A stretch of 64,000 nucleotides of DNA from Deefgea rivuli DSM 18356 (lineage in GTDB: Bacteria; Pseudomonadota; Gammaproteobacteria; Burkholderiales; Chitinibacteraceae), in NCBI RefSeq assembly GCF_000620145.1, contig NZ_JHVM01000015.1, positions 1 to 64,000 on the forward strand, read 5' to 3'. This document shows positions 1 to 64,000 of the stretch, piece after piece; within the stretch, counting starts at the first letter, position 1, and each line of letters opens with the position of its first letter. Position numbers and translations under genes: made by a program. Under the pieces are notes generated by a model that saw only the letters and a list, made by a program, of their open reading frames with translations, did no database searches and was not told the DNA's origin.

Positions 1-2
1 GT

Positions 3-194
3 GCCGTGCTGTACATGGCGGCGATGGTTGGGATCAAGCACAATCCGCATGTTAAGGATTTATATGAGCGTCTATTGGTGAAAGGAAAAAGCAAAATGTC
101 TGCCCTTGGCGCGGCAATGCGTAAGCTAGTTCATCTCTGTTTCGGCGTACTGAAAACCCAAAAAAAGTATCAAGCAGAGTATCAAAATGCTTGA
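3..194 (+). CDS. IS110-family transposase, C-terminal end (partial)
   Basis: The first codons run off the left edge of the window, so only about the last 63 residues are seen. The pattern AVLYMAAMVGIKHNP followed by a Lys-rich YERLL.KGK stretch and a MRKLVH segment is typical of the Transposase_20 domain at the end of IS110-family DEDD transposases. These enzymes move the element using a bridge RNA and leave no terminal inverted repeats. The stop codon lies only 17 bp before the hairpin of a dispersed chromosomal repeat, so the insertion end of the IS must fall in this short gap. Catalytic residues are outside the window. Confidence 0.8.
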   Translation, partial: AVLYMAAMVGIKHNPHVKDLYERLLVKGKSKMSALGAAMRKLVHLCFGVLKTQKKYQAEYQNA

Positions 195-211
195 CGAACA
201 AGACGGTATCT

Positions 212-395
212 ACCTTTCTTGAACGGCCAAGAAAGGTAAGCCAAAGAAGGCCGCCCTAGTATCTGCGTCCGACTTCGTCGGATCCCCTCGCTGTGGACAA
301 TCGGCAAGGCGGCGGGTTTTAACAAAACAGAACCCGCCGAAACCCCCTTGCCGCTTGTTCCTCGCTCGGCTTGATACAAGGGACTTCGCGCAGTC
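212..395 (+). repeat. Long dispersed repeat, copy A (5'-truncated)
   Basis: This is the left-most copy of a family also found at 16424, 22690 and 34252. It begins at the hairpin ACCTTTCTTG/CAAGAAAGGT (212-221 and 228-237), then has the conserved core with GTATCTGCGTCCG and CGCTTGTTCCTCGCTCGG and ends at GATACAAGGGA. The part preceding the hairpin in other copies (GCTAATGCCGCGCGGCACT) is missing and replaced by the IS110 end. The middle of the copy diverges from the others. Confidence 0.85.
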
Positions 396-447
396 CAACC
401 ATAGCAGCACAGCATCAACACCAAATCTGAACATTGCCATTAATTAA

Positions 448-498
448 TGGGTATATTAATACAGTCATTTATTTTTATAGGCCAGGTCGATATACCCA
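448..498. repeat. 51-bp palindromic repeat (TGGGTATAT type)
   Basis: Perfect outer arms TGGGTATAT (448-456) and ATATACCCA (490-498) enclose an AT-rich centre. It follows long repeat copy A by about 55 bp and lies just after the stop of creD. Confidence 0.85.
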
Positions 499-509
499 TT
501 ACTTGTTAA

Positions 510-1892
510 TTACTCAGTTTCGTCTGCCAAGCGCTCATCCGCCTCAATCTGCATCACCGTCGATTTATTCAATCCTTGCCAATCAAATTTGCGCGTCAAG
601 ATCATCACGCCGCTCAATAAGCCAAATAGAGTCAAACTGCCCATTAACAAAGCCATGTCTTCGGATTGCAAGATTCCAAATAGCAATCCGTACAGCGCAG
701 CCAGTACCACTGCAAAGCCGATCCCGCGCTGCCAAGCGACCAAGACAAAGCTGATATAAAACCCGAGCAGCAGCGTCGATGCGCTCGCGGCGATCCAATA
801 CGCTTTGCTAAAGCCAATGTGTTCTGATAAGGATAAAGTCAGCAAGAAAAACAAGGCCAACGCCGCGCCGACCAAGGCATATTGCACCGGATGAATCGAT
901 ATTCTATTCATCGCCGACATCAAAAATACAGCGCCAAACATCACCAATACAAATAATTCGGCGTATTTCAAAGTGCGCTCATTCAGCACATAGCGGTCCA
1001 CCGGATCGATCAAACGCAGACCGAGCATCGCGCTAGCGCAGTTTTCTTCAGCACATTGAGTCGCTTGTGCACCGCCAGTGGCGAGCTGGCTAGTTTGCCA
1101 GCGCGCAGTGAATCCTTGCGCGGTAACGCTGCGTTCAACGGGTGCAAAGTTGCCACTAAAGCTTGGATGCGGCCAATTGCCAGACAGTGTGACGTGGCTT
1201 TCTTTGCCAATCGGCGCGATGTGCAATTGCGTGGTACCGGTGAGCTTGAGATTCAATTTGAAATCAAGCGACTGATTGTTCAGTGCATTGACATCCAGCG
1301 CCAGCAGCGCATGCGCGCCTTTGCCCAATTTGGACGCCGCAGTGCCCGGCTCAAAAGTCAGATTATTACCCGCGATTTGCCCGCCCAAGTTTTGAATCCC
1401 GCGCACATCCGACAAGCTCAGCGCCAAATACGGTACGCCCCAAGTGCTGCTAATTTTTTCCATATTCGAGCTGGCTTTACGCTCATATTGCGTCAGTGCG
1501 CCAAGGTTAAATCGCCCCGACAAAATCAAACTACTGCGATAAATCGGCGCTTCAAAAATGCCGCGTTTCAGGCTTTCAACCGCAAGCTGACCATTCGCGG
1601 TGTACTTTTCAGGGCTGATTAAAATAACGCGCTCATGGCTGGTTTCACTCCATTCGCTGATTTTGCCGTTCGGCGTAGCTTTTTCGGTCAACACCGCCAC
1701 CGTTTCGGTGATCGGTAGCACCAAAAATGGCCCTTTCAGCGTTTGCTCACCAGCGCTAAACTGCGCGATTTCGGCGCGAACCGCATCGGCGCGCTGCTGC
1801 CGCTCAAACACCAAACCACGCACTAAATTCAGCGCAAACAACATCCCCAGTAACAACGCCACCAGCGTGACAATTTTCCACTGCGTTTTCAT
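510..1892 (-). CDS. creD: Inner membrane protein CreD
   Basis: This 460-residue protein matches the CreD/Cet family. It has one N-terminal membrane anchor (about residues 8-26), a long periplasmic domain to about residue 310, then a block of about five closely spaced membrane helices (about 315-435). CreD is the classic target of the CreBC two-component system and is associated with envelope integrity, colicin E2 tolerance and, in Aeromonas and Pseudomonas, beta-lactam response. The gene lies on the same strand as creC and creB but is separated from them by a divergent DsbA-like gene. A set of CreB-like half-sites lies 51-91 bp upstream of its start codon. Confidence 0.92.
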   Translation of the reverse strand: MKTQWKIVTLVALLLGMLFALNLVRGLVFERQQRADAVRAEIAQFSAGEQTLKGPFLVLPITETVAVLTEKATPNGKISEWSETSHERVILISPEKYTANGQLAVESLKRGIFEAPIYRSSLILSGRFNLGALTQYERKASSNMEKISSTWGVPYLALSLSDVRGIQNLGGQIAGNNLTFEPGTAASKLGKGAHALLALDVNALNNQSLDFKLNLKLTGTTQLHIAPIGKESHVTLSGNWPHPSFSGNFAPVERSVTAQGFTARWQTSQLATGGAQATQCAEENCASAMLGLRLIDPVDRYVLNERTLKYAELFVLVMFGAVFLMSAMNRISIHPVQYALVGAALALFFLLTLSLSEHIGFSKAYWIAASASTLLLGFYISFVLVAWQRGIGFAVVLAALYGLLFGILQSEDMALLMGSLTLFGLLSGVMILTRKFDWQGLNKSTVMQIEADERLADETE

Positions 1893-1942
1893 TTTGTTCT
1901 CCTTGTGATTGCTCTATCGACAAGGCCAGTGTGCCGCGTTGA

Positions 1943-1983
1943 TGTGGAGAGAAAATGCGCGGAATGTGGAGATTGTGTGGAGA
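1943..1983 (-). promoter_or_regulatory. Candidate CreB-binding repeats upstream of creD
   Basis: TGTGGAGA occurs three times on the plus strand at 1943-1950, 1965-1972 and 1976-1983. The starts are 22 and 11 bp apart, that is two and one helical turns. Read on the creD strand the adjacent pair gives TCCAC-N6-TCCAC, which differs by one base per half-site from the published cre tag TTCAC-N6-TTCAC. That the site binds CreB is inferred from position and spacing. It could equally serve the divergent gene at 2060. Confidence 0.6.
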
Positions 1984-2059
1984 TGGCGAACTATTTACCA
2001 TGACAGCCCATTTACTGCAGCTCACAATCGGCAAGCCTTATTCCCAATAAAGATCGCCT

Positions 2060-2704
2060 ATGCAACGCCGAAGTTTTCTCGCCCTACTCGCTGGTTTACC
2101 GATGATAGTCAGGGCGCAAGCCACCCTCGACGATTTGCAAGCCGAGGCGCGGCGTAGGACGGGCATTTTTTTGGCGCAAGTGAATAAAATGGCCAGCGAT
2201 CAACCCGCTGCGACGTATTTCAACGCGGCCGATCCTGTCTTTGGCGCGCAGAAGGCAAAACGCACGGTGCTGGTTTTTACTGATTTTAACTGCCCTTATT
2301 GCCGCAAAATTGACGCGACTTTGCAGCAGGTCGCCCGTGAAGGCGAGGTGCGATTTGTATTGAAATGGCAGGCGATAATGGCCGATAGCAGCGCGGCAGC
2401 GGCGAACTATGCCATGCACGTATGGCGCACGGCGCGGCCGCAATACCCAGACATCCACGCCGCTTTAATGCAAGCGCCACTCCCGATTACGCAGCAAGCG
2501 ATGCGCGACATTGCGCGGCACAGTAAAACCGAGCATTTACTCGATCTAACTGAGCCCGAAGCGCTGGCCGCCAGCGTGGATTTGGGTAAACAACTGCGCA
2601 TTTTTGCGACGCCCAGCATGCTAATCGGCAATCGAATCATCAGCGGCATGACCGATGCAGCAACGCTAAAAAGCACGATTAAGCAGTGGCCGAGTGGCGG
2701 CTAG
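2060..2704 (+). CDS. DsbA-family thiol:disulfide oxidoreductase, periplasmic
   Basis: The protein (214 aa) begins with two Arg and a hydrophobic stretch ending in RAQA, a probable signal peptide (residues 1-20). A thioredoxin fold follows, with the active site CPYC at residues 78-81 (FTDFNCPYC) and a cis-proline loop at T184-P185 (FATPSM). This layout is that of DsbA/Com1-like oxidoreductases, which make or reshuffle disulfides in periplasmic proteins. A DsbC/G-type N-terminal dimerisation domain is too short to be present. It is transcribed divergently from creD with 167 bp between them, so both may share regulation by the intervening repeats. Confidence 0.82.
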   Translation: MQRRSFLALLAGLPMIVRAQATLDDLQAEARRRTGIFLAQVNKMASDQPAATYFNAADPVFGAQKAKRTVLVFTDFNCPYCRKIDATLQQVAREGEVRFVLKWQAIMADSSAAAANYAMHVWRTARPQYPDIHAALMQAPLPITQQAMRDIARHSKTEHLLDLTEPEALAASVDLGKQLRIFATPSMLIGNRIISGMTDAATLKSTIKQWPSGG

Positions 2705-2796
2705 TCGTCAGATTCCTAGTCGGCGTTCTCCGGCAAGGCGCAGCGCGTAACCAACAATCCATAGTATCGACACAAGTTCAAAACCTATCATTTAGA

Positions 2797-2880
2797 TCGT
2801 CATACCGGCGTAGGCCGGTATCCAGGGCGACGGTGAAATCACCATTGCAGCTAGATCCCGGCCTTCGCCGGAATGACGAA
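2797..2880. repeat. REP-like double palindrome, copy 1
   Basis: Two 20-bp palindromes, ATACCGGC-GTAG-GCCGGTAT and a CCGGCCTTCGCCGG-based one, are separated by about 30 bp and bounded by CGTCAT and ATGACG in inverted orientation. The same 84-bp unit recurs at 20648, 23757 (reverse), 40935 and 41738. It sits between the convergent ends of the DsbA-like gene and creC. Confidence 0.88.
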
Positions 2881-2937
2881 TTGATGATTTTTTGCGGCGT
2901 TTTGAATTGTGTAGATAGTTATCCCGACCTACGACCT

Positions 2938-4365
2938 TTAAGCGCTCGGCAACTGAATCCGCACTTCAACGCCGCCATGCTCAGCATTGCGAATATGGAT
3001 TTGCCCGCCGTGCAATTGGATAATCGTTCGCGTCAGTACCAAGCCCAGTCCCGTGCTTTTTTGCCCATTCGGGCGCGGTAGTGAGTAAAAGCGATCAAAT
3101 AATCGACTCAGTGCGTACTCAGGTATTGCCTCGCCGTTATTGTAAATAGAGAGCTGCAAGCCAATACCATCACTAGCGCATTCTACTTGAATGCTAATTT
3201 TGCCATCATTGGGCGTGAAATCAATCGCGTTTTGCAGCACATTGCGCAGCGCTTGGCCGAGCAAAAAGGCTTCACCCAAAACAAAACTCGTCTCGACAAT
3301 ATCAATTTGAATTGTGCGCTGGCCTGCTTGGCTGCGTAGCGCGTCGATTTGCAAACTAATCAATTCTTTTAGATTAATCATTTGCGCATCTTGCAATTCA
3401 TTACGCGCCTCAAGTGAAGCCAACTGCAGCAAATAGTCGACAATATGCTGCATTCTGGCGACTTCGGTATCGATATGCTGCAAAAATCGTGCTTTGTCTA
3501 GTGCCGCCAAATCATCGTGCAAAATCTCCGCTGACGCGCGAATGCCAGCCAGTGGCGACTTTAATTCGTGCGTCAGTTCGTGCACATAATTTTCGATATA
3601 CGTTTTACCGTCGAGCTGATCGCGCATCGCACCCAGCGCAGTGGCGAGGCTGGTCAGTTCGCGGTTGGCGACAAAGCGCGGCACTGGCGCGGGCTGGCCA
3701 GCACTGACATCCTGCGCAAAGCGCGTTAATTTGGTAATGCCGTGGCTCAGCCACCATGAAAACAGCGCACCGATCCCGAGGCCGACGATCAATAGCACCA
3801 GCCCAGCGCGCCACAGCTTACCTTCCGAGCGCTCAATAAACGGCTGCATCGCCCAATTAGGGCGCGCCACGGTGAGCACGCCGACGATTTTGTCGCCATC
3901 CTTGATCGGCGCGGCGACGTGCATCATCGTCGACAGTGGATCTTTTTGGTCGGCCAGTGTGCTGCGCGCGCCGTATTCGCCGCGCAGCGTCAGCGCCACA
4001 TCGCGCCATTGGCTGTAATCTTGGCCAATCGCCTGCCCCGTCGAATCGAGTTTGACGATGCCTTTGGCGTCGGTGACATACACGCGCAAAAACGTTTTAT
4101 CCCGCGCCACGCCCCACACTTTGGCCTGCGGATTGCGCGCCGCAAATTGCTGCATCGCCCGCGCAAAGCTCCCATCATCCAGCCGCCCAGCGACAAAATC
4201 CGGCTGAATCAATTCAGCCAACAGATTCGCCGTATCGACCAGAACTTCTTCACTGGATTGCCGCACCGCAGGCTTGATTTCCTCTTTCACCAAACTCAGC
4301 ACGTAGGCCGCCAGCAGGCTTACCAGCAGGAAATAACCAAAGAAAATCCGAAGTGAAAAGCGCAT
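2938..4365 (-). CDS. creC: Sensor histidine kinase CreC
   Basis: This 475-residue kinase has an N-terminal membrane helix, a periplasmic sensor region (about 30-180), a second helix (about 183-203), a HAMP segment, a phosphoacceptor box HELTHELKSPLAG near residue 265, and ATPase motifs with an N box (LRNVLQNAIDF) and a GLGLVL G2 box. Sequence and length fit CreC, which phosphorylates CreB in response to metabolic and cell-wall signals. Its partner creB lies about 1.1 kb upstream on the same strand, separated by a GNAT gene and a gene of unknown function, unlike the contiguous creABCD operon of enterobacteria. The start codon at 4365 precedes the first hydrophobic segment directly. Confidence 0.92.
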   Translation of the reverse strand: MRFSLRIFFGYFLLVSLLAAYVLSLVKEEIKPAVRQSSEEVLVDTANLLAELIQPDFVAGRLDDGSFARAMQQFAARNPQAKVWGVARDKTFLRVYVTDAKGIVKLDSTGQAIGQDYSQWRDVALTLRGEYGARSTLADQKDPLSTMMHVAAPIKDGDKIVGVLTVARPNWAMQPFIERSEGKLWRAGLVLLIVGLGIGALFSWWLSHGITKLTRFAQDVSAGQPAPVPRFVANRELTSLATALGAMRDQLDGKTYIENYVHELTHELKSPLAGIRASAEILHDDLAALDKARFLQHIDTEVARMQHIVDYLLQLASLEARNELQDAQMINLKELISLQIDALRSQAGQRTIQIDIVETSFVLGEAFLLGQALRNVLQNAIDFTPNDGKISIQVECASDGIGLQLSIYNNGEAIPEYALSRLFDRFYSLPRPNGQKSTGLGLVLTRTIIQLHGGQIHIRNAEHGGVEVRIQLPSA

Positions 4366-4406
4366 GTGGGGGGCTTTTTAAGGGTTATGAAGTGGCTTTG
4401 GGTGAG

Positions 4407-4484
4407 GTAGGATGGGTGGAGCTGTATTTTGGCGATACCCATCATTTTGCATTGATGGGTATCGCTTCGCTCCACCCATCCTAC
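4407..4484. repeat. GTAGGATGGGTGGAGC palindromic element, copy 1
   Basis: Perfect 16-bp arms GTAGGATGGGTGGAGC (4407-4422) and its complement (4469-4484) enclose a second perfect stem GCGATACCCAT/ATGGGTATCGC (4432-4442, 4454-4464). A related copy is at 30739. The right edge supplies the TAG stop codon of the GNAT gene at 4481. Confidence 0.9.
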
Positions 4485-4948
4485 ATATTGAGACTTCTTT
4501 CCATAAAAATCTCAGCGACGTCATTATTGTTGTACTTTGGAATTTCATAAAAACCATATTTTTTAAAAACAATTATCGCAGATTCAGATTTTTTCATTGT
4601 GTCGAGTCTGATTTTTTCGAATTTAACTTCTTCGGCGAAACGGATCGCGTGAGCCATTAGCTTTCCGCCAATTCCTTGCCGCTGGTAAGACGGCAATACA
4701 AAATACCTTTTGATTTCACCAATCCGCTTTTCAGGATCTATGGCTCGAATCGCAATACTGCCAATTATCGAATTATGATCTTCCAGTACCCAAAACTCAC
4801 CACCACAATCTTGGTATGTTTCTTTAATATTTCGTATATCTGGCGGCAAATTTAAACGATCAAATGAATAACCGCGAGATTCCTGCATTATTTGTAGAAA
4901 CGCTTCCAATTTATCCTGTAAATCGGGGCGGAATGAAATTAATTTCAT
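4481..4948 (-). CDS. GNAT-family N-acetyltransferase
   Basis: The 155-residue product carries the GNAT core: a beta strand with GSIAIRAI, then YFVLPSYQRQGIGGKLMAHAI, whose QRQGIGGKL is the acetyl-CoA pyrophosphate-binding loop (motif A), followed by FEKIRLDT and a KYGFYEI C-terminal motif. The substrate cannot be told. An AGGA ribosome site precedes the ATG. The gene is AT-rich compared with its creB/creC neighbours and its stop codon comes from the edge of a palindromic repeat, so it was probably inserted here and may have lost a few C-terminal residues. Confidence 0.85.
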   Translation of the reverse strand: MKLISFRPDLQDKLEAFLQIMQESRGYSFDRLNLPPDIRNIKETYQDCGGEFWVLEDHNSIIGSIAIRAIDPEKRIGEIKRYFVLPSYQRQGIGGKLMAHAIRFAEEVKFEKIRLDTMKKSESAIIVFKKYGFYEIPKYNNNDVAEIFMERSLNM

Positions 4949-5026
4949 ACACTATCCTAAAACTTGCTAGAAAGCAGGTGCTGCTTGAATGGACCGAATT
5001 TATTAATTAGTTAGGATGAGTTGAGC

Positions 5027-5362
5027 TCAGCGTTCATCGAAGTAAGTTGGCGCTAAAGGATGCTCAAATATCTTTCCGTCATCAAAGGCCTGATGAATAT
5101 CTTCTGGCAGCATTTTATTCATACGCCTGTAAAGCGATTCGGAAAGAATGTCGTACACTCCAGAAGAACCTTTACTACCTAGAAATTCATGCACTGCCTC
5201 AAGGTCAGGATAGTGCAGGGGCTGATGGAAGAACTGAAGGTACTCAGCCAGCGTTTGGTGAATATACATAAGGTCACGCAACGAGACTGTCACCCCTCTA
5301 TCAGCGGCGATTTGGTCAAGGCCATACTCAACCCGTTCTTTCGGCATACTGTGATTTGGCAT
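5027..5362 (-). CDS. Conserved protein of unknown function (111 aa)
   Basis: I do not recognise this protein. It is soluble, acidic, has no signal peptide or membrane segment and is predicted mostly helical (VSLRDLMYIHQTLAEYLQFF). It contains a PDLEAVHEFLG stretch and ends in APTYFDER. It sits between creB and the GNAT gene on the same strand, with 74 bp to the creB stop. No strong Shine-Dalgarno sequence precedes the ATG at 5362. The composition of the translated product looks like a real protein rather than a shadow frame, and nothing on the other strand competes. Confidence 0.65.
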   Translation of the reverse strand: MPNHSMPKERVEYGLDQIAADRGVTVSLRDLMYIHQTLAEYLQFFHQPLHYPDLEAVHEFLGSKGSSGVYDILSESLYRRMNKMLPEDIHQAFDDGKIFEHPLAPTYFDER

Positions 5363-5436
5363 GATGATATAAACTCTAAAAAGTACATTAACTGAGCTAA
5401 GGGCGTAGGTTCTGTGCCTTTCGTGATCCCAAGCCC

Positions 5437-6111
5437 TTAACTTTTCTCCAACGCATACCCAAACCCTCTATGCGTCGCAATCGGGTCGAGTTCGGGGCGG
5501 ATGGTTCGTAGTTTGGCGCGTAGGCTTTTGATGTGGCTGTCGATGGTGCGCTCGAAGCTGTCTTCGGCGGCTTCGCCCAGCGCGTCGAGGAGTTGGCTGC
5601 GGCTAAACACATGGCCGGGATGCGCCAACAGCGTAATCAATAGGCGATATTCGGATGGCGTGAGCATTAGATTTTGCCCCGCAAACTGCACGCGTTTGGC
5701 TTGGGTATCGTGCTGAAACAAATGATTATCAATGCTTGGCTGGCTATACATCGATGTTTTCTGACTGCGTTTTAAAATCGTTTTGGCGCGTGCCGCGACT
5801 TCGCGTGGGCTAAAGGGTTTGACGACGTAATCATCCGCGCCCAATTCCAAGCCCAAAATCCGATCAAACTCTTCAGCACGCGCGGTAAGCAGCAGCACTG
5901 GCATTTCACTGCTTTTGCGTAGGCGTTTCAGGACTTCCAGCCCACTATCATCGGGCAGGCCAATATCCAAAATCACTAAATCAGCCTGCTGCGCGGCGGT
6001 TTCGCCTTCTCGCGCCAGCGCGCACCAGGTGACGCGGTAGCCTTCACGTTCCAGCGCAAAGCGCAGCGTGTCGGCAATGGCGGGTTCGTCTTCGATTAAA
6101 ACAATGTGCAT
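5437..6111 (-). CDS. creB: Response regulator CreB
   Basis: The OmpR/PhoB-type regulator is about 224 residues long when started at the ATG at 6111 (MHIVLIEDEP). Upstream in-frame codons give a non-homologous leader and are left out. The receiver domain shows the acidic pair IEDE, the phosphoacceptor in VILDIGLPDDSG and the lysine in VVKPFSPRE. The C-terminal winged helix has FERTIDSHIKSLRAKL and ends RGFGYALEK. CreB works with CreC, and its targets include creD. The next gene on the opposite strand (6290) encodes a solute-binding protein and shares the 178-bp intergenic region. Confidence 0.9.
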   Translation of the reverse strand: MHIVLIEDEPAIADTLRFALEREGYRVTWCALAREGETAAQQADLVILDIGLPDDSGLEVLKRLRKSSEMPVLLLTARAEEFDRILGLELGADDYVVKPFSPREVAARAKTILKRSQKTSMYSQPSIDNHLFQHDTQAKRVQFAGQNLMLTPSEYRLLITLLAHPGHVFSRSQLLDALGEAAEDSFERTIDSHIKSLRAKLRTIRPELDPIATHRGFGYALEKS

Positions 6112-6289
6112 GGGCTGTTCGGGATGAAAGAGTTGGCTGCTAGTGTAAGCGCCGATGCGGTCAGTTGTCATCGTAGGTTGAGGTATTACGTGCGCGGCGG
6201 TTTTTTTAACCGCGCTCCCTGCATTCAAGGATGGTGAAACGAATCAGCAGCGGCTAAGCTGAAAATCGCACGGCAAAAGGGGAATGGCG

Positions 6290-7021
6290 ATGTGGCGAAA
6301 ATTGGGCTTGGCGACGGCATTTGCGCTATTTTCTGTGGCGCACGCGGCCGATTTGATTGGCTTTACCGAAGAATTTGCGCCATTTAATTACACCAAAAAT
6401 GGGAAAGACCAAGGCTTAGCAAATCAGATTATCGACAAAATTATTGCACGCAGTGGGCTCACCATCACGCGCAAAACATATCCGTGGCTGCGCGCCGTAG
6501 AAGGCAATCAGGCCACTGCCAATAGCCTGTTGTTTACGACGGTGCGAACCCCTGATCGAGAAACAAAATACCTCTGGGTGGGGCCCTATGATTTGTGTGA
6601 AGTTTGGCTGATCAAACTTAAAAAGCGCAAAGATGTGCGGGCGACGACGTTGGACGAAGCTAAGCAATATCGTGTCGGTGCGCCACGTGGTTCTGCGGGT
6701 CACAGTATTTTGCTCAGCAAGGGATTTCCTGAGGATAAATTGGATTTAAGCTTGGACGAAGAGCGTAATATTCGTAAATTGTATGCCGAGCGCTTTGATT
6801 ATTCGGTGGGGATGATCATTCCGCATAGTGCCAATGCAAAAAGGCTAGGCTTAGCGGTAACGGAGCTGGAAGCCAGCCTAAAACTTGAAAAAGGTTTGGG
6901 CTGCTATTTTGCGTTTAATCCCAAAGTGGACCCGCAACTATTTCAACGCTTTACGGACGCGTTTGCCGAGCTGGAAAAAAGCGGTGAATTGAAAAAAATT
7001 CGTGATGCCTATTTAAACTAG
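6290..7021 (+). CDS. Periplasmic amino-acid-type solute-binding protein (SBP_bac_3)
   Basis: The product of about 243 residues has a signal peptide (MWRKLGLATAFALFSVAHA) followed by the family-3 binding fold: GFTEEFAPFNY, GLANQIIDKI, and a C-terminal GELKKIRDAY helix. I chose the ATG at 6290 because the AAGGGGA ribosome site lies 7 bp before it; the ATG at 6284 almost touches that site. Such proteins bind polar amino acids or similar compounds for ABC importers or receptors. No permease or ATPase gene is nearby, so its partner is unknown. Confidence 0.82.
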   Translation: MWRKLGLATAFALFSVAHAADLIGFTEEFAPFNYTKNGKDQGLANQIIDKIIARSGLTITRKTYPWLRAVEGNQATANSLLFTTVRTPDRETKYLWVGPYDLCEVWLIKLKKRKDVRATTLDEAKQYRVGAPRGSAGHSILLSKGFPEDKLDLSLDEERNIRKLYAERFDYSVGMIIPHSANAKRLGLAVTELEASLKLEKGLGCYFAFNPKVDPQLFQRFTDAFAELEKSGELKKIRDAYLN

Positions 7022-7060
7022 TATCATCAGCGCGCTGTTTGGATCAATTGGAGAGCTGTT

Positions 7061-7258
7061 ATGGAATCACGCATCACCGAATTAGAAATCCGCCTCGCTT
7101 TGCAAGACGATTTGCTCGACGATCTAAACCAGATTATTGCGCGGCAACAGCAGCAATTAGATCAAATCCGCCAAGAATTGCGCCACCTGCAAGAACGCAG
7201 CAGCGGGCAGGAACAGACCGGTCGCAGCCTGCTGGATGAAATTCCACCGCATTATTAA
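7061..7258 (+). CDS. slyX: SlyX family protein
   Basis: This 65-residue protein is an almost continuous helix with heptads (ITELEIRLALQDDLLDDLNQIIARQ), a predicted coiled coil, and ends in EIPPHY, the hallmark C-terminus of SlyX. Function of the family is unknown; in enterobacteria it lies beside slyD. A GGAGAG ribosome site lies before the ATG. It follows the solute-binding gene by 39 bp and may be cotranscribed. Confidence 0.88.
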   Translation: MESRITELEIRLALQDDLLDDLNQIIARQQQQLDQIRQELRHLQERSSGQEQTGRSLLDEIPPHY

Positions 7259-7315
7259 AATCCTTTTCAAAAAGGATGCGGCCAGAAAAATCTAGGCCAA
7301 GCTACTATTTTAGCT

Positions 7316-7364
7316 AGGGTATATGAATACAGGCATTAAATAATAATACCTACATTCATATACC
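7316..7364. repeat. 51-bp palindromic repeat (GGTATAT type)
   Basis: Perfect 11-bp arms GGTATATGAAT (7318-7328) and ATTCATATACC (7354-7364) with a weaker inner stem GG.ATT/AAT.CC. It lies between slyX and the stop of the lipoprotein gene at 7407. Confidence 0.88.
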
Positions 7365-7406
7365 GCCTTGGAAATACTATCCAAGGCGGATTGCTTGATT
7401 TTATAA

Positions 7407-8912
7407 CTAGCTACGTTGCCCAGTAAAACTACCATCGTTCCCAGGGCTTGCTGTATATCGCCATGTACCTGTAATGGTGCCAGTGCCAGCATTAATCGTA
7501 CCTGTAAAGATCGATGCACCCGCATTGCCCGCCGCATTAATCGACACAGCACCGCCTGCAGCAACGCTTCCGGTGATTGAGAAATTCAAGTTATACGTAT
7601 TTGAATGGCCATTACCGGTGATCGTGCCATTGTTGGCGATGTTAATCGTCCACGTTCCTGCTTCATTCCCACCATAACTACCGCTATATACACCCGCATA
7701 ACTGGCCACTGGGCTAGGTGTTGCGATTGGCGTGGCGCTTGGATTCGGGCTTGATGACGGACTAGGTGTGCTACTTGCGATTGGGCTGGCGGCACCCAGT
7801 ACGAGACAAGTGGGCAGTTGTAGCTCGGTATTGCCAATTTTGACGGTGGCGGCCATATCAAATCTGCGCAGCGCTTCATTTAAAATAGAGACGCTTGAAT
7901 TGCCACTTTTCTTAACGGCTAGTCTAAATTTACCGGCGGTATCGCTGTAAGTGGTACTCGATCCGGTGTAATCAATACCATTGCTCAGTATCGCTGTGGC
8001 AGCGAGCGGTTTGCCTTGTGCATTTTGCACACAACCCGAGATATAAGTGGTGTCGTACACTTTATCGCTATTCCACGTCGAGAAATGCGCCACAGTGCCT
8101 TCGTAATATTGATTGGGTCCGCTGCCTTTTAAGCTGGCACTGCCTTCTTCTACCCAGCGGCCGCTGCTTTCATTGAAATAAAATAGCGGTATCGTCGCAG
8201 GGAAGACCACGCCACTACGTGCAACCGCAGGGATACGCAGCGTAGCGGTTTGTCCGGCGGCGAGGTTGAGTTTACGGCCTTCGGCATCGCTAAAATTCAC
8301 TTGGATTGCGCCAAATGATTCAATTTGCTGTAAAGCGCCACCCGCTGCCGCAGTGTAATTGCCCGGCATCCGGCTGGAATCAACGCTTGGATCAATCAGC
8401 GTGATTTCAGCACGCGCTTGTCCAACCGCCGCAGCACCCGCATCGCGCACTAAAGTGCCTGCGCCAAGTTGTACCGATGCTGTCGAGCCACTCACTGTTA
8501 AGTTGTTGGCGATTTTTGGATCAAAATTGCTGATCGTGGTAATTGGCAATAAAGTCGCATTGGCATAGCCCGTTGCGCCTGCGGCTAAAGTTTGATCTTG
8601 CGTTGCAAATTGTTGTGCGTATGCAGTTTTGCTAAATGCAATCAATCGAGTGCTGCCATTGGCTGCCACGGCAATTTGATAGCGGCCATTGGCATCGGTT
8701 TCTGCCACGTTCCCCTGGGTGCTAACGCGTACGCCAGCAACAGGATTGCCATTGGTATCGCGTACCAAACCAGCCACGACTGCCATTGAGCTTGGGCTAG
8801 CGCTTGGTGCTACAGCAGACAAGCTAGGCGTACTAGTGCCGCCACCGCCACATGCCGCTAGTATCGAGAAGGTGAGATAGGCGCATCCAGTGCGCCATAA
8901 ATTGGCTTTCAT
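7407..8912 (-). CDS. Large lipoprotein with carboxypeptidase-regulatory-like domain
   Basis: The 501-residue product has a lipoprotein signal ending in the lipobox-like SILAAC followed by a glycine run and a Ser/Pro-rich linker, as in many exported lipoproteins. Residues about 45-130 form a carboxypeptidase-regulatory-like (CarboxypepD_reg) unit: GLVRDTNGNPVAGVRV and TDANGRYQIAV. A second such unit appears near residue 290 (GCVQNAQGKPLAATAIL). A Ser/Pro/Thr linker at about 375-405 leads to a C-terminal Gly/Thr-rich beta domain with repeated TITG and INAAGNAG motifs. Location is probably outer membrane or surface. A precise role cannot be given. Confidence 0.75.
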   Translation of the reverse strand: MKANLWRTGCAYLTFSILAACGGGGTSTPSLSAVAPSASPSSMAVVAGLVRDTNGNPVAGVRVSTQGNVAETDANGRYQIAVAANGSTRLIAFSKTAYAQQFATQDQTLAAGATGYANATLLPITTISNFDPKIANNLTVSGSTASVQLGAGTLVRDAGAAAVGQARAEITLIDPSVDSSRMPGNYTAAAGGALQQIESFGAIQVNFSDAEGRKLNLAAGQTATLRIPAVARSGVVFPATIPLFYFNESSGRWVEEGSASLKGSGPNQYYEGTVAHFSTWNSDKVYDTTYISGCVQNAQGKPLAATAILSNGIDYTGSSTTYSDTAGKFRLAVKKSGNSSVSILNEALRRFDMAATVKIGNTELQLPTCLVLGAASPIASSTPSPSSSPNPSATPIATPSPVASYAGVYSGSYGGNEAGTWTINIANNGTITGNGHSNTYNLNFSITGSVAAGGAVSINAAGNAGASIFTGTINAGTGTITGTWRYTASPGNDGSFTGQRS

Positions 8913-9115
8913 GGTTGATTCACTTTTAAAAAATGGTCGCTAAAGTAGGCGTGCGTGCTAGCAGAGTTGCTTAAACAACGCCGCAATTTGTAAAACTAGG
9001 GAATTTACTTAGTAATTTTTTACTGGTCAATATTTCGCGAAAATTTGATATTTAGAAAGAAATTGGGATGGTGCTATTTAACGGCGCAAATCCCATGCCA
9101 AAACCATAGTTTGCT

Positions 9116-9139
9116 TACGCAACTGTACATAGTTGCGTA
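9116..9139. promoter_or_regulatory. Palindromic operator upstream of betT
   Basis: Perfect 9-bp arms TACGCAACT (9116-9124) and AGTTGCGTA (9131-9139) flank a 6-bp spacer. The site ends 56 bp before the betT start codon and lies in the 283-bp region divergent from the lipoprotein gene. Its form suits a dimeric repressor such as a TetR-type BetI regulator, but no such regulator gene lies in the window. Confidence 0.6.
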
Positions 9140-9195
9140 GGCTGTTGCATGACAGCGTGTTAAGGTGTTGATTCTGTAAATAAAAGGAGCGGCGG

Positions 9196-11205
9196 ATGAC
9201 GACGTCTACTTTACCCACACGAACCACATTTTGTTGGCCGGTGGTCTTACCCAGCATGGCCTTGGTGCTGGCGCTATTGATGTTCTCGATTTTCTCTCCG
9301 GGTGACACGGAGCAGATTTTTATCTCTAGTAAAACGTGGGTCACGCAATATTTCTCTTGGTTTTACACTTTAGCCGTCGCAGGTTTTGTGATTTTGTTGC
9401 TCGGTATTGCGATGAGTCGCTACGGCAAAATCCGGCTGGGCCCTGATGATGCTGAGCCAGAATTCCGCTTTTCGTCTTGGATTGCAATGTTGTTTGCAGC
9501 GGGTATGGGCGTGGGGCTGATGTATTTCGGCGTCGGTGAGCCGATACAGCACTTAATTGCACCACCGACTGCCGCAATAGGCACGCCTGCTGCCGCGCGT
9601 GAAGCGATGCTAATGACGTTTTTCCATTGGGGCATTCATGCTTGGGCGATTTATGCCGTCGTGGGGCTGGTGCTGGCCTACTTTGGTTTTCGCTATAACT
9701 TACCGCTCACCATCCGCTCTGGCCTTTATCCCATCCTGAAGCAAAAAATCCACGGGCCTTGGGGCCATGCGGTCGATGTATTTGCGCTGTGCGGTACGAT
9801 TTTTGGGATTGCGACCACTTTAGGTTACGGCGTGATGCAATTGTCGGCTGGCCTTAGCCATGTAACGGGCTGGGATTTTGGCGGCATTCATATGCAGTTA
9901 GGCTTAATTGTCGCTGTCGTGGTATTGGCGGGTTTGTCGGCGGCTTCGGGCGTCGGCAAAGGCGTGCGGATTCTGAGTGAAGTGAATTTATTATTGGCGA
10001 TTGCGCTGCTTGCTTTTGTGCTGATTGCTGGCCCGACTTTGTATTTATTGGGCGCTTTTAGCGAAAACATCGGTAATTATCTCGCCAATATCGTTCAGCT
10101 CACTTTCCGTAATTTCACCTATGAAGCGGCGAATTCGGAAGGCTGGTATCAAGGCTGGACGATTCTGTATTGGGCTTGGTGGATTTCTTGGGCGCCATTT
10201 GTAGGGATGTTTATTGCGCGTATTTCGCGCGGGCGCACGATACGTGAGTTCATTATCGGCGTGCTGGTGATTCCGGCGACATTCAACTTTTTGTGGATGA
10301 CGGTGTTTGGCAATGCAGCAATCTGGATCGACACCAATGTAGCGATGGGCGCTTTAAGTGCCAGCGCGGGCAATGTGGATGCGCTGCTGTTTGCGTTCTT
10401 GGATTACCTGCCGTGGGCGGGTTTTAGCTCGGCCTTGGCGATTGTGTTGATTGCGATTTTCTTTGTTACGTCGGCTGATTCGGGCGCGCTGGTGATTGAT
10501 AATATTGCGAGCCGTGGCAATCCTAAATCGCCGGTATGGCAGCGCTTATTCTGGGCGGTAATATTGGGATTGGTGGCCGGTTGCCTCTTGACTGCGGGCG
10601 GGCTTAAAGCACTGCAAGCGATGACGATTGTTGCTGCCTTACCGTTTGCCGTAGTGATGATCTTGCTCTGCTGGGGTCTATTGAAAGGTTTGCGCGCCGA
10701 TGAATTGCATTCACGCCAAAAGCTGTCGCATGCGAGTAATTTTTGGAATGGCAAACAATGGCGGAAACGCTTGGCGCAAATTTTACGCCAGACTGACCAG
10801 GCCGATGTGCATCGTTTTTTTGCTGAAACTGTCACACCCGCGATGTATTTAATCGAGCAAGAATTGACCCAGCGCGGCGTTAAAGCCCAGGTGCAATTTA
10901 TCGATGCCGACACGATGCAATTGGTCGTTGAGCAAGATCAACTGCGCGATTTTGTGTACGGCGTGAAGTGTACTCAACAAGCCGTTCCTGATTTTGCGTT
11001 GGCGAATGAAGCCTTGCCGTTGTCGAGCCAGCCGGTGACGTTCGAGCCGACGACTTACTTTGTTGATGGTCGTAAAGGCTACGATATTCAGTACTTCACC
11101 GAAGAAGAACTGCTAGCAGATATTTTAAAGCAGTACGAACGGCATTTAAGCCTGTCGCTCAACGCTGATGCGGCGCTATTGCAGCATGCGCCGTCGCACC
11201 GCTGA
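9196..11205 (+). CDS. betT: BCCT-family betaine/carnitine/choline transporter (BetT type)
   Basis: The 669-residue protein has 12 membrane helices and the BCCT signatures: FAAGMGVGLMYFGVGEP near residue 100 and the Trp-rich GWTILYWAWWISWAPFVGMFIARISRGRTIREF near residue 320. The second stretch carries the aromatic substrate-binding box. After the membrane part is a cytoplasmic tail of about 150 residues (from about 515), as in osmotically regulated BetT proteins, where the tail senses osmotic stress. It imports choline or betaine with protons or sodium. A GGAG ribosome site lies before the ATG. No bet oxidation genes lie beside it. Confidence 0.9.
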   Translation: MTTSTLPTRTTFCWPVVLPSMALVLALLMFSIFSPGDTEQIFISSKTWVTQYFSWFYTLAVAGFVILLLGIAMSRYGKIRLGPDDAEPEFRFSSWIAMLFAAGMGVGLMYFGVGEPIQHLIAPPTAAIGTPAAAREAMLMTFFHWGIHAWAIYAVVGLVLAYFGFRYNLPLTIRSGLYPILKQKIHGPWGHAVDVFALCGTIFGIATTLGYGVMQLSAGLSHVTGWDFGGIHMQLGLIVAVVVLAGLSAASGVGKGVRILSEVNLLLAIALLAFVLIAGPTLYLLGAFSENIGNYLANIVQLTFRNFTYEAANSEGWYQGWTILYWAWWISWAPFVGMFIARISRGRTIREFIIGVLVIPATFNFLWMTVFGNAAIWIDTNVAMGALSASAGNVDALLFAFLDYLPWAGFSSALAIVLIAIFFVTSADSGALVIDNIASRGNPKSPVWQRLFWAVILGLVAGCLLTAGGLKALQAMTIVAALPFAVVMILLCWGLLKGLRADELHSRQKLSHASNFWNGKQWRKRLAQILRQTDQADVHRFFAETVTPAMYLIEQELTQRGVKAQVQFIDADTMQLVVEQDQLRDFVYGVKCTQQAVPDFALANEALPLSSQPVTFEPTTYFVDGRKGYDIQYFTEEELLADILKQYERHLSLSLNADAALLQHAPSHR

Positions 11206-11306
11206 TGGCTAGCTGATGTACTGGCTGATGCGCGAAGTAAGGGATTCGCGCATCGGCCAGCAATACCATTTTGAGCTATAAAGCGGCATCACAAACGATA
11301 AAATAG

Positions 11307-13274
11307 ATGCGAATGCGACCTTCATTGATGCAGCGCTGCGCTGCTTTAAAGCCCACTCTGTCACGCCTTGGCGTGTATTTCTTTTTTGCGATTGTGATTG
11401 GGCTGGGTTTATTGCTCAGCGTGGTCGTGATCCATAGCGGCCATCAAGTGAATGCGGTCATTCAACCCTTAGTGACCCAATCCATGCCCACTTTACGCAC
11501 AATTAGTGAGCTAAAAACCGAAGTCACCGAGCGCCAAGTGATTTTGAATCAGTATTTTGCCTACGGCTTGAATCACGCCCAATTTCGGCAAAAGTATCAA
11601 AGCAATGAACACGAAATGGCTTTATTGCTGCAAAAAACCAATCCCGAGTGGAAACTCAATCAACGCTATAAAACGCTGATGGCGCTCAATGAAAACGCCA
11701 AATTAGTCTCAGAACAATTAGAACAAATCATGACGCAAGAGCAGCCCGATCTGGATGAAGCGCGCGCCGTGCTAGTGGAAAACGCGATTGATACCAATGA
11801 ATTTTTGCATCAATTAGATATGTCGTTTGTCGATGCCAGCAAAGCCATTGAGCAAGCAGGGCAAATTTCGCTGGATGAAGTCAGCGCCATGATTCGGCTG
11901 GTGCTGGCGTATAGCTTGGCGATTGTGATTATCGCGATCTTGGTTGCTTATTATATCTATGCGCGGCAACGCGCCGAAAATCGGCTCGCTCACGCCGCAC
12001 GCCACGATAGGCTGACTGATTTACTCAATCGCAGTATGTTTGAAGCAGATATTGCAGCGCTAAAGCAAAAACCGCATTTAGGGCTACTGATTTCAATTGA
12101 TCGTTTTCAGCGCGTACTCGGCGGCTTGGGTTATGAGGCCGGTGACGAGCTCATTCTGGCGGTCAAAGCGCGGCTGCTACCGATTGTGCAGCAATTGGGA
12201 GGCACTTTATATCGATTGGAAGGCACGCATTTCGCAGCGATTTTTCCAATAAAAAATCCACAAGCATTACACACCGTCGATCAGCGTTTATTGCACGCTT
12301 TAAATGGTGCGGTGATGGTGTCTGGGCATGAGTTATTTGCGACCTTGAGCATCGGCGGCGCGATGTATCCGCAAGATGGTAGCGATGCCGTAACGCTAAT
12401 CCGCAATATGGATGCCGCATTAGAGCAAGCCCAAGCACAAGGCGGCAATGCCGCACAAACGTATAGCCAAGAAATGAATGCGCGCGCAGTCGAACGGTTG
12501 GCGCTAGAAGGCGAATTGCGCCATGCCGTTGAGCGCAATGAATTGCGCCTGTACTTTCAACCACAAGCCTTGCTGAGTAATCAGCAAGTGATCGGCGTTG
12601 AATGTTTGGTGCGCTGGCAGCATCAAGGCCAGCTTGTACCGCCGATTGAATTTATTCCTTTGGCCGAAGAATCCGGCTTGATTATCCCAATTGGCGAATG
12701 GATTTTGCGTACCGCCTGCCAGCAAGCCAAAGCATGGCAAGTGCAAGGCATGCCGCTGGTGGTGGCGGTGAATATCTCGGCAAGGCAGTTTCAGCATCCC
12801 AATTTTCTCGCTTTACTGCGCCAAGTGCTGCATGAAACCCAAGTTGATCCGCAATACATCGAGCTAGAAATTACCGAGGGCGTGGTCATGCAAGACGCCG
12901 ATCACACGATTAATCTGCTGCATCAATTGCGTGCTTTGGGCTTAATGCTGTCGATTGATGACTTTGGCACTGGATATTCTAGCCTGTCTTATCTAAAGCG
13001 TTTTCCGCTCAATAAGCTCAAAATTGATCAAAGTTTCATTCGCAATTTGGAATCCAATAACGGCGACGCGGCGATTGTCGAGGCGGTGATTCGTTTGGGG
13101 CATAGCCTGAATTTGACCGTCATTGCCGAAGGCGTCGAAACCGCCGAACACGTCGCCATTTTAAAAGCTTTAGGCTGCGATGAATTGCAGGGCTATTATT
13201 TTTCTCGCCCACTTCCGCTGGCAGACGCTCAAGTCTTTTTGCAACAAAGGTTACAGCCAGTGTCAATCAGCTAA
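11307..13274 (+). CDS. Membrane EAL phosphodiesterase with degenerate GGDEF domain
   Basis: The 655-residue protein has a helix at about 18-40, a helical periplasmic region to about 190, a second helix near 195-215, a GGDEF-like domain and an EAL domain. The GGDEF signature is replaced by EGTHF, so cyclase activity is unlikely. The EAL motif reads ECL, an accepted active variant. The other metal and catalytic motifs are present: VNISARQF, ITEGVV, IDDFGTGYSS, KLKIDQSF, AEGVET and QGYYFSRP. It should hydrolyse c-di-GMP in response to a periplasmic signal. The start is weakly supported because no clear ribosome site is present. Confidence 0.86.
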   Translation: MRMRPSLMQRCAALKPTLSRLGVYFFFAIVIGLGLLLSVVVIHSGHQVNAVIQPLVTQSMPTLRTISELKTEVTERQVILNQYFAYGLNHAQFRQKYQSNEHEMALLLQKTNPEWKLNQRYKTLMALNENAKLVSEQLEQIMTQEQPDLDEARAVLVENAIDTNEFLHQLDMSFVDASKAIEQAGQISLDEVSAMIRLVLAYSLAIVIIAILVAYYIYARQRAENRLAHAARHDRLTDLLNRSMFEADIAALKQKPHLGLLISIDRFQRVLGGLGYEAGDELILAVKARLLPIVQQLGGTLYRLEGTHFAAIFPIKNPQALHTVDQRLLHALNGAVMVSGHELFATLSIGGAMYPQDGSDAVTLIRNMDAALEQAQAQGGNAAQTYSQEMNARAVERLALEGELRHAVERNELRLYFQPQALLSNQQVIGVECLVRWQHQGQLVPPIEFIPLAEESGLIIPIGEWILRTACQQAKAWQVQGMPLVVAVNISARQFQHPNFLALLRQVLHETQVDPQYIELEITEGVVMQDADHTINLLHQLRALGLMLSIDDFGTGYSSLSYLKRFPLNKLKIDQSFIRNLESNNGDAAIVEAVIRLGHSLNLTVIAEGVETAEHVAILKALGCDELQGYYFSRPLPLADAQVFLQQRLQPVSIS

Positions 13275-13413
13275 CGCGGCTTTCTGGCTCTGCTTCGATT
13301 TAGATTTAATTACCGTCAAAAACCTGTAATAAGCGCAAATTGTGCAGTTTAAAGTCGTGAATTTCGGTATAAGAGAGCCTTCGTGTTTTACTGCCATTGA
13401 ATTTGGAGTTCCT

Positions 13414-15204
13414 ATGCCTAGCAAAAAATCATCTTCCCTTAAAACAGTCGCAGTCATTGGCGGCGGACCGGCTGGCCTGATGGCGGCCGAGGTGATTGCT
13501 GCGGCAGGATTTTCCGTAGAACTTTTTGATGCAATGCCCTCAATTGGCCGTAAATTCTTGCTCGCCGGTGTAGGCGGGATGAATATTACGCACTCTGAAG
13601 ACGCGCCAAGCTTTTTAGCTCGCTACGGTAACGCCAGTGCTGATTTAGCGCCGATAATCGCCGACTTTGGCGCGAATGAACTCACAAGCTGGGTGCATGG
13701 CCTAGGCATTGATACCTTTATCGGTTCATCTGGCCGCGTTTTCCCGAAAGAAATGAAAGCCGCACCTTTGCTGCGCGCTTGGTTGGCGCGCCTAAAAGCG
13801 AGCGGTGTGCTTGTTAATGTTCGCCACCGTTGGTTGGGCTGGGATGCCAAAAAAGCACTACGCTTTAGCAACCCCGAAGGCGAAATTAGCCGCGAATTTG
13901 ATGCTGTCGTATTGGCATTGGGCGGTGCAAGCTGGGCAAAATTAGGATCAGACGGTGCTTGGGTGCCTTTATTGGCCGAGCAAGGCGTTGACGTTACGGC
14001 GCTGCAGCCATCCAATTGCGGTTTTGATGTGGCTTGGAGCACGCATCTGAGCGATAAATTTGCTGGCGCACCCATCAAAACCGTAGCGGCATCAGCGCGG
14101 CAACATGACGCGAAAAAAGCCGGTGAATTCGTGCTGACGCAAGGCGGCGTGGAAGGCAGTTTGGTTTACGCACTCTCCAGCCAGCTGCGCAACGATATTG
14201 CTGAAAGTGGCACGGCGACTTTGTGGCTGGATTTAGTGCCGCAAAAATCTTTGGCGCGCATTACTGAAGAGCTGTCATTGCCACGCGGTGCTGATTCGAT
14301 GGCGAATCATCTGCGTCGAAAACTCGGCATAGAAGGTGTAAAAGCGGGCTTGTTACGTGAATTAGTCAGTAAAGATGATTTCACGCAACCCGCTAAACTC
14401 GCTGCGGCAATTAAATCGCTGCCGATTACTTTAATTGCGCCACGGCCAATTAATGAAGCGATTAGCAGCGCCGGTGGCGTAACGTTTACTGGGCTGGATA
14501 AGAACTTGATGTTGCAGCAAGCGCCGGGCGTGTTTTGCGCTGGTGAAATGCTGGATTGGGAAGCACCAACGGGCGGCTATTTACTCACCGCCTGTTTCAG
14601 CAGTGGCCGCGCAGCGGGTTTGGGCGCAGTCGCTTGGCTTAATCGCGCTGAAAAGCCAGTTGCTGTTAAAAAAGCAAAGAAAGTCGTGCCGGAAGTCGCG
14701 GTAGAAGTGGTAACAGTGGAAGAAGTCGCCGCCAAGCCAGCGCGTAAAGTGGCAAAGCCTAAAACGCCTGCTGCAGAAGTTGTAGAGGCCGTTTCCGAAG
14801 CCGCGCCAGTAGTCGCTAAACGCGTGACTAAAGCGCCGAAAACCGTAGCTGCACCGCCAGTCGCAGCCGTTGAAGTCTTGCCAGAAACGGCAGCGGCTGA
14901 AGCAACCGTTGCTAAGCCAAAACGTGCGAGCAAGGCCAAAGCCGCTGCGCCTGAAGTGATCGCGGATGTGATCGTAGAAGTTGTCGCCGACAAACCTAAG
15001 CGTGTGGCTAAACCGAAAGCAAAGCCTGCGGCAGTTGCTGCGAATGTAGCTGAGCCTGAAGTTGCGACTGAAACCGCAGAAAAACCAAAACGCACGCGCA
15101 AAGTGGCAGCAACAGCCGCTTTGACAGAAGCCCCAGCAGCGATTGCGGCAGAAGAAGCTGCTCCAGCCAAAGCTAAACGCGTCCGCAAAGCGGCGCAAGA
15201 ATAA
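13414..15204 (+). CDS. HI0933-family flavoprotein (TIGR03862-like) with long Ala/Lys-rich tail
   Basis: I start the gene at the ATG at 13414, which has TTGGAG 6 bp before it; the longer frame lacks such a site. Residues 1 to about 410 are a complete flavin-dependent oxidoreductase of the HI0933/BaiN type: dinucleotide-binding GGGPAGLMAAE near the start, LLAGVGGMNITHSE, and the terminal FAD motif GVFCAGEMLDWEAPTGGYLL. About 185 more residues follow, made almost wholly of Ala, Lys, Val, Pro and Glu with repeated KPKR, KRVxK and AKPK blocks, like histone H1-type or PAKA-rich bacterial tails. The tail is in frame and ends at a normal stop. The reaction is unknown. Confidence 0.85.
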   Translation: MPSKKSSSLKTVAVIGGGPAGLMAAEVIAAAGFSVELFDAMPSIGRKFLLAGVGGMNITHSEDAPSFLARYGNASADLAPIIADFGANELTSWVHGLGIDTFIGSSGRVFPKEMKAAPLLRAWLARLKASGVLVNVRHRWLGWDAKKALRFSNPEGEISREFDAVVLALGGASWAKLGSDGAWVPLLAEQGVDVTALQPSNCGFDVAWSTHLSDKFAGAPIKTVAASARQHDAKKAGEFVLTQGGVEGSLVYALSSQLRNDIAESGTATLWLDLVPQKSLARITEELSLPRGADSMANHLRRKLGIEGVKAGLLRELVSKDDFTQPAKLAAAIKSLPITLIAPRPINEAISSAGGVTFTGLDKNLMLQQAPGVFCAGEMLDWEAPTGGYLLTACFSSGRAAGLGAVAWLNRAEKPVAVKKAKKVVPEVAVEVVTVEEVAAKPARKVAKPKTPAAEVVEAVSEAAPVVAKRVTKAPKTVAAPPVAAVEVLPETAAAEATVAKPKRASKAKAAAPEVIADVIVEVVADKPKRVAKPKAKPAAVAANVAEPEVATETAEKPKRTRKVAATAALTEAPAAIAAEEAAPAKAKRVRKAAQE

Positions 15205-15230
15205 TTTTTATTACTATTTAATTGAGACTC

Positions 15231-16259
15231 ATGATGACTGATATGCAAGAACCTTTGTTTTCCCTGCTCGATACCGCGCTATCGAATCGCTCTAGCTTGA
15301 TTGAGCAATTGACCGCTGAGCAAACCAATACTTACCGTCTATTTCACGGCAGCATTGAAGGTGTGCCGGGTTTGACGATTGATAGATACAACGATTTGAT
15401 CTTGGTGCAAACCTTCCACCGCGCGCTGACGGTTGAGCAATTTGAAGAAATCAAAGCGTTTTACGCCCGCATTTATCCTGAAAGCGCCATGGTGTACAAC
15501 GACCGTAGCCACGGCAATTCGCGCGTAATGAACCGCCTGTCTGAAGCCGAAGAAATCATCGCCTACGAGCCGCGCATCGCGCAGGAACTCGGCGTGAATT
15601 ACCGCATTCAAGGCCGTCACGCTGGCCAAGATCCGTGGCTATTCCTCGATTTGCGCGCCGGTCGCCGTCGCATCATGGCTGAAGCTGAAGGTAAATCGGT
15701 ACTGAATTTATTCGCCTACACTTGCGGCGTCGGCATTGCAGCCGCCAAAGCCGGTGCGCGCCATGTGGTGAATATCGACTTTGCCGAATCGAGCATCTTG
15801 GTCGGTAAAGACAATGCCAAATTGAACGATTTGCCGATCCGCGTGCGCTTTGTGCAATCAGACGCGTTTGCGGCGCTGAATCAATTGTCGGGCAAAGGCC
15901 AAGCGGCGATGGTGCGCGGTAAACGCATGCCTAACTTCCCGAAACTGGAAAAGCAGCAATTTGATTTGGTGATGCTTGATCCACCACGCTTCTCAAAAAG
16001 CCCGTTTGGCGTTGTCGATTTGGTCAACGATTACGCGTCCGTTTTCAAGCCTGCGCTCTTGTCGACCAATGAAGGCGGCACGCTGATTTGCTGCAATAAC
16101 GTCGCGCAAGTCTCGCGTGAAGCATGGCTGGATCAATTGGAGCGCTCAGCGGTTAAAGCGGGCCGCCCAATCAGCAGCATGGAATGGATCAAGCCGGATA
16201 GCGATTTCCCAACTTCGGATGGCCAGCATCCACTCAAAATCGCGCTACTGCGCGTTTAA
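15231..16259 (+). CDS. Class I SAM-dependent methyltransferase, RlmI/RlmK-like
   Basis: The product of about 342 residues resembles the 23S rRNA cytosine-C5 methyltransferase domain of RlmI/YccW: FHGSIEGVPGLTIDRYNDL (RFD-like), DPWLFLDLRAGRR, the SAM-binding SVLNLFAYTCGVGIAAAKAGA and the catalytic-type MLDPPRFSKSPFG. No PUA domain precedes it, so it is shorter than RlmI (about 396 aa), and its RNA target is unproven. It follows the flavoprotein gene by 26 bp and is likely cotranscribed. ATG at 15234 is an alternative start. A strong terminator follows the stop. Confidence 0.82.
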   Translation: MMTDMQEPLFSLLDTALSNRSSLIEQLTAEQTNTYRLFHGSIEGVPGLTIDRYNDLILVQTFHRALTVEQFEEIKAFYARIYPESAMVYNDRSHGNSRVMNRLSEAEEIIAYEPRIAQELGVNYRIQGRHAGQDPWLFLDLRAGRRRIMAEAEGKSVLNLFAYTCGVGIAAAKAGARHVVNIDFAESSILVGKDNAKLNDLPIRVRFVQSDAFAALNQLSGKGQAAMVRGKRMPNFPKLEKQQFDLVMLDPPRFSKSPFGVVDLVNDYASVFKPALLSTNEGGTLICCNNVAQVSREAWLDQLERSAVKAGRPISSMEWIKPDSDFPTSDGQHPLKIALLRV

Positions 16260-16274
16260 ATGTTCGAATGATGA

Positions 16275-16299
16275 TGGCCTGCTTTTGCAGGCCTTTTTT
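16275..16299 (+). terminator. Rho-independent terminator
   Basis: GGCCTGC-TTTT-GCAGGCC is followed by six T. It closes the flavoprotein/methyltransferase unit. Confidence 0.85.
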
Positions 16300-16423
16300 A
16301 TTGGCATCTAAACTTATTGCAAACCTTCGGTAGCTACGCAGCTCAAATGCATTGAAAGCGCTATTCGATTTAGCATAGCGTGGATTGGATGCCGAAAGTC
16401 TATTCCTAAGCGGGGTCGGCGCT

Positions 16424-16650
16424 AATGCCGCGCGGCACTTACTTTTCTTTGCTTCGCCAAAAGAAAAGTAAGCAAAAGAAAGGCGACCCTAGTATCTGCG
16501 TCCGACTTCGTCGGATGCCCTCGCTGCGGACAATCGAGTCGGTTGCGCTCAAAACTCGTTCGGCCTCAAAACCAAAAGCATCGGCCTCGCTCAAACATTG
16601 ATCGCAAAAACCCCGACCCGCTTGTTCCTCGCTCGGCTTGATACAAGGGA
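16424..16650 (+). repeat. Long dispersed repeat, copy B
   Basis: A full 227-bp copy. It begins AATGCCGCGCGGCACTT, then has a perfect 13-bp stem CTTACTTTTCTTT (16438-16450) and AAAGAAAAGTAAG (16460-16472) with a GCTTCGCCA loop, and runs to GATACAAGGGA. It is non-coding; the short frames within it are shared between copies only because the DNA is repeated. Confidence 0.88.
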
Positions 16651-16685
16651 TTTCTAAGCCCCAGTCCGACGACCAAGAAATAATT

Positions 16686-16740
16686 CAGATGTATTGCCAG
16701 CTAAGCTTTGATAATCAATGGCTACGGTTAAATACATCTG
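16686..16740. repeat. 51-bp palindromic repeat (GATGTATT type)
   Basis: Perfect 10-bp arms CAGATGTATT (16686-16695) and AATACATCTG (16731-16740). It lies 35 bp after long repeat copy B. Confidence 0.88.
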
Positions 16741-16744
16741 CATT

Positions 16745-16829
16745 GTAGGGCGACAATGAGCCTAGCGAATTGCACCGATTGAGCAGCAAACAAACATCGC
16801 AACGGTGCGATTCACTCATCAGCACCCTA
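16745..16829. repeat. GTAGGG...CCCTA palindromic element, copy 2 (diverged)
   Basis: GTAGGG at the left and CCCTAG at the right enclose the inner inverted pair AATTGCACCG/CGGTGCGATT. It is related in form to the elements at 4407, 30739 and 35952 but has a different interior. It ends about 45 bp before the stop of the OLD gene. Confidence 0.6.
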
Positions 16830-16874
16830 GGTTATTGCGCCGTACGCGGTACATGACTACATAAGGTTTGTATA

Positions 16875-18356
16875 TTATGAACATAATCTCTCCAAACTTA
16901 CAGATAGTGCTGCAAGATTTTCATAATCAGATATGAAATTACAAACCTCTAGTTTAAATTGAACTGCAGAAATATTTTGTTCTTCCGCACATTTTTTAAG
17001 AACCAAAAATAATCCTTTTCCATTACTGTCTTTAGACGATGAAGATTCAGATTTGTAGCTATCAACAATATCTCTTAATGCTCTAACTCGATAAAACAAA
17101 TCACCAAACTCTCGGATAAACTTATCATCTGGATTCGTTATTATTTTTAATAATAAATACTTCTCTAAGCTTTGAATTGGCAAAAATCCTTTCGCAAGAG
17201 GTGAAATTTTATTCTTCGCCCCATTCTCATACTTGGCTTTATAATCTTGTTTAATATCGCCATCTAGAATAGATATAATTTTACACTTTACCCCTGCGAC
17301 CACGGAGCTTTGCATTTCCTCATGCAATTCAAGTGTTTTTTCCCATCCTCCGCATGGTAAGACTTTAATCAAGCGGCTACGATGAAACCCTTGAGCCCTT
17401 ATTGATTTCTCCACCAGATTCTTTGCTAATTCATCCTCTACTAAAAGCAAAAGATCGAATCCATCTGCTGTATTCATACATCGAGTTGCATATGCGGGGT
17501 AGCATGGATTAATAACCTCCAAGCTTCCACTGAGGGATGATTCAATATGGTAAATATTATCAGGTCTAATATTGTTAATTATTTGCGGACTATGAGTAGA
17601 CAAGTAAACACAGAAATTATGTTCTGCTGAAATTTTATTTAGCAGTATTGAAAGTCGATTTTGTGCTGCAGGATGAAGTGCCAATTCAACTTCATCCATA
17701 ATTATCAAACCGATATCCTCAATTTTCTTGTCGCTTTTATATTCCAACTTAGTTTGAATATAATGCAATAGACCAATAATTAAGAACTCACCAGAGCTCA
17801 TTTTGAATTGATGAATCCATTTCCCATCTATTTCATTAATGTACGGAATAGAATTAAACCCCATACCTTTAGCAACAGATATACTTTTAACTCTCATTAG
17901 TTTAGGGTATGCGGTTTTATTATTTTTTAAAATAAATCCCAAATTCTCTTTCACAAAATCACTTGCATCACATACATCAACTGTTTTTATTTTACTTGAA
18001 CCCGAAAGCAACGAAGTATGTGCATCAGAAAATCTATTACCAAATATTATACTACCTTCAAAAAAACCATTCACCAGAATATCTTTACTCTGATGATTTG
18101 CTTTATTCCACGAAATACCTTTAACCCAAGTATTTTCCTCACCATTAAGTCGGTAAGTTATCTTAGACTGGCTATCACCATCTGCTCTAAAATAATTTTT
18201 CAAAGCTGCTCGATAAACCACTTTTGCTAAGGCACTGAAAATTGTACTTTTTCCTGTTCCATTAGTTGCGGTTACTGCATATACACCTTTTTCAAATGGC
18301 AAAGATATTTTAAATTTTTTAATGTTTCGTAAATTTTCAATTTCTAATTCAAGCAT
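16875..18356 (-). CDS. OLD-family ATPase/TOPRIM nuclease, candidate phage defence gene
   Basis: The 493-residue protein has an ABC-type ATPase: Walker A ATNGTGKS (residues 30-37), signature MSSGE (186-190), Walker B IGLIIMDE (216-222 region), D-loop-like ELALHPAAQ and the H-loop His255 in LSTHSPQI. After it comes a TOPRIM-like unit with the glutamate of LLVEDEL (E307) and the DxD of ILDGD (D365, D367). This order defines OLD proteins, which include phage P2 Old and the nucleases of Gabija and some retrons. The gene is clearly AT-rich, stands alone on its strand and lies beside three repeats, so I take it as acquired. No helicase, reverse transcriptase or other partner gene adjoins it. It is shorter than typical OLD proteins (about 550-600 aa). 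Confidence 0.78.
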   Translation of the reverse strand: MLELEIENLRNIKKFKISLPFEKGVYAVTATNGTGKSTIFSALAKVVYRAALKNYFRADGDSQSKITYRLNGEENTWVKGISWNKANHQSKDILVNGFFEGSIIFGNRFSDAHTSLLSGSSKIKTVDVCDASDFVKENLGFILKNNKTAYPKLMRVKSISVAKGMGFNSIPYINEIDGKWIHQFKMSSGEFLIIGLLHYIQTKLEYKSDKKIEDIGLIIMDEVELALHPAAQNRLSILLNKISAEHNFCVYLSTHSPQIINNIRPDNIYHIESSLSGSLEVINPCYPAYATRCMNTADGFDLLLLVEDELAKNLVEKSIRAQGFHRSRLIKVLPCGGWEKTLELHEEMQSSVVAGVKCKIISILDGDIKQDYKAKYENGAKNKISPLAKGFLPIQSLEKYLLLKIITNPDDKFIREFGDLFYRVRALRDIVDSYKSESSSSKDSNGKGLFLVLKKCAEEQNISAVQFKLEVCNFISDYENLAALSVSLERLCS

Positions 18357-18478
18357 AAAAGTCCAATTAGTTACTTTAAAATTTATTTATAGCGACAATG
18401 GCAAAGCCCCCAAATTTTTAGGACAGCATACCTTTCATCGGAACAGTATCTTATGCCTTTGTCCTACAAAATGTAAGC

Positions 18479-19411
18479 CTAATTACACGAATTTTTCGCC
18501 ATGTTGTCAAAGCTCAATGCCAACCAATCCACCAACACCTGCACCTTAGGCGCTAAATATCGATTCGGAGGGTAAAGCAAATACGCCATGCCTTGGTAGG
18601 CGGTTTGGAGCTGCCAGTTAGGGAGGGCTCGCGTGAGGCGTCCATCGGCCAGCGCGGCTTGGGCGGTGAAGAGCGGTAGGCTGGCGATGCCCCAATCGTC
18701 GAGCGCGGCGGCGAGGCGGATTTCGGTGTGGTTGGCGACGAAACGACCGCTGACGACAACGCTGTGGCTGACATCACCTTGGCGCAATACCCAGCGATTG
18801 TCGTTCGCATGTTCACCCAGATAAATACAATCATGCTGGGTAAGCTCCGCTGGCGATTGTGGTATGCCGCGTTGCTGTAGATACCCACTCGATGCCACCA
18901 AGACTTGCTCAATCGGCATCAGCGCTTTGGCGATTAAGCCTTCGGGTGGTTGGTCGGTGATGCGGATCGCTAGATCGATGTCTTCTTGCAGCAGGTCGGT
19001 GAGGCGGTCGGTGACGATGAGCTGCAAATTCACTGCGGGGTATTGCTGTAAAAAGCGGCTGAGCAGCGGTTGGATCACTTGTTTGGTGAAGGCTTTGGGC
19101 GCGGACAGGCGCACCAAGCCTTGCGGCGCAGCGCGTACATCGCTGACGGCAGCGGCGGCGCGGGCGGCGGCCAGCATGTCGGCCGCGTGTTGCGCGATGG
19201 ATTGCCCCGCTTCAGACAGGCGCAGCGTGCGTGTGGTGCGGACAAATAGCTGTACGTTCAGTGCAGCTTCTAGCCGCGAGATTTGCCGGCTAACGCTAGA
19301 CGGCGTGCAGTTCAGGCCGCGTGCCGCCGCCGAAAAACTCCCGCTTTCCACCACTTTCACCAGCACAGCCAAATCGGGTAGCAAAGCCAGTAATCGATCA
19401 TTAATGCTCAT
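18479..19411 (-). CDS. LysR-family transcriptional regulator
   Basis: The 310-residue protein has the LysR winged helix at residues 10-68 (VVESGSFSAAARGLNCTPSSVSRQISRLEAAL) and an effector domain with GLVRLSAPKAFT and IDLAIRITD. It belongs to the CrgA/DsdC-like subgroup that often controls a divergent gene. The divergent neighbour is the DMT permease at 19690, but a repeat with inverted ends lies between them, so the link is uncertain. The stop codon falls about 120 bp from the OLD gene start. Confidence 0.9.
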   Translation of the reverse strand: MSINDRLLALLPDLAVLVKVVESGSFSAAARGLNCTPSSVSRQISRLEAALNVQLFVRTTRTLRLSEAGQSIAQHAADMLAAARAAAAVSDVRAAPQGLVRLSAPKAFTKQVIQPLLSRFLQQYPAVNLQLIVTDRLTDLLQEDIDLAIRITDQPPEGLIAKALMPIEQVLVASSGYLQQRGIPQSPAELTQHDCIYLGEHANDNRWVLRQGDVSHSVVVSGRFVANHTEIRLAAALDDWGIASLPLFTAQAALADGRLTRALPNWQLQTAYQGMAYLLYPPNRYLAPKVQVLVDWLALSFDNMAKNSCN

Positions 19412-19480
19412 GACGCATAAGTCCTATGCAGTTGATGTAGATTATCAAGTTTCAAGTATAAATTGATAATGGCAAGGCGG

Positions 19481-19663
19481 GATCACGAAAGACACGAAAG
19501 TAGGGCAAAAAGGGCGCACGAAAACTGATTTGGGCTGGGCTGGTGGATTTTGCTGTGAGTGCTTATTTCGCAGCGCCACGGTGCAGTTCGCTGCGCTGAA
19601 TGCACCCTACGGTTTTTGCCTTTTTTTGCCTTTTTTTGCCTTACTTTCGTGCCTTTCGTGATC
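19481..19663. repeat. Element with 31-bp inverted ends (CACGAAAG family), copy 1
   Basis: GATCACGAAAGACACGAAAG... at 19481-19511 is repeated inverted at 19633-19663 with 2 mismatches in 31. A second small palindrome (GTGCA..CAGCGCAGC..TGCAC) lies inside at about 19579-19605. A similar pair of ends with an unrelated interior is at 56027-56211. It fills the region between the LysR and DMT genes. Confidence 0.75.
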
Positions 19664-19689
19664 TGATTTTGACCTTACCGAGAGCCACC

Positions 19690-20583
19690 ATGCGCCACCG
19701 CTTGCCCCTTGCTGAACTGATGTTATTTGCTGTTGCCCTTGTCTGGGGCTGTAGTTATGGCGTGGCGAAGATCGCGCTGATTTACTATCCGGTGCTGGGA
19801 TTTTTGGCGCTGCGCTTTGGGATTACTTTTGCCTTGCTGCTGCCCAGCTTGCGGGATTTTCGTAGCGCCGAGGTACAAACCGCGCTGCGGATCGGCCTGC
19901 CTTTGGGCGTGATTTTATTGGCGATTTTCCTGTGCGAGACTTACGGTATTGCGCAAACGTCGGCGGCGAATGCGGCGTTTTTGATTTCGCTATGCATCGT
20001 GCTGACGCCCTTGGTCGAATGGCTGCTGCTCAAACAGCGCCCAGACAATTTCACCTTGGGTGCAGCAATGATCGCGATGCTGGGCGCGGCGCTGCTGGGC
20101 AGCAATCTGAATGCGGCGTTCAATTTAGGCGATGGCTTGATTTTGGCGGCGGCGGTTTTACGCGCGCTGTTGATGGTCGAAACCAAACGCCGCTGCGCAG
20201 GGCAAAAGCTCTCCACATTAGCGTTGACTGCGGTGCAATCGGGCGTCTTGATGTTGGGCTGCGTATTGTTGGCGCTTTTGACTCCGAGCGGCCTGCCTGC
20301 GCTGCCTACTTCGCCGACATTTTGGCTGGCGACGCTCTTTTTGGTGCTGTTTTGCACGCTGTTTGCGTTCTTCGCGCAAAACTACGCCATCCGCCGCAGC
20401 ACGCCATCACGCGTCGCACTCTTACTCGGTACCGAGCCGGTATTTGGCGCGCTGTTCGCGGCGCTAGCCTTGGGTGAAACATTGAGCAGCAACGTCATTA
20501 TCGGCGGCGCGCTGATTGTGTTGGCGTCGCTCGCCGCCAGCGTGCAGCCGCAATCGTTAAAACTAGCGGGGCAAAATGCGTAA
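19690..20583 (+). CDS. DMT-superfamily (EamA) transporter
   Basis: Started at the ATG at 19690 the product is about 297 residues with ten hydrophobic helices in two EamA repeats. The first repeat opens LMLFAVALVWGCSYGVAKIAL and the second ends with the typical VALLLGTEPVFGALFAALALGE. The family exports or imports small metabolites such as amino acids or nucleosides; the substrate is unknown. The longer frame from 19600 would read through the right arm of a repeat and is rejected. The ribosome site is weak. A LysR gene is divergent from it. Confidence 0.85.
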   Translation: MRHRLPLAELMLFAVALVWGCSYGVAKIALIYYPVLGFLALRFGITFALLLPSLRDFRSAEVQTALRIGLPLGVILLAIFLCETYGIAQTSAANAAFLISLCIVLTPLVEWLLLKQRPDNFTLGAAMIAMLGAALLGSNLNAAFNLGDGLILAAAVLRALLMVETKRRCAGQKLSTLALTAVQSGVLMLGCVLLALLTPSGLPALPTSPTFWLATLFLVLFCTLFAFFAQNYAIRRSTPSRVALLLGTEPVFGALFAALALGETLSSNVIIGGALIVLASLAASVQPQSLKLAGQNA

Positions 20584-20647
20584 ATACGCGTTCGTAGGTC
20601 GCCCTTCAGGCCGATGATTCGGCTTATCTTATCTACAGCCCGAGTCT

Positions 20648-20731
20648 TCGTCATACCGGCGCAGGCCGGTATCCAGAGCGACGGTAATATAGGCATTGCA
20701 GCTGGATTCCGGCCTTCGCCGGAATGACGAG
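20648..20731. repeat. REP-like double palindrome, copy 2
   Basis: ATACCGGC-GCAG-GCCGGTAT and ATTCCGGC-CTTC-GCCGGAAT with the CGTCAT/ATGACG outer pair. It lies between the DMT permease and the GH3 gene. Confidence 0.88.
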
Positions 20732-20859
20732 TCGATGGGTGGGCGCGTGGCTTATTGTCATACGGCATTGCTAAATTGACATTGCCAGTCAAGCTATATA
20801 CATTTTGCCGACAACTTATTCCCCCATCCTTTCCTGCCTCGCCCTTTTTGGAGTTGCCC

Positions 20860-22470
20860 ATGTTTTCCGCTTTTCAGCCGCAAGCCGCACAGATTGTTCG
20901 TTCTTGGTCTTTAGAAGAAAAGGTGGGGCAGCTATTTATTCTGGCTTTTCCCGGCTCGGACGCCGCTGCAGCGCGGCCTTTGATTGAGCGCTATAACTTG
21001 GGCGGCTGCTATTTGAGCCAAGATAATGCGACGACGTTTGACGAGGCGCGCGCGCTGACGCAAGCGATGGCAGAGATCGTTAATCAACGCGCCAATTCTG
21101 TTCCGCTACTGCTCGGCGTCGATCAAGAAGGTGCGTGGAGCGTGCTCACGCCCGAATCGACGACTGGCCCCGGCAATTTGGCGCTCGGTAGCGCGAATCA
21201 GCCCGAATTAACGGCGGCGATATATCAAGTGTTTGGCCAAGAAATGCGCTCGGCGGGCTTTAACTGCGTGCTCGGCCCCTGCGCCGATGTGAATTTGCAG
21301 CCCAATTCGCCGATTATTGATACGCGCGCGTTTGGCGAAACGCCTAGCCAAGTGGCGGCGCAAGTCGCGGCGGCGGTGAACGGCGCGCATCAGGGCGGCA
21401 TTGTCGCTTGCGCCAAACATTTCCCCGGCCACGGCGACACCACCGGGGATACGCACCGCGAGATTCCACAAGTGGATAAATCGCTGGCGACCTTGCTGGT
21501 CGAGGATTTAGCGCCGTTTCAAGCAGCGATTGATGCGGGTGTCGAGCTAATCATGACCTCGCATATTTGTTATCCACAGATTGATCCACAGTACCCAGCT
21601 ACGTTGTCGAAGGCGATTTTGCAAGATGTGCTGCGCGGTGAATTGGGATTTAAAGGCATCGTCATTTCCGACAGTATGAATATGGGCGCAATTCGGCGTA
21701 ATTTCGCGCCTGTTGACGCCGCGATCACTGCATTTCACGCCGGTATCGATATGATGATGCTGTCGGAAGAGCATTACGATCACAACCCGAATTATCTCGA
21801 TAATCAAATCGCGATGATCGAAGCGATTGTGGCTGCGGTGAACGATGGCCGCATGGCAGAGGCCGAAATCAACGCGATTGCCGAGCGCGTGGTCGCATTC
21901 AAACTCGCGCGCCTTGTGCCTATGCCGCTGTATCAAGACTTTGATCTGGCCGCGCATCGCGAAATTGAAGCCGCAGCAGCAAGCGCCGCGGTGAAAATCC
22001 TGCGTGATGAAGCTGGCAATCTGCCGCTGCAAGACGATCAGCAAATTATCGTTATTCAAACCACGCCGATGGACGATTACGCCAATCTAATCAACCCACG
22101 CGGTATTGGCCCAAATCAGGAAATTCCGGCATTTGAATATTTTGCCGCTGAGCTGGCGCTGCACGTTCCAGAAGGGCAATTGCATTGCCTTGATTACGAA
22201 GCGGCGCAGGAGTTTTTCAAAGAAGTGCCGCTCAATTCGCGCCAGCGTATCTTGGCCGTGACCGAAAATTATCCACTGCCCGGCGAAGATTTTGCACAAG
22301 CCGCATCCAAAGCTTTTGTCGCGCAACTGACCGCCAAATTTGGCGAGCAATTGATTTTAGTCGCGCTACGCAACGGCTACGACGCCGCACCCGAAGGCAC
22401 TAGCCACGTCTGCGCCTACAGCAGCCGAGAATGCAGCGCCCGCGCTGCGGCGCAGCTGTGTTTGGGATAA
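20860..22470 (+). CDS. Glycoside hydrolase family 3 beta-N-acetylhexosaminidase
   Basis: The product of about 536 residues starts at the ATG at 20860, 6 bp after TTGGAG. It carries the GH3 N-terminal barrel: SLEEKVGQLFILAFPG, LLGVDQEGAWS, the NagZ-type KHFPGHGDTTGDTHREIP loop that supplies the catalytic His/Asp pair, and the nucleophile region VISDSMNMGAI. It is longer than NagZ (about 340 aa), with a further domain from about residue 350 as in larger GH3 N-acetylglucosaminidases. It should release GlcNAc from chitin or peptidoglycan fragments. No signal peptide is seen, so it is probably cytoplasmic. Confidence 0.88.
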   Translation: MFSAFQPQAAQIVRSWSLEEKVGQLFILAFPGSDAAAARPLIERYNLGGCYLSQDNATTFDEARALTQAMAEIVNQRANSVPLLLGVDQEGAWSVLTPESTTGPGNLALGSANQPELTAAIYQVFGQEMRSAGFNCVLGPCADVNLQPNSPIIDTRAFGETPSQVAAQVAAAVNGAHQGGIVACAKHFPGHGDTTGDTHREIPQVDKSLATLLVEDLAPFQAAIDAGVELIMTSHICYPQIDPQYPATLSKAILQDVLRGELGFKGIVISDSMNMGAIRRNFAPVDAAITAFHAGIDMMMLSEEHYDHNPNYLDNQIAMIEAIVAAVNDGRMAEAEINAIAERVVAFKLARLVPMPLYQDFDLAAHREIEAAAASAAVKILRDEAGNLPLQDDQQIIVIQTTPMDDYANLINPRGIGPNQEIPAFEYFAAELALHVPEGQLHCLDYEAAQEFFKEVPLNSRQRILAVTENYPLPGEDFAQAASKAFVAQLTAKFGEQLILVALRNGYDAAPEGTSHVCAYSSRECSARAAAQLCLG

Positions 22471-22515
22471 TAGATACGGAGGCAGTTTTGATTTAATTGC
22501 AAAGCTAATTTCACC

Positions 22516-22542
22516 AAAAGGCCGCCATTTTGGCGGCCTTTT
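22516..22542 (+). terminator. Rho-independent terminator
   Basis: AAAAGGCCGCCA-TTT-TGGCGGCCTTTT, 45 bp after the GH3 stop. Confidence 0.82.
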
Positions 22543-22551
22543 GCTTCCTAG

Positions 22552-22600
22552 TGGGTATACACATGAAAGGCTTTATTGAAAAGGACTGGAAGGTAATACC
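22552..22600. repeat. 51-bp palindromic repeat, degenerate copy
   Basis: TGGGTATAC at the left and GGTAATACC at the right with poor inner pairing. It stands 90 bp before long repeat copy C, as the clearer copy at 34124 stands before copy E. Confidence 0.5.
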
Positions 22601-22689
22601 TAAGAATAATTGGTGATATTCAGATTTGGTATTGATAAAAACAGCGTATCACTTAAATGAACGCATCAATTTCCTATTCACCATGGTTG

Positions 22690-22917
22690 CGCTAATGCCG
22701 CGCGGCACTGACTTTTCTTGAACGGCCAAGAAAAGTAAGCAAAAGAAGGCCGCCCTAGTATCTGCGTCCGGCTACGCCGGATACCCTCGCTGCGGACAAT
22801 CGAGTCGGTTGCGCTCAAAACTCGTTCGGCCTCAAATACAAAACCGTCGGCCTCGCTCAAACATTGATCGCAAAAACCCCGACCCGCTTGTTCCTCGCTC
22901 GGCTTGATACAAGGGAC
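22690..22917 (+). repeat. Long dispersed repeat, copy C
   Basis: A full copy of about 228 bp. Its hairpin is ACTTTTCTTG (22711-22720) and CAAGAAAAGT (22727-22736) around AACGGC, the loop form shared with copy A. About 50 bp before it are homologous to the sequence before copy E. Confidence 0.88.
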
Positions 22918-22982
22918 TTTAAGCCCTTGCTCAACGATCGCGGCACGGCATCAACCCCAATTTTAATATTGCCAATATCTTA

Positions 22983-23033
22983 TGGGTATTTGTTCGTAGA
23001 ACTTATTAAATATGCGCTGCATATATATACCCA
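22983..23033. repeat. 51-bp palindromic repeat (TGGGTAT type)
   Basis: TGGGTAT at 22983-22989 pairs with ATACCCA ending at 23033. It follows long repeat copy C by 65 bp, through a linker resembling that after copy A. Confidence 0.8.
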
Positions 23034-23071
23034 TCAAGCCAATAGATTGACGGCCTCAACACCCAATCTAA

Positions 23072-23710
23072 TTAATAACCCACCGTAAACCGTTGACGCT
23101 CATGCTGTGGCTGCTCTAATTCGTTAATCATCGCCACTGCGTAGTCTTCGACCGAAATATGGCTCTTGCCTTCAGTGTCGCTTAATAGTTGGTCGCCACC
23201 GAGGCGGAACTCGTTGGTGCGTTGGCCTGGGGCGATCATTGCTGATGGGCTGAGCATCGTCCAATTGAGGCTCGTTTCTTGGCACAGCAAGTTCAATGCT
23301 AGGCGTGCGCCTTCGGCTGAGGCTTTGTATTCAGCGGGGAAGTTCGGCGTATCGATCACTTGCACGCCCGGTGCCACTTCGAGCGAGCCCGCACCGCCGA
23401 CGACCAATAAGCGCGGCGCGGCGGCCGTTTTGGCGGCTTGAATAATGTTGCTAATCCCCGCAACGTAATAGCCCAAAGTATCAGCATTAGCATGACCGCT
23501 AAATGCGCTAATCACCGCATCAAAACCTTGCAATTGCGTTGTCAGTTGACCGAGGTTTTGCACATCCGTCGCGACAGCAAGCAGATTGTCGGCAGGGGCG
23601 AGTTTTTCTGGATGCGCGGCAAATGCGGTTACATGGTGGCCACGGCTGAGTGCTTCAGCGAGCAAAGCAGAACCAATAAAGCCAGTAGCGCCGATCAGTG
23701 CGATTTTCAT
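23072..23710 (-). CDS. NAD(P)-binding Rossmann oxidoreductase (NmrA/YwnB-like)
   Basis: Started at the ATG at 23710, which has AAGGA before it, the product has about 212 residues. It opens with MKIALIGATGFIGSALLAEAL, the GxxGxxG NAD(P) loop of atypical short-chain dehydrogenases, has LLVVGGAGSLEV and a TMLSPSAMIAPGQRT stretch, and ends ERQRFTVGY. Family members are FMN- or NADPH-linked reductases or redox sensors; the substrate is unknown. It is divergent from the LysR gene at 24000, a common regulator/target arrangement. Confidence 0.85.
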   Translation of the reverse strand: MKIALIGATGFIGSALLAEALSRGHHVTAFAAHPEKLAPADNLLAVATDVQNLGQLTTQLQGFDAVISAFSGHANADTLGYYVAGISNIIQAAKTAAAPRLLVVGGAGSLEVAPGVQVIDTPNFPAEYKASAEGARLALNLLCQETSLNWTMLSPSAMIAPGQRTNEFRLGGDQLLSDTEGKSHISVEDYAVAMINELEQPQHERQRFTVGY

Positions 23711-23756
23711 TTTATTTTCCTTGAAGTGATTGAACATAGGTCTCTACAAACCTCAA

Positions 23757-23841
23757 TTCGTCATTCCGGCGAAAGCCGGAATCCAGCTGCAATGGTGGAT
23801 TTACCCTGCACTCTGGATACCGGCCTACGCCGGTATGACGA
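23757..23841. repeat. REP-like double palindrome, copy 3 (reverse orientation)
   Basis: The same two CCGG-centred palindromes in reverse order: ATTCCGGC-GAAA-GCCGGAAT then ATACCGGC-CTAC-GCCGGTAT. It lies between the oxidoreductase and its divergent LysR gene. Confidence 0.88.
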
Positions 23842-23999
23842 TCTAAATGACTGATTTTGAACTTGTGTAGATACTTATGGGTAATTAAATATGAATCGAG
23901 TGACTGCAGTTTGCCTGTGTTTATTGACGCGATAAACAGCAAAATCCATAATTTATTGTTATGGAATTCTTAACAATTGCCCACTAGCGAGTTACGTCT

Positions 24000-24905
24000 A
24001 TGTCTACCCTAGATCAGATTGATTTGAATGCGCTGCGCATTTTTAATGCTGTGGTTGAAGCGAAAAGCTTTACTGCGGCGGCCGAGCGTTTGGGCGTCGC
24101 CAAGGCCAAAGTGAGTTTGCAAATTAGTCGGCTAGAACAGCAGCTAGGCACCGCGCTATTTACGCGCACGACGCGGCAAGTCAACTTGACCGATGCTGGG
24201 CGCACGCTGCATCAGCATTGCCAGCCGCTGCTGATGGGCTTGCACGAAGCGTTAACGCAGCTCGGTAGTGAGCAGGGCGAATTAACGGGGCTGCTGCGAA
24301 TTTCGGCTAGCGTGGCGCATGCCAGCCTATCGGTTGCGCCCGCGCTGGCACAATTTGCGGCGCGGCATCCGCAGCTACGCATTGATTTGCGCACGGGTGA
24401 TCGCGTCACCGATCAAGTAGCCGATGGCATTGATTTATCGTTTAGGGTGGGTTGGCTCAAAGATTCATCGCAGCGCGCGATTCAATTGGGCGAATTTGCG
24501 CAATATATCGTCGCTGCGCCTAGCTATTTGCAGCAGCACGGCGCGCCACAGCAACCGGCCGATTTAAGCGAACATGCGTGGGTTGCGCTGTCGCTGTTGC
24601 CCACGCCGTTAACGTGGAAACTGCGCGATGCCGCTGGGAATACACAAACGGTGCAAATGAAATCACGGCTGCAAGTTGATTCGCCGAATGCCTTGCTGGC
24701 TCTACTGGAATTCGGCGCGGGGCTGTCGGTGATGGATGAAATGAGTTCACAAGCGGCGCTGAGCAGCGGTCAATTAGTGCGGGTGCTCGCGGACTGGTCT
24801 TTGCCTAACGGCGGCATTTACGCGGTTTTCCCGCCAGGGCGACACGTGCCCGCCAAAGTGCGCGCTTTTGTAGATTTTTATCGCGAGTTTATCCGCTTGT
24901 CCTAA
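24000..24905 (+). CDS. LysR-family transcriptional regulator
   Basis: This 301-residue regulator has the LysR helix-turn-helix at about 10-65 (VVEAKSFTAAAERLGVAKAKVSLQISRLEQQL) followed by TALFTRTTRQVNLTDAG and an effector domain with GLLRISASVAHASL and GIDLSFRVG. By family habit it may control the divergent oxidoreductase gene at 23072-23710, but it could also act on the membrane protein gene 63 bp downstream. Confidence 0.9.
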   Translation: MSTLDQIDLNALRIFNAVVEAKSFTAAAERLGVAKAKVSLQISRLEQQLGTALFTRTTRQVNLTDAGRTLHQHCQPLLMGLHEALTQLGSEQGELTGLLRISASVAHASLSVAPALAQFAARHPQLRIDLRTGDRVTDQVADGIDLSFRVGWLKDSSQRAIQLGEFAQYIVAAPSYLQQHGAPQQPADLSEHAWVALSLLPTPLTWKLRDAAGNTQTVQMKSRLQVDSPNALLALLEFGAGLSVMDEMSSQAALSSGQLVRVLADWSLPNGGIYAVFPPGRHVPAKVRAFVDFYREFIRLS

Positions 24906-24968
24906 GCGCTATTTACGCGCAAGCTGCTGCGCTATCGCACCCACCGCTCACTTGATGAAGGAAATATT

Positions 24969-25427
24969 GTGGATCGCAAAGAAATCATCGCACTTATGAA
25001 AAGCCAAAGCACTTGGCGTTTGTATTTGCTGAGTCTGTTTAGCTTTGGCATTTACACGGCAATTTATATCCAACAGCAAAGCCAAAAGCTAGTGCAGATT
25101 CCAAATGCCCAGCCCATTTCAAGCAATTTTGTGAGTAGTTTGATCGCTGCGTATGGGCTGAGTGCGGTGCTGACGGTCGGCTCGTTTTTTGTACCTCCTG
25201 AGCATGCCTTGAGCTTTGCGAGTACTGCATTTGCACTCATTAGTGGTGTGATGGCCTTGCTGTGGGCGTTTCAAATGCGCAGCCGCTTGAATCAACTCTT
25301 GGCGCTCACACCAGAACATGCCGATTGGCTTCACGGTAGCTGGACGTTTTTGTTCACTGCGTTTTACATTAATTACAAAATTAATCAGCTGTATGCTGGG
25401 CAAGAAGATTTAGGTACTGCAAGTTAA
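24969..25427 (+). CDS. Small integral membrane protein (DUF4234-like)
   Basis: The 152-residue product begins at a GTG with AAGGA 7 bp upstream. It has a short cytoplasmic start, a helix with LLSLFSFGIYTAIYIQQQ resembling the opening of DUF4234-type proteins, two central helices (about 52-70 and 80-98) and a last one with FLFTAFYINYKINQLY. No function is known. It follows the LysR gene on the same strand. Confidence 0.72.
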   Translation: MDRKEIIALMKSQSTWRLYLLSLFSFGIYTAIYIQQQSQKLVQIPNAQPISSNFVSSLIAAYGLSAVLTVGSFFVPPEHALSFASTAFALISGVMALLWAFQMRSRLNQLLALTPEHADWLHGSWTFLFTAFYINYKINQLYAGQEDLGTAS

Positions 25428-25472
25428 TGCATCATTAGCCAAAGCGTATTCAAGCCACTTTGGCCGTGTGAA

Positions 25473-26897
25473 TTACAACAGCGGCCCCAGCATCGCAATC
25501 GTGTTATTCCACAAACGGCGACGGATAGTCCATTGCGCGACCATATCGACGGTGACGAGTTCGCTTTGCGTTAGATATTCACTTTGCCGTTGGCGCATTT
25601 CCGCGGTTAAGGCCGCATCAAAAAACAGAATATTGTTTTCAAAATTCAGCTCAAAACTGCGCCTATCCAGATTCGCTGAGCCGATCAACGTCATTTCGCC
25701 ATCCAGCGTCAGCGATTTGGTGTGCAGCACGCCGCCGACAAATTCATAAATCTGCACGCCCGCTGCGAGTAATTCCTCGTAATAACTATGGCTCGCGGCC
25801 TCAACAATCCATGAATCATTGCGCTGCGGAAAAATCACCGTCGTACTCACACCACGTCGCGCCGTGGCGCACAGCGCCGCTTGCATTGCCTCGTCGGGGA
25901 CAAAATACGGTGTCGTAATCACCAATTCGCGCCGCGCGGCGTACATCAGCGTCGTGAACATTTCAGGCATCGCCGTGTACGGCTGCGTCGGCCCAGTGCC
26001 TATCACTTGCGCGACAACACCTTGGCCGATATGCGTATTAGCGATTGGTTGCAAATATTCGGTCAAATCGTCGCCGGTTTGCGCCATCCAATCGCTTTTA
26101 AATAAAAAGTGATTTTGCTGCGCAATCGGCCCGGTAAAGCGCATCACCGCATCGACCCACGGCGCAAACTTGGCTTTGACCAAAAACTCCGCATCGGCGC
26201 AATTCTGGCTACCGCAGTAGGTAATATGCCGGTCGATGACGACGATTTTGCGGTGATTGCGTAAATCAATTCGGCCACTAAACGGGCGCAGCAGCGGATT
26301 ACCAATCGGCAGCGCGACGGCCACTTGCACGCCAGCGTCTTGCATCGCTTTCCAATGTTTAGACGCAATCATCGAACGCGAACCCAAACCATCTGCCATT
26401 GCACGGCAGGCCACACCGCGCGCGGCAGCGCGTTTCAGTGCTTCAACAATTTGCAGCCCGCTGTGATCAGTCAGCCAAATATAAAAGATCAGATGAATAT
26501 GCTCGGTCGCCGCATCCATATCCGCGACCATCGCGGCAATCATGCCGTCCGCTGGCAGCAATTGCCCCGTATTGCCCGCAACGGGCGGAAAGCCATTCAC
26601 TGACTGGCCAAACTGAAACAGCTGACTAAAACGCTCGGGAATTTGCTGCGGCCACGGCGTGGTTTCAGACGATTGCAGGGCTGACTTAGCTTGATTCAAG
26701 CGCGCAACACGGCGGCGACCAATGCTGGTTTCGCCTAATAAAATATACGCCAGCACACCGACAATCGGCAGCAGCGCAATGACGACAATCCACGCGACGC
26801 GCGACGCTGGTTCACGCTGCGGCCGCAAAATAGCCCGCCCAATAAATAGCAGTTGAATCAACACAAACGCAATTGGCAGCAAAGAATACAGCGACAT
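25473..26897 (-). CDS. cls: Cardiolipin synthase (phospholipase D family)
   Basis: Started at the ATG at 26897 (GAGG upstream), the product has about 474 residues. Two N-terminal membrane helices (about 1-20 and 30-55) precede two phospholipase-D units. Each carries an HKD motif: HRKIVVID with SQNCAD near residue 220, and HTKSLTLDGEMTLIGSANLD near residue 400. The enzyme joins two phosphatidylglycerol molecules into cardiolipin at the inner membrane. The longer frame upstream lacks a good start. It is divergent from mgtE. Confidence 0.92.
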   Translation of the reverse strand: MSLYSLLPIAFVLIQLLFIGRAILRPQREPASRVAWIVVIALLPIVGVLAYILLGETSIGRRRVARLNQAKSALQSSETTPWPQQIPERFSQLFQFGQSVNGFPPVAGNTGQLLPADGMIAAMVADMDAATEHIHLIFYIWLTDHSGLQIVEALKRAAARGVACRAMADGLGSRSMIASKHWKAMQDAGVQVAVALPIGNPLLRPFSGRIDLRNHRKIVVIDRHITYCGSQNCADAEFLVKAKFAPWVDAVMRFTGPIAQQNHFLFKSDWMAQTGDDLTEYLQPIANTHIGQGVVAQVIGTGPTQPYTAMPEMFTTLMYAARRELVITTPYFVPDEAMQAALCATARRGVSTTVIFPQRNDSWIVEAASHSYYEELLAAGVQIYEFVGGVLHTKSLTLDGEMTLIGSANLDRRSFELNFENNILFFDAALTAEMRQRQSEYLTQSELVTVDMVAQWTIRRRLWNNTIAMLGPLL

Positions 26898-27152
26898 AAA
26901 ACCTCTTCCACGGTAATGAACGGCACGCCGAGAATACCACGAGCAAATGACGCTGCGAGCGGCGTCCCTCACTGCGAGTGCCAGCCATTATGTACGGCCT
27001 ATTTGCGCGATGCAGCATCCAAGACGCAATTGAGCGCGCGGCACAATTCGCAGCGTCATAAGCCCGTGCTAAACTGCCGCCGCACCGCATTATTTCAACC
27101 AGTGCTATGGCGCGCGTTTCGCGTGCAGATAGTCGCCTGCAGGGCCAAAACC

Positions 27153-28589
27153 ATGACCGTGATGAATCGCAAACCGCAAGAAAGCTTGCAAGACAGCCTG
27201 CAACAAGTCACGCGCTTGCTGGAGCGGCACAAGCTGGTTGAAGGCATGGTGCACAAGCAAGAAGGCCCGAAACACGATCTGGTCGAACAACTCGTTCATC
27301 GGCAAAACCTCGCTGAGCTAGAAAACAAGCTCGCCAATCTACATCCGGCCGACATTGCCTATATTTTGGAAGCGCTGCCGCCAGTTGATCGTTTAACCGT
27401 ATGGGGTTTGGTCGACGCCGATGACGACGGCGAGATTCTGCTTGAAGTGTCGGACGCGGTACGTGAATCCTTGCTGGCCGATATGGCGCCGCATGAAATG
27501 GTCGCCGCCGCAGGGCAACTCGATACCGATGAGCTGGCCGATTTGGTGCCCGATTTACCGTCGGATGTGCAAAGCGCCGTGCTCGGCACGCTGGATGCGG
27601 AAGATCGCGCCGAAGTGCAATCGGCGATGTCGTATACCGACGATCAAGTCGGTGCGCTGATGGATTTTGAGATGGTGACCATCCGCGCCGACGTCAAGCT
27701 TGAAGTCGTACTGCGCTATTTGCGCCGCTTTGACGAGTTGCCGACGCATACGGATAAATTGTTTGTCGTTGACGACAATGACATCCTAAAAGGGGTATTG
27801 CCGCTTAACGTGTTACTGATAAGCGATCCAGAGCAATACGTCGAAGCCGTCATGGCCGATGATGTGGTGGTGTTTCAGCCGTTTGATGACGCGGGCGACG
27901 CCGCGCAAGCATTTGAGCGTTACGACTTAGTTTCTGCGCCTGTCGTCGACTCCAATCACAAAGTCATTGGCCGCATTACCGTCGATCAAATGGTCGACGT
28001 GATTCGTGAAGAATCCGACGCTGAAGTACTATCTTTGGCTGGTTTGAAAGACGAAGACCTGTTTTCCAGCGTCGGGAAAGCGGTCAAAAACCGCTGGCCG
28101 TGGTTGGCGCTGAATATCTGCACCGCGTTTATCGCCAGCCGCGTGATTGGCGCGTTTGAAGACACGATTGCGCACTTGGTCGCACTGGCCGCATTGATGC
28201 CGATTGTGTCAGGCATCGGCGGCAATACCGGCACCCAAACCACGACCTTGATTATTCGCGGTTTAGCGCTCGGGCAAATTCAACCCTCACACACACGGAT
28301 GCTACTGCTTAAAGAACTGGGCATTGCGCTGATTAATGGCCTGATGTGGGGCGCGGTGCTGGGGCTGATGGCGTGGGCGCTGTATGGAAAATGGGATTTG
28401 GGGCTGGTGATGATGGGTGCGATGATGCTCAATATGATCGTCGCGGCGCTGGTGGGCCTGTTCGTGCCGCTCACCATGCAAAAATTCGGCCGCGACCCCG
28501 CGTACGGCTCATCGGTGATGATTACCGCGCTAACCGATAGCTTGGGATTCTTTATTTTTCTGGGCTTGGCGACGATTTTCTTGATGTAA
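27153..28589 (+). CDS. mgtE: Magnesium transporter MgtE
   Basis: Started at the ATG at 27153 (AGGG 8 bp upstream) the protein has about 478 residues. It shows the MgtE layout: an acidic N domain with ADIAYILEALPP and repeated DELADLVPDLP motifs, two CBS domains (about 165-290) and five membrane helices at the C-terminus with the conserved GIGGNTGTQTTTLIIRGLALG pore region. The cytoplasmic domains gate the channel according to internal Mg2+. ATG at 27162 is an alternative start. No Mg riboswitch was seen in the short leader. Confidence 0.92.
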   Translation: MTVMNRKPQESLQDSLQQVTRLLERHKLVEGMVHKQEGPKHDLVEQLVHRQNLAELENKLANLHPADIAYILEALPPVDRLTVWGLVDADDDGEILLEVSDAVRESLLADMAPHEMVAAAGQLDTDELADLVPDLPSDVQSAVLGTLDAEDRAEVQSAMSYTDDQVGALMDFEMVTIRADVKLEVVLRYLRRFDELPTHTDKLFVVDDNDILKGVLPLNVLLISDPEQYVEAVMADDVVVFQPFDDAGDAAQAFERYDLVSAPVVDSNHKVIGRITVDQMVDVIREESDAEVLSLAGLKDEDLFSSVGKAVKNRWPWLALNICTAFIASRVIGAFEDTIAHLVALAALMPIVSGIGGNTGTQTTTLIIRGLALGQIQPSHTRMLLLKELGIALINGLMWGAVLGLMAWALYGKWDLGLVMMGAMMLNMIVAALVGLFVPLTMQKFGRDPAYGSSVMITALTDSLGFFIFLGLATIFLM

Positions 28590-28720
28590 ATTGAGGGTTA
28601 ATGCTGTGCCACGCTGGTTGGTCTGGGGCTTAAAAATCCCGTCTAAGCACACCGAGTGAAGGAGAGAGACGAACAGTTTTATCGTTTGGCTCACGACTGA
28701 TCGAGGGCATCGGGGACCGA

Positions 28721-28790
28721 TGTGCGCCCGGGTCGCCTTTCTTTGCTTACTTTCTTTGGCGAAGCAAAGAAAGTAAGTCCCCGCCGCGGA
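28721..28790 (-). repeat. Long dispersed repeat, fragment D (reverse)
   Basis: Only the hairpin part is kept, in reverse orientation: CTTACTTTCTTT (28746-28757) and AAAGAAAGTAAG (28766-28777) with a GGCGAAGC loop. Homology to the other copies stops after the GGCGACCC stretch. It fills the gap between mgtE and prmC. Confidence 0.78.
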
Positions 28791-28844
28791 TTGCGGCTCT
28801 AAAAAACCGTGCCGCAGGCACTTAAAAAAACTATTAACTAAAAT

Positions 28845-29654
28845 ATGCCCACTTATCGTGAACTGATCCAAACCAGCAGCCTTGAGCGTTTTGATGCTCA
28901 GGTTTTGCTGCTGCACATCGTGCAAAAAAACCGTGCTTGGCTGATTACGCATGACACTGATCTGGCCAGCGACGAACACAGCGCCGCGTTTGCAGCGCTG
29001 GCGGCGCGGCGGCGGATTGGCGAGCCGGTGGCGTATATCCTCGGCAGCCGTGAATTTTATGGCCGCGAGTTTGTGGTGACGCCTGCGGTGCTAATACCGC
29101 GCCCTGATACCGAATTGCTAGTCGAGCTGGCTATCGCACGTGCGCCACAAGCTGGCCGCGTGATCGACTTGGGTACCGGTTCGGGCTGTATTCCGATTAC
29201 GCTGAAACTCGAACGCCCTGATTTAAATGTCGCTGCGCTGGATATTTCGACCGACGCTTTGGCAGTCGCAACGCAAAATGCCGCCGCGCTGAACGCTGAC
29301 GTGCGCTTTTTACCATCCGATTGGCTGGCCGCAGTGGCGGGTGAACAGTTTGAATTGATCGTCAGCAATCCACCGTATATCGAAGCGAACGACGCGCATC
29401 TAACGCAGGGCGACTTGCGCTTTGAGCCGAGCGGCGCGTTGACCGACGGCAGCGATGGCTTGCAGCATTTAGCCACCATCATCACCCAAGCCAAGCAGCA
29501 TCTCGTTTCTGGCGCTTGGCTATTGCTCGAGCACGGCTGGGATCAAGGCGCAGCCTGCCGCGAATTGCTGCAACAAGCGGGTTATGCGGAAGCGCAAACA
29601 TGGCGCGATCTGGGCGATAACGACCGCGTGAGCGGCGGGCAGTGGCGCAGCTAA
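28845..29654 (+). CDS. prmC: Release factor glutamine N5-methyltransferase PrmC
   Basis: The 269-residue protein has an N-terminal helical domain, then YILGSREFYGREFVV and VLIPRPDTELLVE, the SAM-binding VIDLGTGSGCIPITL, and the catalytic NPPY within IVSNPPYIEAND. This is the HemK/PrmC signature. The enzyme methylates the Gln of the GGQ loop in release factors 1 and 2. prfA is not beside it here. Confidence 0.93.
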   Translation: MPTYRELIQTSSLERFDAQVLLLHIVQKNRAWLITHDTDLASDEHSAAFAALAARRRIGEPVAYILGSREFYGREFVVTPAVLIPRPDTELLVELAIARAPQAGRVIDLGTGSGCIPITLKLERPDLNVAALDISTDALAVATQNAAALNADVRFLPSDWLAAVAGEQFELIVSNPPYIEANDAHLTQGDLRFEPSGALTDGSDGLQHLATIITQAKQHLVSGAWLLLEHGWDQGAACRELLQQAGYAEAQTWRDLGDNDRVSGGQWRS

Positions 29655-29750
29655 AATTGAACAACCGCTAGTCATGGATTATGGCATTGTCACTTGTGCT
29701 TGAAACTGGCCGAAGTATGGTTAGGGTTTCAATAGGCAAGGAGCACCATC

Positions 29751-30272
29751 ATGTGGCAAGCCCATTTAACATTGATATGCAGTGTCGGTTTAGTCGCTTG
29801 TGCAGGGCCGAAAAACATGCCGCCGCAGGCAAAAGCCGAGTTGCAATCGGCTGCGGGGCAAAAAATCAACGGCGAGCTGCTGTTTTATCAACAAGACAGC
29901 GGGCCGGTCTTACTTAGGATCAAAGTGGCAGGCCTAAAGCCCAATAGTGAACACGGCTTTCATATCCACATGACGGGCGATTGCAGCAAAGCCGATTTTA
30001 GCAGCGCGGGTGGGCATTTTAATCCACAACAACACGCGCACGGCGCGCAAGCAGCTGAACATCATGCGGGCGACATCCCCAATCTCAACGCAAACGCCGA
30101 TGGCTTGGCCGAAACACAATTCACACTCGCGCAACTCAGCCTGCTGCCCGGCACAAACAATATCATCGGTAAAGCGGTGATTATTCATGCCAACCCTGAT
30201 GATTACCACAGCCAACCGGCGGGCAACGCTGGCGCCCGAATCGCTTGCGCCGTGATTCAAGCCACGCCGTAG
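29751..30272 (+). CDS. sodC: Cu,Zn superoxide dismutase, lipoprotein
   Basis: The 173-residue protein has a lipoprotein signal ending LVAC. It carries the Cu,Zn SOD metal ligands: GFHIH, the bridging His in SAGGHFNP, HAHG and HHAGD for zinc, and the last copper His in VIIHANPDDY. The terminal GNAGARIACAVI supplies the disulfide Cys. It removes superoxide in the periplasm, here probably tethered to a membrane. A GGAG ribosome site precedes the ATG. Confidence 0.92.
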   Translation: MWQAHLTLICSVGLVACAGPKNMPPQAKAELQSAAGQKINGELLFYQQDSGPVLLRIKVAGLKPNSEHGFHIHMTGDCSKADFSSAGGHFNPQQHAHGAQAAEHHAGDIPNLNANADGLAETQFTLAQLSLLPGTNNIIGKAVIIHANPDDYHSQPAGNAGARIACAVIQATP

Positions 30273-30353
30273 CGCCACCCCAACGGGCTTGCCGCGTTTG
30301 GAGCATCGGCTTACAATACCCGACTAAATCTATCAACCTTTGTGAGCATCATC

Positions 30354-30671
30354 ATGAGCATTCAAGACACAATTCGCCAGCAAGTGACCGAAAATCCAGT
30401 GGTTTTATACATGAAAGGCACGCCGTCTTTCCCACAATGCGGCTTTTCTTCGGGCGCAGTGCAAATGCTGAAAAACTGTGGCGTGAATTTTGCTGCGGTG
30501 AATGTATTGGCCGACCAAGACATCCGCCAAGGCATCAAAGAATACGCCAACTGGCCAACGATTCCACAGCTCTACATCAAGGGCGAATTTGTTGGCGGTT
30601 CGGACATTATGAAAGAGCTATTCGCCAGCGGCGAATTGCAAACGATGTTGGCTGAATTTAAAGCTGAGTAA
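30354..30671 (+). CDS. grxD: Monothiol glutaredoxin Grx4
   Basis: The product from the ATG at 30354 is 105 residues with the CGFS active site (FPQCGFSSGAV), the KGTPSFPQ motif and WPTIPQLYIKGEFVGGSDI. These are the marks of Grx4/GrxD proteins, which carry Fe-S clusters with glutathione and pass them to target proteins. GTG at 30342 would add four residues. A terminator follows the stop. Confidence 0.93.
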   Translation: MSIQDTIRQQVTENPVVLYMKGTPSFPQCGFSSGAVQMLKNCGVNFAAVNVLADQDIRQGIKEYANWPTIPQLYIKGEFVGGSDIMKELFASGELQTMLAEFKAE

Positions 30672-30686
30672 TTCAGCAAGCCAGCG

Positions 30687-30715
30687 ATGCCTTCCAATTG
30701 GAAGGCATTTTTTTT
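30687..30715 (+). terminator. Rho-independent terminator of grxD
   Basis: ATGCCTTCC-AATT-GGAAGGCAT followed by a run of T. Confidence 0.88.
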
Positions 30716-30738
30716 GTCATTTTATTAAATGCGAATGT

Positions 30739-30817
30739 GTAGGATGGGTGGAGCGAAGCGATACCCATTGATATAACGTTGATGGGTATCGCCCAAATAC
30801 GGCTCAACCCACCTTAC
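30739..30817. repeat. GTAGGATGGGTGGAGC palindromic element, copy 3
   Basis: Opens GTAGGATGGGTGGAGCG like the copy at 4407, has the inner pair GCGATACCCAT/GATGGGTATCGC, and closes with a diverged arm ending CCACCTTAC. Confidence 0.85.
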
Positions 30818-30843
30818 ACGCAAATACCCTCAAAAAAAATATC

Positions 30844-30896
30844 GATGTATATGCATGTAGAGCATATATAAAAATCCCTACATCAATATACCCATC
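30844..30896. repeat. 51-bp palindromic repeat (hybrid arms)
   Basis: GATGTATAT at the left and ATATACCCATC at the right, with a perfect inner TGTAG (30856-30860)/CTACA (30878-30882). Confidence 0.78.
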
Positions 30897-30970
30897 AACC
30901 CCACATTAGTAATCCTGAGCAACACCATTTTTTGATAGCATGCAGGGATCAATTTCCCTGAGACTTTAAA

Positions 30971-31645
30971 ATGACTTCTGCTCTACTCCCTTGCGTCACC
31001 ATTGAAACCGCTCCGAATCCAACTGCAACCGTCATTTGGCTGCATGGCTTGGGCGCAGATGGCAATGATTTTGCAGGCATCGTGCCTGAGCTGGGTTTGC
31101 CGGCCGATTTGGCCGTGCGCTTTATTTTTCCGCATGCGCCGACCATGCCGATTACTTGCAATAACGGCTATGTGATGCGCGCTTGGTATGACATCGTGCA
31201 TTTCGACCAAATCAGCCGCCAAGCCGATATCGCTGGCGTGCAGCAATCAGTGCAATCCATTCGCGATTTGATTGCTGCTGAGAATGCCAAAGGCATACCT
31301 AGCCACCGTATCGTGCTAGCGGGCTTTTCCCAAGGCGGTGCGATTGCCTATACCGCTGGTTTAACTCATCCAGAAGCGCTGGCTGGGATTGTCGCTTTAT
31401 CGACTTACCTGCCTGCTGAATCGCTGCTCACAGCTGACACCATCGCCGCCAATCAAACCACGCCGGTACTGGCTGCACATGGTAGCCAAGATCCTGTCGT
31501 CGGCGTTGTGCTCGGTGAAAAAGCCAAAGATTTCGTCGCGAATTTAGGCGTGAAGGTCGATTGGCATACTTATCCAATGCAACATTCGGTGTGCTTGCCC
31601 GAGATTCAATTGATTGGGAAATTTATCACCGCCAACTTACGCTAA
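30971..31645 (+). CDS. Alpha/beta-hydrolase carboxylesterase (YpfH/EstB type)
   Basis: The 224-residue enzyme opens with IWLHGLGADGNDF (oxyanion region) and has the nucleophile elbow GFSQGG at about residue 117, an Asp in HGSQDPVV and the catalytic His in YPMQHSVCLPEI. This fits the phospholipase/carboxylesterase family (Abhydrolase_2). Members cleave short acyl esters or thioesters; the natural substrate is unknown. It is cytoplasmic, since no signal peptide is seen. Confidence 0.88.
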   Translation: MTSALLPCVTIETAPNPTATVIWLHGLGADGNDFAGIVPELGLPADLAVRFIFPHAPTMPITCNNGYVMRAWYDIVHFDQISRQADIAGVQQSVQSIRDLIAAENAKGIPSHRIVLAGFSQGGAIAYTAGLTHPEALAGIVALSTYLPAESLLTADTIAANQTTPVLAAHGSQDPVVGVVLGEKAKDFVANLGVKVDWHTYPMQHSVCLPEIQLIGKFITANLR

Positions 31646-31652
31646 ATGCAGC

Positions 31653-31687
31653 AATTAGCCGTTAATATCAGACATTAACGGCTAATT
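31653..31687. terminator. Bidirectional hairpin between convergent genes
   Basis: Perfect 14-bp stem AATTAGCCGTTAAT (31653-31666) and ATTAACGGCTAATT (31674-31687). It includes the stop codon of the minus-strand gene ending at 31682. T-runs are weak, so its terminator role is inferred from position. Confidence 0.65.
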
Positions 31688-32011
31688 AACCAGTTCCAGT
31701 GCATCCCTCAAAGCAGACTGTGGCTTGCTGTCAATCTGGCTTACTTTCACATTGCAGCGAAAATGATGCGCGCTGGCCACCAGCACCGAATCCATCACCT
31801 TAATCTGCATTGGAAAATATTCATTCTTCTTATGCGAAACATCGTGCAGCTCTAGAAACAAGCGCAATTCAAGGCCGGCTTTGAGTGAATTGAGTGAGAT
31901 CAGCTCAAGCTGTGTTTCAGACGCCTGCGATACTTTCACCAGCAAAGGTTCTGTGCCCTCTAGCAGAACCGCAGCCCGCCAGCTCACTCGTTTAAGCTTG
32001 TTTTCACTCAT
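31682..32011 (-). CDS. Small protein of unknown function, PilZ-like fold possible
   Basis: The 109-residue product is rich in alternating hydrophobic strands (AVLLEGTEPLLVKVSQASETQLELISL), opens with KRVSWRAAV, and has HFRCNVKVSQID near the end. The pattern of strands with an early Arg resembles PilZ barrels, but the full RxxxR and D/NxSxxG motifs are not present, so c-di-GMP binding is not claimed. It lies downstream of the hydrolase gene on the same strand, with 39 bp between them. Confidence 0.62.
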   Translation of the reverse strand: MSENKLKRVSWRAAVLLEGTEPLLVKVSQASETQLELISLNSLKAGLELRLFLELHDVSHKKNEYFPMQIKVMDSVLVASAHHFRCNVKVSQIDSKPQSALRDALELVN

Positions 32012-32050
32012 TTTTCACGTCCAATAAAAATCAATCAAAACCCACGGCTT

Positions 32051-32836
32051 TTAGGGACGACTCAATACAAAATCAGCGATACGCTCGCCCAATTGCAGGC
32101 GATACTCGCGCCGCGCAAAGGTGTGATCGGCGTCCGGCCACGCTTCAAACGTCGCTTGCGGCAAGCAAGCGGCGACTTGTTCGCCGATTTCTACCGGAAC
32201 GGCTTGATCGAGCTGACCATGCACGACCAGCGTCGGAATATTCAACGTCGCCAAGCCCGAAAACGGTGCGAGTTGAGCGAGCTCTTGCCGGAATGTTTGG
32301 TTAATTTCTAAAGCCAAAAAATCCACACAATCAGTACGATCAGTGTGGTGCGCGGCAGAATTAGCGCTCGCCACCGACTCAACCAATTGCGCTAAATTAG
32401 CCGCTGGTGCGAGCAAAGTCATCGAGCGCATCGCTGCACTATCGACCAAGGCGGTTTGCAACGCGACCAAGCCGCCCATGCTAAAGCCGAGCACATGCCG
32501 CGCGTATTGTGGGTAATTTGCAGCCAGATGCGCTAATAAATGCTGAGTTTGTGCCACTTGGCTGGCCACAGAAATGTTGGCAAATTCGCCATCACTTTCG
32601 CCGCACCCCAAGAAATCAAAGCGAAACACCGCAATCCCCCGCGCTGCCAGCACGCGTGCCAGCGTTACGAAAAAATACGTGTATTCGATCCGATTGCCAG
32701 TAAAACCATGCAGCATCAACACAGCATGCTCGGCAGCAGCAGGCAAATGCGCGCTGCCGATGAGCTGCTGGCCGCCAAAATCCAGCGCCAGCGGTGTGAT
32801 TGGCGTCGCTACTGACGCAGAATGTCCGCTTAGCAT
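32051..32836 (-). CDS. Alpha/beta hydrolase (BAAT/Hydrolase_4-like)
   Basis: The 261-residue protein has [14 protein letters not shown] (oxyanion), [11 protein letters not shown], the nucleophile elbow LGFSMGG near residue 122, an Asp in HGQLDQAVP and a His in DADHTFAR. This is a complete Ser-Asp-His triad of a serine hydrolase acting on esters or similar. The start codon overlaps the end of hemL by 7 bp, so the two genes are translated together. The link to heme synthesis is only positional. Confidence 0.87.
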
Positions 32837-34104
32837 TGCGCTAACGCGATTTTAGCCGCCGCCAAAGTCGCCGCAATATCAGCGTCGGTATGCGCAGCCG
32901 ACACAAAGCCCGCTTCAAATGCCGATGGCGCGAGATAAATGCCTTGTTCCAGCATCGCGTGGAAAAACGCGTTGAAACGGGTGCGATCAGATTGCATTAC
33001 ATCGGCGAATGACGTTGGCACAACTTCGGCGAAATACACGCCAAACATACCGCCAACAGACTGTGCACAAAGTCCGTGATCTGCGCCGATTTCATTTAAT
33101 CCAGAGACGAATTTCGCCGTTTGTGCGGCTAAATTCTCAAAGAAGTTAGGTTTACTAATTTCGGCTAACGTCGCCAAACCCGCAGCAACGGCAACTGGAT
33201 TTCCCGATAAAGTACCCGCTTGATAAACAGGGCCCAGCGGCGCTAAAAACGCCATAATATCGGCGCGGCCACCAAATGCCGCCAGCGGCATGCCGCCACC
33301 AACGACTTTGCCCAAGCAAGTCAGATCAGGGGTAATGCCGTGCAGGCCTTGCGTGCAGTGCAATCCAACGCGAAACCCCGTCATTACTTCATCGTAAATC
33401 AGCACCGCGCCGTGTTGCGTGGTGAGATTACGCATCGCGGCAACAAACTGCTCACTTGGCTGCACCATATTCATATTGCCAGCAATCGGTTCGACGATGA
33501 TCGCTGCAATTTCGCCGCCGTTCGCTGCAAATAAGCTTTCCAACGCAGCCACATCGTTGTACGGCAACACAATCGTATCGGCCGCCACCGCAGCCGGAAC
33601 ACCAGCGGAAGAGGGATTACCAAAGGTCAGCAGGCCAGAACCTGCTTTCACCAGCAAACTATCGGCGTGGCCGTGGTAGCAGCCTTCGAATTTGACCAAT
33701 TTATCGCGGCCAGTAAAGCCGCGCGCGAGGCGAATCGCGCTCATTGTCGCTTCGGTACCGCTGGAAACGAGGCGAACTTGCTCCAGTGACGGCAGCATTT
33801 GGCACAGCAAATCAGCCAGCTCAACTTCGCCCTCAGTCGGCGCGCCAAAGCTCATGCCGTTTTTGGCGGTATTCACCACCGCGTCGATGACCGCTGGGTG
33901 TGCGTGGCCAAGAATCAACGGGCCCCAAGAACCGACATAATCGATATATTGCTTATCGTCCGCATCCCAAACAAAAGCGCCCGCGCCTTTTTTAAAAAAG
34001 CGCGGCGTACCGCCCACCGAGCCAAAAGCTCGTACTGGCGAATTCACGCCACCAGGGATGTGTTTTTTGGCAGATTCAAAAAGTTGTTCGTTACGGCTGG
34101 TCAT
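32830..34104 (-). CDS. hemL: Glutamate-1-semialdehyde 2,1-aminomutase
   Basis: This 424-residue class-III aminotransferase has the HemL features: [34 protein letters not shown] and the PLP lysine K266 in [13 protein letters not shown]. It makes 5-aminolevulinate from glutamate-1-semialdehyde, the C5 route of heme synthesis. An AAAGGT ribosome site precedes the ATG. The length fits the family, and all landmarks are intact. Confidence 0.95.
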
Positions 34105-34123
34105 AGTGATTACCTTTGTTTAA

Positions 34124-34172
34124 TGGGTATATGGATGGAGGCATTTTTGATTAATGGCTGCATTCGTATACC
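34124..34172. repeat. 51-bp palindromic repeat upstream of long repeat E
   Basis: TGGGTATAT (34124-34132) pairs imperfectly with GTATACC (34166-34172), with an inner GCATT/AATGGC. It lies just upstream of hemL and 80 bp before long repeat copy E. Confidence 0.75.
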
Positions 34173-34251
34173 TACTTAATATTTGAAATTTAATTTTGAT
34201 GAAAAGTGCAGCGTTTAACTTAAAACATCAACATTCTAATCGCCATGGTCG

Positions 34252-34478
34252 CGCTCATGCCGCGCGGCACTTACTTTCTTTGCTTCGCCAAAGAAAGTAA
34301 GCAAAGAAAGGCGACCCTAGTATCTGCGTCCGGCTGCGCCGGATCCCCTCGCTGCGGACAATCGGGTCGGTTGCGCTCAAAACTCGTTCGGCCTCAAATA
34401 CAAAAGCATCGGCCTCGCTCAAACATTGATCGCAAAAACCCCGCCCCGCTTGTTCCTCGCTCGGCGCGATACAAGGGA
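34252..34478 (+). repeat. Long dispersed repeat, copy E
   Basis: A full 227-bp copy. Its hairpin is CTTACTTTCTTT (34270-34281) and AAAGAAAGTAAG (34290-34301) with the GCTTCGCC loop shared with copies B and D. Confidence 0.88.
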
Positions 34479-34512
34479 TCTCGCGCAGATCAACGAGGTT
34501 TGTTTTTAAGTC

Positions 34513-34563
34513 GATGTATTGCCAGCTAAGCATTGTAAATAAAAGGCTATGATCAAATACATC
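34513..34563. repeat. 51-bp palindromic repeat (GATGTATT type)
   Basis: Perfect GATGTATT (34513-34520) and AATACATC (34556-34563), 34 bp after long repeat copy E. Confidence 0.88.
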
Positions 34564-34585
34564 AATTCCGATGTGTGGATCAGCC

Positions 34586-34978
34586 TTAAGCGTAAGTCTG
34601 TTCTACTTGGACAAAAGGCGCTGTCGGGGTGCCTTGGTGGAAAATCATGCTCCATTTTTCTAACTCGAAACGCCATAGCGAGCTACGTAATGAATGGCGC
34701 ACTAAAGTGCCATCTGCGGCGAAATGCGCGGCTTTATAAATCAACAGGGCGACCTGATCACTGATCATTTTCAACTCATAATCTTGTGACCAAACCTTGG
34801 CTGGGTTTTCTGATTGCAAGGCTTGAATAATCGCCGCGCGATCGTAGCTATTACCCGATCCGCCGATTTCAAAAAAATCCGCATGCAGTAACTCTGCTAA
34901 TTGTGCTGCATTTTTACGCACATCGGCTTGATGCAATACTTGCTCATACGCAATGAGCTGCTTTAAAAGATCATTCAC
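34586..34978 (-). CDS. DUF4440 / NTF2-like protein
   Basis: I choose the GTG at 34978, with GGGAG 6 bp upstream, giving about 130 residues; the longer frame lacks a ribosome site. The sequence has an early helix EQVLHQADVRKNAAQLAELL, the strand HADFFEIGGSGNSYDRAAII and a late WSMIFHQGTPT, the layout of DUF4440 proteins in the NTF2/ketosteroid-isomerase fold. No catalytic role can be assigned. It follows the inositol-phosphatase gene by 37 bp on the same strand. Confidence 0.8.
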   Translation of the reverse strand: MNDLLKQLIAYEQVLHQADVRKNAAQLAELLHADFFEIGGSGNSYDRAAIIQALQSENPAKVWSQDYELKMISDQVALLIYKAAHFAADGTLVRHSLRSSLWRFELEKWSMIFHQGTPTAPFVQVEQTYA

Positions 34979-35015
34979 CAAAAACTCCCAATAATCCGCC
35001 ACGATTAAACACAAA

Positions 35016-35807
35016 CTAGACCTGCCGCATCAGCTCAGCCACCGCGCCATGCAACATCGGTGCACCAGCGAGGACGGAATAAATTTGCTCGGGGGCGCTG
35101 GCGGATAGATCGAGTTTGAGCGGCGCGCCGTTGCTGGCGGTGTAAATGCCGCCCGCTTCTTGAATCAGCAACATTGGTGCGGCGATGTCCCAGAGGCGGG
35201 TGCTTTGATTGAGCATGCCGCCCAAGCGCCCGTCGGCGGTGTAGGCGGCATCGATCAGGCTATTGGTGGCGCGCACATTGCGTACGCGTTGTAGTAATTG
35301 CGTTAGTAGCCGTATATCGCGCTCCGCCGCTGCCACACTGGTCTGCGCATCCATACCATACGCCCATAGCACATTGTGCAGCTCAGCCTCTAGGCTGACA
35401 TGGATGCGTTGCCCGTTGCGCTCGGCGCCACTGCCTTTTTCGGCCAGATACAGATCGCCATTCACCGGCGTATGCAGCACCGCCAAAATCGGCTCGGTGC
35501 CACGAAACAGCGCAATCAGCACGCCAAACCACGGAATCCCCGCCGCGTAATTGGATGTGCCATCCAGTGGATCGACAATCCACGTGTAATCCGATGGCCG
35601 CAAATCGCTGCCGAGTTCTTCCGAAATAATCGAGTGCCCCGGAAAGCGCTGGCGCAAACCGGCGACAATAATCTGCTCGGCACGCGTGTCGGCGGCGGTA
35701 ACAATATTGCTAACATCGCCCTTCATCGTCACGGCCTGCGTTTGGCCAAAACGATCCAGCAAAGAATGCCCCGCCAATTGAGCAAGTTCGATCGCGATAT
35801 TTAGCAT
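35016..35807 (-). CDS. Inositol-monophosphatase family phosphatase
   Basis: The 263-residue enzyme carries both family signatures: SEELG with VDPLDGTSNYAAGIPWF (metal-binding Asp residues) near 85-100 and LWDIAAPMLLIQEAGG near 210. Members dephosphorylate inositol phosphate, fructose-1,6-bisphosphate, PAP or histidinol phosphate using Mg2+, and the exact substrate is not clear. SuhB is a related alternative. It is the first gene of a pair with the DUF4440 gene. Confidence 0.88.
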   Translation of the reverse strand: MLNIAIELAQLAGHSLLDRFGQTQAVTMKGDVSNIVTAADTRAEQIIVAGLRQRFPGHSIISEELGSDLRPSDYTWIVDPLDGTSNYAAGIPWFGVLIALFRGTEPILAVLHTPVNGDLYLAEKGSGAERNGQRIHVSLEAELHNVLWAYGMDAQTSVAAAERDIRLLTQLLQRVRNVRATNSLIDAAYTADGRLGGMLNQSTRLWDIAAPMLLIQEAGGIYTASNGAPLKLDLSASAPEQIYSVLAGAPMLHGAVAELMRQV

Positions 35808-35895
35808 GAAGTGGATTCCGGAGATAGATTACTTTGAAGTTGGTCGAGTTTAATTAAAACGTTGCTGTAGTCCGTTTTGATGAGTCAAAATGATT

Positions 35896-35944
35896 AGGTA
35901 TTGCGAGCTAGCCATTTTAAATAAAGAGCTACAATCAAACACCT
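35896..35944. repeat. 51-bp palindromic repeat, degenerate copy
   Basis: AGGTATTG and CAAACACCT as imperfect outer arms, with the inner pair AGCTA.CCATT/AAAGAGCTA. It lies upstream of the inositol-phosphatase gene. Confidence 0.6.
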
Positions 35945-35951
35945 CAATGCC

Positions 35952-36035
35952 GTAGGGCGAGTTAGCCTTTAGGCGTAACCCGCCAATCAGACCAATATCG
36001 CAACGATAATCAACGCGGGTCTTGACCCGCCCTAC
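35952..36035. repeat. GTAGGGCG...CGCCCTAC palindromic element, copy 4
   Basis: GTAGGGCGAGTTAGCC opens the element and GACCCGCCCTAC closes it, with inner CGTAACCCGCC. It lies after the stop of the gene at 36055. Confidence 0.72.
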
Positions 36036-36054
36036 ACGCTACACAGCCCTCAAA

Positions 36055-36615
36055 TTATGCCGTTAACAATGTTTCGGCTTTATCCCAAACTTGAATTTCC
36101 ACATACAGCTCAAAATCCGTTTCCCAGTATTTTTCGTACGGCACGAGATGGTCGTTGTTGGGAATGCCGAAACGTTGCGCCATGGCTTCAAGCTCATCCA
36201 GCAGAAAAACTTGTTTGAAATAAGGTTTATCGGCTCGGCTCATCGTCATAAAACTATCGGGAAACGTCACCGACGTGGTTGCGGGGTTGAGCTTTGCCAG
36301 TGGAATGCTGATTTCTTGATGGCTCTCGTTTAAGCCTTTAAACCACGCGGACATCCCCAGCGTGAGATAAAGTGGGTGCTCAACTTGCGGCGCGCCACCC
36401 CGCGCAATAAACAGCTCGCGCAACGCTTGCTCGGTTTCTCGCCGACGTTGAATGTATTCGCGGCCAAAACGGCGGCGATAGGCAGGATCGTGTTGATGCC
36501 GATTTAACAGTTCAAGAAAAATCGGGTTATCACCGCCGCCTTCTAAACTCGATAAACTCTTAAACGGGCCGTTTTCGGGTAGGAAATAATGGGTCGCAAA
36601 TTCAGGAATCGGCAT
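36055..36615 (-). CDS. Conserved protein of unknown function (about 186 aa)
   Basis: I do not recognise this protein. From the ATG at 36615 (GAG 7 bp before) it reads MPIPEFATHYFLPE and has a basic helical stretch with YRRRFGREYIQRRRETEQ, a TLGMSAWFKGLNES motif, FPDSFMTMSRADKPYFKQVFLLDEL and a C-terminal YEKYWETDFELYVEIQVWD. It is soluble and mixed alpha/beta in appearance. Codon use matches the neighbours. A longer form from a non-ATG start is possible. Confidence 0.72.
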   Translation of the reverse strand: MPIPEFATHYFLPENGPFKSLSSLEGGGDNPIFLELLNRHQHDPAYRRRFGREYIQRRRETEQALRELFIARGGAPQVEHPLYLTLGMSAWFKGLNESHQEISIPLAKLNPATTSVTFPDSFMTMSRADKPYFKQVFLLDELEAMAQRFGIPNNDHLVPYEKYWETDFELYVEIQVWDKAETLLTA

Positions 36616-36710
36616 TAGTTTCTCGCTATCAAAACACATCAAATTATGTCAGTGACTCAGCGTTACAAAGCAATCAGCGCGGATTGATAAAATTAAGCCG
36701 TCCTATTCGA

Positions 36711-37253
36711 CTATCCTTGGCACCCTCGCCGCAAAAGCCCAAATTGCACAAAATCATGAAACTTGCCTCCCCAAAATCCCGCCTCGCGTAACTGTCCTTC
36801 ATGCGTAAAACCGAGTTTGGGCATCAGTTTGAGCGAGGCGGTGTTATCAGGATGAATTTGTGCTTCGATGCGGTTGAGGTTCATTTCACTAAAGCCATAC
36901 GGCAAAATCGCAGCGAGCGCTTCCAACATATAGCCCTGCCCCCACGCAGACTGTGCAAGTTCATAGCCGACCATCGCGCTGTGCCAAGCGTGGTTCCAAC
37001 GGAATAGGCCGCAAGTGCCGATGAGCTGACCGTTTTGCTCGATGCCCCAGCGAATGCCCGATTGCGCTTCGCCACGCCAATCCGCAAAAGCGGTAATCAA
37101 TGCTTGCGCTTGCGCGAGCTCTAACATGGGATCTGCGCCGAAATAACGCATCACATTTGCGTTGCCATGAATGGCAAAAATCGCCGCAGCATCGGCGGCG
37201 ACGATTTCACGTAGGATTAAACGCTCAGTTCTTAAAACCGGAAAATCACTCAT
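36711..37253 (-). CDS. GNAT acetyltransferase, RimJ/RimL type
   Basis: The 180-residue protein has LRTERLILREIVAADA, VMRYFGADP, GTCGLFRWNHAWHSAMVGYEL, the acetyl-CoA loop QSAWGQGYMLEAL and LNRIEAQIHPDNTASLKLMPKLGF. This is the ribosomal-protein N-terminal acetyltransferase branch (RimJ/RimL). The substrate is unknown. It follows the CYTH gene on the same strand after a 152-bp gap holding one arm of a CACGAAAG-type repeat. Confidence 0.88.
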   Translation of the reverse strand: MSDFPVLRTERLILREIVAADAAAIFAIHGNANVMRYFGADPMLELAQAQALITAFADWRGEAQSGIRWGIEQNGQLIGTCGLFRWNHAWHSAMVGYELAQSAWGQGYMLEALAAILPYGFSEMNLNRIEAQIHPDNTASLKLMPKLGFTHEGQLREAGFWGGKFHDFVQFGLLRRGCQG

Positions 37254-37370
37254 ACAACCTCATTTCGTTCACATGGCGCTTGGCAACAGAAACCTTCGCG
37301 GCCGAGCCCGCTCCCACGCGGCGGCAGATGCTTCACGTTCGTACCTCAAGGGTATTTCCTGCGGAGCATG

Positions 37371-37403
37371 TTTTTTCGTGCTTTTCGTGGACCACTGTTT
37401 TTA
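37371..37403. repeat. Solo arm of the CACGAAAG repeat family
   Basis: TTTTTTCGTGCTTTTCGTGG followed by ACCACTGTTTTT matches the right arm of the elements at 19633-19663 and 56183-56211. No left partner was seen. Confidence 0.5.
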
Positions 37404-37405
37404 AA

Positions 37406-37870
37406 CTATTTCCACGCACTGAACGGCATCAATGACAGTGCGCTGTTGTAATAACGCGCGTCACCTGAGACCTCTAGCCCCAACCATGCGGGCTGTGGAT
37501 AAGTCGCTTCTTCAGAAGCCAATTCCAGCTCGGCAACGATCAATCCGGCATTCGCACCGTGAAATTCGTCGATTTCAAAAGTGTGGCCATCGATGTCGAC
37601 CAAATGGCGAGTTTTATCCAGCACATTCGGGCAAAGTTTAAGCATATCAAGCGCGTCGGCGACGGGGATTTCGTATTCGAATTCAGCGCGGCTGATGCCG
37701 GCATTTTTGCCTTTAATCGTCAAAAAAGCCGCTTCACCTTTGGTGCGAACGCGCACGGTGCGCTCGATATCGGTACACAGATAGCCTTGCGCAATACGCG
37801 TGCTGCGGCTGATTTGTTCGCGCCATGCGTCGTTGGCTATGAGGAATTTTCGCTCGATTTCGACTGCCAT
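37406..37870 (-). CDS. CYTH-domain triphosphatase-like protein
   Basis: The 154-residue protein opens with VEIERKFLI, the ExExK signature of CYTH/triphosphate tunnel metalloenzymes, and continues with RVRTKGEAAFLTIKGK, SRAEFEYEIP, KTRHLV and VAELEL. Together these give the charged lining of the tunnel. The size matches small bacterial CYTH proteins such as NeuTTM of Nitrosomonas, an inorganic tripolyphosphatase. Its start overlaps the stop of the lipoprotein gene (TAATG), so translation is coupled. Confidence 0.9.
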   Translation of the reverse strand: MAVEIERKFLIANDAWREQISRSTRIAQGYLCTDIERTVRVRTKGEAAFLTIKGKNAGISRAEFEYEIPVADALDMLKLCPNVLDKTRHLVDIDGHTFEIDEFHGANAGLIVAELELASEEATYPQPAWLGLEVSGDARYYNSALSLMPFSAWK

Positions 37871-38301
37871 TATTCAACCGCCTTAGCGATGGTGGCGTCT
37901 TTGCTTAGGTGATGTGCACCGTCGTCGGCTTTATACACATTACTTGCCCAATCGGTTGCCAGCTCATACACACTCCAATCGGTGTATTTCTGCTCAACAA
38001 TGGCTTTGCGTGCCTCCTCAACGGTGCAATACACCGCCATGCCACGGTAATAGCCCTGAGCATCTAATAAACCATCAGGAAACTCCGCTTGTACTTCCGC
38101 TGGCATCGCCGATTTTGCAATTCGACCGGGCGCTGGTTTAGCCTGCTCGCTCGCTTCAGGGCTTTTGAGGATGTCTTTAATTTGGTTCGGACCAATCGCA
38201 TACACACCGCAACTTGCCGCAGCGCTGGCCGCAGTCGTTGACGACGATTCATCACAGGCGCTGAGTAGCGCAATCAACAACACAGGCAGCAAGGCTTTCA
38301 T
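37870..38301 (-). CDS. Small lipoprotein of unknown function
   Basis: The 143-residue product has a lipoprotein signal with LLSAC, a Ser/Ala-rich linker and a globular part with CGVYAIGPNQIKDIL and YYRGMAVYCTVEEARKAI. The two Cys in this part could form a disulfide. It lies between hemJ (11 bp before) and the CYTH gene (overlapping) in a probable three-gene operon. No function is known. Confidence 0.8.
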   Translation of the reverse strand: MKALLPVLLIALLSACDESSSTTAASAAASCGVYAIGPNQIKDILKSPEASEQAKPAPGRIAKSAMPAEVQAEFPDGLLDAQGYYRGMAVYCTVEEARKAIVEQKYTDWSVYELATDWASNVYKADDGAHHLSKDATIAKAVE

Positions 38302-38312
38302 TTTCTGACCAT

Positions 38313-38735
38313 TTAAAAGGGTTTCACAATCACCAATACGACAATGGCGAACAAGGCAAGTACAGGGACTTCATTAAAAACGCGATACCAAACATGGCTG
38401 CGGGTGTTTTGGCCGGCAGCAAAAGTCCGCACAATTTGCCGACACCACGCGTGATAGCCGATCAGCAGCGCAACCAGGCTGAGCTTAACATGCATCCAGC
38501 GCCAGCCTTCGCCCATGTAAAAGTCATAATAACTCCACAGCCAGGCGCCGAAAATCAGCGACAAGATGCCAATCGGCGTCATAAAACGGTACAGCTTATG
38601 CGCCATCAAATTAAGCCGCGCTCGCTCAGCAGGCTCGGTGGCCATCGCCAGATTGACGAAGATGCGTGGCAAATAAAACAGCCCAGCAAACCAGCTGATG
38701 ACAAAAATTAGGTGTATGGATTTAATCCACAACAT
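38313..38735 (-). CDS. hemJ: Protoporphyrinogen IX oxidase HemJ
   Basis: From the ATG at 38735, 6 bp after AAGGA, the protein has about 140 residues and four membrane helices. It begins LWIKSIHLIFVISWFAGLFYLPRIFV, which includes the conserved His of HemJ (UPF0093), has YRFMTPIGILSLIFG and ends with VRTFAAGQNTRSHVWYRVFNEVPV, also typical of the family. HemJ oxidises protoporphyrinogen IX late in heme synthesis. hemL lies about 4 kb away, not in the same operon. Confidence 0.9.
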   Translation of the reverse strand: MLWIKSIHLIFVISWFAGLFYLPRIFVNLAMATEPAERARLNLMAHKLYRFMTPIGILSLIFGAWLWSYYDFYMGEGWRWMHVKLSLVALLIGYHAWCRQIVRTFAAGQNTRSHVWYRVFNEVPVLALFAIVVLVIVKPF

Positions 38736-38850
38736 GGTCTTTCCTTTTTGCATTGAGCACCGCAATGATGCGGAAAGATCGATTGTAGGCACGCGGCGGC
38801 ATTTTTAAACTGATGCTGAACAAGCCGCCGACCTTTTGCCGCAATTTTAA

Positions 38851-39726
38851 TTACGATTTCGCTCGTTTCTTCGGTGCTGCGCTCGGCACTGGTTTTACTT
38901 TGGCCGCTTCATACAGCGGCATCACCACTGGCACTTTGGCTTGTAGCTCAGCAATTCGCGTGGTGCTCGATGGATGCGTCGACATAAATTCCGGCCCTTT
39001 GCCACCGCCCTGCGCGGCCATTTTCTGCCATAAGCTCACTGCGGCATTCGGGTTGTAGCCTGCACGTGCTGCCAGCTCTAGACCGATCACATCAGCTTCA
39101 GATTCATGTGTGCGGCTATTGGGCAAGGAATACGTTACATCGACCAAGGCATTGAGCCCGCCACCAGCTAAATCTTGATAGGCATCGTATTTGCCGCCGG
39201 TTGCAATTGAGAGCAATTGCATACCGCCTTGCATCGCAATCGCTTTACCGTATTCCGAGCTCATGCGCTCACGGCCATGTTCGCGCAGCGCGTGGGCGAT
39301 TTCGTGGCCCATGATTTGCGCGATTTCATCATCGGTGAGTTTGAGCTGCTCGATGATGCCGGTATAAAACATAATCTTGCCGCCCGGCATGCAATAGGCA
39401 TTGAGCTCTGGGCTTTTTTCGACATTCACTTCCCATTGCCATTTGGCCGCATCAGGGCGAAACACCGCGGTTTGCGGAATCAAGCGCGCCGAAATGGCGC
39501 GAACACGGCGTACGGTAGGGTCGTTATCTGGCAGCAATTTGCCTTTATTTGCCGCTTGTTTAACGGTATCAGCGTAGCTGGCAGCGGCCATCTGATCGAC
39601 TTGTTCGCTCGAAAGCAACATGCTTTGCTTGCGATTAGCGCCAACTGCGCCACCGCTGGTGGTATTGACTTGCTGGCAGCCTGCTGCCAGCGTAGCCAGC
39701 AATAGGCTTAATAAGAGACGTTTCAT
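38851..39726 (-). CDS. M48-family metalloprotease lipoprotein (LoiP/YcaL-like)
   Basis: From the ATG at 39726, preceded by AAGGA, the protein has about 291 residues and a lipoprotein signal ending LAAGC. The zinc motif HEIAH (MGHEIAHALREHGRER) and the third ligand in HESEADVIGLELAARAGY are intact. The layout is that of LoiP/YcaL outer-membrane-linked proteases, which act in envelope quality control. The tail PSAAPKKRAKS is basic. ATG at 39732 is an alternative start. It follows rubA by 96 bp. Confidence 0.88.
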   Translation of the reverse strand: MKRLLLSLLLATLAAGCQQVNTTSGGAVGANRKQSMLLSSEQVDQMAAASYADTVKQAANKGKLLPDNDPTVRRVRAISARLIPQTAVFRPDAAKWQWEVNVEKSPELNAYCMPGGKIMFYTGIIEQLKLTDDEIAQIMGHEIAHALREHGRERMSSEYGKAIAMQGGMQLLSIATGGKYDAYQDLAGGGLNALVDVTYSLPNSRTHESEADVIGLELAARAGYNPNAAVSLWQKMAAQGGGKGPEFMSTHPSSTTRIAELQAKVPVVMPLYEAAKVKPVPSAAPKKRAKS

Positions 39727-39822
39727 AGCCATCCTTGGCGCGTGTTTTAAAAATGCTGCGTAGTTCATGCTTGCGATGTTTAAGCCCTACTCTTCGCTTT
39801 ATTTAAAACGAGCAAAGTGCGA

Positions 39823-39987
39823 TTAGATTTGCACCATCTCAAAATCATCTTTACGCGCGCCACAGTCTGGGCAGGTCCAGTTCATTGGTACGTCTTCCCA
39901 TTTGGTTCCCGGCGCGATGCCGTCTTCAGGACGGCCTTCGGCTTCGTCGTAAATAAAAGCACAAATCAGGCACATATATTTTTTCAT
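39823..39987 (-). CDS. rubA: Rubredoxin
   Basis: The 54-residue protein has two CxxC knuckles, [14 protein letters not shown] and [13 protein letters not shown], and the middle [11 protein letters not shown]. These bind one iron for one-electron transfer. The start at 39987 gives the standard rubredoxin length; the longer frame reads through a dyad between rubA and thiD. Confidence 0.93.
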
Positions 39988-40001
39988 CGGGATAAGTCGC
40001 T

Positions 40002-40041
40002 CAGAGTGGTTTAGAATTCTAATTTTACACGAACCACTCTG
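40002..40041. promoter_or_regulatory. Dyad between rubA and thiD
   Basis: Perfect 10-bp arms CAGAGTGGTT (40002-40011) and AACCACTCTG (40032-40041) are 20 bp apart in the 59-bp region between divergent start codons. A small palindrome TTAGAATTCTAA lies inside. It may be an operator for both genes or a leader hairpin of thiD. Confidence 0.55.
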
Positions 40042-40046
40042 CGCAT

Positions 40047-40928
40047 ATGAATCCAACTCCACCCACCGTGCTAGTTTTTGCAGCTAATGATCCTTCTGGT
40101 GGCGCGGGGTTAATGGCCGACGTGTTGACGCTGGCCTCATTGGGTTGCCACGCCCTGCCGATTGTCACCGCAATGACGGTGCAAGACAGCGCAGGCGTAC
40201 AAGAATTTCATGCGATTGATTCAGAAATCGTCGACGAGCAAGCGCGGTTTATTTTAGAAGACATCAAAATCGATGCGATCAAAGTTGGCATGGTCGGCAG
40301 CGTTGAGAATCTGGCTGTTATTGCCGAAATCGCTTCGGACTATCCCGATATTCCGTTGATTTTAGAGCCGGTGTTTAGTATGGGGCGTGGCGAAGAACTT
40401 TCGAACGAAGAGCTGATTAGCGCCATGCGCGAGCTACTGCTACCGCATACCTTGATCGTGACGCCAAATAATACCGAGGCGCGTTTACTCGGCTCAGACG
40501 ATCCCGATGAGCAGGAAGATATGCCACTCGATGCCGCCGCACAACGGATTTTGGAATGCGGCTGCGAATACGTATTGATTGCCGGCACACATGAAAAAAC
40601 GCCGAAAGTCGTTAATACGCTGTACAGCCGCCTAGGCCGCGTGCGCACTGATCAGTGGGAACGCCTGCCAGGCAGTTACCACGGCGCTGGTGCGACGTTG
40701 GCGTCGGCGATTGCCGGTGCATTAGCCAATGGTGCGGATATTTCTGAGGCGGTGAAAGACGCGCAAGACTTCACGTGGCAAGCGCTGTCTGCCGCGTTCC
40801 GTCCGGGTATGGGGCAGTTCATTCCCGACCGTATGTTCTGGGCGCGTAGCTCTGAAGAAGAAATCGCCGCCGAAATTGCTGAAGCAGCGGCTAACGCCGA
40901 ACTAGAACCACCTAAGTCGATTCAATAA
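40047..40928 (+). CDS. thiD: Hydroxymethylpyrimidine/phosphomethylpyrimidine kinase
   Basis: The 293-residue kinase has the ThiD landmarks: [16 protein letters not shown] near the start, [41 protein letters not shown] and [21 protein letters not shown], which holds the catalytic region. It phosphorylates HMP and HMP-P for thiamine synthesis. The C-terminal tail of about 25 residues is acidic and extra to the core. It is divergent from rubA. No TPP riboswitch was recognised in the short leader. Confidence 0.93.
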
Positions 40929-40934
40929 TTTTCT

Positions 40935-41017
40935 TCGTCATACCGGCGTAGGCCGGTATCCAGAGCAACGGTAAAATCACCATTGCAGCTAGATTCCGGC
41001 CTTCGTCGGAATGACGA
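40935..41017. repeat. REP-like double palindrome, copy 4
   Basis: Same double palindrome; the second stem carries one change (CTTCGTCGG) that breaks a pair. Confidence 0.86.
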
Positions 41018-41046
41018 ATTGATAAGTTTTGCTGTGTGGATACTTT

Positions 41047-41062
41047 TGTTTCACGTGAAACA
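41047..41062. other. parS site (perfect)
   Basis: TGTTTCACGTGAAACA is a perfect 16-bp palindrome equal to the canonical ParB-binding parS. It lies 13 bp before the start of the phosphotransferase-like gene and extends to 18 bp with flanking T and A. Confidence 0.9.
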
Positions 41063-41075
41063 ATGCAGGAACACC

Positions 41076-41654
41076 ATGTCTCTTCCCCAAGTCATTCTGC
41101 TCAATGGCACGAGTAGTTCGGGCAAAACCAGTATCGCCAAGGTTTTGCAAGACAAACTACCGCAGCAATATTTAAACTTCAGTATCGATAGCATTTTGTA
41201 CGCGCTGCCGCCTAGTGACTTACAGCAGATGAAGCAAGGTGAAGTGATTACACGTGCAGGCTACGACTGGCCGAGCTTGGTGCGCGGCTATCATTATTGC
41301 CTGCCCGCTTTGCTGCAAGCTGGCTGCCGCTTGCTGATTGATAACGCGTGGTGTGATGCGGGAGAAAAGCGCGAATTACTCACCGAACTGGCGGGCTATT
41401 CAGTGGCGCTGGTCGGTGTGTATTGTGATATCGACATTGCGCTGGCACGAGAAGCTGCGCGTGGTGATCGAGCCATCGGTTTGGTGGCGTGGCAAACCCC
41501 GCTAATCCACCAAGATATGACTTATGACCTCACTATTGATACATCAGGTATTGAGCCACAAGCATTGGCCAATAAGCTCTACAACGACATACATAATCAA
41601 TCAATTTGGCGCGGTGCAATTGATACGCTAGAGCACTTGAATATGCAGAGCTAA
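41076..41654 (+). CDS. Chloramphenicol-phosphotransferase-like P-loop kinase
   Basis: From the ATG at 41076 the protein has about 192 residues. It opens with a P-loop ILLNGTSSSGKTS, has LLIDNAWCDAGEKRELLTELAGYSVALVGVYCDIDIALAREAARGDRAIGL (an Asp and lid arginines as in the CPT family) and WQTPLIHQDMTYDLTIDT near the end. CPT of Streptomyces phosphorylates chloramphenicol, but most bacterial homologues are of unknown substrate, so resistance is not claimed. A GGA site lies before the start, and a parS site just upstream. Confidence 0.82.
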   Translation: MSLPQVILLNGTSSSGKTSIAKVLQDKLPQQYLNFSIDSILYALPPSDLQQMKQGEVITRAGYDWPSLVRGYHYCLPALLQAGCRLLIDNAWCDAGEKRELLTELAGYSVALVGVYCDIDIALAREAARGDRAIGLVAWQTPLIHQDMTYDLTIDTSGIEPQALANKLYNDIHNQSIWRGAIDTLEHLNMQS

Positions 41655-41737
41655 AGCGCAATGCTGTGGGGGTCGCCGCACAACCCCCTCTCTTTATAAG
41701 CCTAGCGATCTAAACAAGCCTGAAATGAATTCACTCT

Positions 41738-41842
41738 TCGTCATACCGGCGTAGGCCGGTATCCAGAGCGATGGCAACCACTAACATTGCAGCTAGATTC
41801 CGGCCTTACCTTCAGGTACGCAGAGCGCCGCCGGAATGACGA
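41738..41842. repeat. REP-like double palindrome, copy 5 (interrupted)
   Basis: The first palindrome is perfect. The second is broken by about 22 bp (TACCTTCAGGTACGCAGAGC region) in its loop, which itself holds ACCTTCAGGT. Confidence 0.82.
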
Positions 41843-41896
41843 ATTGATTCGTTTTGCTATTTTTGTATTGATGCTCATATCCAAAAAGGAAACATC

Positions 41897-42397
41897 ATGT
41901 TCGATTATTATCAGCTCACCGTTCCAGTCTACGCTCGCGCACTAAAACAACTGGCGCATTTGCTTGATAAAGCTGCCGAATACGCCGCAGCGAAAAAAGT
42001 CAGTGACGAAACGATGCTTGCGCTGCGCCTAGCGCCCGATATGCTCAATCTGACGAAACAAATCCAAATTGCCTGTGACAGCGCCAAATTCGCCGTCGCG
42101 CGGCTGTCTGGCACGGTAGCGCCCAAGCATGAGGATAATGAGAAAAGTTTTTCTGAGCTGCAAGCGCGCATTGCTGCAACGCTGCGCTTTGTTGAATCTT
42201 TACCGCAAGCTGCGTTTGTCGATGCTGAGAAAAAAACCATCACGCTGTCTTTTATGCCCGACAATCCAATGACGGCTGAGTTTTATTTACTGTCGTTTGT
42301 GCAGCCGAATTTCTATTTCCACGTCACGACGGCGTATGCGATTTTGCGCAGCAATGGCGTTGAAATTGGCAAGCAGGATTATATCGGCGCGGTTTAA
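41897..42397 (+). CDS. DUF1993 family protein
   Basis: The 166-residue protein begins DYYQLTVPVYARALKQLAHLLDKA, has LAPDMLNLTKQIQIACDSAKFAVARLSG and ends NFYFHVTTAYAILRSNGVEIGKQDYIG. These are the signatures of DUF1993, a helical-bundle family distantly akin to DinB. The His in FHVTTAYAILR is conserved. Function is unknown. A GGAAA ribosome site precedes the ATG. Confidence 0.88.
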   Translation: MFDYYQLTVPVYARALKQLAHLLDKAAEYAAAKKVSDETMLALRLAPDMLNLTKQIQIACDSAKFAVARLSGTVAPKHEDNEKSFSELQARIAATLRFVESLPQAAFVDAEKKTITLSFMPDNPMTAEFYLLSFVQPNFYFHVTTAYAILRSNGVEIGKQDYIGAV

Positions 42398-42410
42398 ACC
42401 GCCAAAAACA

Positions 42411-42442
42411 CAAAGAGCACGGAGATGATCCGTGCTCTTTTT
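42411..42442. terminator. Bidirectional terminator
   Basis: AAAGAGCACGG-AGATGAT-CCGTGCTCTTT with T and A runs on the two sides, between the convergent DUF1993 gene and the small gene at 42442. Confidence 0.85.
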
Positions 42443-42624
42443 TATTTTCCGCCCTGCTCTGGGTGCAGTAGCTGCTGCCGTAATTCTTCTATGGATTCTA
42501 AACGGCTGGCTTGTGCGATTTCGTGTTCGCCATCGACGCCGACTTTATATAAGCCATAAAGCAAAGACTGCGGCTGGCTGGTGGTGCTCCAAACGGGGTG
42601 TATGGCGTAGGTCATGATCTTCAT
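42442..42624 (-). CDS. Small protein of unknown function (60 aa)
   Basis: The frame reads MTYAIHPVWSTTSQPQ, SLLYGLYKVGVDGEHEIAQAS and a helix ESIEELRQQLL. The mix of residues looks like a real small protein and the gene ends exactly at the bidirectional terminator. It follows the M15 peptidase on the same strand by about 110 bp. No strong ribosome site is seen; ATG at 42615 (after GAAGA) is an alternative start. Confidence 0.5.
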   Translation of the reverse strand: MKIMTYAIHPVWSTTSQPQSLLYGLYKVGVDGEHEIAQASRLESIEELRQQLLHPEQGGK

Positions 42625-42734
42625 CGCTTTAGAGCTTGGACGGGGAGATCTCGTTCTTCTTGTGCTCTTAATATCAATATCGTATCAATTTGGCGTTTCT
42701 GAACTACCGTATATCCCCTAGATGCTGCAGCGCG

Positions 42735-43277
42735 TCAGACTCGCTCAGAAAAACACCAATGCCATGGCTCGTACACATAGCCGTATTGATTATCGCGCGG
42801 AAAAGACAGCGTAAAACCGAACTCGCCTGCGTGGCGGCTTAGCCAAGCAAATGCAGGCGTAGTTTCAAATTCTTCAGTAACAACTGGCCCGCCCGGCTCA
42901 AAAATATCCACCGCCCTACCCGTGTGATGCTCGCTGCAACCGGGCGGTGCGAGCACTTGGAGGATGTCATTGATACAAATACCTGAATCGATTTTTTTTT
43001 GAATCAGCTCAACTTGCCGCGCGCTAGCACGATACGCCGAAGCGATTTTCAAGACGATGCCATCACATAAAGCTGCTGCCTGCATAGCCTGCCACGCTGC
43101 TGCTGCCGCAGGCGTGAGCTGCCAAACACGACCGTCCAAGGCAGTTTCTACGTCAATCAATTCACTCGCCTCTTCAAACAAAGGCAAATTCCGGCTTTGC
43201 AATAGCTCATGGGGTATACCCAGCTCAAGCCATATTGATGAGAGCGCCAGACTCATACCCACCGGAAGATTGTTCAT
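42735..43277 (-). CDS. M15-family D-Ala-D-Ala carboxypeptidase-like (VanY type)
   Basis: The 180-residue protein has the M15B zinc-peptidase motifs: IASAYRASARQ, SEHHTGRAVDIFEPGG (first His and Asp ligands) and YVYEPWHWCFSE (catalytic Glu and last His). Members trim D-Ala from peptidoglycan stems. No signal peptide is visible, so its route to the periplasm or its true substrate is open. Its ATG directly abuts the parC stop, so the two are translationally coupled. Confidence 0.88.
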   Translation of the reverse strand: MNNLPVGMSLALSSIWLELGIPHELLQSRNLPLFEEASELIDVETALDGRVWQLTPAAAAAWQAMQAAALCDGIVLKIASAYRASARQVELIQKKIDSGICINDILQVLAPPGCSEHHTGRAVDIFEPGGPVVTEEFETTPAFAWLSRHAGEFGFTLSFPRDNQYGYVYEPWHWCFSERV

Positions 43278-45647
43278 TTAAAACCCTGGAAACTTAAATG
43301 CGCTACTAATCGGCTTGCCTTTGCGCGCGCGTTTGCCGATGTACGGTGCCATTTCGTTTTCGTTCAACACCCACTCGACCGCTTTGCCACGGTTCACGAC
43401 ATTAATGGTGAGTGTGATTCCATCGCAAACCGTAATCGCGCCGAGTTGATCTTTATCATCCAAGGCCATCGTAATCACCCCACGCCCGCCGCCAGTGAGC
43501 TGCTTAAATTCGCTATACGGGAAAAGATGCAGTTTTCCAGCTTTAGAAAGGCAGGCAACAATCGATGTTTCACGTGGAACAAACGTCGTAACGCGCAGCA
43601 ATGTTTCGCCTTCATCGAGCGTCAAAAAGGCTTTACCGGCCTTTTGGCGGCTGAGCAGGTTATCAAACTGGCAAGCAAAACCGTAACCGCTGGAATTTGC
43701 AATCACGACCCATTCGCCCATTTTCGCTGCCAGCATTTGCGTAATGCGTGTTTTAGCGACTAAATCGACCAAAGTCGTCACTGGCACACCATCACCGCGA
43801 CCACCCGGAACGACGGAGGCTTGAATGGAATACACGCGACCATCGCTGCCAAATAGCGCAATTTGGTCAATCGTGCGGCATTCAATCGCCGCCAATTGGC
43901 TGTCGCCATCTTTAAACGTCAGGCTTTGCAAATCAAGACCGTGACCTTGGCGCGCACGCAACCAGCCTTTTTCCGACAGAATAATCGTGACCGGCTCATC
44001 AACGACAGCCACTTCGGCGACTGCGCGCTCGGCGTGTTCAATCAGCGTGCGGCGTGGATCGGCGTATTTCTTTTTATCTGCTTCAATTTCTTTGATAATT
44101 TGTTTTTGCATCGCAGCTGGATTGGCGAGCAAGTTTTCTAACTCGGCTTTTTCATCACGCAGCGTGCTGAGTTCTTGCTCAATCTTGATGCCTTCAAGGC
44201 GCGCCAATTGGCGCAGGCGAATTTCAAGAATGTCTTCAGCTTGCCGCTCAGACAGATTAAACGCCTCCATCAACGCGGATTTTGGTTCATCTGAATGTCG
44301 GATAATCCGAATCACTTCGTCGATATTCAGCAGAACCAGCAAGCGGCCTTCTAAGATATGAATCCGATCATCGACTTGACCAAGGCGATGTTGGCAGCGG
44401 CGCGTGACGGTGACAAAGCGGAAAGCGATCCACTCTGAAATCAAATCTTTTAGCGTTTTCTGCCCTGGGCGACCATCCAGACCAATCGTCACCATATTGA
44501 TCGACAAACTGCTTTCTAGCGATGTATGCGCCAGCAGCAGATTCATCAAATCGTCCGAATTTTGCCGCGATGATTTTGGCTCGAATACCAAACGCACCGC
44601 TTTGTCTTTGCCCGATTCATCGCGCACGCGATCCAGTACGCTGAGGATCAATTGCTTGGTTTGCACTTGATCTTGGCTGAGTGCTTTTTTGCCCTTCTTC
44701 ACTTTCGGATTGGTGAGTTCTTCGATTTCTTCCAGCACTTTTTGCGTCGACGTGCCGTGCGGCAATTCGGTGACGACCATTTGCCATTGGCCGCGCGCGA
44801 GTTCTTCTTTTTCCCAACGCGCGCGCACTTTCAAGCTACCGCGACCATTTTCGTACGCAGTGGCGATGTCTTTGTGCGAAGAAATAATTTGCCCGCCGCC
44901 CGGTAAATCAGGGCCTTGGATATAAGTGAGTAATTCGGCAGTGGAGAGTTTCGGATTGCGAATCAAGGCGATGCTGGCATCAGCGACTTCACCTAGATTG
45001 TGCGATGGCATTTCGGTCGCCATGCCGACTGCAATCCCTGATGCGCCATTGAGCAGCAACATCGGCAAACGCGCAGGCAATAACACGGGCTCTTGGAATG
45101 CGCCGTCGTAGTTCGGTGTGAAATCGGTCGTGCCTTTGTCCAACTCACCGAGCAGCAAATCGGCCACTGGCGTTAAACGCGCCTCGGTGTAACGATAAGC
45201 CGCAGCGCCGTCGCCGTCGCGCGAACCAAAATTGCCGTGGCCGTCGATCAATGGATAACGTAGCGAGAAATCTTGCGCAATCCGCACTAGCGCATCGTAG
45301 GCCGATTGATCGCCATGCGGATGGTATTTACCCAACACGTCACCGACAATCCGTGCCGATTTCATTGGCTTGGCGGTCGAGCTTAAGCCCAACTCGTGCA
45401 TCGCATATAAAATCCGCCGCTGCACCGGTTTTTGCCCGTCTTCAATTTGCGGCAAAGCACGACTTTTCACCACGCTCATTGCGTATTCGAGATAGCTTTT
45501 CTCAGCGTATAAACCCAGTTGCACCGATTCGCCATCGTCGGGCGTGGTAGAGACTTGCGTGGCAATAAACCGCGCCGCGCCGCCCTGGCTCGGTGCAGGT
45601 AGTTCGGGAAGCGTTTCTTCTACGGAAGTGAGCAAATCATCAGACAT
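43278..45647 (-). CDS. parC: DNA topoisomerase IV subunit A
   Basis: The 789-residue protein has an N-terminal extension of about 34 residues compared with E. coli ParC. The catalytic tyrosine is Y153 in [11 protein letters not shown]. The quinolone region reads [14 protein letters not shown], with Gln114 and Asp118 where E. coli has Ser80 and Glu84. [18 protein letters not shown] separates it from GyrA. The C-terminal domain has degenerate blades ([18 protein letters not shown]). With ParE it decatenates daughter chromosomes. A parS site lies inside the coding region at 43566. Confidence 0.94.
43566..43581. other. parS site within parC
   Basis: TGTTTCACGTGGAACA; the reverse strand reads TGTTCCACGTGAAACA, which meets the consensus TGTTNCACGTGAAACA without mismatch. 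Confidence 0.85.
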
Positions 45648-45807
45648 GGATCAAAGGCCAAAGTGAATCTAGCCCCGTATTCTATCTGCCTCGCGGCCTT
45701 GGTTCAAAGCGGTAACGACAAACAACAGTATATATATCGGATTCAAGCCCACCTGAGCATTGCTGCTATAGTTAAACCAGCCTATTTTTTGCCAGACTGA
45801 GCTTGAA

Positions 45808-48345
45808 TTGCCAAATAAAATTTCTCTCAGATTCGCTGTGAGCTTCGCCTTTGCGGCGCTACTGTGCCTAGCGCTCTGGCTCAGCAGCACCTTGCAATTA
45901 CGCAACCAAGAAAAAGTTTTGCTCAGCTTAGGCGACAAAGTGATGTCGGCCGAAGTTTACGATGTACAGCGCAGCTTGCTCAACTTCCTTTACATCCCAG
46001 AGCAAAGCAATAAAATTATGGCCGGTCTCATCGAGACGATGCAGCTCAAGCCAGTGGATGATTTGTCCATGCTTGATGCGCCATTACGCATCACTTTTGA
46101 GCAAACTTTGCGCGAAAAAACCGCACTCAGCGTCATTGGTTTTGGCTCGATGTCGGGCAGCTTTATTGCTTTACGCCGCGCCGAGCAAAGCTCGACATTT
46201 AATCTGATGCTGAAAGACGCCAGAACACAACAGCAATTGCACATTTATCCAGGCCTGCAAGCTGATACGCCAAACGCGCGGATTGATAATTACGACCCCA
46301 GAACCCGCCCGTGGTTTTTGCCGGTTATCCAGCAGCGCAGCATGTTGTGGTCGGATATTTATAGCAATATCGATGAAAAACAAGCAGTAACGATTTCCAA
46401 TTCATTGCCGGTTTTTGATGCTCAGCAGCAATTAGTAGGCGTGCTGGTCAGTGATATTCGCATTGATCAATTTAATCAGCTTTTACTCAAACAAGTGAAT
46501 TTGGGCACGGGTGCCATTTTTATTCTGGATCAAGACGCTCGCCTTATTGCTCACTCCTCAATGGACAGCGTACTCTCCAGCGGCAGTACCGCCACCCAAC
46601 CCGGCCAGCGCCAACTCGCGAGCGAAAGTAAAAATCCGCTGATTCGTGCAGCCAGCAGCCAGCTGCAGCAGGATGATCACTTTAGCTTTTACAACAATAA
46701 AGATCGTATCTACGCCCGCATTGTGCCACTCACCCATCCGGGCGGGATTAATTGGCGCATCGTTGTATTAATTCCTGAAAAAGATCTCGTTGGCGCGCTT
46801 CGGCATGAGCAGCGACTCACGACCCTATTTATTTTATTCATCGGCCTGGGGATTGCGATCCTCGGTTGGTTTGTACTCGGGCGGATTACCCATCCGATTA
46901 TCTCCACCGCCCAAGCCGCAGAAAAACTCGGTCAAGCTGATTGGCAAGCCATTCCAACACCGCGAATTCAATTGCGCGAAACCGCGCTACTCACGCACAC
47001 CTTTAACGATATGGCCGCCAAGCTCGCTCTATCCTTCAAGCAATTGAATCGGCAAATTCGTTTTGATGCGATGACTGGATTGATGAATCGCAACGGGCTT
47101 GCGGTAGCCGTGAACGATTGGTCATTCGCACCGGCGGATCAACAGCTGATGCTATTAATCGGTCTGGATGGCTATCGCGCCATCAACGACAGCGTAGGGC
47201 ATGCACTGGGCGATGCGCTCTTGCAATCGATCGCCGTGCGCCTACAGCAACACGTTCCCGCCAATGCCTTACTGGCGCGCACCGCCGGTGCTGAATTTAC
47301 AATTTTAATGTCAGAAATCAATAGCAACGACGATGCGATTCACACCACATTGCGTTATCTCGCCTATTTTTCCGAAGCCTTTCAAGCCGCCGAATCGGCC
47401 GATGAAGTACTAGTCACCGCATCAATTGGCGTTGTACACGGTCACTTTGCACCTAGCAATTTAAACGAATGGCTGCGTAATAGCAGTGTGGCGCTCGGCA
47501 AAGCCAAGGCCAAAGGTTTTGGCTCTTACACCCTCTTTGAAGAAGCGATGGTTGAACAATCCATCGCCAGAACCCGCTTGATGACCGAACTCAGGCTAGC
47601 GCTAGAACGCGAAGAATTCCGCGTTTATTTCCAACCCGTCATTGATTTGCAAAACGGAGAAACAATCGGTGCCGAAGCGCTAATCCGCTGGGAAAGCCCA
47701 CGCGGCATGATTTCCCCCGGCGTGTTTATCCCCGCCGCCGAAGACTCAGGCCTTATTTTGCAAATCGGTAACTGGGTGTTGCGCGAATCATGCCAGCAAA
47801 TTGCCAATAAGCTCCAAGCGGGCTGGCGCAACGATTTCGACATTCACGTGAATGTGTCCGTGCGGCAACTGATTCAATCGGATTTTTATGAGCAATTACA
47901 GCAAATTCTGCAAGAAACCGGCCTCCCCGCGCACAATCTCACGCTAGAAATCACCGAATCGTGCTTAGTAACACAAAGCGAACTCGTTGCCAGCCTCATC
48001 AAACGCGTACGGCTTTTGGGCGTGGGCATTGCGATAGATGATTTTGGCACCGGCTATTCATCGTTGGCGTATTTACACCAATTTGACTTTGATTACCTCA
48101 AAATCGACCAATCGTTCATCGCGCGGATGCTGGAAAACCTTCAGGACGAAGCCATTGTTGCCGCCATTATCAATATGGCCGCCGGCTTTAAAGTCATTCT
48201 AGTCGGCGAAGGCATCGAGACCGAAGCCCAAGCCAACCGCCTGCGCGAACTCGGTTGCCAACGCGTACAAGGCTACTACTTCGGTCGCCCGATACCACTG
48301 GCCGATTGGCCAGAATTAAAAACAGCACCGCAATTGAATACTTAG
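45808..48345 (+). CDS. Membrane dCache receptor with degenerate GGDEF and active-type EAL
   Basis: The 845-residue protein starts at a TTG with GAG 6-7 bp upstream; the next Met would remove the first membrane helix. A helix at about 7-25, a double-Cache periplasmic sensor (about 50-300; ARIDNYDPRTRPWF and AVTISNSLPVFD are typical), a second helix (about 335-355), HAMP, GGDEF and EAL follow. The GGDEF signature is AGAEF, so cyclase activity is unlikely. The EAL domain is intact: GAEALIRW, VNVSVRQL, EITESC, IDDFGTGYSS, YLKIDQSF, GEGIET. It probably degrades c-di-GMP when an exterior ligand binds. Confidence 0.87.
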   Translation: MPNKISLRFAVSFAFAALLCLALWLSSTLQLRNQEKVLLSLGDKVMSAEVYDVQRSLLNFLYIPEQSNKIMAGLIETMQLKPVDDLSMLDAPLRITFEQTLREKTALSVIGFGSMSGSFIALRRAEQSSTFNLMLKDARTQQQLHIYPGLQADTPNARIDNYDPRTRPWFLPVIQQRSMLWSDIYSNIDEKQAVTISNSLPVFDAQQQLVGVLVSDIRIDQFNQLLLKQVNLGTGAIFILDQDARLIAHSSMDSVLSSGSTATQPGQRQLASESKNPLIRAASSQLQQDDHFSFYNNKDRIYARIVPLTHPGGINWRIVVLIPEKDLVGALRHEQRLTTLFILFIGLGIAILGWFVLGRITHPIISTAQAAEKLGQADWQAIPTPRIQLRETALLTHTFNDMAAKLALSFKQLNRQIRFDAMTGLMNRNGLAVAVNDWSFAPADQQLMLLIGLDGYRAINDSVGHALGDALLQSIAVRLQQHVPANALLARTAGAEFTILMSEINSNDDAIHTTLRYLAYFSEAFQAAESADEVLVTASIGVVHGHFAPSNLNEWLRNSSVALGKAKAKGFGSYTLFEEAMVEQSIARTRLMTELRLALEREEFRVYFQPVIDLQNGETIGAEALIRWESPRGMISPGVFIPAAEDSGLILQIGNWVLRESCQQIANKLQAGWRNDFDIHVNVSVRQLIQSDFYEQLQQILQETGLPAHNLTLEITESCLVTQSELVASLIKRVRLLGVGIAIDDFGTGYSSLAYLHQFDFDYLKIDQSFIARMLENLQDEAIVAAIINMAAGFKVILVGEGIETEAQANRLRELGCQRVQGYYFGRPIPLADWPELKTAPQLNT

Positions 48346-48353
48346 AAAACACT

Positions 48354-48402
48354 AGGGTATATTAATAAATGCATTAAAGAATAATGCGCACAGCTATATA
48401 CC
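48354..48402. repeat. 51-bp palindromic repeat (GGTATAT type)
   Basis: GGTATAT (48356-48362) and ATATACC (48396-48402), with a perfect inner hairpin GCATTA-AAGAA-TAATGC (48371-48387). It lies between the convergent EAL and M14 genes. Confidence 0.88.
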
Positions 48403-48426
48403 AAAGCACCATAAACATCAGTTCCC

Positions 48427-49380
48427 CTAGCGCATAGCAAAATCAATCGCCGCACACACAGTCACCACTTGCGCTTGATTGCATTGCGCGGGGCTGGCGT
48501 TGGGACTATCGGGATAGACTTCGGTGGTGGTGACGTACACGGCGTCGGTCATGCCGCCGCATAAACCTAGCGCTTTCTTGGCGTAGTTGATGACGCCGAG
48601 TTGTTCTAGCGGCGCGCCAATGAGTCGACCTTGTACATCGGCCGCAGCAATGTGCGTCACTTGGCTGACGGCGGCGATTAAGGCGCGTTGAAATTCCGGC
48701 TCGGGCTTTTCGCTGTCGCCGACCAAATAAAATCCATCTGGAATGTCGTGATAGTCAAATGCCACGCCATCGCGGGCAGCTTTGGCGGGGCCAAATTCGC
48801 TGTTATCGGTATCGGTAGTTTCGTGCAGGTCGATATGCACCAACACCTTGCCTGCTTGCGCCTTCACCAACGCACTCGCCGCTGCGGCTTCAGCCGAAGC
48901 ACTACCAGAGGTAAAAGAGCGATTCGGGTCAATCGCATTCGGGTTCCAGCGGTTCACCGTTTCATAGCCCCACGGGCTGATACAGGGCAACACCAGCAGA
49001 TTGACGTGCGCGCTGTAATGGCTAAAGTGCTGCGCAATAAATTGCAACGCGCCTTGCACGCCGCTGGTTTCATAGCCATGCACGCCGCCCGTTACCAGCA
49101 CGGTTGGCCGCTCTGCCTGCCACAGTCGGCTGCGCACCGCAAACAGCGGATATTGCGCGAAACCCTGAGCCTGATAATCCAAGACGCCGTATTCGACCAG
49201 TTCGGCCACATCCGCCAGCGGTGAATCTCTATCCAACAGCAAGGCGGTTAATGGCGTGACGACGTCAAACAGATAGCTACGCTGAATGGTCTGCTGCGCC
49301 AGCCAAGCCGCGCGTTCCGCAGCGCCCCAAGCTTTGCCGAGCGTGCCTATGGGGTAGTAGAAGTTGATCGCATTTGTCAT
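48427..49380 (-). CDS. M14-family metallocarboxypeptidase
   Basis: The 317-residue protein has the zinc motif GGVHGYET (HxxE) near residue 97, SPWGYETVNRWNPNAIDPNRSF and the third ligand in HIDLHETTDTDNSEF. This is the M14/succinylglutamate-desuccinylase superfamily, closest to small bacterial M14 proteins. The N-terminal 80 residues carry no signal peptide. Substrate unknown: peptide or N-acyl amino acid. Confidence 0.82.
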   Translation of the reverse strand: MTNAINFYYPIGTLGKAWGAAERAAWLAQQTIQRSYLFDVVTPLTALLLDRDSPLADVAELVEYGVLDYQAQGFAQYPLFAVRSRLWQAERPTVLVTGGVHGYETSGVQGALQFIAQHFSHYSAHVNLLVLPCISPWGYETVNRWNPNAIDPNRSFTSGSASAEAAAASALVKAQAGKVLVHIDLHETTDTDNSEFGPAKAARDGVAFDYHDIPDGFYLVGDSEKPEPEFQRALIAAVSQVTHIAAADVQGRLIGAPLEQLGVINYAKKALGLCGGMTDAVYVTTTEVYPDSPNASPAQCNQAQVVTVCAAIDFAMR

Positions 49381-49473
49381 TTGAGTTCACCGAATGATTA
49401 AGGGTTGCTGCCACTATAAGCCGCTGCGCGATACTTAGGCAGTGGGGATATGGGCAAGCTTGCGCAACAATGC

Positions 49474-49499
49474 AAAAAGGAGCCCGCAGGCTCCTTTTT
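49474..49499. terminator. Bidirectional terminator
   Basis: AAAAAGGAGCC-CGCA-GGCTCCTTTTT, just after the stop of the binding-protein gene ending at 49520. Confidence 0.9.
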
Positions 49500-49519
49500 C
49501 ATCATCACAATCGTCGTGA

Positions 49520-50722
49520 TTATTTCGCTGCGGCTGCGCCACCAACGACTTCGAGGATTTCCCATTTGCCGTCTTTCACGGTGTAAACAGTGATCGCGCC
49601 GTTGTTGATATCGCCTTTGGCATCAAAAGAAATCGGGCCAGTTACGCCTTCGTATTTCACTCCGGCCATTTTCGGCAAGTATTTCGCAGGCTCAGTCGAA
49701 CCCGCTTCTTGCATGGCTTTGACCATCACGTGCACTGAATCGTAGCTATACGGTGAATACAATTGCACATCAGTGCCAAATTTGGTTTTGTATTTTTCTA
49801 AGAACGCTTTACCGCCAGCGAGCTGGTCTTTCGGTGTTCCTGGGCTGGTTGCGTACATGCCTTCAGCATCGCCAGCAGCGAGTTTGATAAATTCTGGCGT
49901 TTGCGCGCCATCACCGCCCATGACTTTGGCTTCTACGCCCAGCTTTTTAGCTTGTTTTTTCAGCGGCGCGGCTTGTGCATCCATACCGCCGTAGAAAATC
50001 AAATCCGGTTTGGCTGATTTAATGCTGGTCAATACCGCGTTGAAATCGGTTTCTTGGTTGTTAGTAAATTCACGCTTCACGATTTCCGCGCCAGCGGCTT
50101 TCGCAGCGATTTCAAATTCATCGGCCAAGCCTTGGCCGTAGGCAGTGCGGTCGTCGACAATCGCGATTTTTTTCGCGCCCAGTTTATTGACGGCATATTG
50201 ACCGAGCACTTTGCCTTGCTGCGCATCATTCGCCATGACGCGGAATGCAGTTTTGAAACCTTGATTGGTATACGCAACAGCAGTCGCTGAAGGTGAAATT
50301 TGTACAATACCGGCGTCAGAATAAATTTTTGATGCTGGAATCGTTGTCCCTGAATTCATATGGCCGATCACGCCAGCGACTTTGGCATCAACAAAACGCT
50401 GCGCCACATTGGTCGCCGTTTTTGGATCGCCTTGGTCATCTTCCGACAGCATCACTAGCTTCATTTTCTTGCCAGCAATGTCCACGCCGCCTGCGGCATT
50501 GATTTCGTCCATCGCCAATTGCACGCCGTTTTCGATGTCTTTACCGAAATGCGCGGCTGGGCCGGTGAGCGCGGCGGCGTTACCGATTTTAATCACGTCG
50601 CTATCCGCTGCAGCTTCTACCACAGGCGCGCTGGCCGTTTCAGTGCCCACTGGCGCTTGTTTACCACATGCCGCAAGGCCAACAATGGCCGCAGCCATTA
50701 ATGTATAGGACGCGATTTTCAT
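49520..50722 (-). CDS. Branched-chain amino acid-type ABC binding lipoprotein (LivJ-like)
   Basis: From the ATG at 50722 the protein has about 400 residues. Its lipoprotein signal ends VGLAAC. The family I periplasmic fold shows IKIGNAAALTGPAAHFGKDIENGVQLAMDEINAAGG, SEDDQGDPKTATNVAQRFVDAKVAGVIGHMNSGTT and AIVDDRTAYGQGLA. Members bind Leu/Ile/Val or related ligands. The usual livHMGF permease and ATPase genes are not in the window. A terminator follows. Confidence 0.9.
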   Translation of the reverse strand: MKIASYTLMAAAIVGLAACGKQAPVGTETASAPVVEAAADSDVIKIGNAAALTGPAAHFGKDIENGVQLAMDEINAAGGVDIAGKKMKLVMLSEDDQGDPKTATNVAQRFVDAKVAGVIGHMNSGTTIPASKIYSDAGIVQISPSATAVAYTNQGFKTAFRVMANDAQQGKVLGQYAVNKLGAKKIAIVDDRTAYGQGLADEFEIAAKAAGAEIVKREFTNNQETDFNAVLTSIKSAKPDLIFYGGMDAQAAPLKKQAKKLGVEAKVMGGDGAQTPEFIKLAAGDAEGMYATSPGTPKDQLAGGKAFLEKYKTKFGTDVQLYSPYSYDSVHVMVKAMQEAGSTEPAKYLPKMAGVKYEGVTGPISFDAKGDINNGAITVYTVKDGKWEILEVVGGAAAAK

Positions 50723-50737
50723 TTGAGAGAATTCCAA

Positions 50738-51054
50738 AGCAGATAAAAAATGGGCCTACGCCCAGCAGAAATACGCCTGCCAGTCGCATTATTGAATGGC
50801 GAAAACGGCAACGAGCACAACGCTCACACAGCTAAGCCAATGTATTACAAAGTATGTCGGAATCATGCAGCAGCGCCGCACTTTGGAGAACTAGGGTATT
50901 CCTGTAGCCTCGCCGCTTTCATACTCAGGCAGCATGGTGTTATAGCTGGCAATAGGCTTAATTTGCACGGCGGCAAGTCACTTGAAATCACCTTAGAGTT
51001 GGCTCAGATTTGCCCGCGAAAACCTGTTGCAAATCAATTGACGCCCATAAACAG
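50738..51054. other. Gene-poor stretch
   Basis: About 320 bp between the LivJ-like gene and the next terminator. I see no convincing gene, repeat or RNA here. It must hold the promoter of the LivJ-like gene. Confidence 0.5.
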
Positions 51055-51083
51055 AAAAAGCCCCAACGCTGGCGTTGAGGCTT
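51055..51083 (-). terminator. Terminator of the binding-protein gene at 51102
   Basis: On the minus strand AAGCCTCAACGC-CA-GCGTTGGGGCTTTTT, 19 bp after the stop. Confidence 0.87.
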
Positions 51084-51101
51084 GTTCAATCTGTACTGCT
51101 T

Positions 51102-51929
51102 TTATAAAATTTGCAGCACGAAATATTTGTACTGCATTTCTTTGTATTGCCCAGATTTAATTAGCTTATCCAGCGCTAAATTAAATTTGGCCTGCATTTC
51201 AACATTCTCTTTGCCGACCGCAATCGCTTCACCACGGCCAAGGCGTGGATCAGTTTTGATGATATTGCCCACATAATTATACTGTGCAGCATGAGCGGGT
51301 TCGCGCAAGAATTCACCAAACACGGCGCTGTCGCCAAAAGCGAAATTAATTTCATCTTTTTTCAGGCCATCGAGTAAAGCCTCAGCATCGGCGTAGCGTT
51401 TGATTTTGACTTTATTGGCATCAAACTCGGTTTTGAGATAATCATCAAACGTGGTTTTTTCAACGACGCCCAGCGTTTTACCCTGCAAGCGATCGGCGGT
51501 CATTACGGGAAATAAAAACTGCTGTTTATTATTAGCCAAATACGCCGCCGGTACGTGTGCGTAGGGCTGCGTAAAGCTCACCAATTTTTCGCGCTCGTCA
51601 GTAATCGACATCGTCGCGATAATCGCGTCGGCTCTATTCTCTTGAATCGCCGGAATCAAAGCATCCCATTCATAGCGATCAATCGTGCATTTCACGGCCA
51701 TTTCTTTGCACAAAGCATTGGCTAAATCAATATTAAAACCAACCAGCTTATTATTCGAATCAACATATTCAAACGGCGGATATTTACCTTCCAACGCAAT
51801 CCGTAACGTCGTACCCGGCTCGGCGGTATTACTGGCTACAGCACTCGCCGTAGCCGGTTTTTGCCCCGCGCCAAAATACCAGGCCGGTAGCGCTAAAGCG
51901 GCAATAGCAATCACAATCCATTTCTTCAT
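51102..51929 (-). CDS. Periplasmic amino-acid-binding protein (SBP_bac_3, Lys/Arg/His type)
   Basis: The 275-residue protein has a signal peptide (about 1-24, ALALPAWYFGAG), then LRIALEGKYPPFEYVDSNNKLVGFNIDLANALC, DALIPAIQENRADAIIATMSITDEREKLVSFTQPY, which holds the substrate-clamp Arg and Asp, and GLKKDEINFAFGD. It resembles ArgT/HisJ proteins. No permease or ATPase gene is adjacent, as with the other two binding proteins in the window. Confidence 0.9.
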   Translation of the reverse strand: MKKWIVIAIAALALPAWYFGAGQKPATASAVASNTAEPGTTLRIALEGKYPPFEYVDSNNKLVGFNIDLANALCKEMAVKCTIDRYEWDALIPAIQENRADAIIATMSITDEREKLVSFTQPYAHVPAAYLANNKQQFLFPVMTADRLQGKTLGVVEKTTFDDYLKTEFDANKVKIKRYADAEALLDGLKKDEINFAFGDSAVFGEFLREPAHAAQYNYVGNIIKTDPRLGRGEAIAVGKENVEMQAKFNLALDKLIKSGQYKEMQYKYFVLQIL

Positions 51930-52164
51930 TTTCTCTGATCCTTACAGCATTAAGCGCCGCATCATACAGTGAAGAAGTGCGAATGAAATTGGGACTTCCC
52001 CGCAGGCGTGAGATAAATCTCAATTTAAGTGATGAGGCAAAAATCAGCCGTGACTTTGCCTGCAAAAGCGTCGCAATTTCAGCGCGGCATCGCAATGCAA
52101 AAGCGCGGGATTAGGATTGTTGGCTATACTGAGCGGATTAGAAAATTATCTTGTGGAGGCGCAG

Positions 52165-53241
52165 ATGTTCTTTGGTCAAAAAAAGCTGATCGACGATTTA
52201 TCCGAGCAAATTCGGGTACTGCAAATCGAAAATACCCAGCTCAAAAAAGAAAAAACCAAGCTGGAAAGCGATCAAATTTTTTTAGCTAGCCTGCAAACCC
52301 AAGACAATGGCGACGGCAAATACTATCAGTCCCTTTTTCAAACGATGGCGCAATTTGGCCAGTCGCTAGCGTCCTCATCCCACTCAATCGGCCATCTCAC
52401 CGACAAAATGAAAGAAGAACTGCGCTGCGCAGCTGCTTTATCGCGCGTGTCGAGTGACAATAGCCAAGCGATTACGACCATTGCCGCCAGCCTCAACCAG
52501 CTCTCGTCCACCGCAGCGCAATCGGTGACTGAGGTCGATAAACTTGATCAGCAATCCAATCAAATTAGTAGCATCGTGCAGTTGATTAAAGAAATCGCCG
52601 ATCAAACCAATCTGCTGGCGCTCAATGCGGCGATTGAAGCGGCGCGTGCTGGCGAGCAAGGCCGCGGCTTTGCCGTGGTGGCCGATGAAGTGCGAAAACT
52701 AGCCGAACGTACCAGCTCGGCCACCAAAGACATTAGCAAACTGGTCGGCGATATTCGCCACGAAACGCAATCAGTCAAAACCACGATGAACGCAATGGCC
52801 GAAGAAACCGCGCAATTTAGCGAAATGGGCAGCAATGCCGCAGCCGATATGGCGCTGCTCATTGAAGTATCGGGCGAAATGGAAGCTCTAGTCGGCAAGA
52901 ATATGCTCAATACTTTTGCTGAAGTCAGCAAACTCGATCATATCGCCTTCAAATTTAAAATTTACGAAGGCGTTTCGGGCGCGAACAGCAATCACGAAAC
53001 CAATGATCCGCATCAATGCCGCTTTGGCCGCTGGTATTACGAAGGCGAAGGCAAAGCACTCGCAGGCAACAATCCGGTCTACCGCGAGCTAGAAACCCCG
53101 CACAATGAAGTCCATCAAGCGGGAACTGCCGCGCTGAATGCTTGGCAAGCAGGGCAAAAACCGCAAGTGATTGATGCGCTGAATCGTATGGAAAACAGCA
53201 GCCAGAAAATGCTCAGCTTGTTGGATCGACTAATTGATTGA
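52165..53241 (+). CDS. Soluble methyl-accepting chemotaxis protein with CZB domain
   Basis: From the ATG at 52165, after GGAGG, the product has about 358 residues and no membrane segment. A coiled coil (about 8-40) leads to the signalling tip [41 protein letters not shown] near residues 145-185. The C-terminal zinc-binding CZB domain follows, with [29 protein letters not shown] and PHNEVHQAG, which supply the His-Cys-His-His set. CZB receptors sense zinc or hypochlorous acid through the reactive Cys and act on CheA or diguanylate cyclases. Confidence 0.92.
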
Positions 53242-53300
53242 TTTAGGATTTGGCGGCAATCGGCCAACAGCGGAAGTCCGACCAAAAAATGGAATCTACC

Positions 53301-53885
53301 ATGAATAATAAACTTCAAAATATTTTTAGTTTTATTATCGAACTAGAAAAACTTAAATCCATTTTAAGAAAAACCAAAGTAATTGGCACTGATAGATATG
53401 AAAACTCAGCAGAACACAGTTGGCAAGTTTGCATGCTTGCTCAGTTATTGATAGATGAATCTCCTTATGAAGTTGATATTGTCCGAGTTATAGAGATATT
53501 GCTGGTGCATGACATACCGGAAATATATGTCGGAGACCAAATTGTCTATCAACACAAAGACAATGAATTCATCAATAAAGAACGTGAAGCAGCTCATAAA
53601 GCATTTGGACTTTTGCCTGAGTTACAAGCCATTTGGTGCTTGAGTCGTTGGCAAGAGTATGAAGATAGGGAAACTAATGAGGCCATTTTTGCTTATGCTG
53701 TCGATAGGTTAATGCCAGTTTTACTAAATATTTATAACTCAGGCCAAAGCTGGAAAGAAAATAACGTAACGAAAGAAAAAATATTAAAAGTAAATTCAGC
53801 TATTGGAATCGCGTTACCTTCTGTTTGGGTTTACGTTCAATCACTAATCAATGTGGTTGCCGAAGAACACTTGAGCGTCTCATAA
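53301..53885 (+). CDS. HD-domain hydrolase (HDDC2/YfbR-like)
   Basis: From the ATG at 53301 the product has about 194 residues. The metal motif is intact: ENSAEHSWQVCMLAQLL (His), LLVHDIPEIYVGD (His-Asp) and a late Asp in AYAVDRLMPVL. The helical layout is that of HDDC2/5'-nucleotidase-like HD proteins, which act on nucleotides. The gene is strikingly AT-rich compared with the chemoreceptor and parE on its sides, with many AAA, ATA and TTA codons, which suggests transfer. ATG at 53289 is an alternative start. Confidence 0.85.
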   Translation: MNNKLQNIFSFIIELEKLKSILRKTKVIGTDRYENSAEHSWQVCMLAQLLIDESPYEVDIVRVIEILLVHDIPEIYVGDQIVYQHKDNEFINKEREAAHKAFGLLPELQAIWCLSRWQEYEDRETNEAIFAYAVDRLMPVLLNIYNSGQSWKENNVTKEKILKVNSAIGIALPSVWVYVQSLINVVAEEHLSVS

Positions 53886-53910
53886 GGGTCGAATGCAGCC
53901 AGTTACACCG

Positions 53911-53940
53911 TTAAAAAACCCGCATCAGCGGGTTTTTTAA
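53911..53940. terminator. Bidirectional terminator
   Basis: TTAAAAAACCCGC-ATCA-GCGGGTTTTTTAA between the convergent HD-domain gene and parE. Confidence 0.92.
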
Positions 53941-53941
53941 C

Positions 53942-53991
53942 GTATATCGCTGTAGCGATTATTTACTAATGGCTACAAGCCAATACCCATC
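53942..53991. repeat. 51-bp palindromic repeat (mixed arms)
   Basis: Inner stem TGTAGC (53951-53956)/GCTACA (53972-53977) is perfect, with ATT/AAT inside. Outer arms are GTATAT and AATACCC. It overlaps the parE stop codon. Confidence 0.82.
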
Positions 53992-55963
53992 ACAAATCAG
54001 CTTCCACTTCATTCCCACGTGCCTCTAGCCATGCGCGGCGCGAACTGGCTTCGGATTTGCTCATCAGCATATTCATGACGTCGCGGGTGTTGGCGGCGAC
54101 GTCCGATGGGATCGATACACGCAGTACACGGCGGGTGTCGGGGTTCATCGTCGTGTCGAACAATTGCTCGGCATTCATTTCACCCAAGCCTTTGAAACGC
54201 GAAATGCTCCACGCCGATTCGCGCAGTTTTTCACCTTTGAGCTTGTCTAAAATTGCGGTCAATTCGCCTTCGTCGAGCGCATAAAATTTACGCGGCGGTT
54301 TGTTTTTACCACTGCCGCCAACGTCAACGCGGTACAGCGGCGGCTGCGCAACGTAGATGTGGCCATTGGCAACCAGCTGCGGGAAATGGCGATAAAACAG
54401 CGTCAAGAGCAGCACTTGAATGTGCGATCCATCGACGTCCGCATCCGACATAATGATGACTTTGCCGTAACGCAAGCCGCTCATATCCGCGCCGCTATTA
54501 AGCGTATGCGGGTCAACGCCAATCGCGACCGCCATATCGTGGACTTCGTTATTGCCAAAAATCTGATCTTTATCGACTTCCCACGTATTCAAAACCTTAC
54601 CGCGCAGCGGCAAAATCGCTTGGAAATCTTTATCGCGCCCCATTTTAGCCGAGCCGCCCGCCGAATCACCCTCGACAAGGAATAATTCGCAGCGCTCGGT
54701 TTCGTCCGAAGCGCAATCGGTCAATTTACCTGGCAGAACTGCTACGCCAGAGGATTTTTTCTTTTCGACTTTGGTCGCGTTTTTCTGCCGCGATTGCGCA
54801 GCGCGGATCGCCAGTTCAGCGAGTTTCTTGCCCAAATCAACGTGTTCGTTCAGCCACAGCTCGAACGGCGATCGCACCATCGCAGAAACAAGCTTGAGGC
54901 CGTCACGGCTGGTGAGTTTATCTTTAGTTTGCCCTTGAAATTGCGGATCGAGCACTTTGGCCGACAGCACAAACGAGCAGCGGCTAAACAAATCTTCTGG
55001 CAGTAACTTCACGCCTTTCGGTAGCAAATTATGGAAATCGATGAAGGTTTTAACGACTTGGAACACACCATCGCGCAGGCCGCTTTCGTGCGTGCCACCC
55101 GCTGGCGTTGGAATCAAATTCACATATGATTCACGATTCACCGCGCCGTCTTCGGTCCACGTTAGCGCCCATGCGCAGCCTTCGCCACGGCTAAACGTTT
55201 CGTCTTCGCCTTCAATGTACTTCTCGCCCTGCAAAATCGGCACCAGTTGCGTGTAGCCCGCCACTTGCTCGTTCAAATAACCGAGCAAACCATCCGGATA
55301 GCACCAACGTTTTTCGAGTAATTCGCCGTTAGCTTGCTCAACATTCAAGGTGACGATCAAACCGGGCAAGAGCACCGCTTTGGATTTCAGAACATGTTCT
55401 AGATCGGCCAGTGGAATGGTGGGGCTATCAAAATACTTGGCATCCGGCTGCACAAAAACGCGGGTTCCAGTGTCTTTTTTAGCGCAAGTGCCGAGCACCG
55501 ACAATGGCTCGATGACATCGCCACCAGAGAACACTAAACGATTGATTTGCCCATCGCGGCGGACTTCAACCTCTAGCCGCGTCGATAGCGCATTTGTGAC
55601 CGATACGCCCACGCCATGCAAACCGCCCGAGAACGCGTACGCGCCGCCGTCTTTTTTGTCGAACTTACCGCCCGCGTGCAATTGCGTAAACACCAACTGC
55701 ACCGTCGGCACGCCTTCTTCGGGGTGAATGCCGACCGGAATGCCACGGCCATTGTCTTGCACGCGCAGCGATTGATTGCGGTATAGCGTCACGTCGATTT
55801 GCGTTGCATATCCGCCCAGCGCCTCGTCGGCAGCATTGTCGATGACTTCTTGGCAAATGTGCAGCGGATTGTCAGTGCGGGTGTACATGCCAGGACGATG
55901 GCGGACAGGATCAAGGCCTTTTAAGACCTTGACGGAAGATTCGTCGTATTTAGGAGCTGCCAT
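53990..55963 (-). CDS. parE: DNA topoisomerase IV subunit B
   Basis: The 657-residue protein has the GHKL ATPase motifs EVIDNAADEAL, DNGRGIPVGIHPEEG and GGLHGVGVSVTNALS, and the TOPRIM motifs VEGDSAGGSAKMGRDKDFQAILPLRGK and MSDADVDGSHI. PLRGKVLNTWEV and the length separate it from GyrB (about 800 aa). It pairs with ParC encoded 10 kb away on the same strand. A parS site lies directly before its start codon, where a ribosome site would be expected. Confidence 0.94.
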   Translation of the reverse strand: MAAPKYDESSVKVLKGLDPVRHRPGMYTRTDNPLHICQEVIDNAADEALGGYATQIDVTLYRNQSLRVQDNGRGIPVGIHPEEGVPTVQLVFTQLHAGGKFDKKDGGAYAFSGGLHGVGVSVTNALSTRLEVEVRRDGQINRLVFSGGDVIEPLSVLGTCAKKDTGTRVFVQPDAKYFDSPTIPLADLEHVLKSKAVLLPGLIVTLNVEQANGELLEKRWCYPDGLLGYLNEQVAGYTQLVPILQGEKYIEGEDETFSRGEGCAWALTWTEDGAVNRESYVNLIPTPAGGTHESGLRDGVFQVVKTFIDFHNLLPKGVKLLPEDLFSRCSFVLSAKVLDPQFQGQTKDKLTSRDGLKLVSAMVRSPFELWLNEHVDLGKKLAELAIRAAQSRQKNATKVEKKKSSGVAVLPGKLTDCASDETERCELFLVEGDSAGGSAKMGRDKDFQAILPLRGKVLNTWEVDKDQIFGNNEVHDMAVAIGVDPHTLNSGADMSGLRYGKVIIMSDADVDGSHIQVLLLTLFYRHFPQLVANGHIYVAQPPLYRVDVGGSGKNKPPRKFYALDEGELTAILDKLKGEKLRESAWSISRFKGLGEMNAEQLFDTTMNPDTRRVLRVSIPSDVAANTRDVMNMLMSKSEASSRRAWLEARGNEVEADL

Positions 55964-55979
55964 TGTTTCACGTGAAACC
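55964..55979. other. parS site abutting the parE start codon
   Basis: TGTTTCACGTGAAACC, one mismatch from the palindrome TGTTTCACGTGAAACA. On the parE strand it ends immediately before the ATG (55961-55963). Confidence 0.82.
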
Positions 55980-56026
55980 AGTAAAAAGATTGGGGAGAAG
56001 TCTAGCAGAGAACAGCAAAGGCGTTG

Positions 56027-56211
56027 TCCACGAAAAACACGAAAGGCACGAAAAAACCAAACGAAGAATACAAATTTTGATTATTTTCTCGCGCTTAGAA
56101 ACTGATGGAATCAACAAATCGTACCTTTCTGCAAATTTTCTGTGCTGAACTTGATTCGAACTTCCTAAGTTCAATTTGTGTATTTTTCGTGCCTTTCATG
56201 TTTTTCGTGGA
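56027..56211. repeat. Element with 29-bp inverted ends (CACGAAAG family), copy 2
   Basis: TCCACGAAAAACACGAAAGG... at 56027-56055 is repeated inverted at 56183-56211 with one mismatch in 29. The AT-rich interior of 127 bp is unrelated to that of the element at 19481. It lies between parE and comM. Confidence 0.8.
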
Positions 56212-56221
56212 CTATGGTTTT

Positions 56222-56272
56222 GATGTATTTCCATGTAGCCCATATTAAATAATAGCTACAAGGCAATACATC
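56222..56272. repeat. 51-bp palindromic repeat (GATGTATT type), best copy
   Basis: Perfect outer GATGTATT (56222-56229)/AATACATC (56265-56272) and perfect inner TGTAGC (56234-56239)/GCTACA (56255-56260), around CCATATTAAATAATA. It touches the end of comM. Confidence 0.92.
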
Positions 56273-57765
56273 TACTCAATGCCACGTCGATATTGAATCG
56301 CTTCAGCTAAATGTTGCTTGGTGATGGCTTCGCTGCTGGCTAAGTCGGCAATCGTTCGTGCAACGCGCAAAACTCGATGATAAGCGCGCGCCGACCAGCC
56401 CAGCTTTTGTACCGCAGTTTGCAATAAAGCCAAACCGGCTGCATCGGGCTGGCAATGCTGATCCATCGCAGCGCCGAACAAAGCCGCATTATGCAAACCT
56501 TGCCGAGCTTGCTGACGACCCCGCGCACCGCTAACGCGAATCCGCACTGGCTCACTGGCTTCGCTCTGCCCACGCGCCAATAAGATCGCCTCGGGAATCG
56601 CTGGTACTTCGACGACCATATCAATGCGATCCAGCAGCGGCCCCGAAATCCGCCCGCGATAGCGCGCCACTTGATCTGGCGTGCAGCGGCAGGCTTTTTG
56701 CGGATGACCCAAATAGCCACAGGGGCAAGGATTCATCGCCGCGACGAGTTGAAACCGTGCGGGGAACTCGGCTTGCCGCGCCGCACGGGAAATAAAAATT
56801 CGCCCACTTTCCAGCGGTTCACGCAGCACCTCTAAAACTTTTCTGTCGAATTCAGGTAATTCATCAAGGAATAAAACGCCGTGGTGCGCCAACGAAATCT
56901 CGCCTGGTTGCGGCACACTACCACCGCCGACCAAGGCTACGCTGGACGCAGTGTGATGGGGAGATCGAAAAGGGCGCAAGCCAAATTGCCGTGGATCAAG
57001 GCCATTTTGCCCCAAAGACTGCACTGCGGCGGCTTCCAGTGCTTCGTGTTCTAACAAGGGTGGCAGCAAGCCAACCAAGCGTTGCGCCAGCATTGATTTT
57101 CCGGTGCCGGGCGGGCCAATCAGTAGTAGTGAATGATTACCCGCAGCGGCGACTTCCAAAGCGCGCCGCGCCGCCGATTGGCCTTTTACATCGGCTAGAT
57201 CAGGGTAAATCAGCGTGGGAATTTCAGTCGGTGGCACGGCCACGGCCAGCGTTTCACCGCCGAGTAAATGGCGACAGACTTGCAAAATATGCTCGGCGGC
57301 GAAGATATTTGCATCTTTAATCAAGGCCGCTTCTGCGCTGCTTTCTGCACTGATAATCAGCGTTCGCCCCGCATCACGCGCCGCCATCGCCAGCGCCAAG
57401 GCACCGCGCACTGAACGTAATTGTCCAGTTAAACCCAATTCACCGGCAAATTCATACTCAGCTAAATGTTCGCACGGCAATTGCCCGCTGGCAGCCAAAA
57501 TACCAATGGCAATCGCCAAATCATAATGCCCAGCGCCTTTGGGCAAGTCGGCTGGAGCGAGATTGACAGTAATTCTACGATTGGGGAATTCAAACCCAGC
57601 AACTTGCAAAGCGGCACGCACACGCTCGCGCGATTCACGCACTTCGGTGTCGGCAAGGCCAACTAAATTAAACGCAGGCAAGCCGTTAGCCAAATGCACT
57701 TCGACTGTAACCGATTGCGCGGATAATCCATCGAGCGCGCGAGAGTACAAAACGGCAAGCGACAT
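56272..57765 (-). CDS. comM: ComM/YifB-family AAA+ ATPase
   Basis: The 497-residue protein has the YifB N-terminal domain (ALDGLSAQSVTVEVHLANGLPAFNLVGLADTEVRESRERVRAAL), Walker A GPPGTGKSMLAQRL near residue 215, the Mg-chelatase-like FRSPHHTASSVALVGGG, Walker B LFLDELPEF and FQLVAAMNPCPCGYLG with zinc-type Cys. ComM is the branch-migration helicase that aids DNA integration in natural transformation. Its presence hints that this organism may be naturally competent. The end touches a 51-bp palindromic repeat. Confidence 0.94.
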   Translation of the reverse strand: MSLAVLYSRALDGLSAQSVTVEVHLANGLPAFNLVGLADTEVRESRERVRAALQVAGFEFPNRRITVNLAPADLPKGAGHYDLAIAIGILAASGQLPCEHLAEYEFAGELGLTGQLRSVRGALALAMAARDAGRTLIISAESSAEAALIKDANIFAAEHILQVCRHLLGGETLAVAVPPTEIPTLIYPDLADVKGQSAARRALEVAAAGNHSLLLIGPPGTGKSMLAQRLVGLLPPLLEHEALEAAAVQSLGQNGLDPRQFGLRPFRSPHHTASSVALVGGGSVPQPGEISLAHHGVLFLDELPEFDRKVLEVLREPLESGRIFISRAARQAEFPARFQLVAAMNPCPCGYLGHPQKACRCTPDQVARYRGRISGPLLDRIDMVVEVPAIPEAILLARGQSEASEPVRIRVSGARGRQQARQGLHNAALFGAAMDQHCQPDAAGLALLQTAVQKLGWSARAYHRVLRVARTIADLASSEAITKQHLAEAIQYRRGIE

Positions 57766-57822
57766 AGGTCAGTTCACGGTGCTATGCTAATTTATACAGT
57801 GTAAGCAGGAAATCAGGAATTA

Positions 57823-58818
57823 ATGGAACAATCGACCACTTTCATGCCCAACTTTCGCAATCTAGGTGTTTTACTGCGCGCCTTGGTGTTGATTCATTTG
57901 GGCGTGCTGATTTATGTGTTGCTGACAATCAGTCGCTGGAGCGAATGGAGCGGCAAACTCACCGAAGCCAGCTTGTGGGTGGAGCCGGTGCTGCTGATTT
58001 CTTTGGGCGGCTTGGCGCTCTGTAGCGTGCCATTGCAAAAGCTAAGCTATCGCAATGCGCTGATCGCTGTTTTATCTTGGGTTCTGATTGTAGCGTGGAG
58101 TGTGTCGAAATTATTCCAAGATTTGCTGCCCATGGATACGCAAGCGATGCCGCTGCGCTTTGAGCTGGTGACGCTGAGCGTCACTTTGCTGCTGCTGTTG
58201 CATTATCAATTATGGATACGCGCGCTATCGCCGCGCTTAGCCGAGGCGCGACTCGTGGCCTTGCAAGCGCGAATTAGGCCGCATTTTTTCTTTAATAGTT
58301 TAAATGCGGTGCTATCTTTAATACGCAGCGACCCCAAATTGGCCGAACGATTACTAGAGAATTTGTCTGATTTATTTCGGGTGGCGATGGGTAGCGAGAC
58401 AGGACTTTCCACAATGGCGCGCGAAGTCGAATTAGCGCAAGGTTATTTGGAAATTGAAAATGTGCGTTTAGGAGAGCGGCTGCATGTGGAATGGCATATC
58501 GATAAAATGCCAAAACTCGCCTCAATTCCGCCATTGATATTACAGCCTTTATTAGAAAACGCGATTTACCACGGAATTGAGCCGCAAATTGAACCCGGCG
58601 TCATCCAATTAAATATATTTCGAGTGCGCGACGAAGTTCATATCGACATTCGCAATCCCCTGTTGAATCACATTCCGCTACGAAGCGGCAATGGCATGGC
58701 GCTAGACAATGTACGCGAACGTTTGCTGCTTTATTACGATGCTGAAGCGAATCTCAGCATAAATTCAGGAAACGACTATTATCAAATACATATCACGCTA
58801 CCCTATCGGGAGCTTTAA
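57823..58818 (+). CDS. LytS/AlgZ-type sensor histidine kinase
   Basis: The 331-residue kinase has four membrane helices in the first 130 residues, then the HisKA_LytTS block RIRPHFFFNSLNAVLSLI with the phosphoacceptor His, and an ATPase domain with PPLILQPLLENAIYHGIEP (N box) and GNGMALDNVRERL (G box). It resembles AlgZ/FimS. The LytTR regulator gene starts 2 bp after its stop, so the two form a two-component pair. Confidence 0.9.
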   Translation: MEQSTTFMPNFRNLGVLLRALVLIHLGVLIYVLLTISRWSEWSGKLTEASLWVEPVLLISLGGLALCSVPLQKLSYRNALIAVLSWVLIVAWSVSKLFQDLLPMDTQAMPLRFELVTLSVTLLLLLHYQLWIRALSPRLAEARLVALQARIRPHFFFNSLNAVLSLIRSDPKLAERLLENLSDLFRVAMGSETGLSTMAREVELAQGYLEIENVRLGERLHVEWHIDKMPKLASIPPLILQPLLENAIYHGIEPQIEPGVIQLNIFRVRDEVHIDIRNPLLNHIPLRSGNGMALDNVRERLLLYYDAEANLSINSGNDYYQIHITLPYREL

Positions 58819-58820
58819 CA

Positions 58821-59591
58821 ATGAATGCTGCGTTACGACTCTTTCTCGTTGATGATGAACTGCCCGCTCTGAATCGTCTGCAAGACATTCTGAATGACTG
58901 CGCGCATGAGTGCCCCAATCAAGTCATTGGTACTGCCACCAATGGCATGAGTGCATTACCGCAAATTGCCGAACATGACATCGACGTGGTGATTTTAGAC
59001 ATCCAAATGCCGCAAATGAGCGGTATTGAGGTTGCCAAAAAACTGATGAATTTGGCTAAACCACCTGCGGTGATTTTTGCGACGGCATTTGAAGACTACG
59101 GCGTGGCTGCATTTGATGTACGCGCCGTGGATTATTTACTCAAACCCATCCGCCAAGATCGTCTACTCACCGCATTAAAACGAGTGATCGAATTACGCCA
59201 ACCGGCCGGAGCCCAAGCTGATGCACCGCGTCACGATGGCATGCGTAGCCACTTTAGCGTGACTGAGCGTGGCAGGATTCATCTGATTCCGATTGGCGAA
59301 GCGCGCTTTCTGAAAGCCGAGCAAAAATACATCACACTGCGTACGCGGGATAGAGAATATCTACTCGAAGACTCGCTGACCAAATTAGAAGAAGAATTTG
59401 GATCAAAGTTTGTGCGTATTCACAGGAATTGTTTGGTGTCTCGCGATAATATTGCAGGCTTCGAGCGCGAAGTCCAAGACGGTGGTGAAGCGCATTGGGT
59501 GGTCGTATTGCGCGACGTGCCCGAGCGACTCCCCGTTAGTCGCCGCCAGCAACACATTATCAAAGATTTCAAGAAAGGCCATGATGGATAA
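58821..59591 (+). CDS. LytTR-type response regulator (AlgR-like)
   Basis: The 256-residue protein has a receiver domain (LFLVDDELPALNRL, phospho-Asp in VVILDIQMPQMSGIEV, Lys in VDYLLKPI) and a C-terminal LytTR DNA-binding domain from about residue 150 (RIHLIPIGEARFLKAEQKYITLRT, LEEEFGSKFVRIHRNCLVS). AlgR-type regulators control pili, alginate or virulence genes. It overlaps the DUF2721 gene by 8 bp. Confidence 0.92.
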   Translation: MNAALRLFLVDDELPALNRLQDILNDCAHECPNQVIGTATNGMSALPQIAEHDIDVVILDIQMPQMSGIEVAKKLMNLAKPPAVIFATAFEDYGVAAFDVRAVDYLLKPIRQDRLLTALKRVIELRQPAGAQADAPRHDGMRSHFSVTERGRIHLIPIGEARFLKAEQKYITLRTRDREYLLEDSLTKLEEEFGSKFVRIHRNCLVSRDNIAGFEREVQDGGEAHWVVVLRDVPERLPVSRRQQHIIKDFKKGHDG

Positions 59592-60009
59592 TTTTAGTAT
59601 TAACACCCCTTCTTTATTGTTCCCTGCAATTTCCTTGCTGATGCTCGCTTATACCAATCGTTTCTTGGCTATTTCGAGCATTATTCGCCAGCTTTACGAT
59701 CACCACACCAGCAATCCCAACGAAAATATTTTACGCCAGCTTGATAATCTGCGGCAGCGCGTCTGGCTGATTCGCTATATGCAAGCGCTCGGTATCAGCA
59801 GCTTGCTGCTGTGTATTGTATCAATGATTCTTATTGCACTGAATCTGGATCAATTTGCCCAAGGCCTATTTATCGCCAGCCTTGTTTTAATGACCGGCTC
59901 TTTGATTTTATGCCTGATGGAAGTGATGGTGTCCGATGCGGCGCTCAAAATCCTCTTGGCCGATATTGAAAAAGACCTCAAGCGCCCCTTAACGCGCTTT
60001 CCCAAATAG
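59584..60009 (+). CDS. DUF2721 membrane protein
   Basis: From the ATG at 59584 (AAAGG 5 bp upstream) the product has about 141 residues and three membrane helices. SLLFPAISLLMLAYTNRFLAISSIIRQLY and QRVWLIRYMQALGISSLLLCIVSMILIAL are typical of DUF2721. Function unknown. It is the third gene of the LytS/LytTR operon and could take part in the same envelope signalling. ATG at 59581 is an alternative. Confidence 0.88.
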   Translation: MDNFSINTPSLLFPAISLLMLAYTNRFLAISSIIRQLYDHHTSNPNENILRQLDNLRQRVWLIRYMQALGISSLLLCIVSMILIALNLDQFAQGLFIASLVLMTGSLILCLMEVMVSDAALKILLADIEKDLKRPLTRFPK

Positions 60010-60036
60010 AAAAAACGGGCCGTAGCCCGTTTTTTT
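60010..60036. terminator. Bidirectional terminator
   Basis: AAAAAACGGGC-CGTA-GCCCGTTTTTT between the convergent DUF2721 gene and dgkA. Confidence 0.92.
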
Positions 60037-60055
60037 CTTATCTACGTTGGAAAAA

Positions 60056-60427
60056 CTACGCCGTTAATGCCAAAGCCCACATCGCGGCCAAATTCACCAA
60101 ACACACCAACTGCGCCGCGCTACCTAAATCTTTGGCGCGTTTAGCTAAATCATGTTTCGCCAATGAAGTATGATCCACCGCAGCTTCAATCGCCGAATTC
60201 AGCAGCTCAACAATCATGCTGGCCAAATGGCTGCCGACGACAATCGCATGCGCCCAAGCTGGCATACTTAGCACAAACGACAAAGGAATCCCGACCAAAG
60301 CCAGTAAAGTCACTTGGCGAAACGCCGCTTCATTCACCCAGCCGGCACTCAATCCATCCAGCGAATAACCCAAAGCATTCAATACGCGCTTAACACCGGT
60401 CTTACCTTTAAAAGGGCTCTCAGTCAC
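60056..60427 (-). CDS. dgkA: Diacylglycerol kinase DgkA
   Basis: From the GTG at 60427, 8 bp after GGAG, the enzyme has 123 residues, the usual size. It shows KRVLNALGYSLDGL, NEAAFRQVTLLALVGIPL with the catalytic-region Glu, ELLNSAIEAAVDHTSLAKHDLAKRAKDLGSAAQLV and three membrane helices. It recycles diacylglycerol to phosphatidate. The ATG at 60472 would add 15 residues encoded by a dyad repeat and is less likely. Confidence 0.9.
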   Translation of the reverse strand: MTESPFKGKTGVKRVLNALGYSLDGLSAGWVNEAAFRQVTLLALVGIPLSFVLSMPAWAHAIVVGSHLASMIVELLNSAIEAAVDHTSLAKHDLAKRAKDLGSAAQLVCLVNLAAMWALALTA

Positions 60428-60445
60428 TTGTGGATCTCCGTTTAC

Positions 60446-60588
60446 AGAGCGTGTTTTAAAAGTGCTACGCATCCCGTGATAACGGGTCAGGCGGTGCTCG
60501 AAATCCTCATGTACAAAGAGTACATTGCGGTTTCTGTGCTCCGGCCTCTCCGTTCTGACGGGCGCTCGCTACTTTTAAAATACACTCT
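60446..60588. repeat. 143-bp dyad element between dgkA and the BPSS1780 gene
   Basis: Arms AGAGCGTGTTTTAAAAGT (60446-60463) and ACTTTTAAAATACACTCT (60571-60588) match with two differences in 18. Inner inverted pairs lie around GTACAAAGAGTAC and GAAATCC/GGTTTC. The CGGTGCTCGAAATCCTCATG core is one I recall as common between genes of other betaproteobacteria. Confidence 0.72.
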
Positions 60589-61322
60589 TAAGCTTCAAAA
60601 ACATCAACATAACATACATAACTAGTAATCAATGCCACGGGCAATGCCACCAATAAACCTAAAAACATCGGCAACATCGCCAAAATCAAACCGACCGCAC
60701 CGATCACCGACATCACCAAAATCGGTTGCCAATTGCGCCAGAATGCCAGAAATGACAACTTCATCGCCTCGCTGGCTTTCATGCCTTGCAACATCACCAA
60801 AGTCGGCGCATAAAAATACGTGCTGTAGACCACTGAAAATGCCAACACCACCAAAATCATCACAGGCCAAATTGCGCTCATTTGCTCAAATGCTTGCAGA
60901 TTTTTATCCAAAGAAATCAAACCCACAAAAGCGGCACCCGCCAATAAAGCGGCCATCAGCACCATGACCAACATCGTACCAAATAGATACAAGACGCCCA
61001 CTCTGAGCAACTCAGCAAAACGCAGCTGAAATCCGGCAAATAAATCACTCAGTTGCGGCGTTTCACCGCGCGCCTGCTTTTGCGCCGCAAACATAACCCC
61101 ACCCAAAAAGACAGGCCCCAGCAGCGTCGAAAGCAAGCTTCCCACAAAGGGCAACATCGACATCCCGAGCATCAGCACAATAAACACGCCCGAAATCCCC
61201 AGCCAGGCTGTCGGCGCCTGCTTGAATAACATAAACGCGTTCACAATCCACTGCCAGCCCTGCATCGGCGGTATTTTGCGCGGCTCTACGCTCACATCAA
61301 TCACATTATCTTGGTCTAACAT
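60588..61322 (-). CDS. BPSS1780-family membrane protein
   Basis: From the ATG at 61322 (AGGAAGA upstream) the product has about 244 residues and six membrane helices. GWQWIVNAFMLFKQAPTAWLGI, FAAQKQARGETPQLSDLFAGF and YAPTLVMLQGMKASEAMKLSFLAFWRNWQPIL match the BPSS1780 family of betaproteobacterial membrane proteins. Function unknown. The right arm of a dyad repeat runs into its stop codon. Confidence 0.85.
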   Translation of the reverse strand: MLDQDNVIDVSVEPRKIPPMQGWQWIVNAFMLFKQAPTAWLGISGVFIVLMLGMSMLPFVGSLLSTLLGPVFLGGVMFAAQKQARGETPQLSDLFAGFQLRFAELLRVGVLYLFGTMLVMVLMAALLAGAAFVGLISLDKNLQAFEQMSAIWPVMILVVLAFSVVYSTYFYAPTLVMLQGMKASEAMKLSFLAFWRNWQPILVMSVIGAVGLILAMLPMFLGLLVALPVALITSYVCYVDVFEA

Positions 61323-61463
61323 GGTCTTCCTACTCAAAAACGGTCAATACCGACATCGTAACTGGAGTTGACTGCTTCTGACAGTTCATCATGCCGCAGC
61401 AAGATGAAATCCACATGAAAAAGCCAAGCTAAAAGCCTTAGATCACAAAAGACAGAACAAAAA

Positions 61464-61494
61464 AAACCAAGGCTGTATTTCACAGCCTTGGTTT
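61464..61494 (-). terminator. Terminator of ackA
   Basis: AAACCAAGGCTGT-5 nt-ACAGCCTTGGTTT with a T-run on the minus strand, 20 bp after the ackA stop. Confidence 0.9.
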
Positions 61495-61513
61495 GGTGTT
61501 GCTATGCTTTAAA

Positions 61514-62704
61514 TCAAGCGAGGCAGGCCAATGCTTGGCGCGCGATCATTAGCTCTTCATTGGTTGGAATCACATACACGGCGATTTTACTGTCAGCCAA
61601 GGAAATCCGGCGTGGCTCGCCTGAACGCACCGCATTGGCAGCTTCATCCAAATCAACGCCCAACCAGCGCAATTGATGACAAACCAATTGACGCGTGTGC
61701 GCATCGTTTTCACCAATCCCTGCGGTAAACACCAAGGCATCAATCCCACCCAAAGTCGCCGCCAAAGCCGCCGTTTCACGCACCACACTATTGGCAAAAT
61801 ATTGCACCGCCATTTGCGCACGTGGCGAATCTGATTCTTGCAAATCGCGCATATCGCTAGAAAAGCCCGACAAGCCCAATAAACCCGATTCTTTATACAG
61901 CAGCGTTTCGATTTGTTTGGCATCCATTTTTAGATGATTGAGCAAATGCAAAATCACACCGCCATCAATCCGACCGCAACGCGTTCCCATAGGCAAACCA
62001 TCCAGCGCGGTAAAGCCCATTGTCGTCGATTGGCAAACACCGCCCAATAAACCTGCCATCGATGAGCCATTGCCCAAATGCGCGACCACGGTACGGCCTT
62101 CTGCGGCCTTAGTATCAATTTCTGGCAAGACGCTGGCAATGTATTCGTACGACAAACCGTGGAAACCGTAACGGCGAATATTTTCTTTTTGCGAAAACTC
62201 ATACGGCAGCGCAAACAATTGATTCAATTCAGGCTGCGTCGTGTGGAATGCCGTATCAAAGCAAGTTACTTGCGGCACATTCGGCAGCAATTCTTGCAGA
62301 ATGCGGATCGGTGTAATGTTATGCGGTGCATGCAAAGGCGCGAGTGGAATCAAGGCTTCTAGGCCTGCAATCACCTCCGCCGTCACCAATTCTGGCTTGG
62401 AATACGTTGTGCCGCCATGCACGACGCGATGACCAATTACCGCAATGCTGCGGCCATTGATCCGCGATTGCAGCCAATCGAGCATAAAACGCAGTGCGTA
62501 ATCGTGAGTTTTTGGCACATCGCTTGGCAAAGTTTCATTTGCTACTTTATTGTCGGCTGCGTCTTTAGCGCTAAATTTCGGCTCGACGTAAAGGCCTTCC
62601 ATTTGACCTTTGAACAAAACGACCGGATCAGCTTTGCCCGTTTCAAACAAAGAAAACTTAATGCTCGAAGAGCCTGCGTTAATGACTAAAACTAATTCGC
62701 TCAT
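61514..62704 (-). CDS. ackA: Acetate kinase
   Basis: From the ATG at 62704 (GGAG 8 bp before) the enzyme has 396 residues and the ASKHA landmarks: LVINAGSSSIKFSLF, VIGHRVVHGG, TCFDTAFHTT, RRYGFHGLSYEY, VVAHLGNGSSMAGL and FTAGIGEND. It interconverts acetyl phosphate and acetate with ATP. The partner pta is not next to it. A 51-bp palindromic repeat lies 30 bp upstream of the start. Confidence 0.95.
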   Translation of the reverse strand: MSELVLVINAGSSSIKFSLFETGKADPVVLFKGQMEGLYVEPKFSAKDAADNKVANETLPSDVPKTHDYALRFMLDWLQSRINGRSIAVIGHRVVHGGTTYSKPELVTAEVIAGLEALIPLAPLHAPHNITPIRILQELLPNVPQVTCFDTAFHTTQPELNQLFALPYEFSQKENIRRYGFHGLSYEYIASVLPEIDTKAAEGRTVVAHLGNGSSMAGLLGGVCQSTTMGFTALDGLPMGTRCGRIDGGVILHLLNHLKMDAKQIETLLYKESGLLGLSGFSSDMRDLQESDSPRAQMAVQYFANSVVRETAALAATLGGIDALVFTAGIGENDAHTRQLVCHQLRWLGVDLDEAANAVRSGEPRRISLADSKIAVYVIPTNEELMIARQALACLA

Positions 62705-62733
62705 TATGTCACTCCAAATTAAAAAATAAATAC

Positions 62734-62784
62734 GAGGTATTGGTCTACAGCTATCATTAATCAATGCCTAGAAAGCAATACATC
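62734..62784. repeat. 51-bp palindromic repeat upstream of ackA
   Basis: GAGGTATT (62734-62741) and AATACATC (62777-62784), two mismatches in the outer arm, and an inner TAGCT..ATTAATCAAT centre. It lies within the probable leader or promoter of ackA. Confidence 0.7.
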
Positions 62785-63057
62785 AGACCATCAATGTGAA
62801 GCAATCAATACCGTCATCTATGGTCAGCCGAATTCTAGTCCGAAAATAAGTGTGCAATTCAGATAAAGTGAATGTTCACGCTAAGCCTTCGTTGCCAGCG
62901 TAATATCATCAAAACAGACTGTTTTAGCGACGTTTAGCGTGCTAAGCAGTGAAAAGTAGAAAATACTGCAGTATTGCGGCGCACAATGTGTCCGCATTAT
63001 AGTCGTCTGAATCGGGCACAACTTGGTTAAAATCAAGACTTCTAAGGTCTATCGTTC

Positions 63058-63555
63058 ATGAATAAAAACTACACCACGCATCTCATTTGCGCTCCCGAAT
63101 TAACGCATAGCGTCGTTGCCAGCGTGTTTCACGTGAAACCTGGCCAAATCGTCGCACAAGATGAATTACTACTCACCTTGGAATACCAAGGCCAAAGCTG
63201 GCCGATTCATGCGCCAGAACGCGGCGAAGTCAGTCGCTTTGTCATTGCGCTAGGCGAAGCAGCCCATAGTGGCGATTTATTGCTGATGATGGAAGTAGAA
63301 GAAATACCAACTGGCTTTTTGCTCGCCGAAAACGAAGAGCCAGTGAGCTATCACATCACAGCGCCACCCCAGGCCGCCAGCAGCGCACTCAAAATCACTC
63401 CCGCAGCTGCAAAACTCGCCGCGCGTTTGGGGGTAGATTTAAGTGAAATTAAAGCCAATGGCTTAACAGGGGAAATTGGCGAAAGCGAAGTTGAACTGCA
63501 TGTACGTGAAGTATTGCTGCGCTGGCAACAGTTGAAACAGTGGGTCAATACATAG
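63058..63555 (+). CDS. Orphan lipoyl-like plus E3-binding-domain protein
   Basis: The 165-residue protein has a biotinyl/lipoyl-like barrel (residues 8-78: VVASVFHVKPGQIVAQDELLLTLE, HAPERGEVSRFVIALGEAAHSGDLLLMME) and then, after a Pro/Ala linker, a peripheral-subunit-binding motif ITPAAAKLAARLGVDLSEIKANGLTGEIGESEV. The E2 acyltransferase domain is absent. The turn where lipoylated proteins carry DKA has YQGQSW instead, with no Lys, so it cannot be lipoylated or biotinylated there. It may bind an E3 (lipoamide dehydrogenase). A parS site lies inside the coding sequence. Confidence 0.75.
   Translation: MNKNYTTHLICAPELTHSVVASVFHVKPGQIVAQDELLLTLEYQGQSWPIHAPERGEVSRFVIALGEAAHSGDLLLMMEVEEIPTGFLLAENEEPVSYHITAPPQAASSALKITPAAAKLAARLGVDLSEIKANGLTGEIGESEVELHVREVLLRWQQLKQWVNT
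63125..63140. other. parS site within the lipoyl-like gene
   Basis: TGTTTCACGTGAAACC, one mismatch from the perfect palindrome. It encodes residues VFHVKPG of the overlapping protein. Confidence 0.8.
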
Positions 63556-63606
63556 GGGTATATTCATGTGGCGCTTATTTATTAAAGCTTATAAGTAAAT
63601 ACATCA
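63556..63606. repeat. 51-bp palindromic repeat (hybrid arms)
   Basis: GGGTATAT at the left but AATACATC at the right, so the outer arms belong to the two different types. The inner part has GCGCTTATTTATTAAAGC. Confidence 0.65.
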
Positions 63607-63705
63607 GATCGATCGACTTAAAAATACAAACGCACATTCCAGCGCTATAGTCCTAACAGTGCAATGAGCTACGCTCCGCGCCACCGAGCAAACCATTCAT
63701 GCAGC

Positions 63706-63737
63706 AATAAAAAACCCGCCGCAGCGGGTTTTTTATT
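63706..63737. terminator. Bidirectional terminator
   Basis: AATAAAAAACCCGC-CGCA-GCGGGTTTTTTATT between the convergent lipoyl-like gene and the DAHP synthase gene. Confidence 0.93.
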
Positions 63738-63754
63738 GAATGAATCAACAGTAA

Positions 63755-64000
63755 TTATTTCGAGCTAGTTAAGGCGCGACGTTGTTCTACTGCGTTAGAC
63801 AGGTCTTGCAAGAGGGTTTCAGTTGCATCCCAGCCGATACAGGCATCGGTAATCGATTGACCGTAAGTCAGCTCTTTACCTGCGCCGTCGTCTTGACGAC
63901 CTTCTACCAGATGACTTTCCACCATCACACCGAAAATCGCTGTATTGCCCGCTGCGACTTGCCCACAGGTGTCAGCACAGACGACAGTTTGGCGACGGTA
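63755..64000 (-). CDS. aroG: 3-deoxy-7-phosphoheptulonate synthase, C-terminal end (partial)
   Basis: The minus strand reads into the window from the right edge without a start codon and stops at 63755. The 81 residues seen include VCADTCGQVAAGN, FGVMVESHLVEGRQ, LTYGQSITDACIGWDATE and end EQRRALTSSK. These are the closing motifs of class I (AroFGH) DAHP synthase, the first enzyme of the shikimate pathway, joining PEP and erythrose-4-phosphate. Which feedback type it is cannot be told, and the symbol is by closest resemblance. Confidence 0.88.
   Translation of the reverse strand, partial: YRRQTVVCADTCGQVAAGNTAIFGVMVESHLVEGRQDDGAGKELTYGQSITDACIGWDATETLLQDLSNAVEQRRALTSSK

Follow-up and report, generated by a model that had tools for sequence, protein, structure and literature searches.

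Comparison of five copies (A to E) of a dispersed repeat in the window, that is, the whole stretch analysed here (bases 1 to 64000 of contig 11 of a 3.7-Mb genome, G000), with their relatives elsewhere points to a mosaic, mobile, intergenic element. Its complementary strand would contain a triple-helix pseudoknot core and would act as a 3′-UTR RNA. We hold this composite reading with slightly better than even confidence. The unit is about 230-340 bp long. At least 79 unit starts were found in the genome by genome searches and a profile scan; the copy set comes from these searches and regional retrieval and may miss very degenerate copies, and the head of one unit (C7:99404) is untyped because of a sequence gap beside it. 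The repeat is intergenic: the midpoints of 67 of 79 units lie outside ORFs of at least 110 aa.

A sequence-only reading of the window had quoted one hairpin in each copy, and all five are present where it placed them. On the + strand then read, they lie at 212-237 (copy A), 16438-16472 (copy B), 22711-22736 (copy C) and 34270-34301 (copy E), and on the − strand at 28777-28746 (copy D). That reading missed the loop-box pairing and the third strand described below, and it overlooked that the complementary strand is probably the one that folds. Copies A, B, C and E have an alpha body, and copy D has a beta body of about 231-250 bp; the hairpin block is the sole part common to both bodies. Copy B is a whole alpha unit (16404-16740) on the − strand, which is the proposed RNA strand, delimited by end-to-end alignment to other genomic copies, with its modules read from the sequence. 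On this − strand it comprises a head module with a GC-rich hairpin (16419-16437), located 3′ of the pseudoknot in the RNA; the S2 hairpin (16438-16472, loop 16451-16459, CTTACTTTTCTTT/AAAGAAAAGTAAG on the + strand), assigned by covariation; the putative third strand (16474-16481, AAAAGAAA on the + strand and UUUCUUUU on the RNA strand), assigned by the triplex rule; and the box GGCGA (16482-16486), which pairs with the loop TCGCC as stem S1, again by covariation. A strand-neutral 51-nt palindrome module, GATGTATT...AATACATC, occupies 16688-16738. The cores of the other alpha copies are likewise on the − strand. Copy A has its core at 212-253 (arms 212-221 and 228-237, loop 222-227, third strand 243-248, box 249-253), copy C at 22711-22752 (arms 22711-22720 and 22727-22736, loop 22721-22726, third strand 22741-22747, box 22748-22752), and copy E, an alpha unit spanning 34248-34565 on the − strand, at 34270-34314 (arms 34270-34282 and 34289-34301, loop 34283-34288, third strand 34303-34309, box 34310-34314). 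The strand-neutral 51-nt palindromes of these copies are TGGGTAT...ATACCCA in A (448-498) and C (22983-23033) and GATGTATT...AATACATC in E (34513-34563). Copy D is a beta unit at 28590-28842 on the + strand, here the proposed RNA strand, with its core at 28733-28777 (box 28733-28737, third strand 28738-28744, S2 arms 28746-28758 and 28765-28777, loop 28759-28764).

The hairpin loop is complementary to a box just downstream on the strand first read. On the complementary strand this would give an H-type pseudoknot in the order 5′-box, pyrimidine L1 (UUUCUUU), S2 5′ arm CUUACUUUCUUUG, loop and S2 3′ arm CAAAGAAAGUAAG-3′, in which the box-loop pairing would form S1 and the GC-rich hairpin would stand 3′ of the pseudoknot. 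Two crossing stems with covariation support are found. The hairpin indeed keeps its pairing through compensatory changes, as the sequence-only reading had held: 169 cells are changed on both sides, against 61.7 ± 5.4 in shuffles. In S2 and S1 together, 93.9% of the cells are paired and 12 of 17 pairs have changed on both sides, with a covariation score of 0.390 versus 0.149 ± 0.010 in shuffles (0/500) and a maximum of 0.129 when slid. These 12 pairs comprise the whole of S1 (four pairs) and eight pairs of S2, including all four basal ones. The alignment rows were chosen only by the 9 apical base pairs and a purine-rich tract, so that the basal S2 pairs and S1 are unselected. Across lineages the box changes along with the loop (CTTCGCC/GGCGA, CTTGTG/CACA, GCTG/CAGC, CTTGAT/ATCAAG and others), and over 41 distinct loops, 0 of 1000 box shuffles reach the observed complementarity. 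A second, independent search used the stem CTTTTCTT...AAGAAAAG as query in 369 genomes of the class, with the next 25 nt unconstrained; it found 24 distinct loops, and 0 of 5000 shuffles reach the observed loop-box value. The loop-box pairing is broken in a few units (for example, L313 and L332), and the z scores of nested thermodynamic folding, −1.6 to −2.8, depart only mildly from expectation. Coding sequence was rejected as an origin of the motif: loop length varies from 3 to 10 nt between taxa, and therefore no reading frame is kept.

The purine tract between the 3′ arm and the box complements the 5′ arm base by base in the parallel direction, as seen in the stem and tract pairs CTTTTCTTG and AAAAGAAG, CTTCTCTTG and AAGAGAAG, CTTTCCTTG and AAAGGAAG, and TTTCTTTTG and AAAGAAAA. 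In the 369 genomes, with the downstream 25 nt free, the parallel complement AAAAGAA occurs in 41 of 62 hit strings from 18 families; a direct copy of the arm was seen in the same search only where it overlaps the parallel complement. The tract thus fits the general definition of an intrastrand triplex motif: at least 6 nt of a third tract agree with the duplex under the triplex code, and the loops are short. On the complementary strand, L1 is predicted to sit in the major groove of S2 as a third strand, making U.A-U and C+.G-C triples; the latter require protonated C. In an anchored test of 69 rows, all seven triples fit in 62 rows and six of seven in the remaining rows. At triples 3 and 4, the third base covaries with the S2 pair (T with A-T, C with G-C) in 69 of 69 rows, and 0 of 10000 shuffles do as well. 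This test replaces an early permutation with unanchored registers, which was weaker (5 of 5000 shuffles reach the observed value). Theoretically, the tract could instead be the alternative arm of a two-state hairpin switch since in the symmetric stem CTTTCTTTG the 5′ arm would be open to pairing with it as well. However, the asymmetric stems (CTTTTCTTG, TTTCTTTTG, CCTTTCTTG) follow the triplex code and mismatch as an arm, and the informative stems match 6.8 of 7 positions in parallel versus 4.7 antiparallel, which makes a switch very improbable. Natural sequences seldom offer covariation of three strands as evidence for a base triple. Moreover, the predicted triple helix can be checked by simple compensatory mutations, because the third strand, the duplex and the pseudoknot stem all covary across many families.

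Several observations suggest that the strand first read is probably not the functional, folded one but its complement. Among the unselected basal S2 pairs, the complementary strand shows 21 G.U versus 1 A.C, although 20 of these 21 G.U cells are at one base pair and the count is thus weakened by possible shared ancestry. Such wobbles occur on this strand in 14 named genera and on the other strand in 0. The S1 wobbles do not favour the complementary strand (7 G.U versus 11 A.C). A triplex of the pyrimidine-L1 type is possible in RNA, but one of the purine motif is not (PMC4666352). The gene context, with genes taken as long ORFs from a simple script, has a similar polarity. Units between tandem genes lie with the RNA strand in sense 25 times and in antisense 9 times (p = 0.009), and 19 units are in convergent gaps versus 4 in divergent ones (p = 0.003). 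The unit would be transcribed at the mRNA end of the preceding gene, in the 3′ UTR, and we infer that it probably functions there as an RNA structure. The triple-helical pseudoknot and the following GC hairpin may hinder 3′-5′ exonucleases or define and protect the transcript end. If the element does block 3′-5′ decay or set the 3′ end, this would explain both its tolerance behind genes and the keeping of structure over sequence. Copies may be tolerated behind genes much like REP/BIME elements. Immediately beside copy B, at 16875-18356 (−), lies a possible defence gene, which is AT-rich and encodes an AAA/SMC-like ATPase of 493 aa (AAA_15, AAA_21 'AbiEii-like').

Bacterial triplex repeats have mostly been discussed as DNA structures. 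The main rival to the RNA reading is action at the DNA level, in which a triplex, single-stranded or of the H-DNA type, would stall replication or serve as a recognition signal in transposition or recombination, as proposed for BoxC/TM_ECO. The mirror purine/pyrimidine tracts satisfy the purine- and pyrimidine-motif DNA triplex codes alike, the repeat combines high mobility with module exchange, and TM_ECO repeats have been linked to genomic instability (PMC4666352). On the other hand, H-DNA has no need of a covarying loop-box stem, and both the G.U-type wobbles and the sense insertions behind genes are concentrated on one strand. We consider a DNA-level role unlikely and retain the 3′-UTR RNA reading. 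If the element acts as RNA, bacteria would have a widespread mobile 3′-UTR triple-helix element with a role comparable to that of REPs.

The repeats appear to be mosaics that evolve by module exchange rather than fixed subfamilies. The sequence-only reading had placed A and C together by their AACGGC loop, long linker and TGGGTAT palindrome, and B and E by their CTTCGCC loop, short linker and GATGTATT...AATACATC palindrome, and had concluded, from joint variation of features about 200 bp apart, that each unit is inherited and spread in its entirety. Both groupings are correct within the window, and fixed subfamilies, with hairpin, linker and palindrome inherited together, would suit its four tailed copies. 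Neither grouping is a genome-wide rule. With GATGTATT palindromes classed as GATG and TGGGTAT palindromes as TGGG, alpha units with a recognised tail combine loop and palindrome as AAC+GATG 14 times, AAC+TGGG 6, CTTC+GATG 4 and CTTC+TGGG 1 (Fisher p = 1.0). Loop type is thus independent of palindrome type among alpha units genome-wide, and the very combination named beforehand as fatal to linked subfamilies, many AACGGC loops joined to GATGTATT palindromes, is represented by 14 copies. Heads, bodies and internal linkers come in two types each and loops in three, a tail palindrome is one of two types or absent, and these modules occur in many combinations; the AACGGC and CTTCGCC loops are each found with both heads and with both bodies. 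What does stay together is the terminal linker with its adjacent palindrome, and the hairpin loop with its downstream box. The E locus of the congener G004 tells against joint descent as well. G004 carries an orthologous insertion with other inner modules: the palindrome type is unchanged, but the loop and linker differ (GACGGCC loop, GGCCG box, short linker). Identity to copy E is 91% in the head, 96% in the body hairpin and 88% in the palindrome, versus 71% in the hairpin/loop module and 50% in the linker. The different modules lie between better-conserved parts of an orthologous insertion and have thus been replaced in place, most simply, we infer, by gene conversion between copies. Given the independence across the genome and the different loops of orthologous E insertions, co-inherited fixed subfamilies are hardly credible, and we continue with the mosaic reading.

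Imperfect palindromes of about 51 nt with variable outer arms (GATGTATT/AATACATC, TGGGTAT/ATACCCA and intermediates) are found both at the ends of alpha units and standing alone, and possibly represent a separate small mobile element. Further members of this family in the window are at 35895-35945, 56222-56272 and about 34122-34180.

The idea that the unit spreads as one piece holds for the insertion of a beta unit, the modules being exchanged afterwards. Copy D lies between an mgtE-like gene and the next gene. Comparison of synteny shows its site filled in G000 and G006 and empty in five congeners (G001, G002, G003, G004 and G005), so that this clean insertion of about 250 bp is absent from five of six related genomes. 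Conversely, one beta copy, inserted elsewhere, is private to G004; its site is empty in G000. A complete beta unit therefore inserts as one piece. Examined for the terminal inverted repeats and target-site duplication of a MITE (non-autonomous DDE transposon), copy D showed GTTAAT/ATTAAC close to its ends and no clear target-site duplication.

The search for a mover found no mobilising gene for the repeat, and plasmids gave one weak match to it. The distant inverted copies in L239 were considered as carriers of a gene between them, an idea that was rejected: by our own reading of the translations, only host GabT/GabD-like ORFs are there. The mosaic build, the intergenic sites and the bias toward gene 3′ ends recall REP/BIME elements, as does the high copy number. 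REPs are hairpins of 20-40 nt tied to RAYT transposases. Neither the size nor the structure of the present repeat fits, nor does the transposase: no Y1_Tnp over the cut-off was found in G003 or G004, even though G004 has many copies and a private insertion. There is hence no obligatory Y1/RAYT transposase for the repeat in the genus, and a REP/BIME-like element moved by such an enzyme is improbable. In Caballeronia and Burkholderia loci (L222 5633-6250, L219, L233 and others) units stand in tail-to-tail inverted pairs, spaced about 500 bp, in contrast to the single copies in G000. Three alpha copies at contig ends in G000 (C11:204 on +, C14:56469 on −, C1:283 on +) have an identical unusual flank, ATCAAGCAGAGTATCAAAATGCTTGACGAACAAGACGGTATC, and look like parts of a larger repeated segment that broke the assembly.

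The distribution of the motif is widespread but patchy. In a pattern scan of species genomes, the matches listed for the block ACTTTCTTTG-loop-CAAAGAAAGTNANCAAAGAA-box include Caballeronia, Burkholderia, Ralstonia, Pseudomonas, Xanthomonas, Lysobacter, Neisseria, Selenomonas, Chitinophaga and others, and thus Negativicutes and one Bacteroidota genome. The motif was found in 18 sampled families of one class (the 369-genome set), and the exact CTTTCTTTG form in 9 of 398 genomes drawn evenly from the phylum (reversed control, 0). These matches raise the possibility, which we advance tentatively and with less than even confidence, of an unnamed superfamily of mobile RNA elements. Its members, spread behind genes in Proteobacteria and present in Negativicutes and one Bacteroidota genome as well, would have a U.A-U/C+.G-C triple-helix pseudoknot core and act as triple-helical mRNA 3′-end elements.

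Telomerase-RNA-type and SAM-II-type H-type pseudoknots contain major-groove triples, and the predicted topology, with a pyrimidine-rich L1 in the S2 major groove, resembles them; no kinship by descent or function is implied. In Rfam, no family, RF02421 (Bp1_684) included, reaches its gathering score in the window, and copy B gives only chance matches; the RF02421 model does not match the copies of G000. Some Caballeronia copies do reach the gathering score of RF02421, and in Caballeronia and Burkholderia loci 12 of 12 matches start within the S2 3′ arm, on the proposed RNA strand. In some Burkholderiaceae copies the model runs on this strand from inside the S2 3′ arm through the following GC hairpin. 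RF02421, described as an sRNA in scattered bacteria, includes neither the pseudoknot nor the third strand nor the remainder of the repeat; this fragmentary sRNA family may thus be explained as one end of the repeat. Its founding candidate, the Burkholderia sRNA Bp1_Cand684_SIPHT, was positive by RT-PCR (PMC3521395), in another species and by an assay that may not be strand-specific.

The nearest known kind is the BoxC/PIT/TM_ECO group of intrastrand triplex repeats (Hoyne et al. 2000, as cited by Holder et al. 2015, PMC4666352). Like these, the present element is a dispersed repeat of proteobacteria in which a pyrimidine arm, a loop and a purine arm are followed, after a short spacer, by a third strand of purines; it has a purine motif on one strand and a pyrimidine motif on the other. 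In contrast, TM_ECO has a short G/C-rich motif, CCCTCNCCC-N3-6-GGGNGAGGG-N3-GGGNGAGGG, while the present motif is A/T-rich, and the TM_ECO copies in retrieved loci, judged by eye, are without the loop-complementary box that gives the present motif its putative pseudoknot. Also unlike TM_ECO, the strand polarity here is backed by G.U pairs and the motif is set in a 230-340-bp mosaic. Identity with TM_ECO was rejected: the window contains 0 matches to CCCTCNCCC-N3-6-GGGNGAGGG(-N3-GGGNGAGGG), and the units read CTTTCTTTG and variants. Direct search found the stem sequences in no paper, and the open literature gave no description of an A/T-rich pseudoknotted form; an unnamed listing in subscription papers or the ITxF database is likely, because those lay outside the search. 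G/C-rich TM_ECO/BoxC triplex motifs, some of them paired, occur in loci that hold or neighbour the A/T-rich element (L418 1240-1330, L247 2414-2920, L213 934).

The window contains other repeats as well. One dispersed repeat with TCGTCATACCGGCGYAGGCCGGTATCCAGA and TCGTCATTCCGGCGAAAGCCGGAATCCAG palindromes occurs in both orientations, with compensatory arm changes, at 2787-2892, 20638-20743, 23748-23875, 40922-41030 and 41735-41858. Repeats of the GTAGGATGGGTGGAGCGAAGCGATACCCAT type form inverted copies 26 kb apart (4407-4489 and 30734-30817). An inverted repeat based on CACGAAAGGCACGAAAAA, with 44-nt arms and 127 nt between them, is located at 56012-56226.

Follow-up and report, generated by a model that had tools for sequence, protein, structure and literature searches.

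To our knowledge, bacterial transposons with many natural targets at one identical offset are rare. Tn7 inserts at a fixed distance from the recognised site attTn7 and makes a 5-bp duplication. Integron attC sites carry RYYYAAC and GTTRRRY core sites at their ends, and IS200/IS605-type elements have neither terminal inverted repeats nor target duplications.

Other described systems resemble the locus analyzed here in one or more respects, the closest being MITEs and the insertion sequences that target REP palindromes. A MITE review, in which attTn7 is cited as one specific site, characterizes prokaryotic MITEs as intergenic elements of <500 bp with terminal inverted repeats, flanking direct repeats, and predicted folding transcripts; its passages on placement describe a preference for AT-rich and intergenic DNA and state that different elements cluster, and they give no offset rule (PMC10969869). 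REPs are summarized as palindromes of 20-40 bp that are marked at one end by a GTAG or CGTC tag and are associated with RAYTs (PMC3733652). The insertion sequences that target them are divided into type 1, which breaks the REP at one internal position, and type 2, which inserts near or adjacent to it (Tobes and Pareja 2006, PMC1525189). The beta-proteobacterial repeat element (BRE) is portrayed as a repeat of ~90 bp with an average GC content of 69% in Bordetella, often in tandem and present in many Betaproteobacteria (PMC3110155).

The window is the whole stretch of DNA analyzed, 64,000 nucleotides of Deefgea rivuli DSM 18356 (contig NZ_JHVM01000015.1). The original prediction joined a long repeat and the palindromes on both sides of it, at 22552-23033 and 34124-34563, into one unit of 440-480 bp. 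The repeat and both palindrome pairs do lie at these positions, and the palindromes described after the copies at 212 and 16424 are found at 450-496 and 16690-16736, respectively. The two units nevertheless differ: the first contains an element (22612-22973) at offsets of ~11 bp from its palindromes, whereas the right palindrome of the second (34124-34563) occurs only with the repeat. As a whole, the first form is very probably explained as a transposon that inserts at a fixed 11-bp offset from a dispersed palindrome.

Terminal repeats and target duplication

The features of the first form, together with a related element, are as follows.

22612..22973, minus strand: terminal-repeat element (MITE) whose core is the long repeat; probably folded as the minus strand
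22604..22611, no strand: 8 bp adjoining this element on the left (GAATAATT), with 3/8 identity to the right-hand 8 bp (AATATCTT)
22554..22600, no strand: 47-bp palindrome left of the element, originally given as 22552-22602; genome G006 has a palindrome at the corresponding place
22985..23031, no strand: 47-bp palindrome right of the element, 10-11 bp from it
1-211: IS110-family element interrupting the next copy
212..438, minus strand: interrupted long-repeat copy with an exact right terminal repeat ending at 438
439..446, no strand: 8 bp beside that terminal repeat (ATTAATTA), a candidate target duplication
450..496, no strand: 47-bp palindrome 11 bp from the interrupted copy
28590..28842, plus strand: eroded element in opposite orientation, with a related core, that fills a gap; ends not recognisable, no palindrome

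The long repeat, present in at least 47 copies in its own genome (40 of 99 candidates were scored), forms the core of a non-autonomous transposon (MITE). The elements are short, lack a transposase gene, and have both terminal inverted repeats and a target-site duplication. The inverted repeats are ~25 bp long and start with GG (GGCGATGTTCAGATTTGGTGTTGAT); the pattern TTCAGATTTGGTGTTGAT has 74 sites at ≤3 mismatches, against 0 for the reversed pattern. Paired Deefgea elements measure 74-384 bp (45 retained), and the same terminal repeats enclose several other, unrelated cores. In two of the window copies, the longest stop-free run, with both strands considered, is 71-96 codons.

The duplication is 8 bp long. 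Mean flank identity among Deefgea elements is 0.584 at this length and 0.30-0.40 at eight other lengths between 4 and 12; flanks match at ≥7 of 8 positions in 14 of 49 rows, against a mean of 0.44 and a maximum of 3 in 200 shuffles. Among elements with the long-repeat core, three of 11 reach this level. In the first window unit, the left terminal repeat (22612-22636) has two mismatches and the degenerate right one has seven; the 8-bp flanks match at only 3/8 positions, which would make the copy a hybrid or an eroded insertion. The left partner of the duplication at 439..446 is out of view because the contig begins inside the insertion sequence.

The suggestion in the original prediction of a non-autonomous mobile element is supported by the terminal repeats, the 8-bp duplications, the hemL sites without the repeat (4/7; see below), and the absence of 28590-28842 from three of four congeners. 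At the latter locus, G004, G001, and G003 have 4-15 bp between the genes and G006 is filled. The empty-site search yielded no further clean case among other elements of shared stretches. No transposase gene was found between two such ends in 20 lone-end neighbourhoods, two of which end at contig ends, and viral contigs gave 0 exact terminal-repeat matches in two scans. A 1576-bp end pair in G003 resembled an autonomous copy but proved to be an IS481-like element lying inside a related core.

The palindrome family and the insertion offset

The conserved core of the palindrome is 47 bp long and reads GGTAT or TGTAT ... ATACC or ATACA. The family has 257 sites in its own genome at ≤1 mismatch, against 5 for a reversed-pattern control, and 173 and 159 sites in G003 and G004, respectively. 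Across five stretches, 46 of 60 palindromes are intergenic; 19 of the 46 lie between convergent gene ends, compared with 47 of 216 background gaps. A G·U count on the palindromes, 34 against 22, favors neither strand clearly. In several gaps, congeners carry palindromes at matching positions whose arms have diverged, unlike recent copies. The palindromes are host loci, inherited vertically and mostly independent of the long repeat.

The element edge is separated from the palindrome by 3 bp plus the 8-bp duplication, hence 11 bp. A palindrome lies within 40 bp of 34 of the 45 Deefgea elements, compared with 2.3% of random positions per side, intergenic or not. The distance is 11 bp in 25 and 10 bp in eight of 38 cases (33/38 in total). 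For elements with the long-repeat core, a palindrome is near nine of 11, and their 11 distances include seven of 11 bp and one of 10 bp. The scan found no palindrome for 11 of the 45 elements, including two of the 11 with this core. Four of 49 rows, among them the row of the first window unit, in which the wrong right end had been chosen, were removed before counting as wrong or overlapping pairs. That unit was read separately: its element is 11 bp from the left palindrome and 10-11 bp from the right.

The same offset is seen in a second genus (G042, G043, G020), where the cores are different and the comparison thus concerns the ends rather than the long repeat. In its 26 rows from 25 loci, two of which have a common right end, the palindrome is always one-sided, at 11 bp in 23, 12 bp in two, and 9 bp in one. 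Duplication identity is 0.88, with 19/26 rows at ≥7 of 8. A further set of 11 pairs, one repeating a second-genus locus, has eight at 11 bp and two at 5 bp; one element has a perfect duplication and no palindrome. Genomes with at least five terminal-repeat sites make up 10/15 of those rich in palindromes and 0/28 of those poor in them, a comparison confounded by kinship.

The hemL locus and the second form

The second form of the repeat comprises the following features.

34126..34172, no strand: 47-bp palindrome before hemL, 21 bp before the hemL start
34176..34504, minus strand: long-repeat copy, boundaries approximate
34515..34561, plus strand: asymmetric second-type palindrome (TGTATTGCCAGCTAAGC..), ~35 bp after GATACAAGGGA
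16419..16650, minus strand: long-repeat copy
16690..16736, plus strand: asymmetric-type palindrome after the preceding copy

Copies of this form (34124-34563, 16419-16738) have no right terminal repeat, and their right palindrome follows GATACAAGGGA at a nearly constant ~35 bp. The left end of the hemL copy has seven mismatches, which is near chance, and lies 3 bp rather than 11 bp from the palindrome. The original prediction pointed to orthologous gaps for empty sites, and hemL supplies them: the left palindrome is at the corresponding place in all seven Deefgea genomes, with the repeat present in three and missing in four. The left palindrome is an ancestral site. The right palindrome is seen only alongside the repeat, and both are absent from the four empty sites. 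As a result, the second form needs an explanation other than the terminal-repeat model, and for this form the idea of a single unit may be half right.

Structure of the core

Three parts of the predicted fold were located in the window.

22690..22917, minus strand: structured core with a pseudoknotted hairpin, a closing helix, and a swappable middle domain
~22709-22752: pseudoknotted hairpin
22753-22762 and 22906-22915: closing helix, formed by CCCTAGTATC paired with GATACAAGGG

Compensatory changes in this core are strong, with double changes in 24 of 46 pairs, a level reached by 0 of 500 shuffles; slid controls gave 3-9. The alignment (A2) holds 18 of 23 core copies and five copies of the own genome. 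Outside it are L178, L181, L183, and L185 (Deefgea G001, G002, G003, and G005) and one of two L197 copies. The former four differ in the part with the first hairpin and the pseudoknot, and the pseudoknot is therefore not general in Deefgea; by eye, they retain the closing helix, the hairpin that follows it, and the two inner helices. Mismatches favor G·U pairs of the minus strand (29 vs 3, or 13 vs 3 without one column pair), in a count that omits P1 columns 74-80 because some rows are misaligned there. In the form found in the window, the core folds into several conserved helices and a pseudoknot, most likely as a minus-strand RNA. Covariation and strand bias likewise favor the structured RNA unit that had been proposed.

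Rfam gave 0 matches in the window at the gathering score and, at E ≤ 1 for six loci, only three sub-threshold microRNA and lncRNA matches. The core had no match in phages and weak partial matches in three plasmid records. With no matching Rfam family, it looks like a new folded RNA. It is unlikely, if worth serious consideration, that the constraint on the core comes instead from a transposition intermediate of single-stranded DNA. Any folded single strand would fit the compensatory changes, and wobble pairs occur in DNA too; however, the bias in mismatches is toward the minus strand, conservation of the core extends to genera that have neither these ends nor the palindromes, and double-strand movement is expected of a terminal-repeat element with an 8-bp duplication.

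Mechanism and alternative explanations

We propose that a transposase acting in trans, possibly of the DDE type, inserts the elements beside the dispersed intergenic palindrome at one exact place, such that the duplication begins 3 bp outside it on either side. The palindrome would serve as an address, left intact by insertion and recognised as a cruciform or via a bound host protein, and the core would be transcribed. Two-sided copies, mostly with unequal 8-bp flanks, are best read as recombination hybrids of two insertions.

The fixed order of palindrome and repeat, which in the terminal-repeat form would result from insertion at a fixed offset, had been taken to mean one composite mobile unit with palindromes as ends that travel with it. 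Recurrence of the order agrees with this, as does the second form, in which the right palindrome ~35 bp away is absent together with the repeat at 4/7 hemL sites. Overall, this reading is improbable, and for the terminal-repeat form a palindrome-bounded unit is already contradicted. The duplication sits between element and palindrome; the palindrome is usually one-sided (26/26 second-genus rows) and also occurs without the element, at 257 sites against at least 47 repeats, and it is retained at hemL in 7/7 genomes, four without the repeat. Independent occurrence was what the original prediction held would count against a unit, and the palindrome is indeed mostly independent; an association above chance still stands. 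A palindrome stands where expected on at least one side of 32 of 44 long-repeat copies; for 3000 random positions drawn from the same loci, coding DNA included and not limited to intergenic DNA, the figure is 11.3%. Three of 47 copies were left out because of long runs of N or short flanks.

It is extremely improbable that chance, or selection against genic insertion, merely brought both into common AT-rich intergenic space without targeting. The palindromes are largely intergenic and enriched at convergent ends (46/60 and 19/46 vs 47/216, as above), but shared space cannot produce a peak that is one base wide, at 11 bp, in two genera. It is very improbable that a RAYT (Y1 tyrosine transposase) spreads REP/REPIN-type palindromes and the repeat is a passenger. 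The palindromes do resemble REPs in being extragenic, high in copy number, and close to gene 3' ends, and Y1_Tnp genes are present in 5/7 Deefgea genomes; however, G003 and G004 have no Y1_Tnp match at E ≤ 0.001 despite their 173 and 159 palindrome sites, and the diverged arms at equal positions in congeners are unlike recent copies. Insertion at a fixed offset from the palindrome remains our preferred reading.

A broader interpretation is possible, if less likely than its alternatives combined: the palindromes would be safe havens, with hundreds of them located at gene ends in three genera, maintained through compensatory change, and marked by a dedicated host protein or cruciform extrusion. 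A transposase would dock on this mark and insert 11 bp off, with a cargo that includes a new class of mobile structured RNA across the family. The docking of yeast Ty elements near tRNA genes offers an analogy.

With hundreds of addresses readable from sequence in each genome, the docking factor and transposase can be sought directly. Among Deefgea strains, the element also offers a natural marker with which insertions can be ordered. If a new structured RNA is truly carried on a mini-transposon, it would show how RNA elements can spread within a genome.

Comparison with known systems

The literature search found the core sequence in no paper and the Deefgea repeats or palindromes in none; among titles and the beginnings of abstracts, the 11-bp offset rule was described nowhere. 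Several assignments were rejected. The palindrome is not a REP/REPIN by form (47 bp long, with GGTAT or TGTAT at each end rather than a GTAG/CGTC tag at one) or by RAYT association (no Y1_Tnp at E ≤ 0.001 in two of seven palindrome-rich genomes), nor an integron attC, as its ends are GGTAT ... ATACC rather than RYYYAAC / GTTRRRY. The element is not a non-autonomous IS200/IS605-type element, having both terminal inverted repeats and a target duplication, nor a type 1 REP-targeting insertion sequence, since the palindrome is intact and insertion is 11 bp away. In contrast to Tn7, there are hundreds of palindromic sites per Deefgea genome, the duplication is 8 bp, and transposon genes are absent.

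As far as the published descriptions extend, BRE resembles the core as a repeat tied to small RNAs and suspected of mobility, and differs in being ~90 bp, high in GC, and often tandem (PMC3110155). REP-targeting insertion sequences, as outlined in their original account, similarly use dispersed extragenic palindromes as targets and have unequal direct repeats explained by recombination between copies; unlike type 1, the Deefgea system leaves the palindrome intact with insertion 11 bp outside, and its element is non-autonomous with an 8-bp duplication (PMC1525189). In the terms of the MITE review, the elements have the size, terminal inverted repeats, direct repeats, intergenic place, and predicted folding of prokaryotic MITEs, and differ from those it describes in their exact 11-bp palindrome offset, unrelated cores, and core covariation across genera (PMC10969869).

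Independence of the long repeat and the palindrome

Both units in the window (unit 1, 22552-23033, 482 bp, in the gap beside the GH3 gene; unit 2, 34124-34563, 440 bp, before hemL) were located on rereading as originally described, along with all four copies of the long repeat and the associated palindromes. The Deefgea rivuli genome (3.71 Mb, 23 contigs) yielded at least 54 matching pieces in a DNA search with the 482-bp unit. Anchoring on the conserved hairpin within the loci retrieved gave at least 47 copies of the long repeat, which is a lower bound. Palindromes were defined by the ends GGTATNNG and CNNATACC at an exact 47-bp span with at most one mismatch, the reversed pattern serving as control. 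There are 257 such sites in this genome (control 5) and 159-208 in each of six Deefgea congeners (control 6-10). A survey of the family covered 43 genomes. The palindrome is common in 15 of them, from three genera (159-282 sites; control 0-10), and stays at background level in the other 28, from eight genera (2-12 sites; control 0-15). The long repeat is also found in palindrome-free genera.

The repeat and the palindrome are two independent families. The original prediction had joined them in one unit of fixed order, to be abandoned if they occurred independently. Half of that refutation came true, since most palindromes carry no repeat. Yet a palindrome lies in the expected place at 32 of the 44 long-repeat copies examined, compared with 11.3% for 3000 positions drawn at random from those loci.

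Element ends and target duplication

Reading the flanks of long-repeat copies revealed inverted ends, TTCAGATTTGGTGTTGAT, with 74 occurrences at up to three mismatches and none in the control. In Deefgea, these ends form inward pairs 74-384 bp apart that enclose differing cores:

the long repeat, whose middle domain comes in two versions
a related core, oppositely oriented
two G/C-rich arms (TCCCCCTTGACGGGGG)
a 74-bp form with the core nearly absent

In a second genus, the same ends enclose either a GTAGGGTGGG hairpin core (14 of 14 elements in genome G042) or the TCCCC-type core. The flanks of the Deefgea elements have a mean identity of 0.584 at length 8, compared with 0.30-0.40 at each of the remaining eight lengths between 4 and 12. 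At length 8, 14 of 49 rows match at seven or more positions (mean 0.44, maximum 3 in 200 shuffles), which gives a target duplication of 8 bp.

Elements with these ends (at least five sites) occur in 10 of the 15 palindrome-rich genomes and in 0 of the 28 others. Such a distribution would be expected if the elements depend on the palindrome, but it is confounded with the kinship of the genomes. The neighbourhoods of apparently lone ends and a long end pair of the congener G003 revealed no autonomous partner. An IS481-like element is nested inside a core of the same family in G003 (locus L218, C1:1573300-1577300); read by eye, the outer ends are flanked by 8-bp stretches that mismatch at one position.

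A fixed offset from the palindrome

Distances in Deefgea were counted for 45 elements, four wrong or overlapping rows having been removed from 49. A palindrome lies within 40 bp of 34 of them, compared with 2.3% on one side of random positions, coding ones included. The 38 distances between element edge and palindrome edge are 11 bp in 25 cases, 10 bp in eight and 5-9 bp in five. Taken separately, the 11 elements whose core is the long repeat include nine that have a palindrome (11 distances: 11 bp in seven, 8 bp in two, 10 and 5 bp in one each), and the 8-bp flanks agree at seven or more positions in three.

The second-genus loci were picked by inward end pairs rather than by palindromes and, because they carry other cores, they test the ends. 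All 26 rows (25 loci; G042, G043, G020) have a palindrome on one side only, at 11 bp in 23, 12 bp in two and 9 bp in one; duplication identity is 0.88, with at least seven of eight positions matching in 19. Eleven more pairs close to apparently lone ends include eight at 11 bp, two at 5 bp and one that is palindrome-free. When the pooled loci are counted from the palindrome outwards instead, 55 of the 72 ends in reach start where the element edge falls at 11 bp. The succession of palindrome, 3 bp, 8-bp duplication and element is therefore a rule of insertion.

One exception is an element of G003 (L290, C1:921300-925300, element at 309): its 8-bp duplication, CTGTATTT, is perfect, and the scan shows no palindrome. 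Separately, GTAGG words occur 27 times no further than 36 bp from the edge of a palindrome, and 17 of them start at offset 6-8 (e.g. L012, L014, L045 and 16737 onward); they are perhaps a second repeat class with a fixed offset of its own.

The palindrome as host site

The palindrome is a host site. It lies 21-23 bp upstream of the hemL start codon in all seven Deefgea genomes, and in four of these loci (4.3 kb each) neither the repeat nor the related core was matched, even in part. The repeat is present in D. rivuli and G004, with differing middle domains, and G006 has a related core in the opposite orientation. The GH3 gap of G006 has two flanking palindromes around a different core, oppositely oriented; that of G004 has neither palindromes nor core. 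In five other gaps, the 47-bp site occupies the same place in two or three of four congeners compared. The arms of these 13 sites have strongly diverged, and 10 pass the palindrome scan (failing: G004 in gap C, G001 in gaps E and G).

Among 44 D. rivuli palindromes selected solely by their ends, variable positions 9-12 pair in 87 of 176 cases (shuffle mean 61.8; 0 of 2000). A 347-kb sample contained 60 palindromes (reversed control 0), 46 of them intergenic: 19 between convergent and three between divergent genes, against a background of 47 and 47 of 216 gaps. A strand test on the palindromes showed no clear preference (34 versus 22). Palindromes do not require RAYT genes: two of the palindrome-rich genomes contain no match to them with E <= 0.001.

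Copies in the window

Unit 1 contains an element at 22612-22973, with the left palindrome 11 bp and the right 10-11 bp away. Its right end is degenerate and its 8-bp flanks are identical at just three positions. Flanks are unequal in four of five two-palindrome cases (L004 twice, L071, unit 1); the fifth, a 74-bp element at L221, matches at 7/8. Recombination between copies, the explanation offered for unequal repeats of ISRm22 in PMC1525189, would yield such flanks. The copy at 212 has an exact terminal repeat ending at 438 and a palindrome 11 bp beyond.

Unit 2 and the 16424 copy represent a second form, in which the right terminal repeat is absent and an asymmetric-type palindrome follows about 35 bp past GATACAAGGGA. 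As this right palindrome is absent at the hemL empty sites, the repeat and the palindrome of this form may have travelled as one or become linked through recombination. An eroded, palindrome-free related element occupies the gap at 28590-28842, which is filled in D. rivuli and G006; in G004, G001 and G003 the two genes are only 4-15 bp apart.

A structured core

For the core, 23 copies were aligned, drawn from nine genomes in five genera (g1, g2, g6, g8, g9); copies in four other Deefgea genomes, which lack the first hairpin, were omitted. The aligned fold has a hairpin with its loop paired to a stretch downstream, together with a closing helix, two more helices and a swappable middle domain. 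In the named 46-pair structure, 89.5% of cells are paired and both partners have changed in 24 pairs (14.6 in shuffles, 0 of 500; slid controls 3-9). The covariation score is 0.235 versus 0.088; further pair types show no excess (33 versus 32.9 in shuffles). The pseudoknot helix is weakest (76.1% of cells), in part due to misaligned rows.

The strand as aligned has 3 G·T and 29 A·C mismatches; read from the minus strand, they are 29 G·U and 3 A·C. One column pair supplies 16 of these; leaving it out, the ratio is 13 to 3, which is not a probability because the rows are related. Alignments within single genomes point in this direction too (15 to 6), and in 22 of the 23 copies the minus strand is predicted to give the more stable fold. 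No Rfam family matches the core.

Other repeats and insertions

Five D. rivuli contig ends are halves of one insertion sequence, all at the same point in the long-repeat hairpin, between GCGGCAC and CTTTCTTG. The half on C1 matches Transposase_20 (IS116/IS110/IS902 family, 4.3e-11), which suggests targeting of the long repeat by an IS110-family element. These halves and further repeats are:

1-211 of the window and the starts of contigs C1, C4, C6 and C7 (L198-L201): insertion sequence halves
2787-2892, 20638-20743, 23748-23875, 40925-41030, 41735-41858: CGTCATACCGGCG..GCCGGTAT repeats in both orientations, perhaps the CGTC-tagged REP class
4407-4489, 30734-30817: GTAGGATGGGTGGAGCGAAGCGATACCCATC repeats in opposite orientation
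56012-56055, 56183-56226: 44-bp arms in inverted orientation (..GTTGTCCACGAAAAACACGAAAGGCACGAAAAA) with 127 bp between them; on visual comparison shared with G004 and not seen at the corresponding position of G001 and G003

Relation to known systems

A fixed 11-bp offset from a palindrome is not described in the titles and abstract openings searched, a coverage that most subscription papers fall outside. BRE (PMC3110155) is a possible relative of the core, and the nearest relatives in behaviour are REP-targeting insertion sequences (PMC1525189) and MITEs (PMC10969869).
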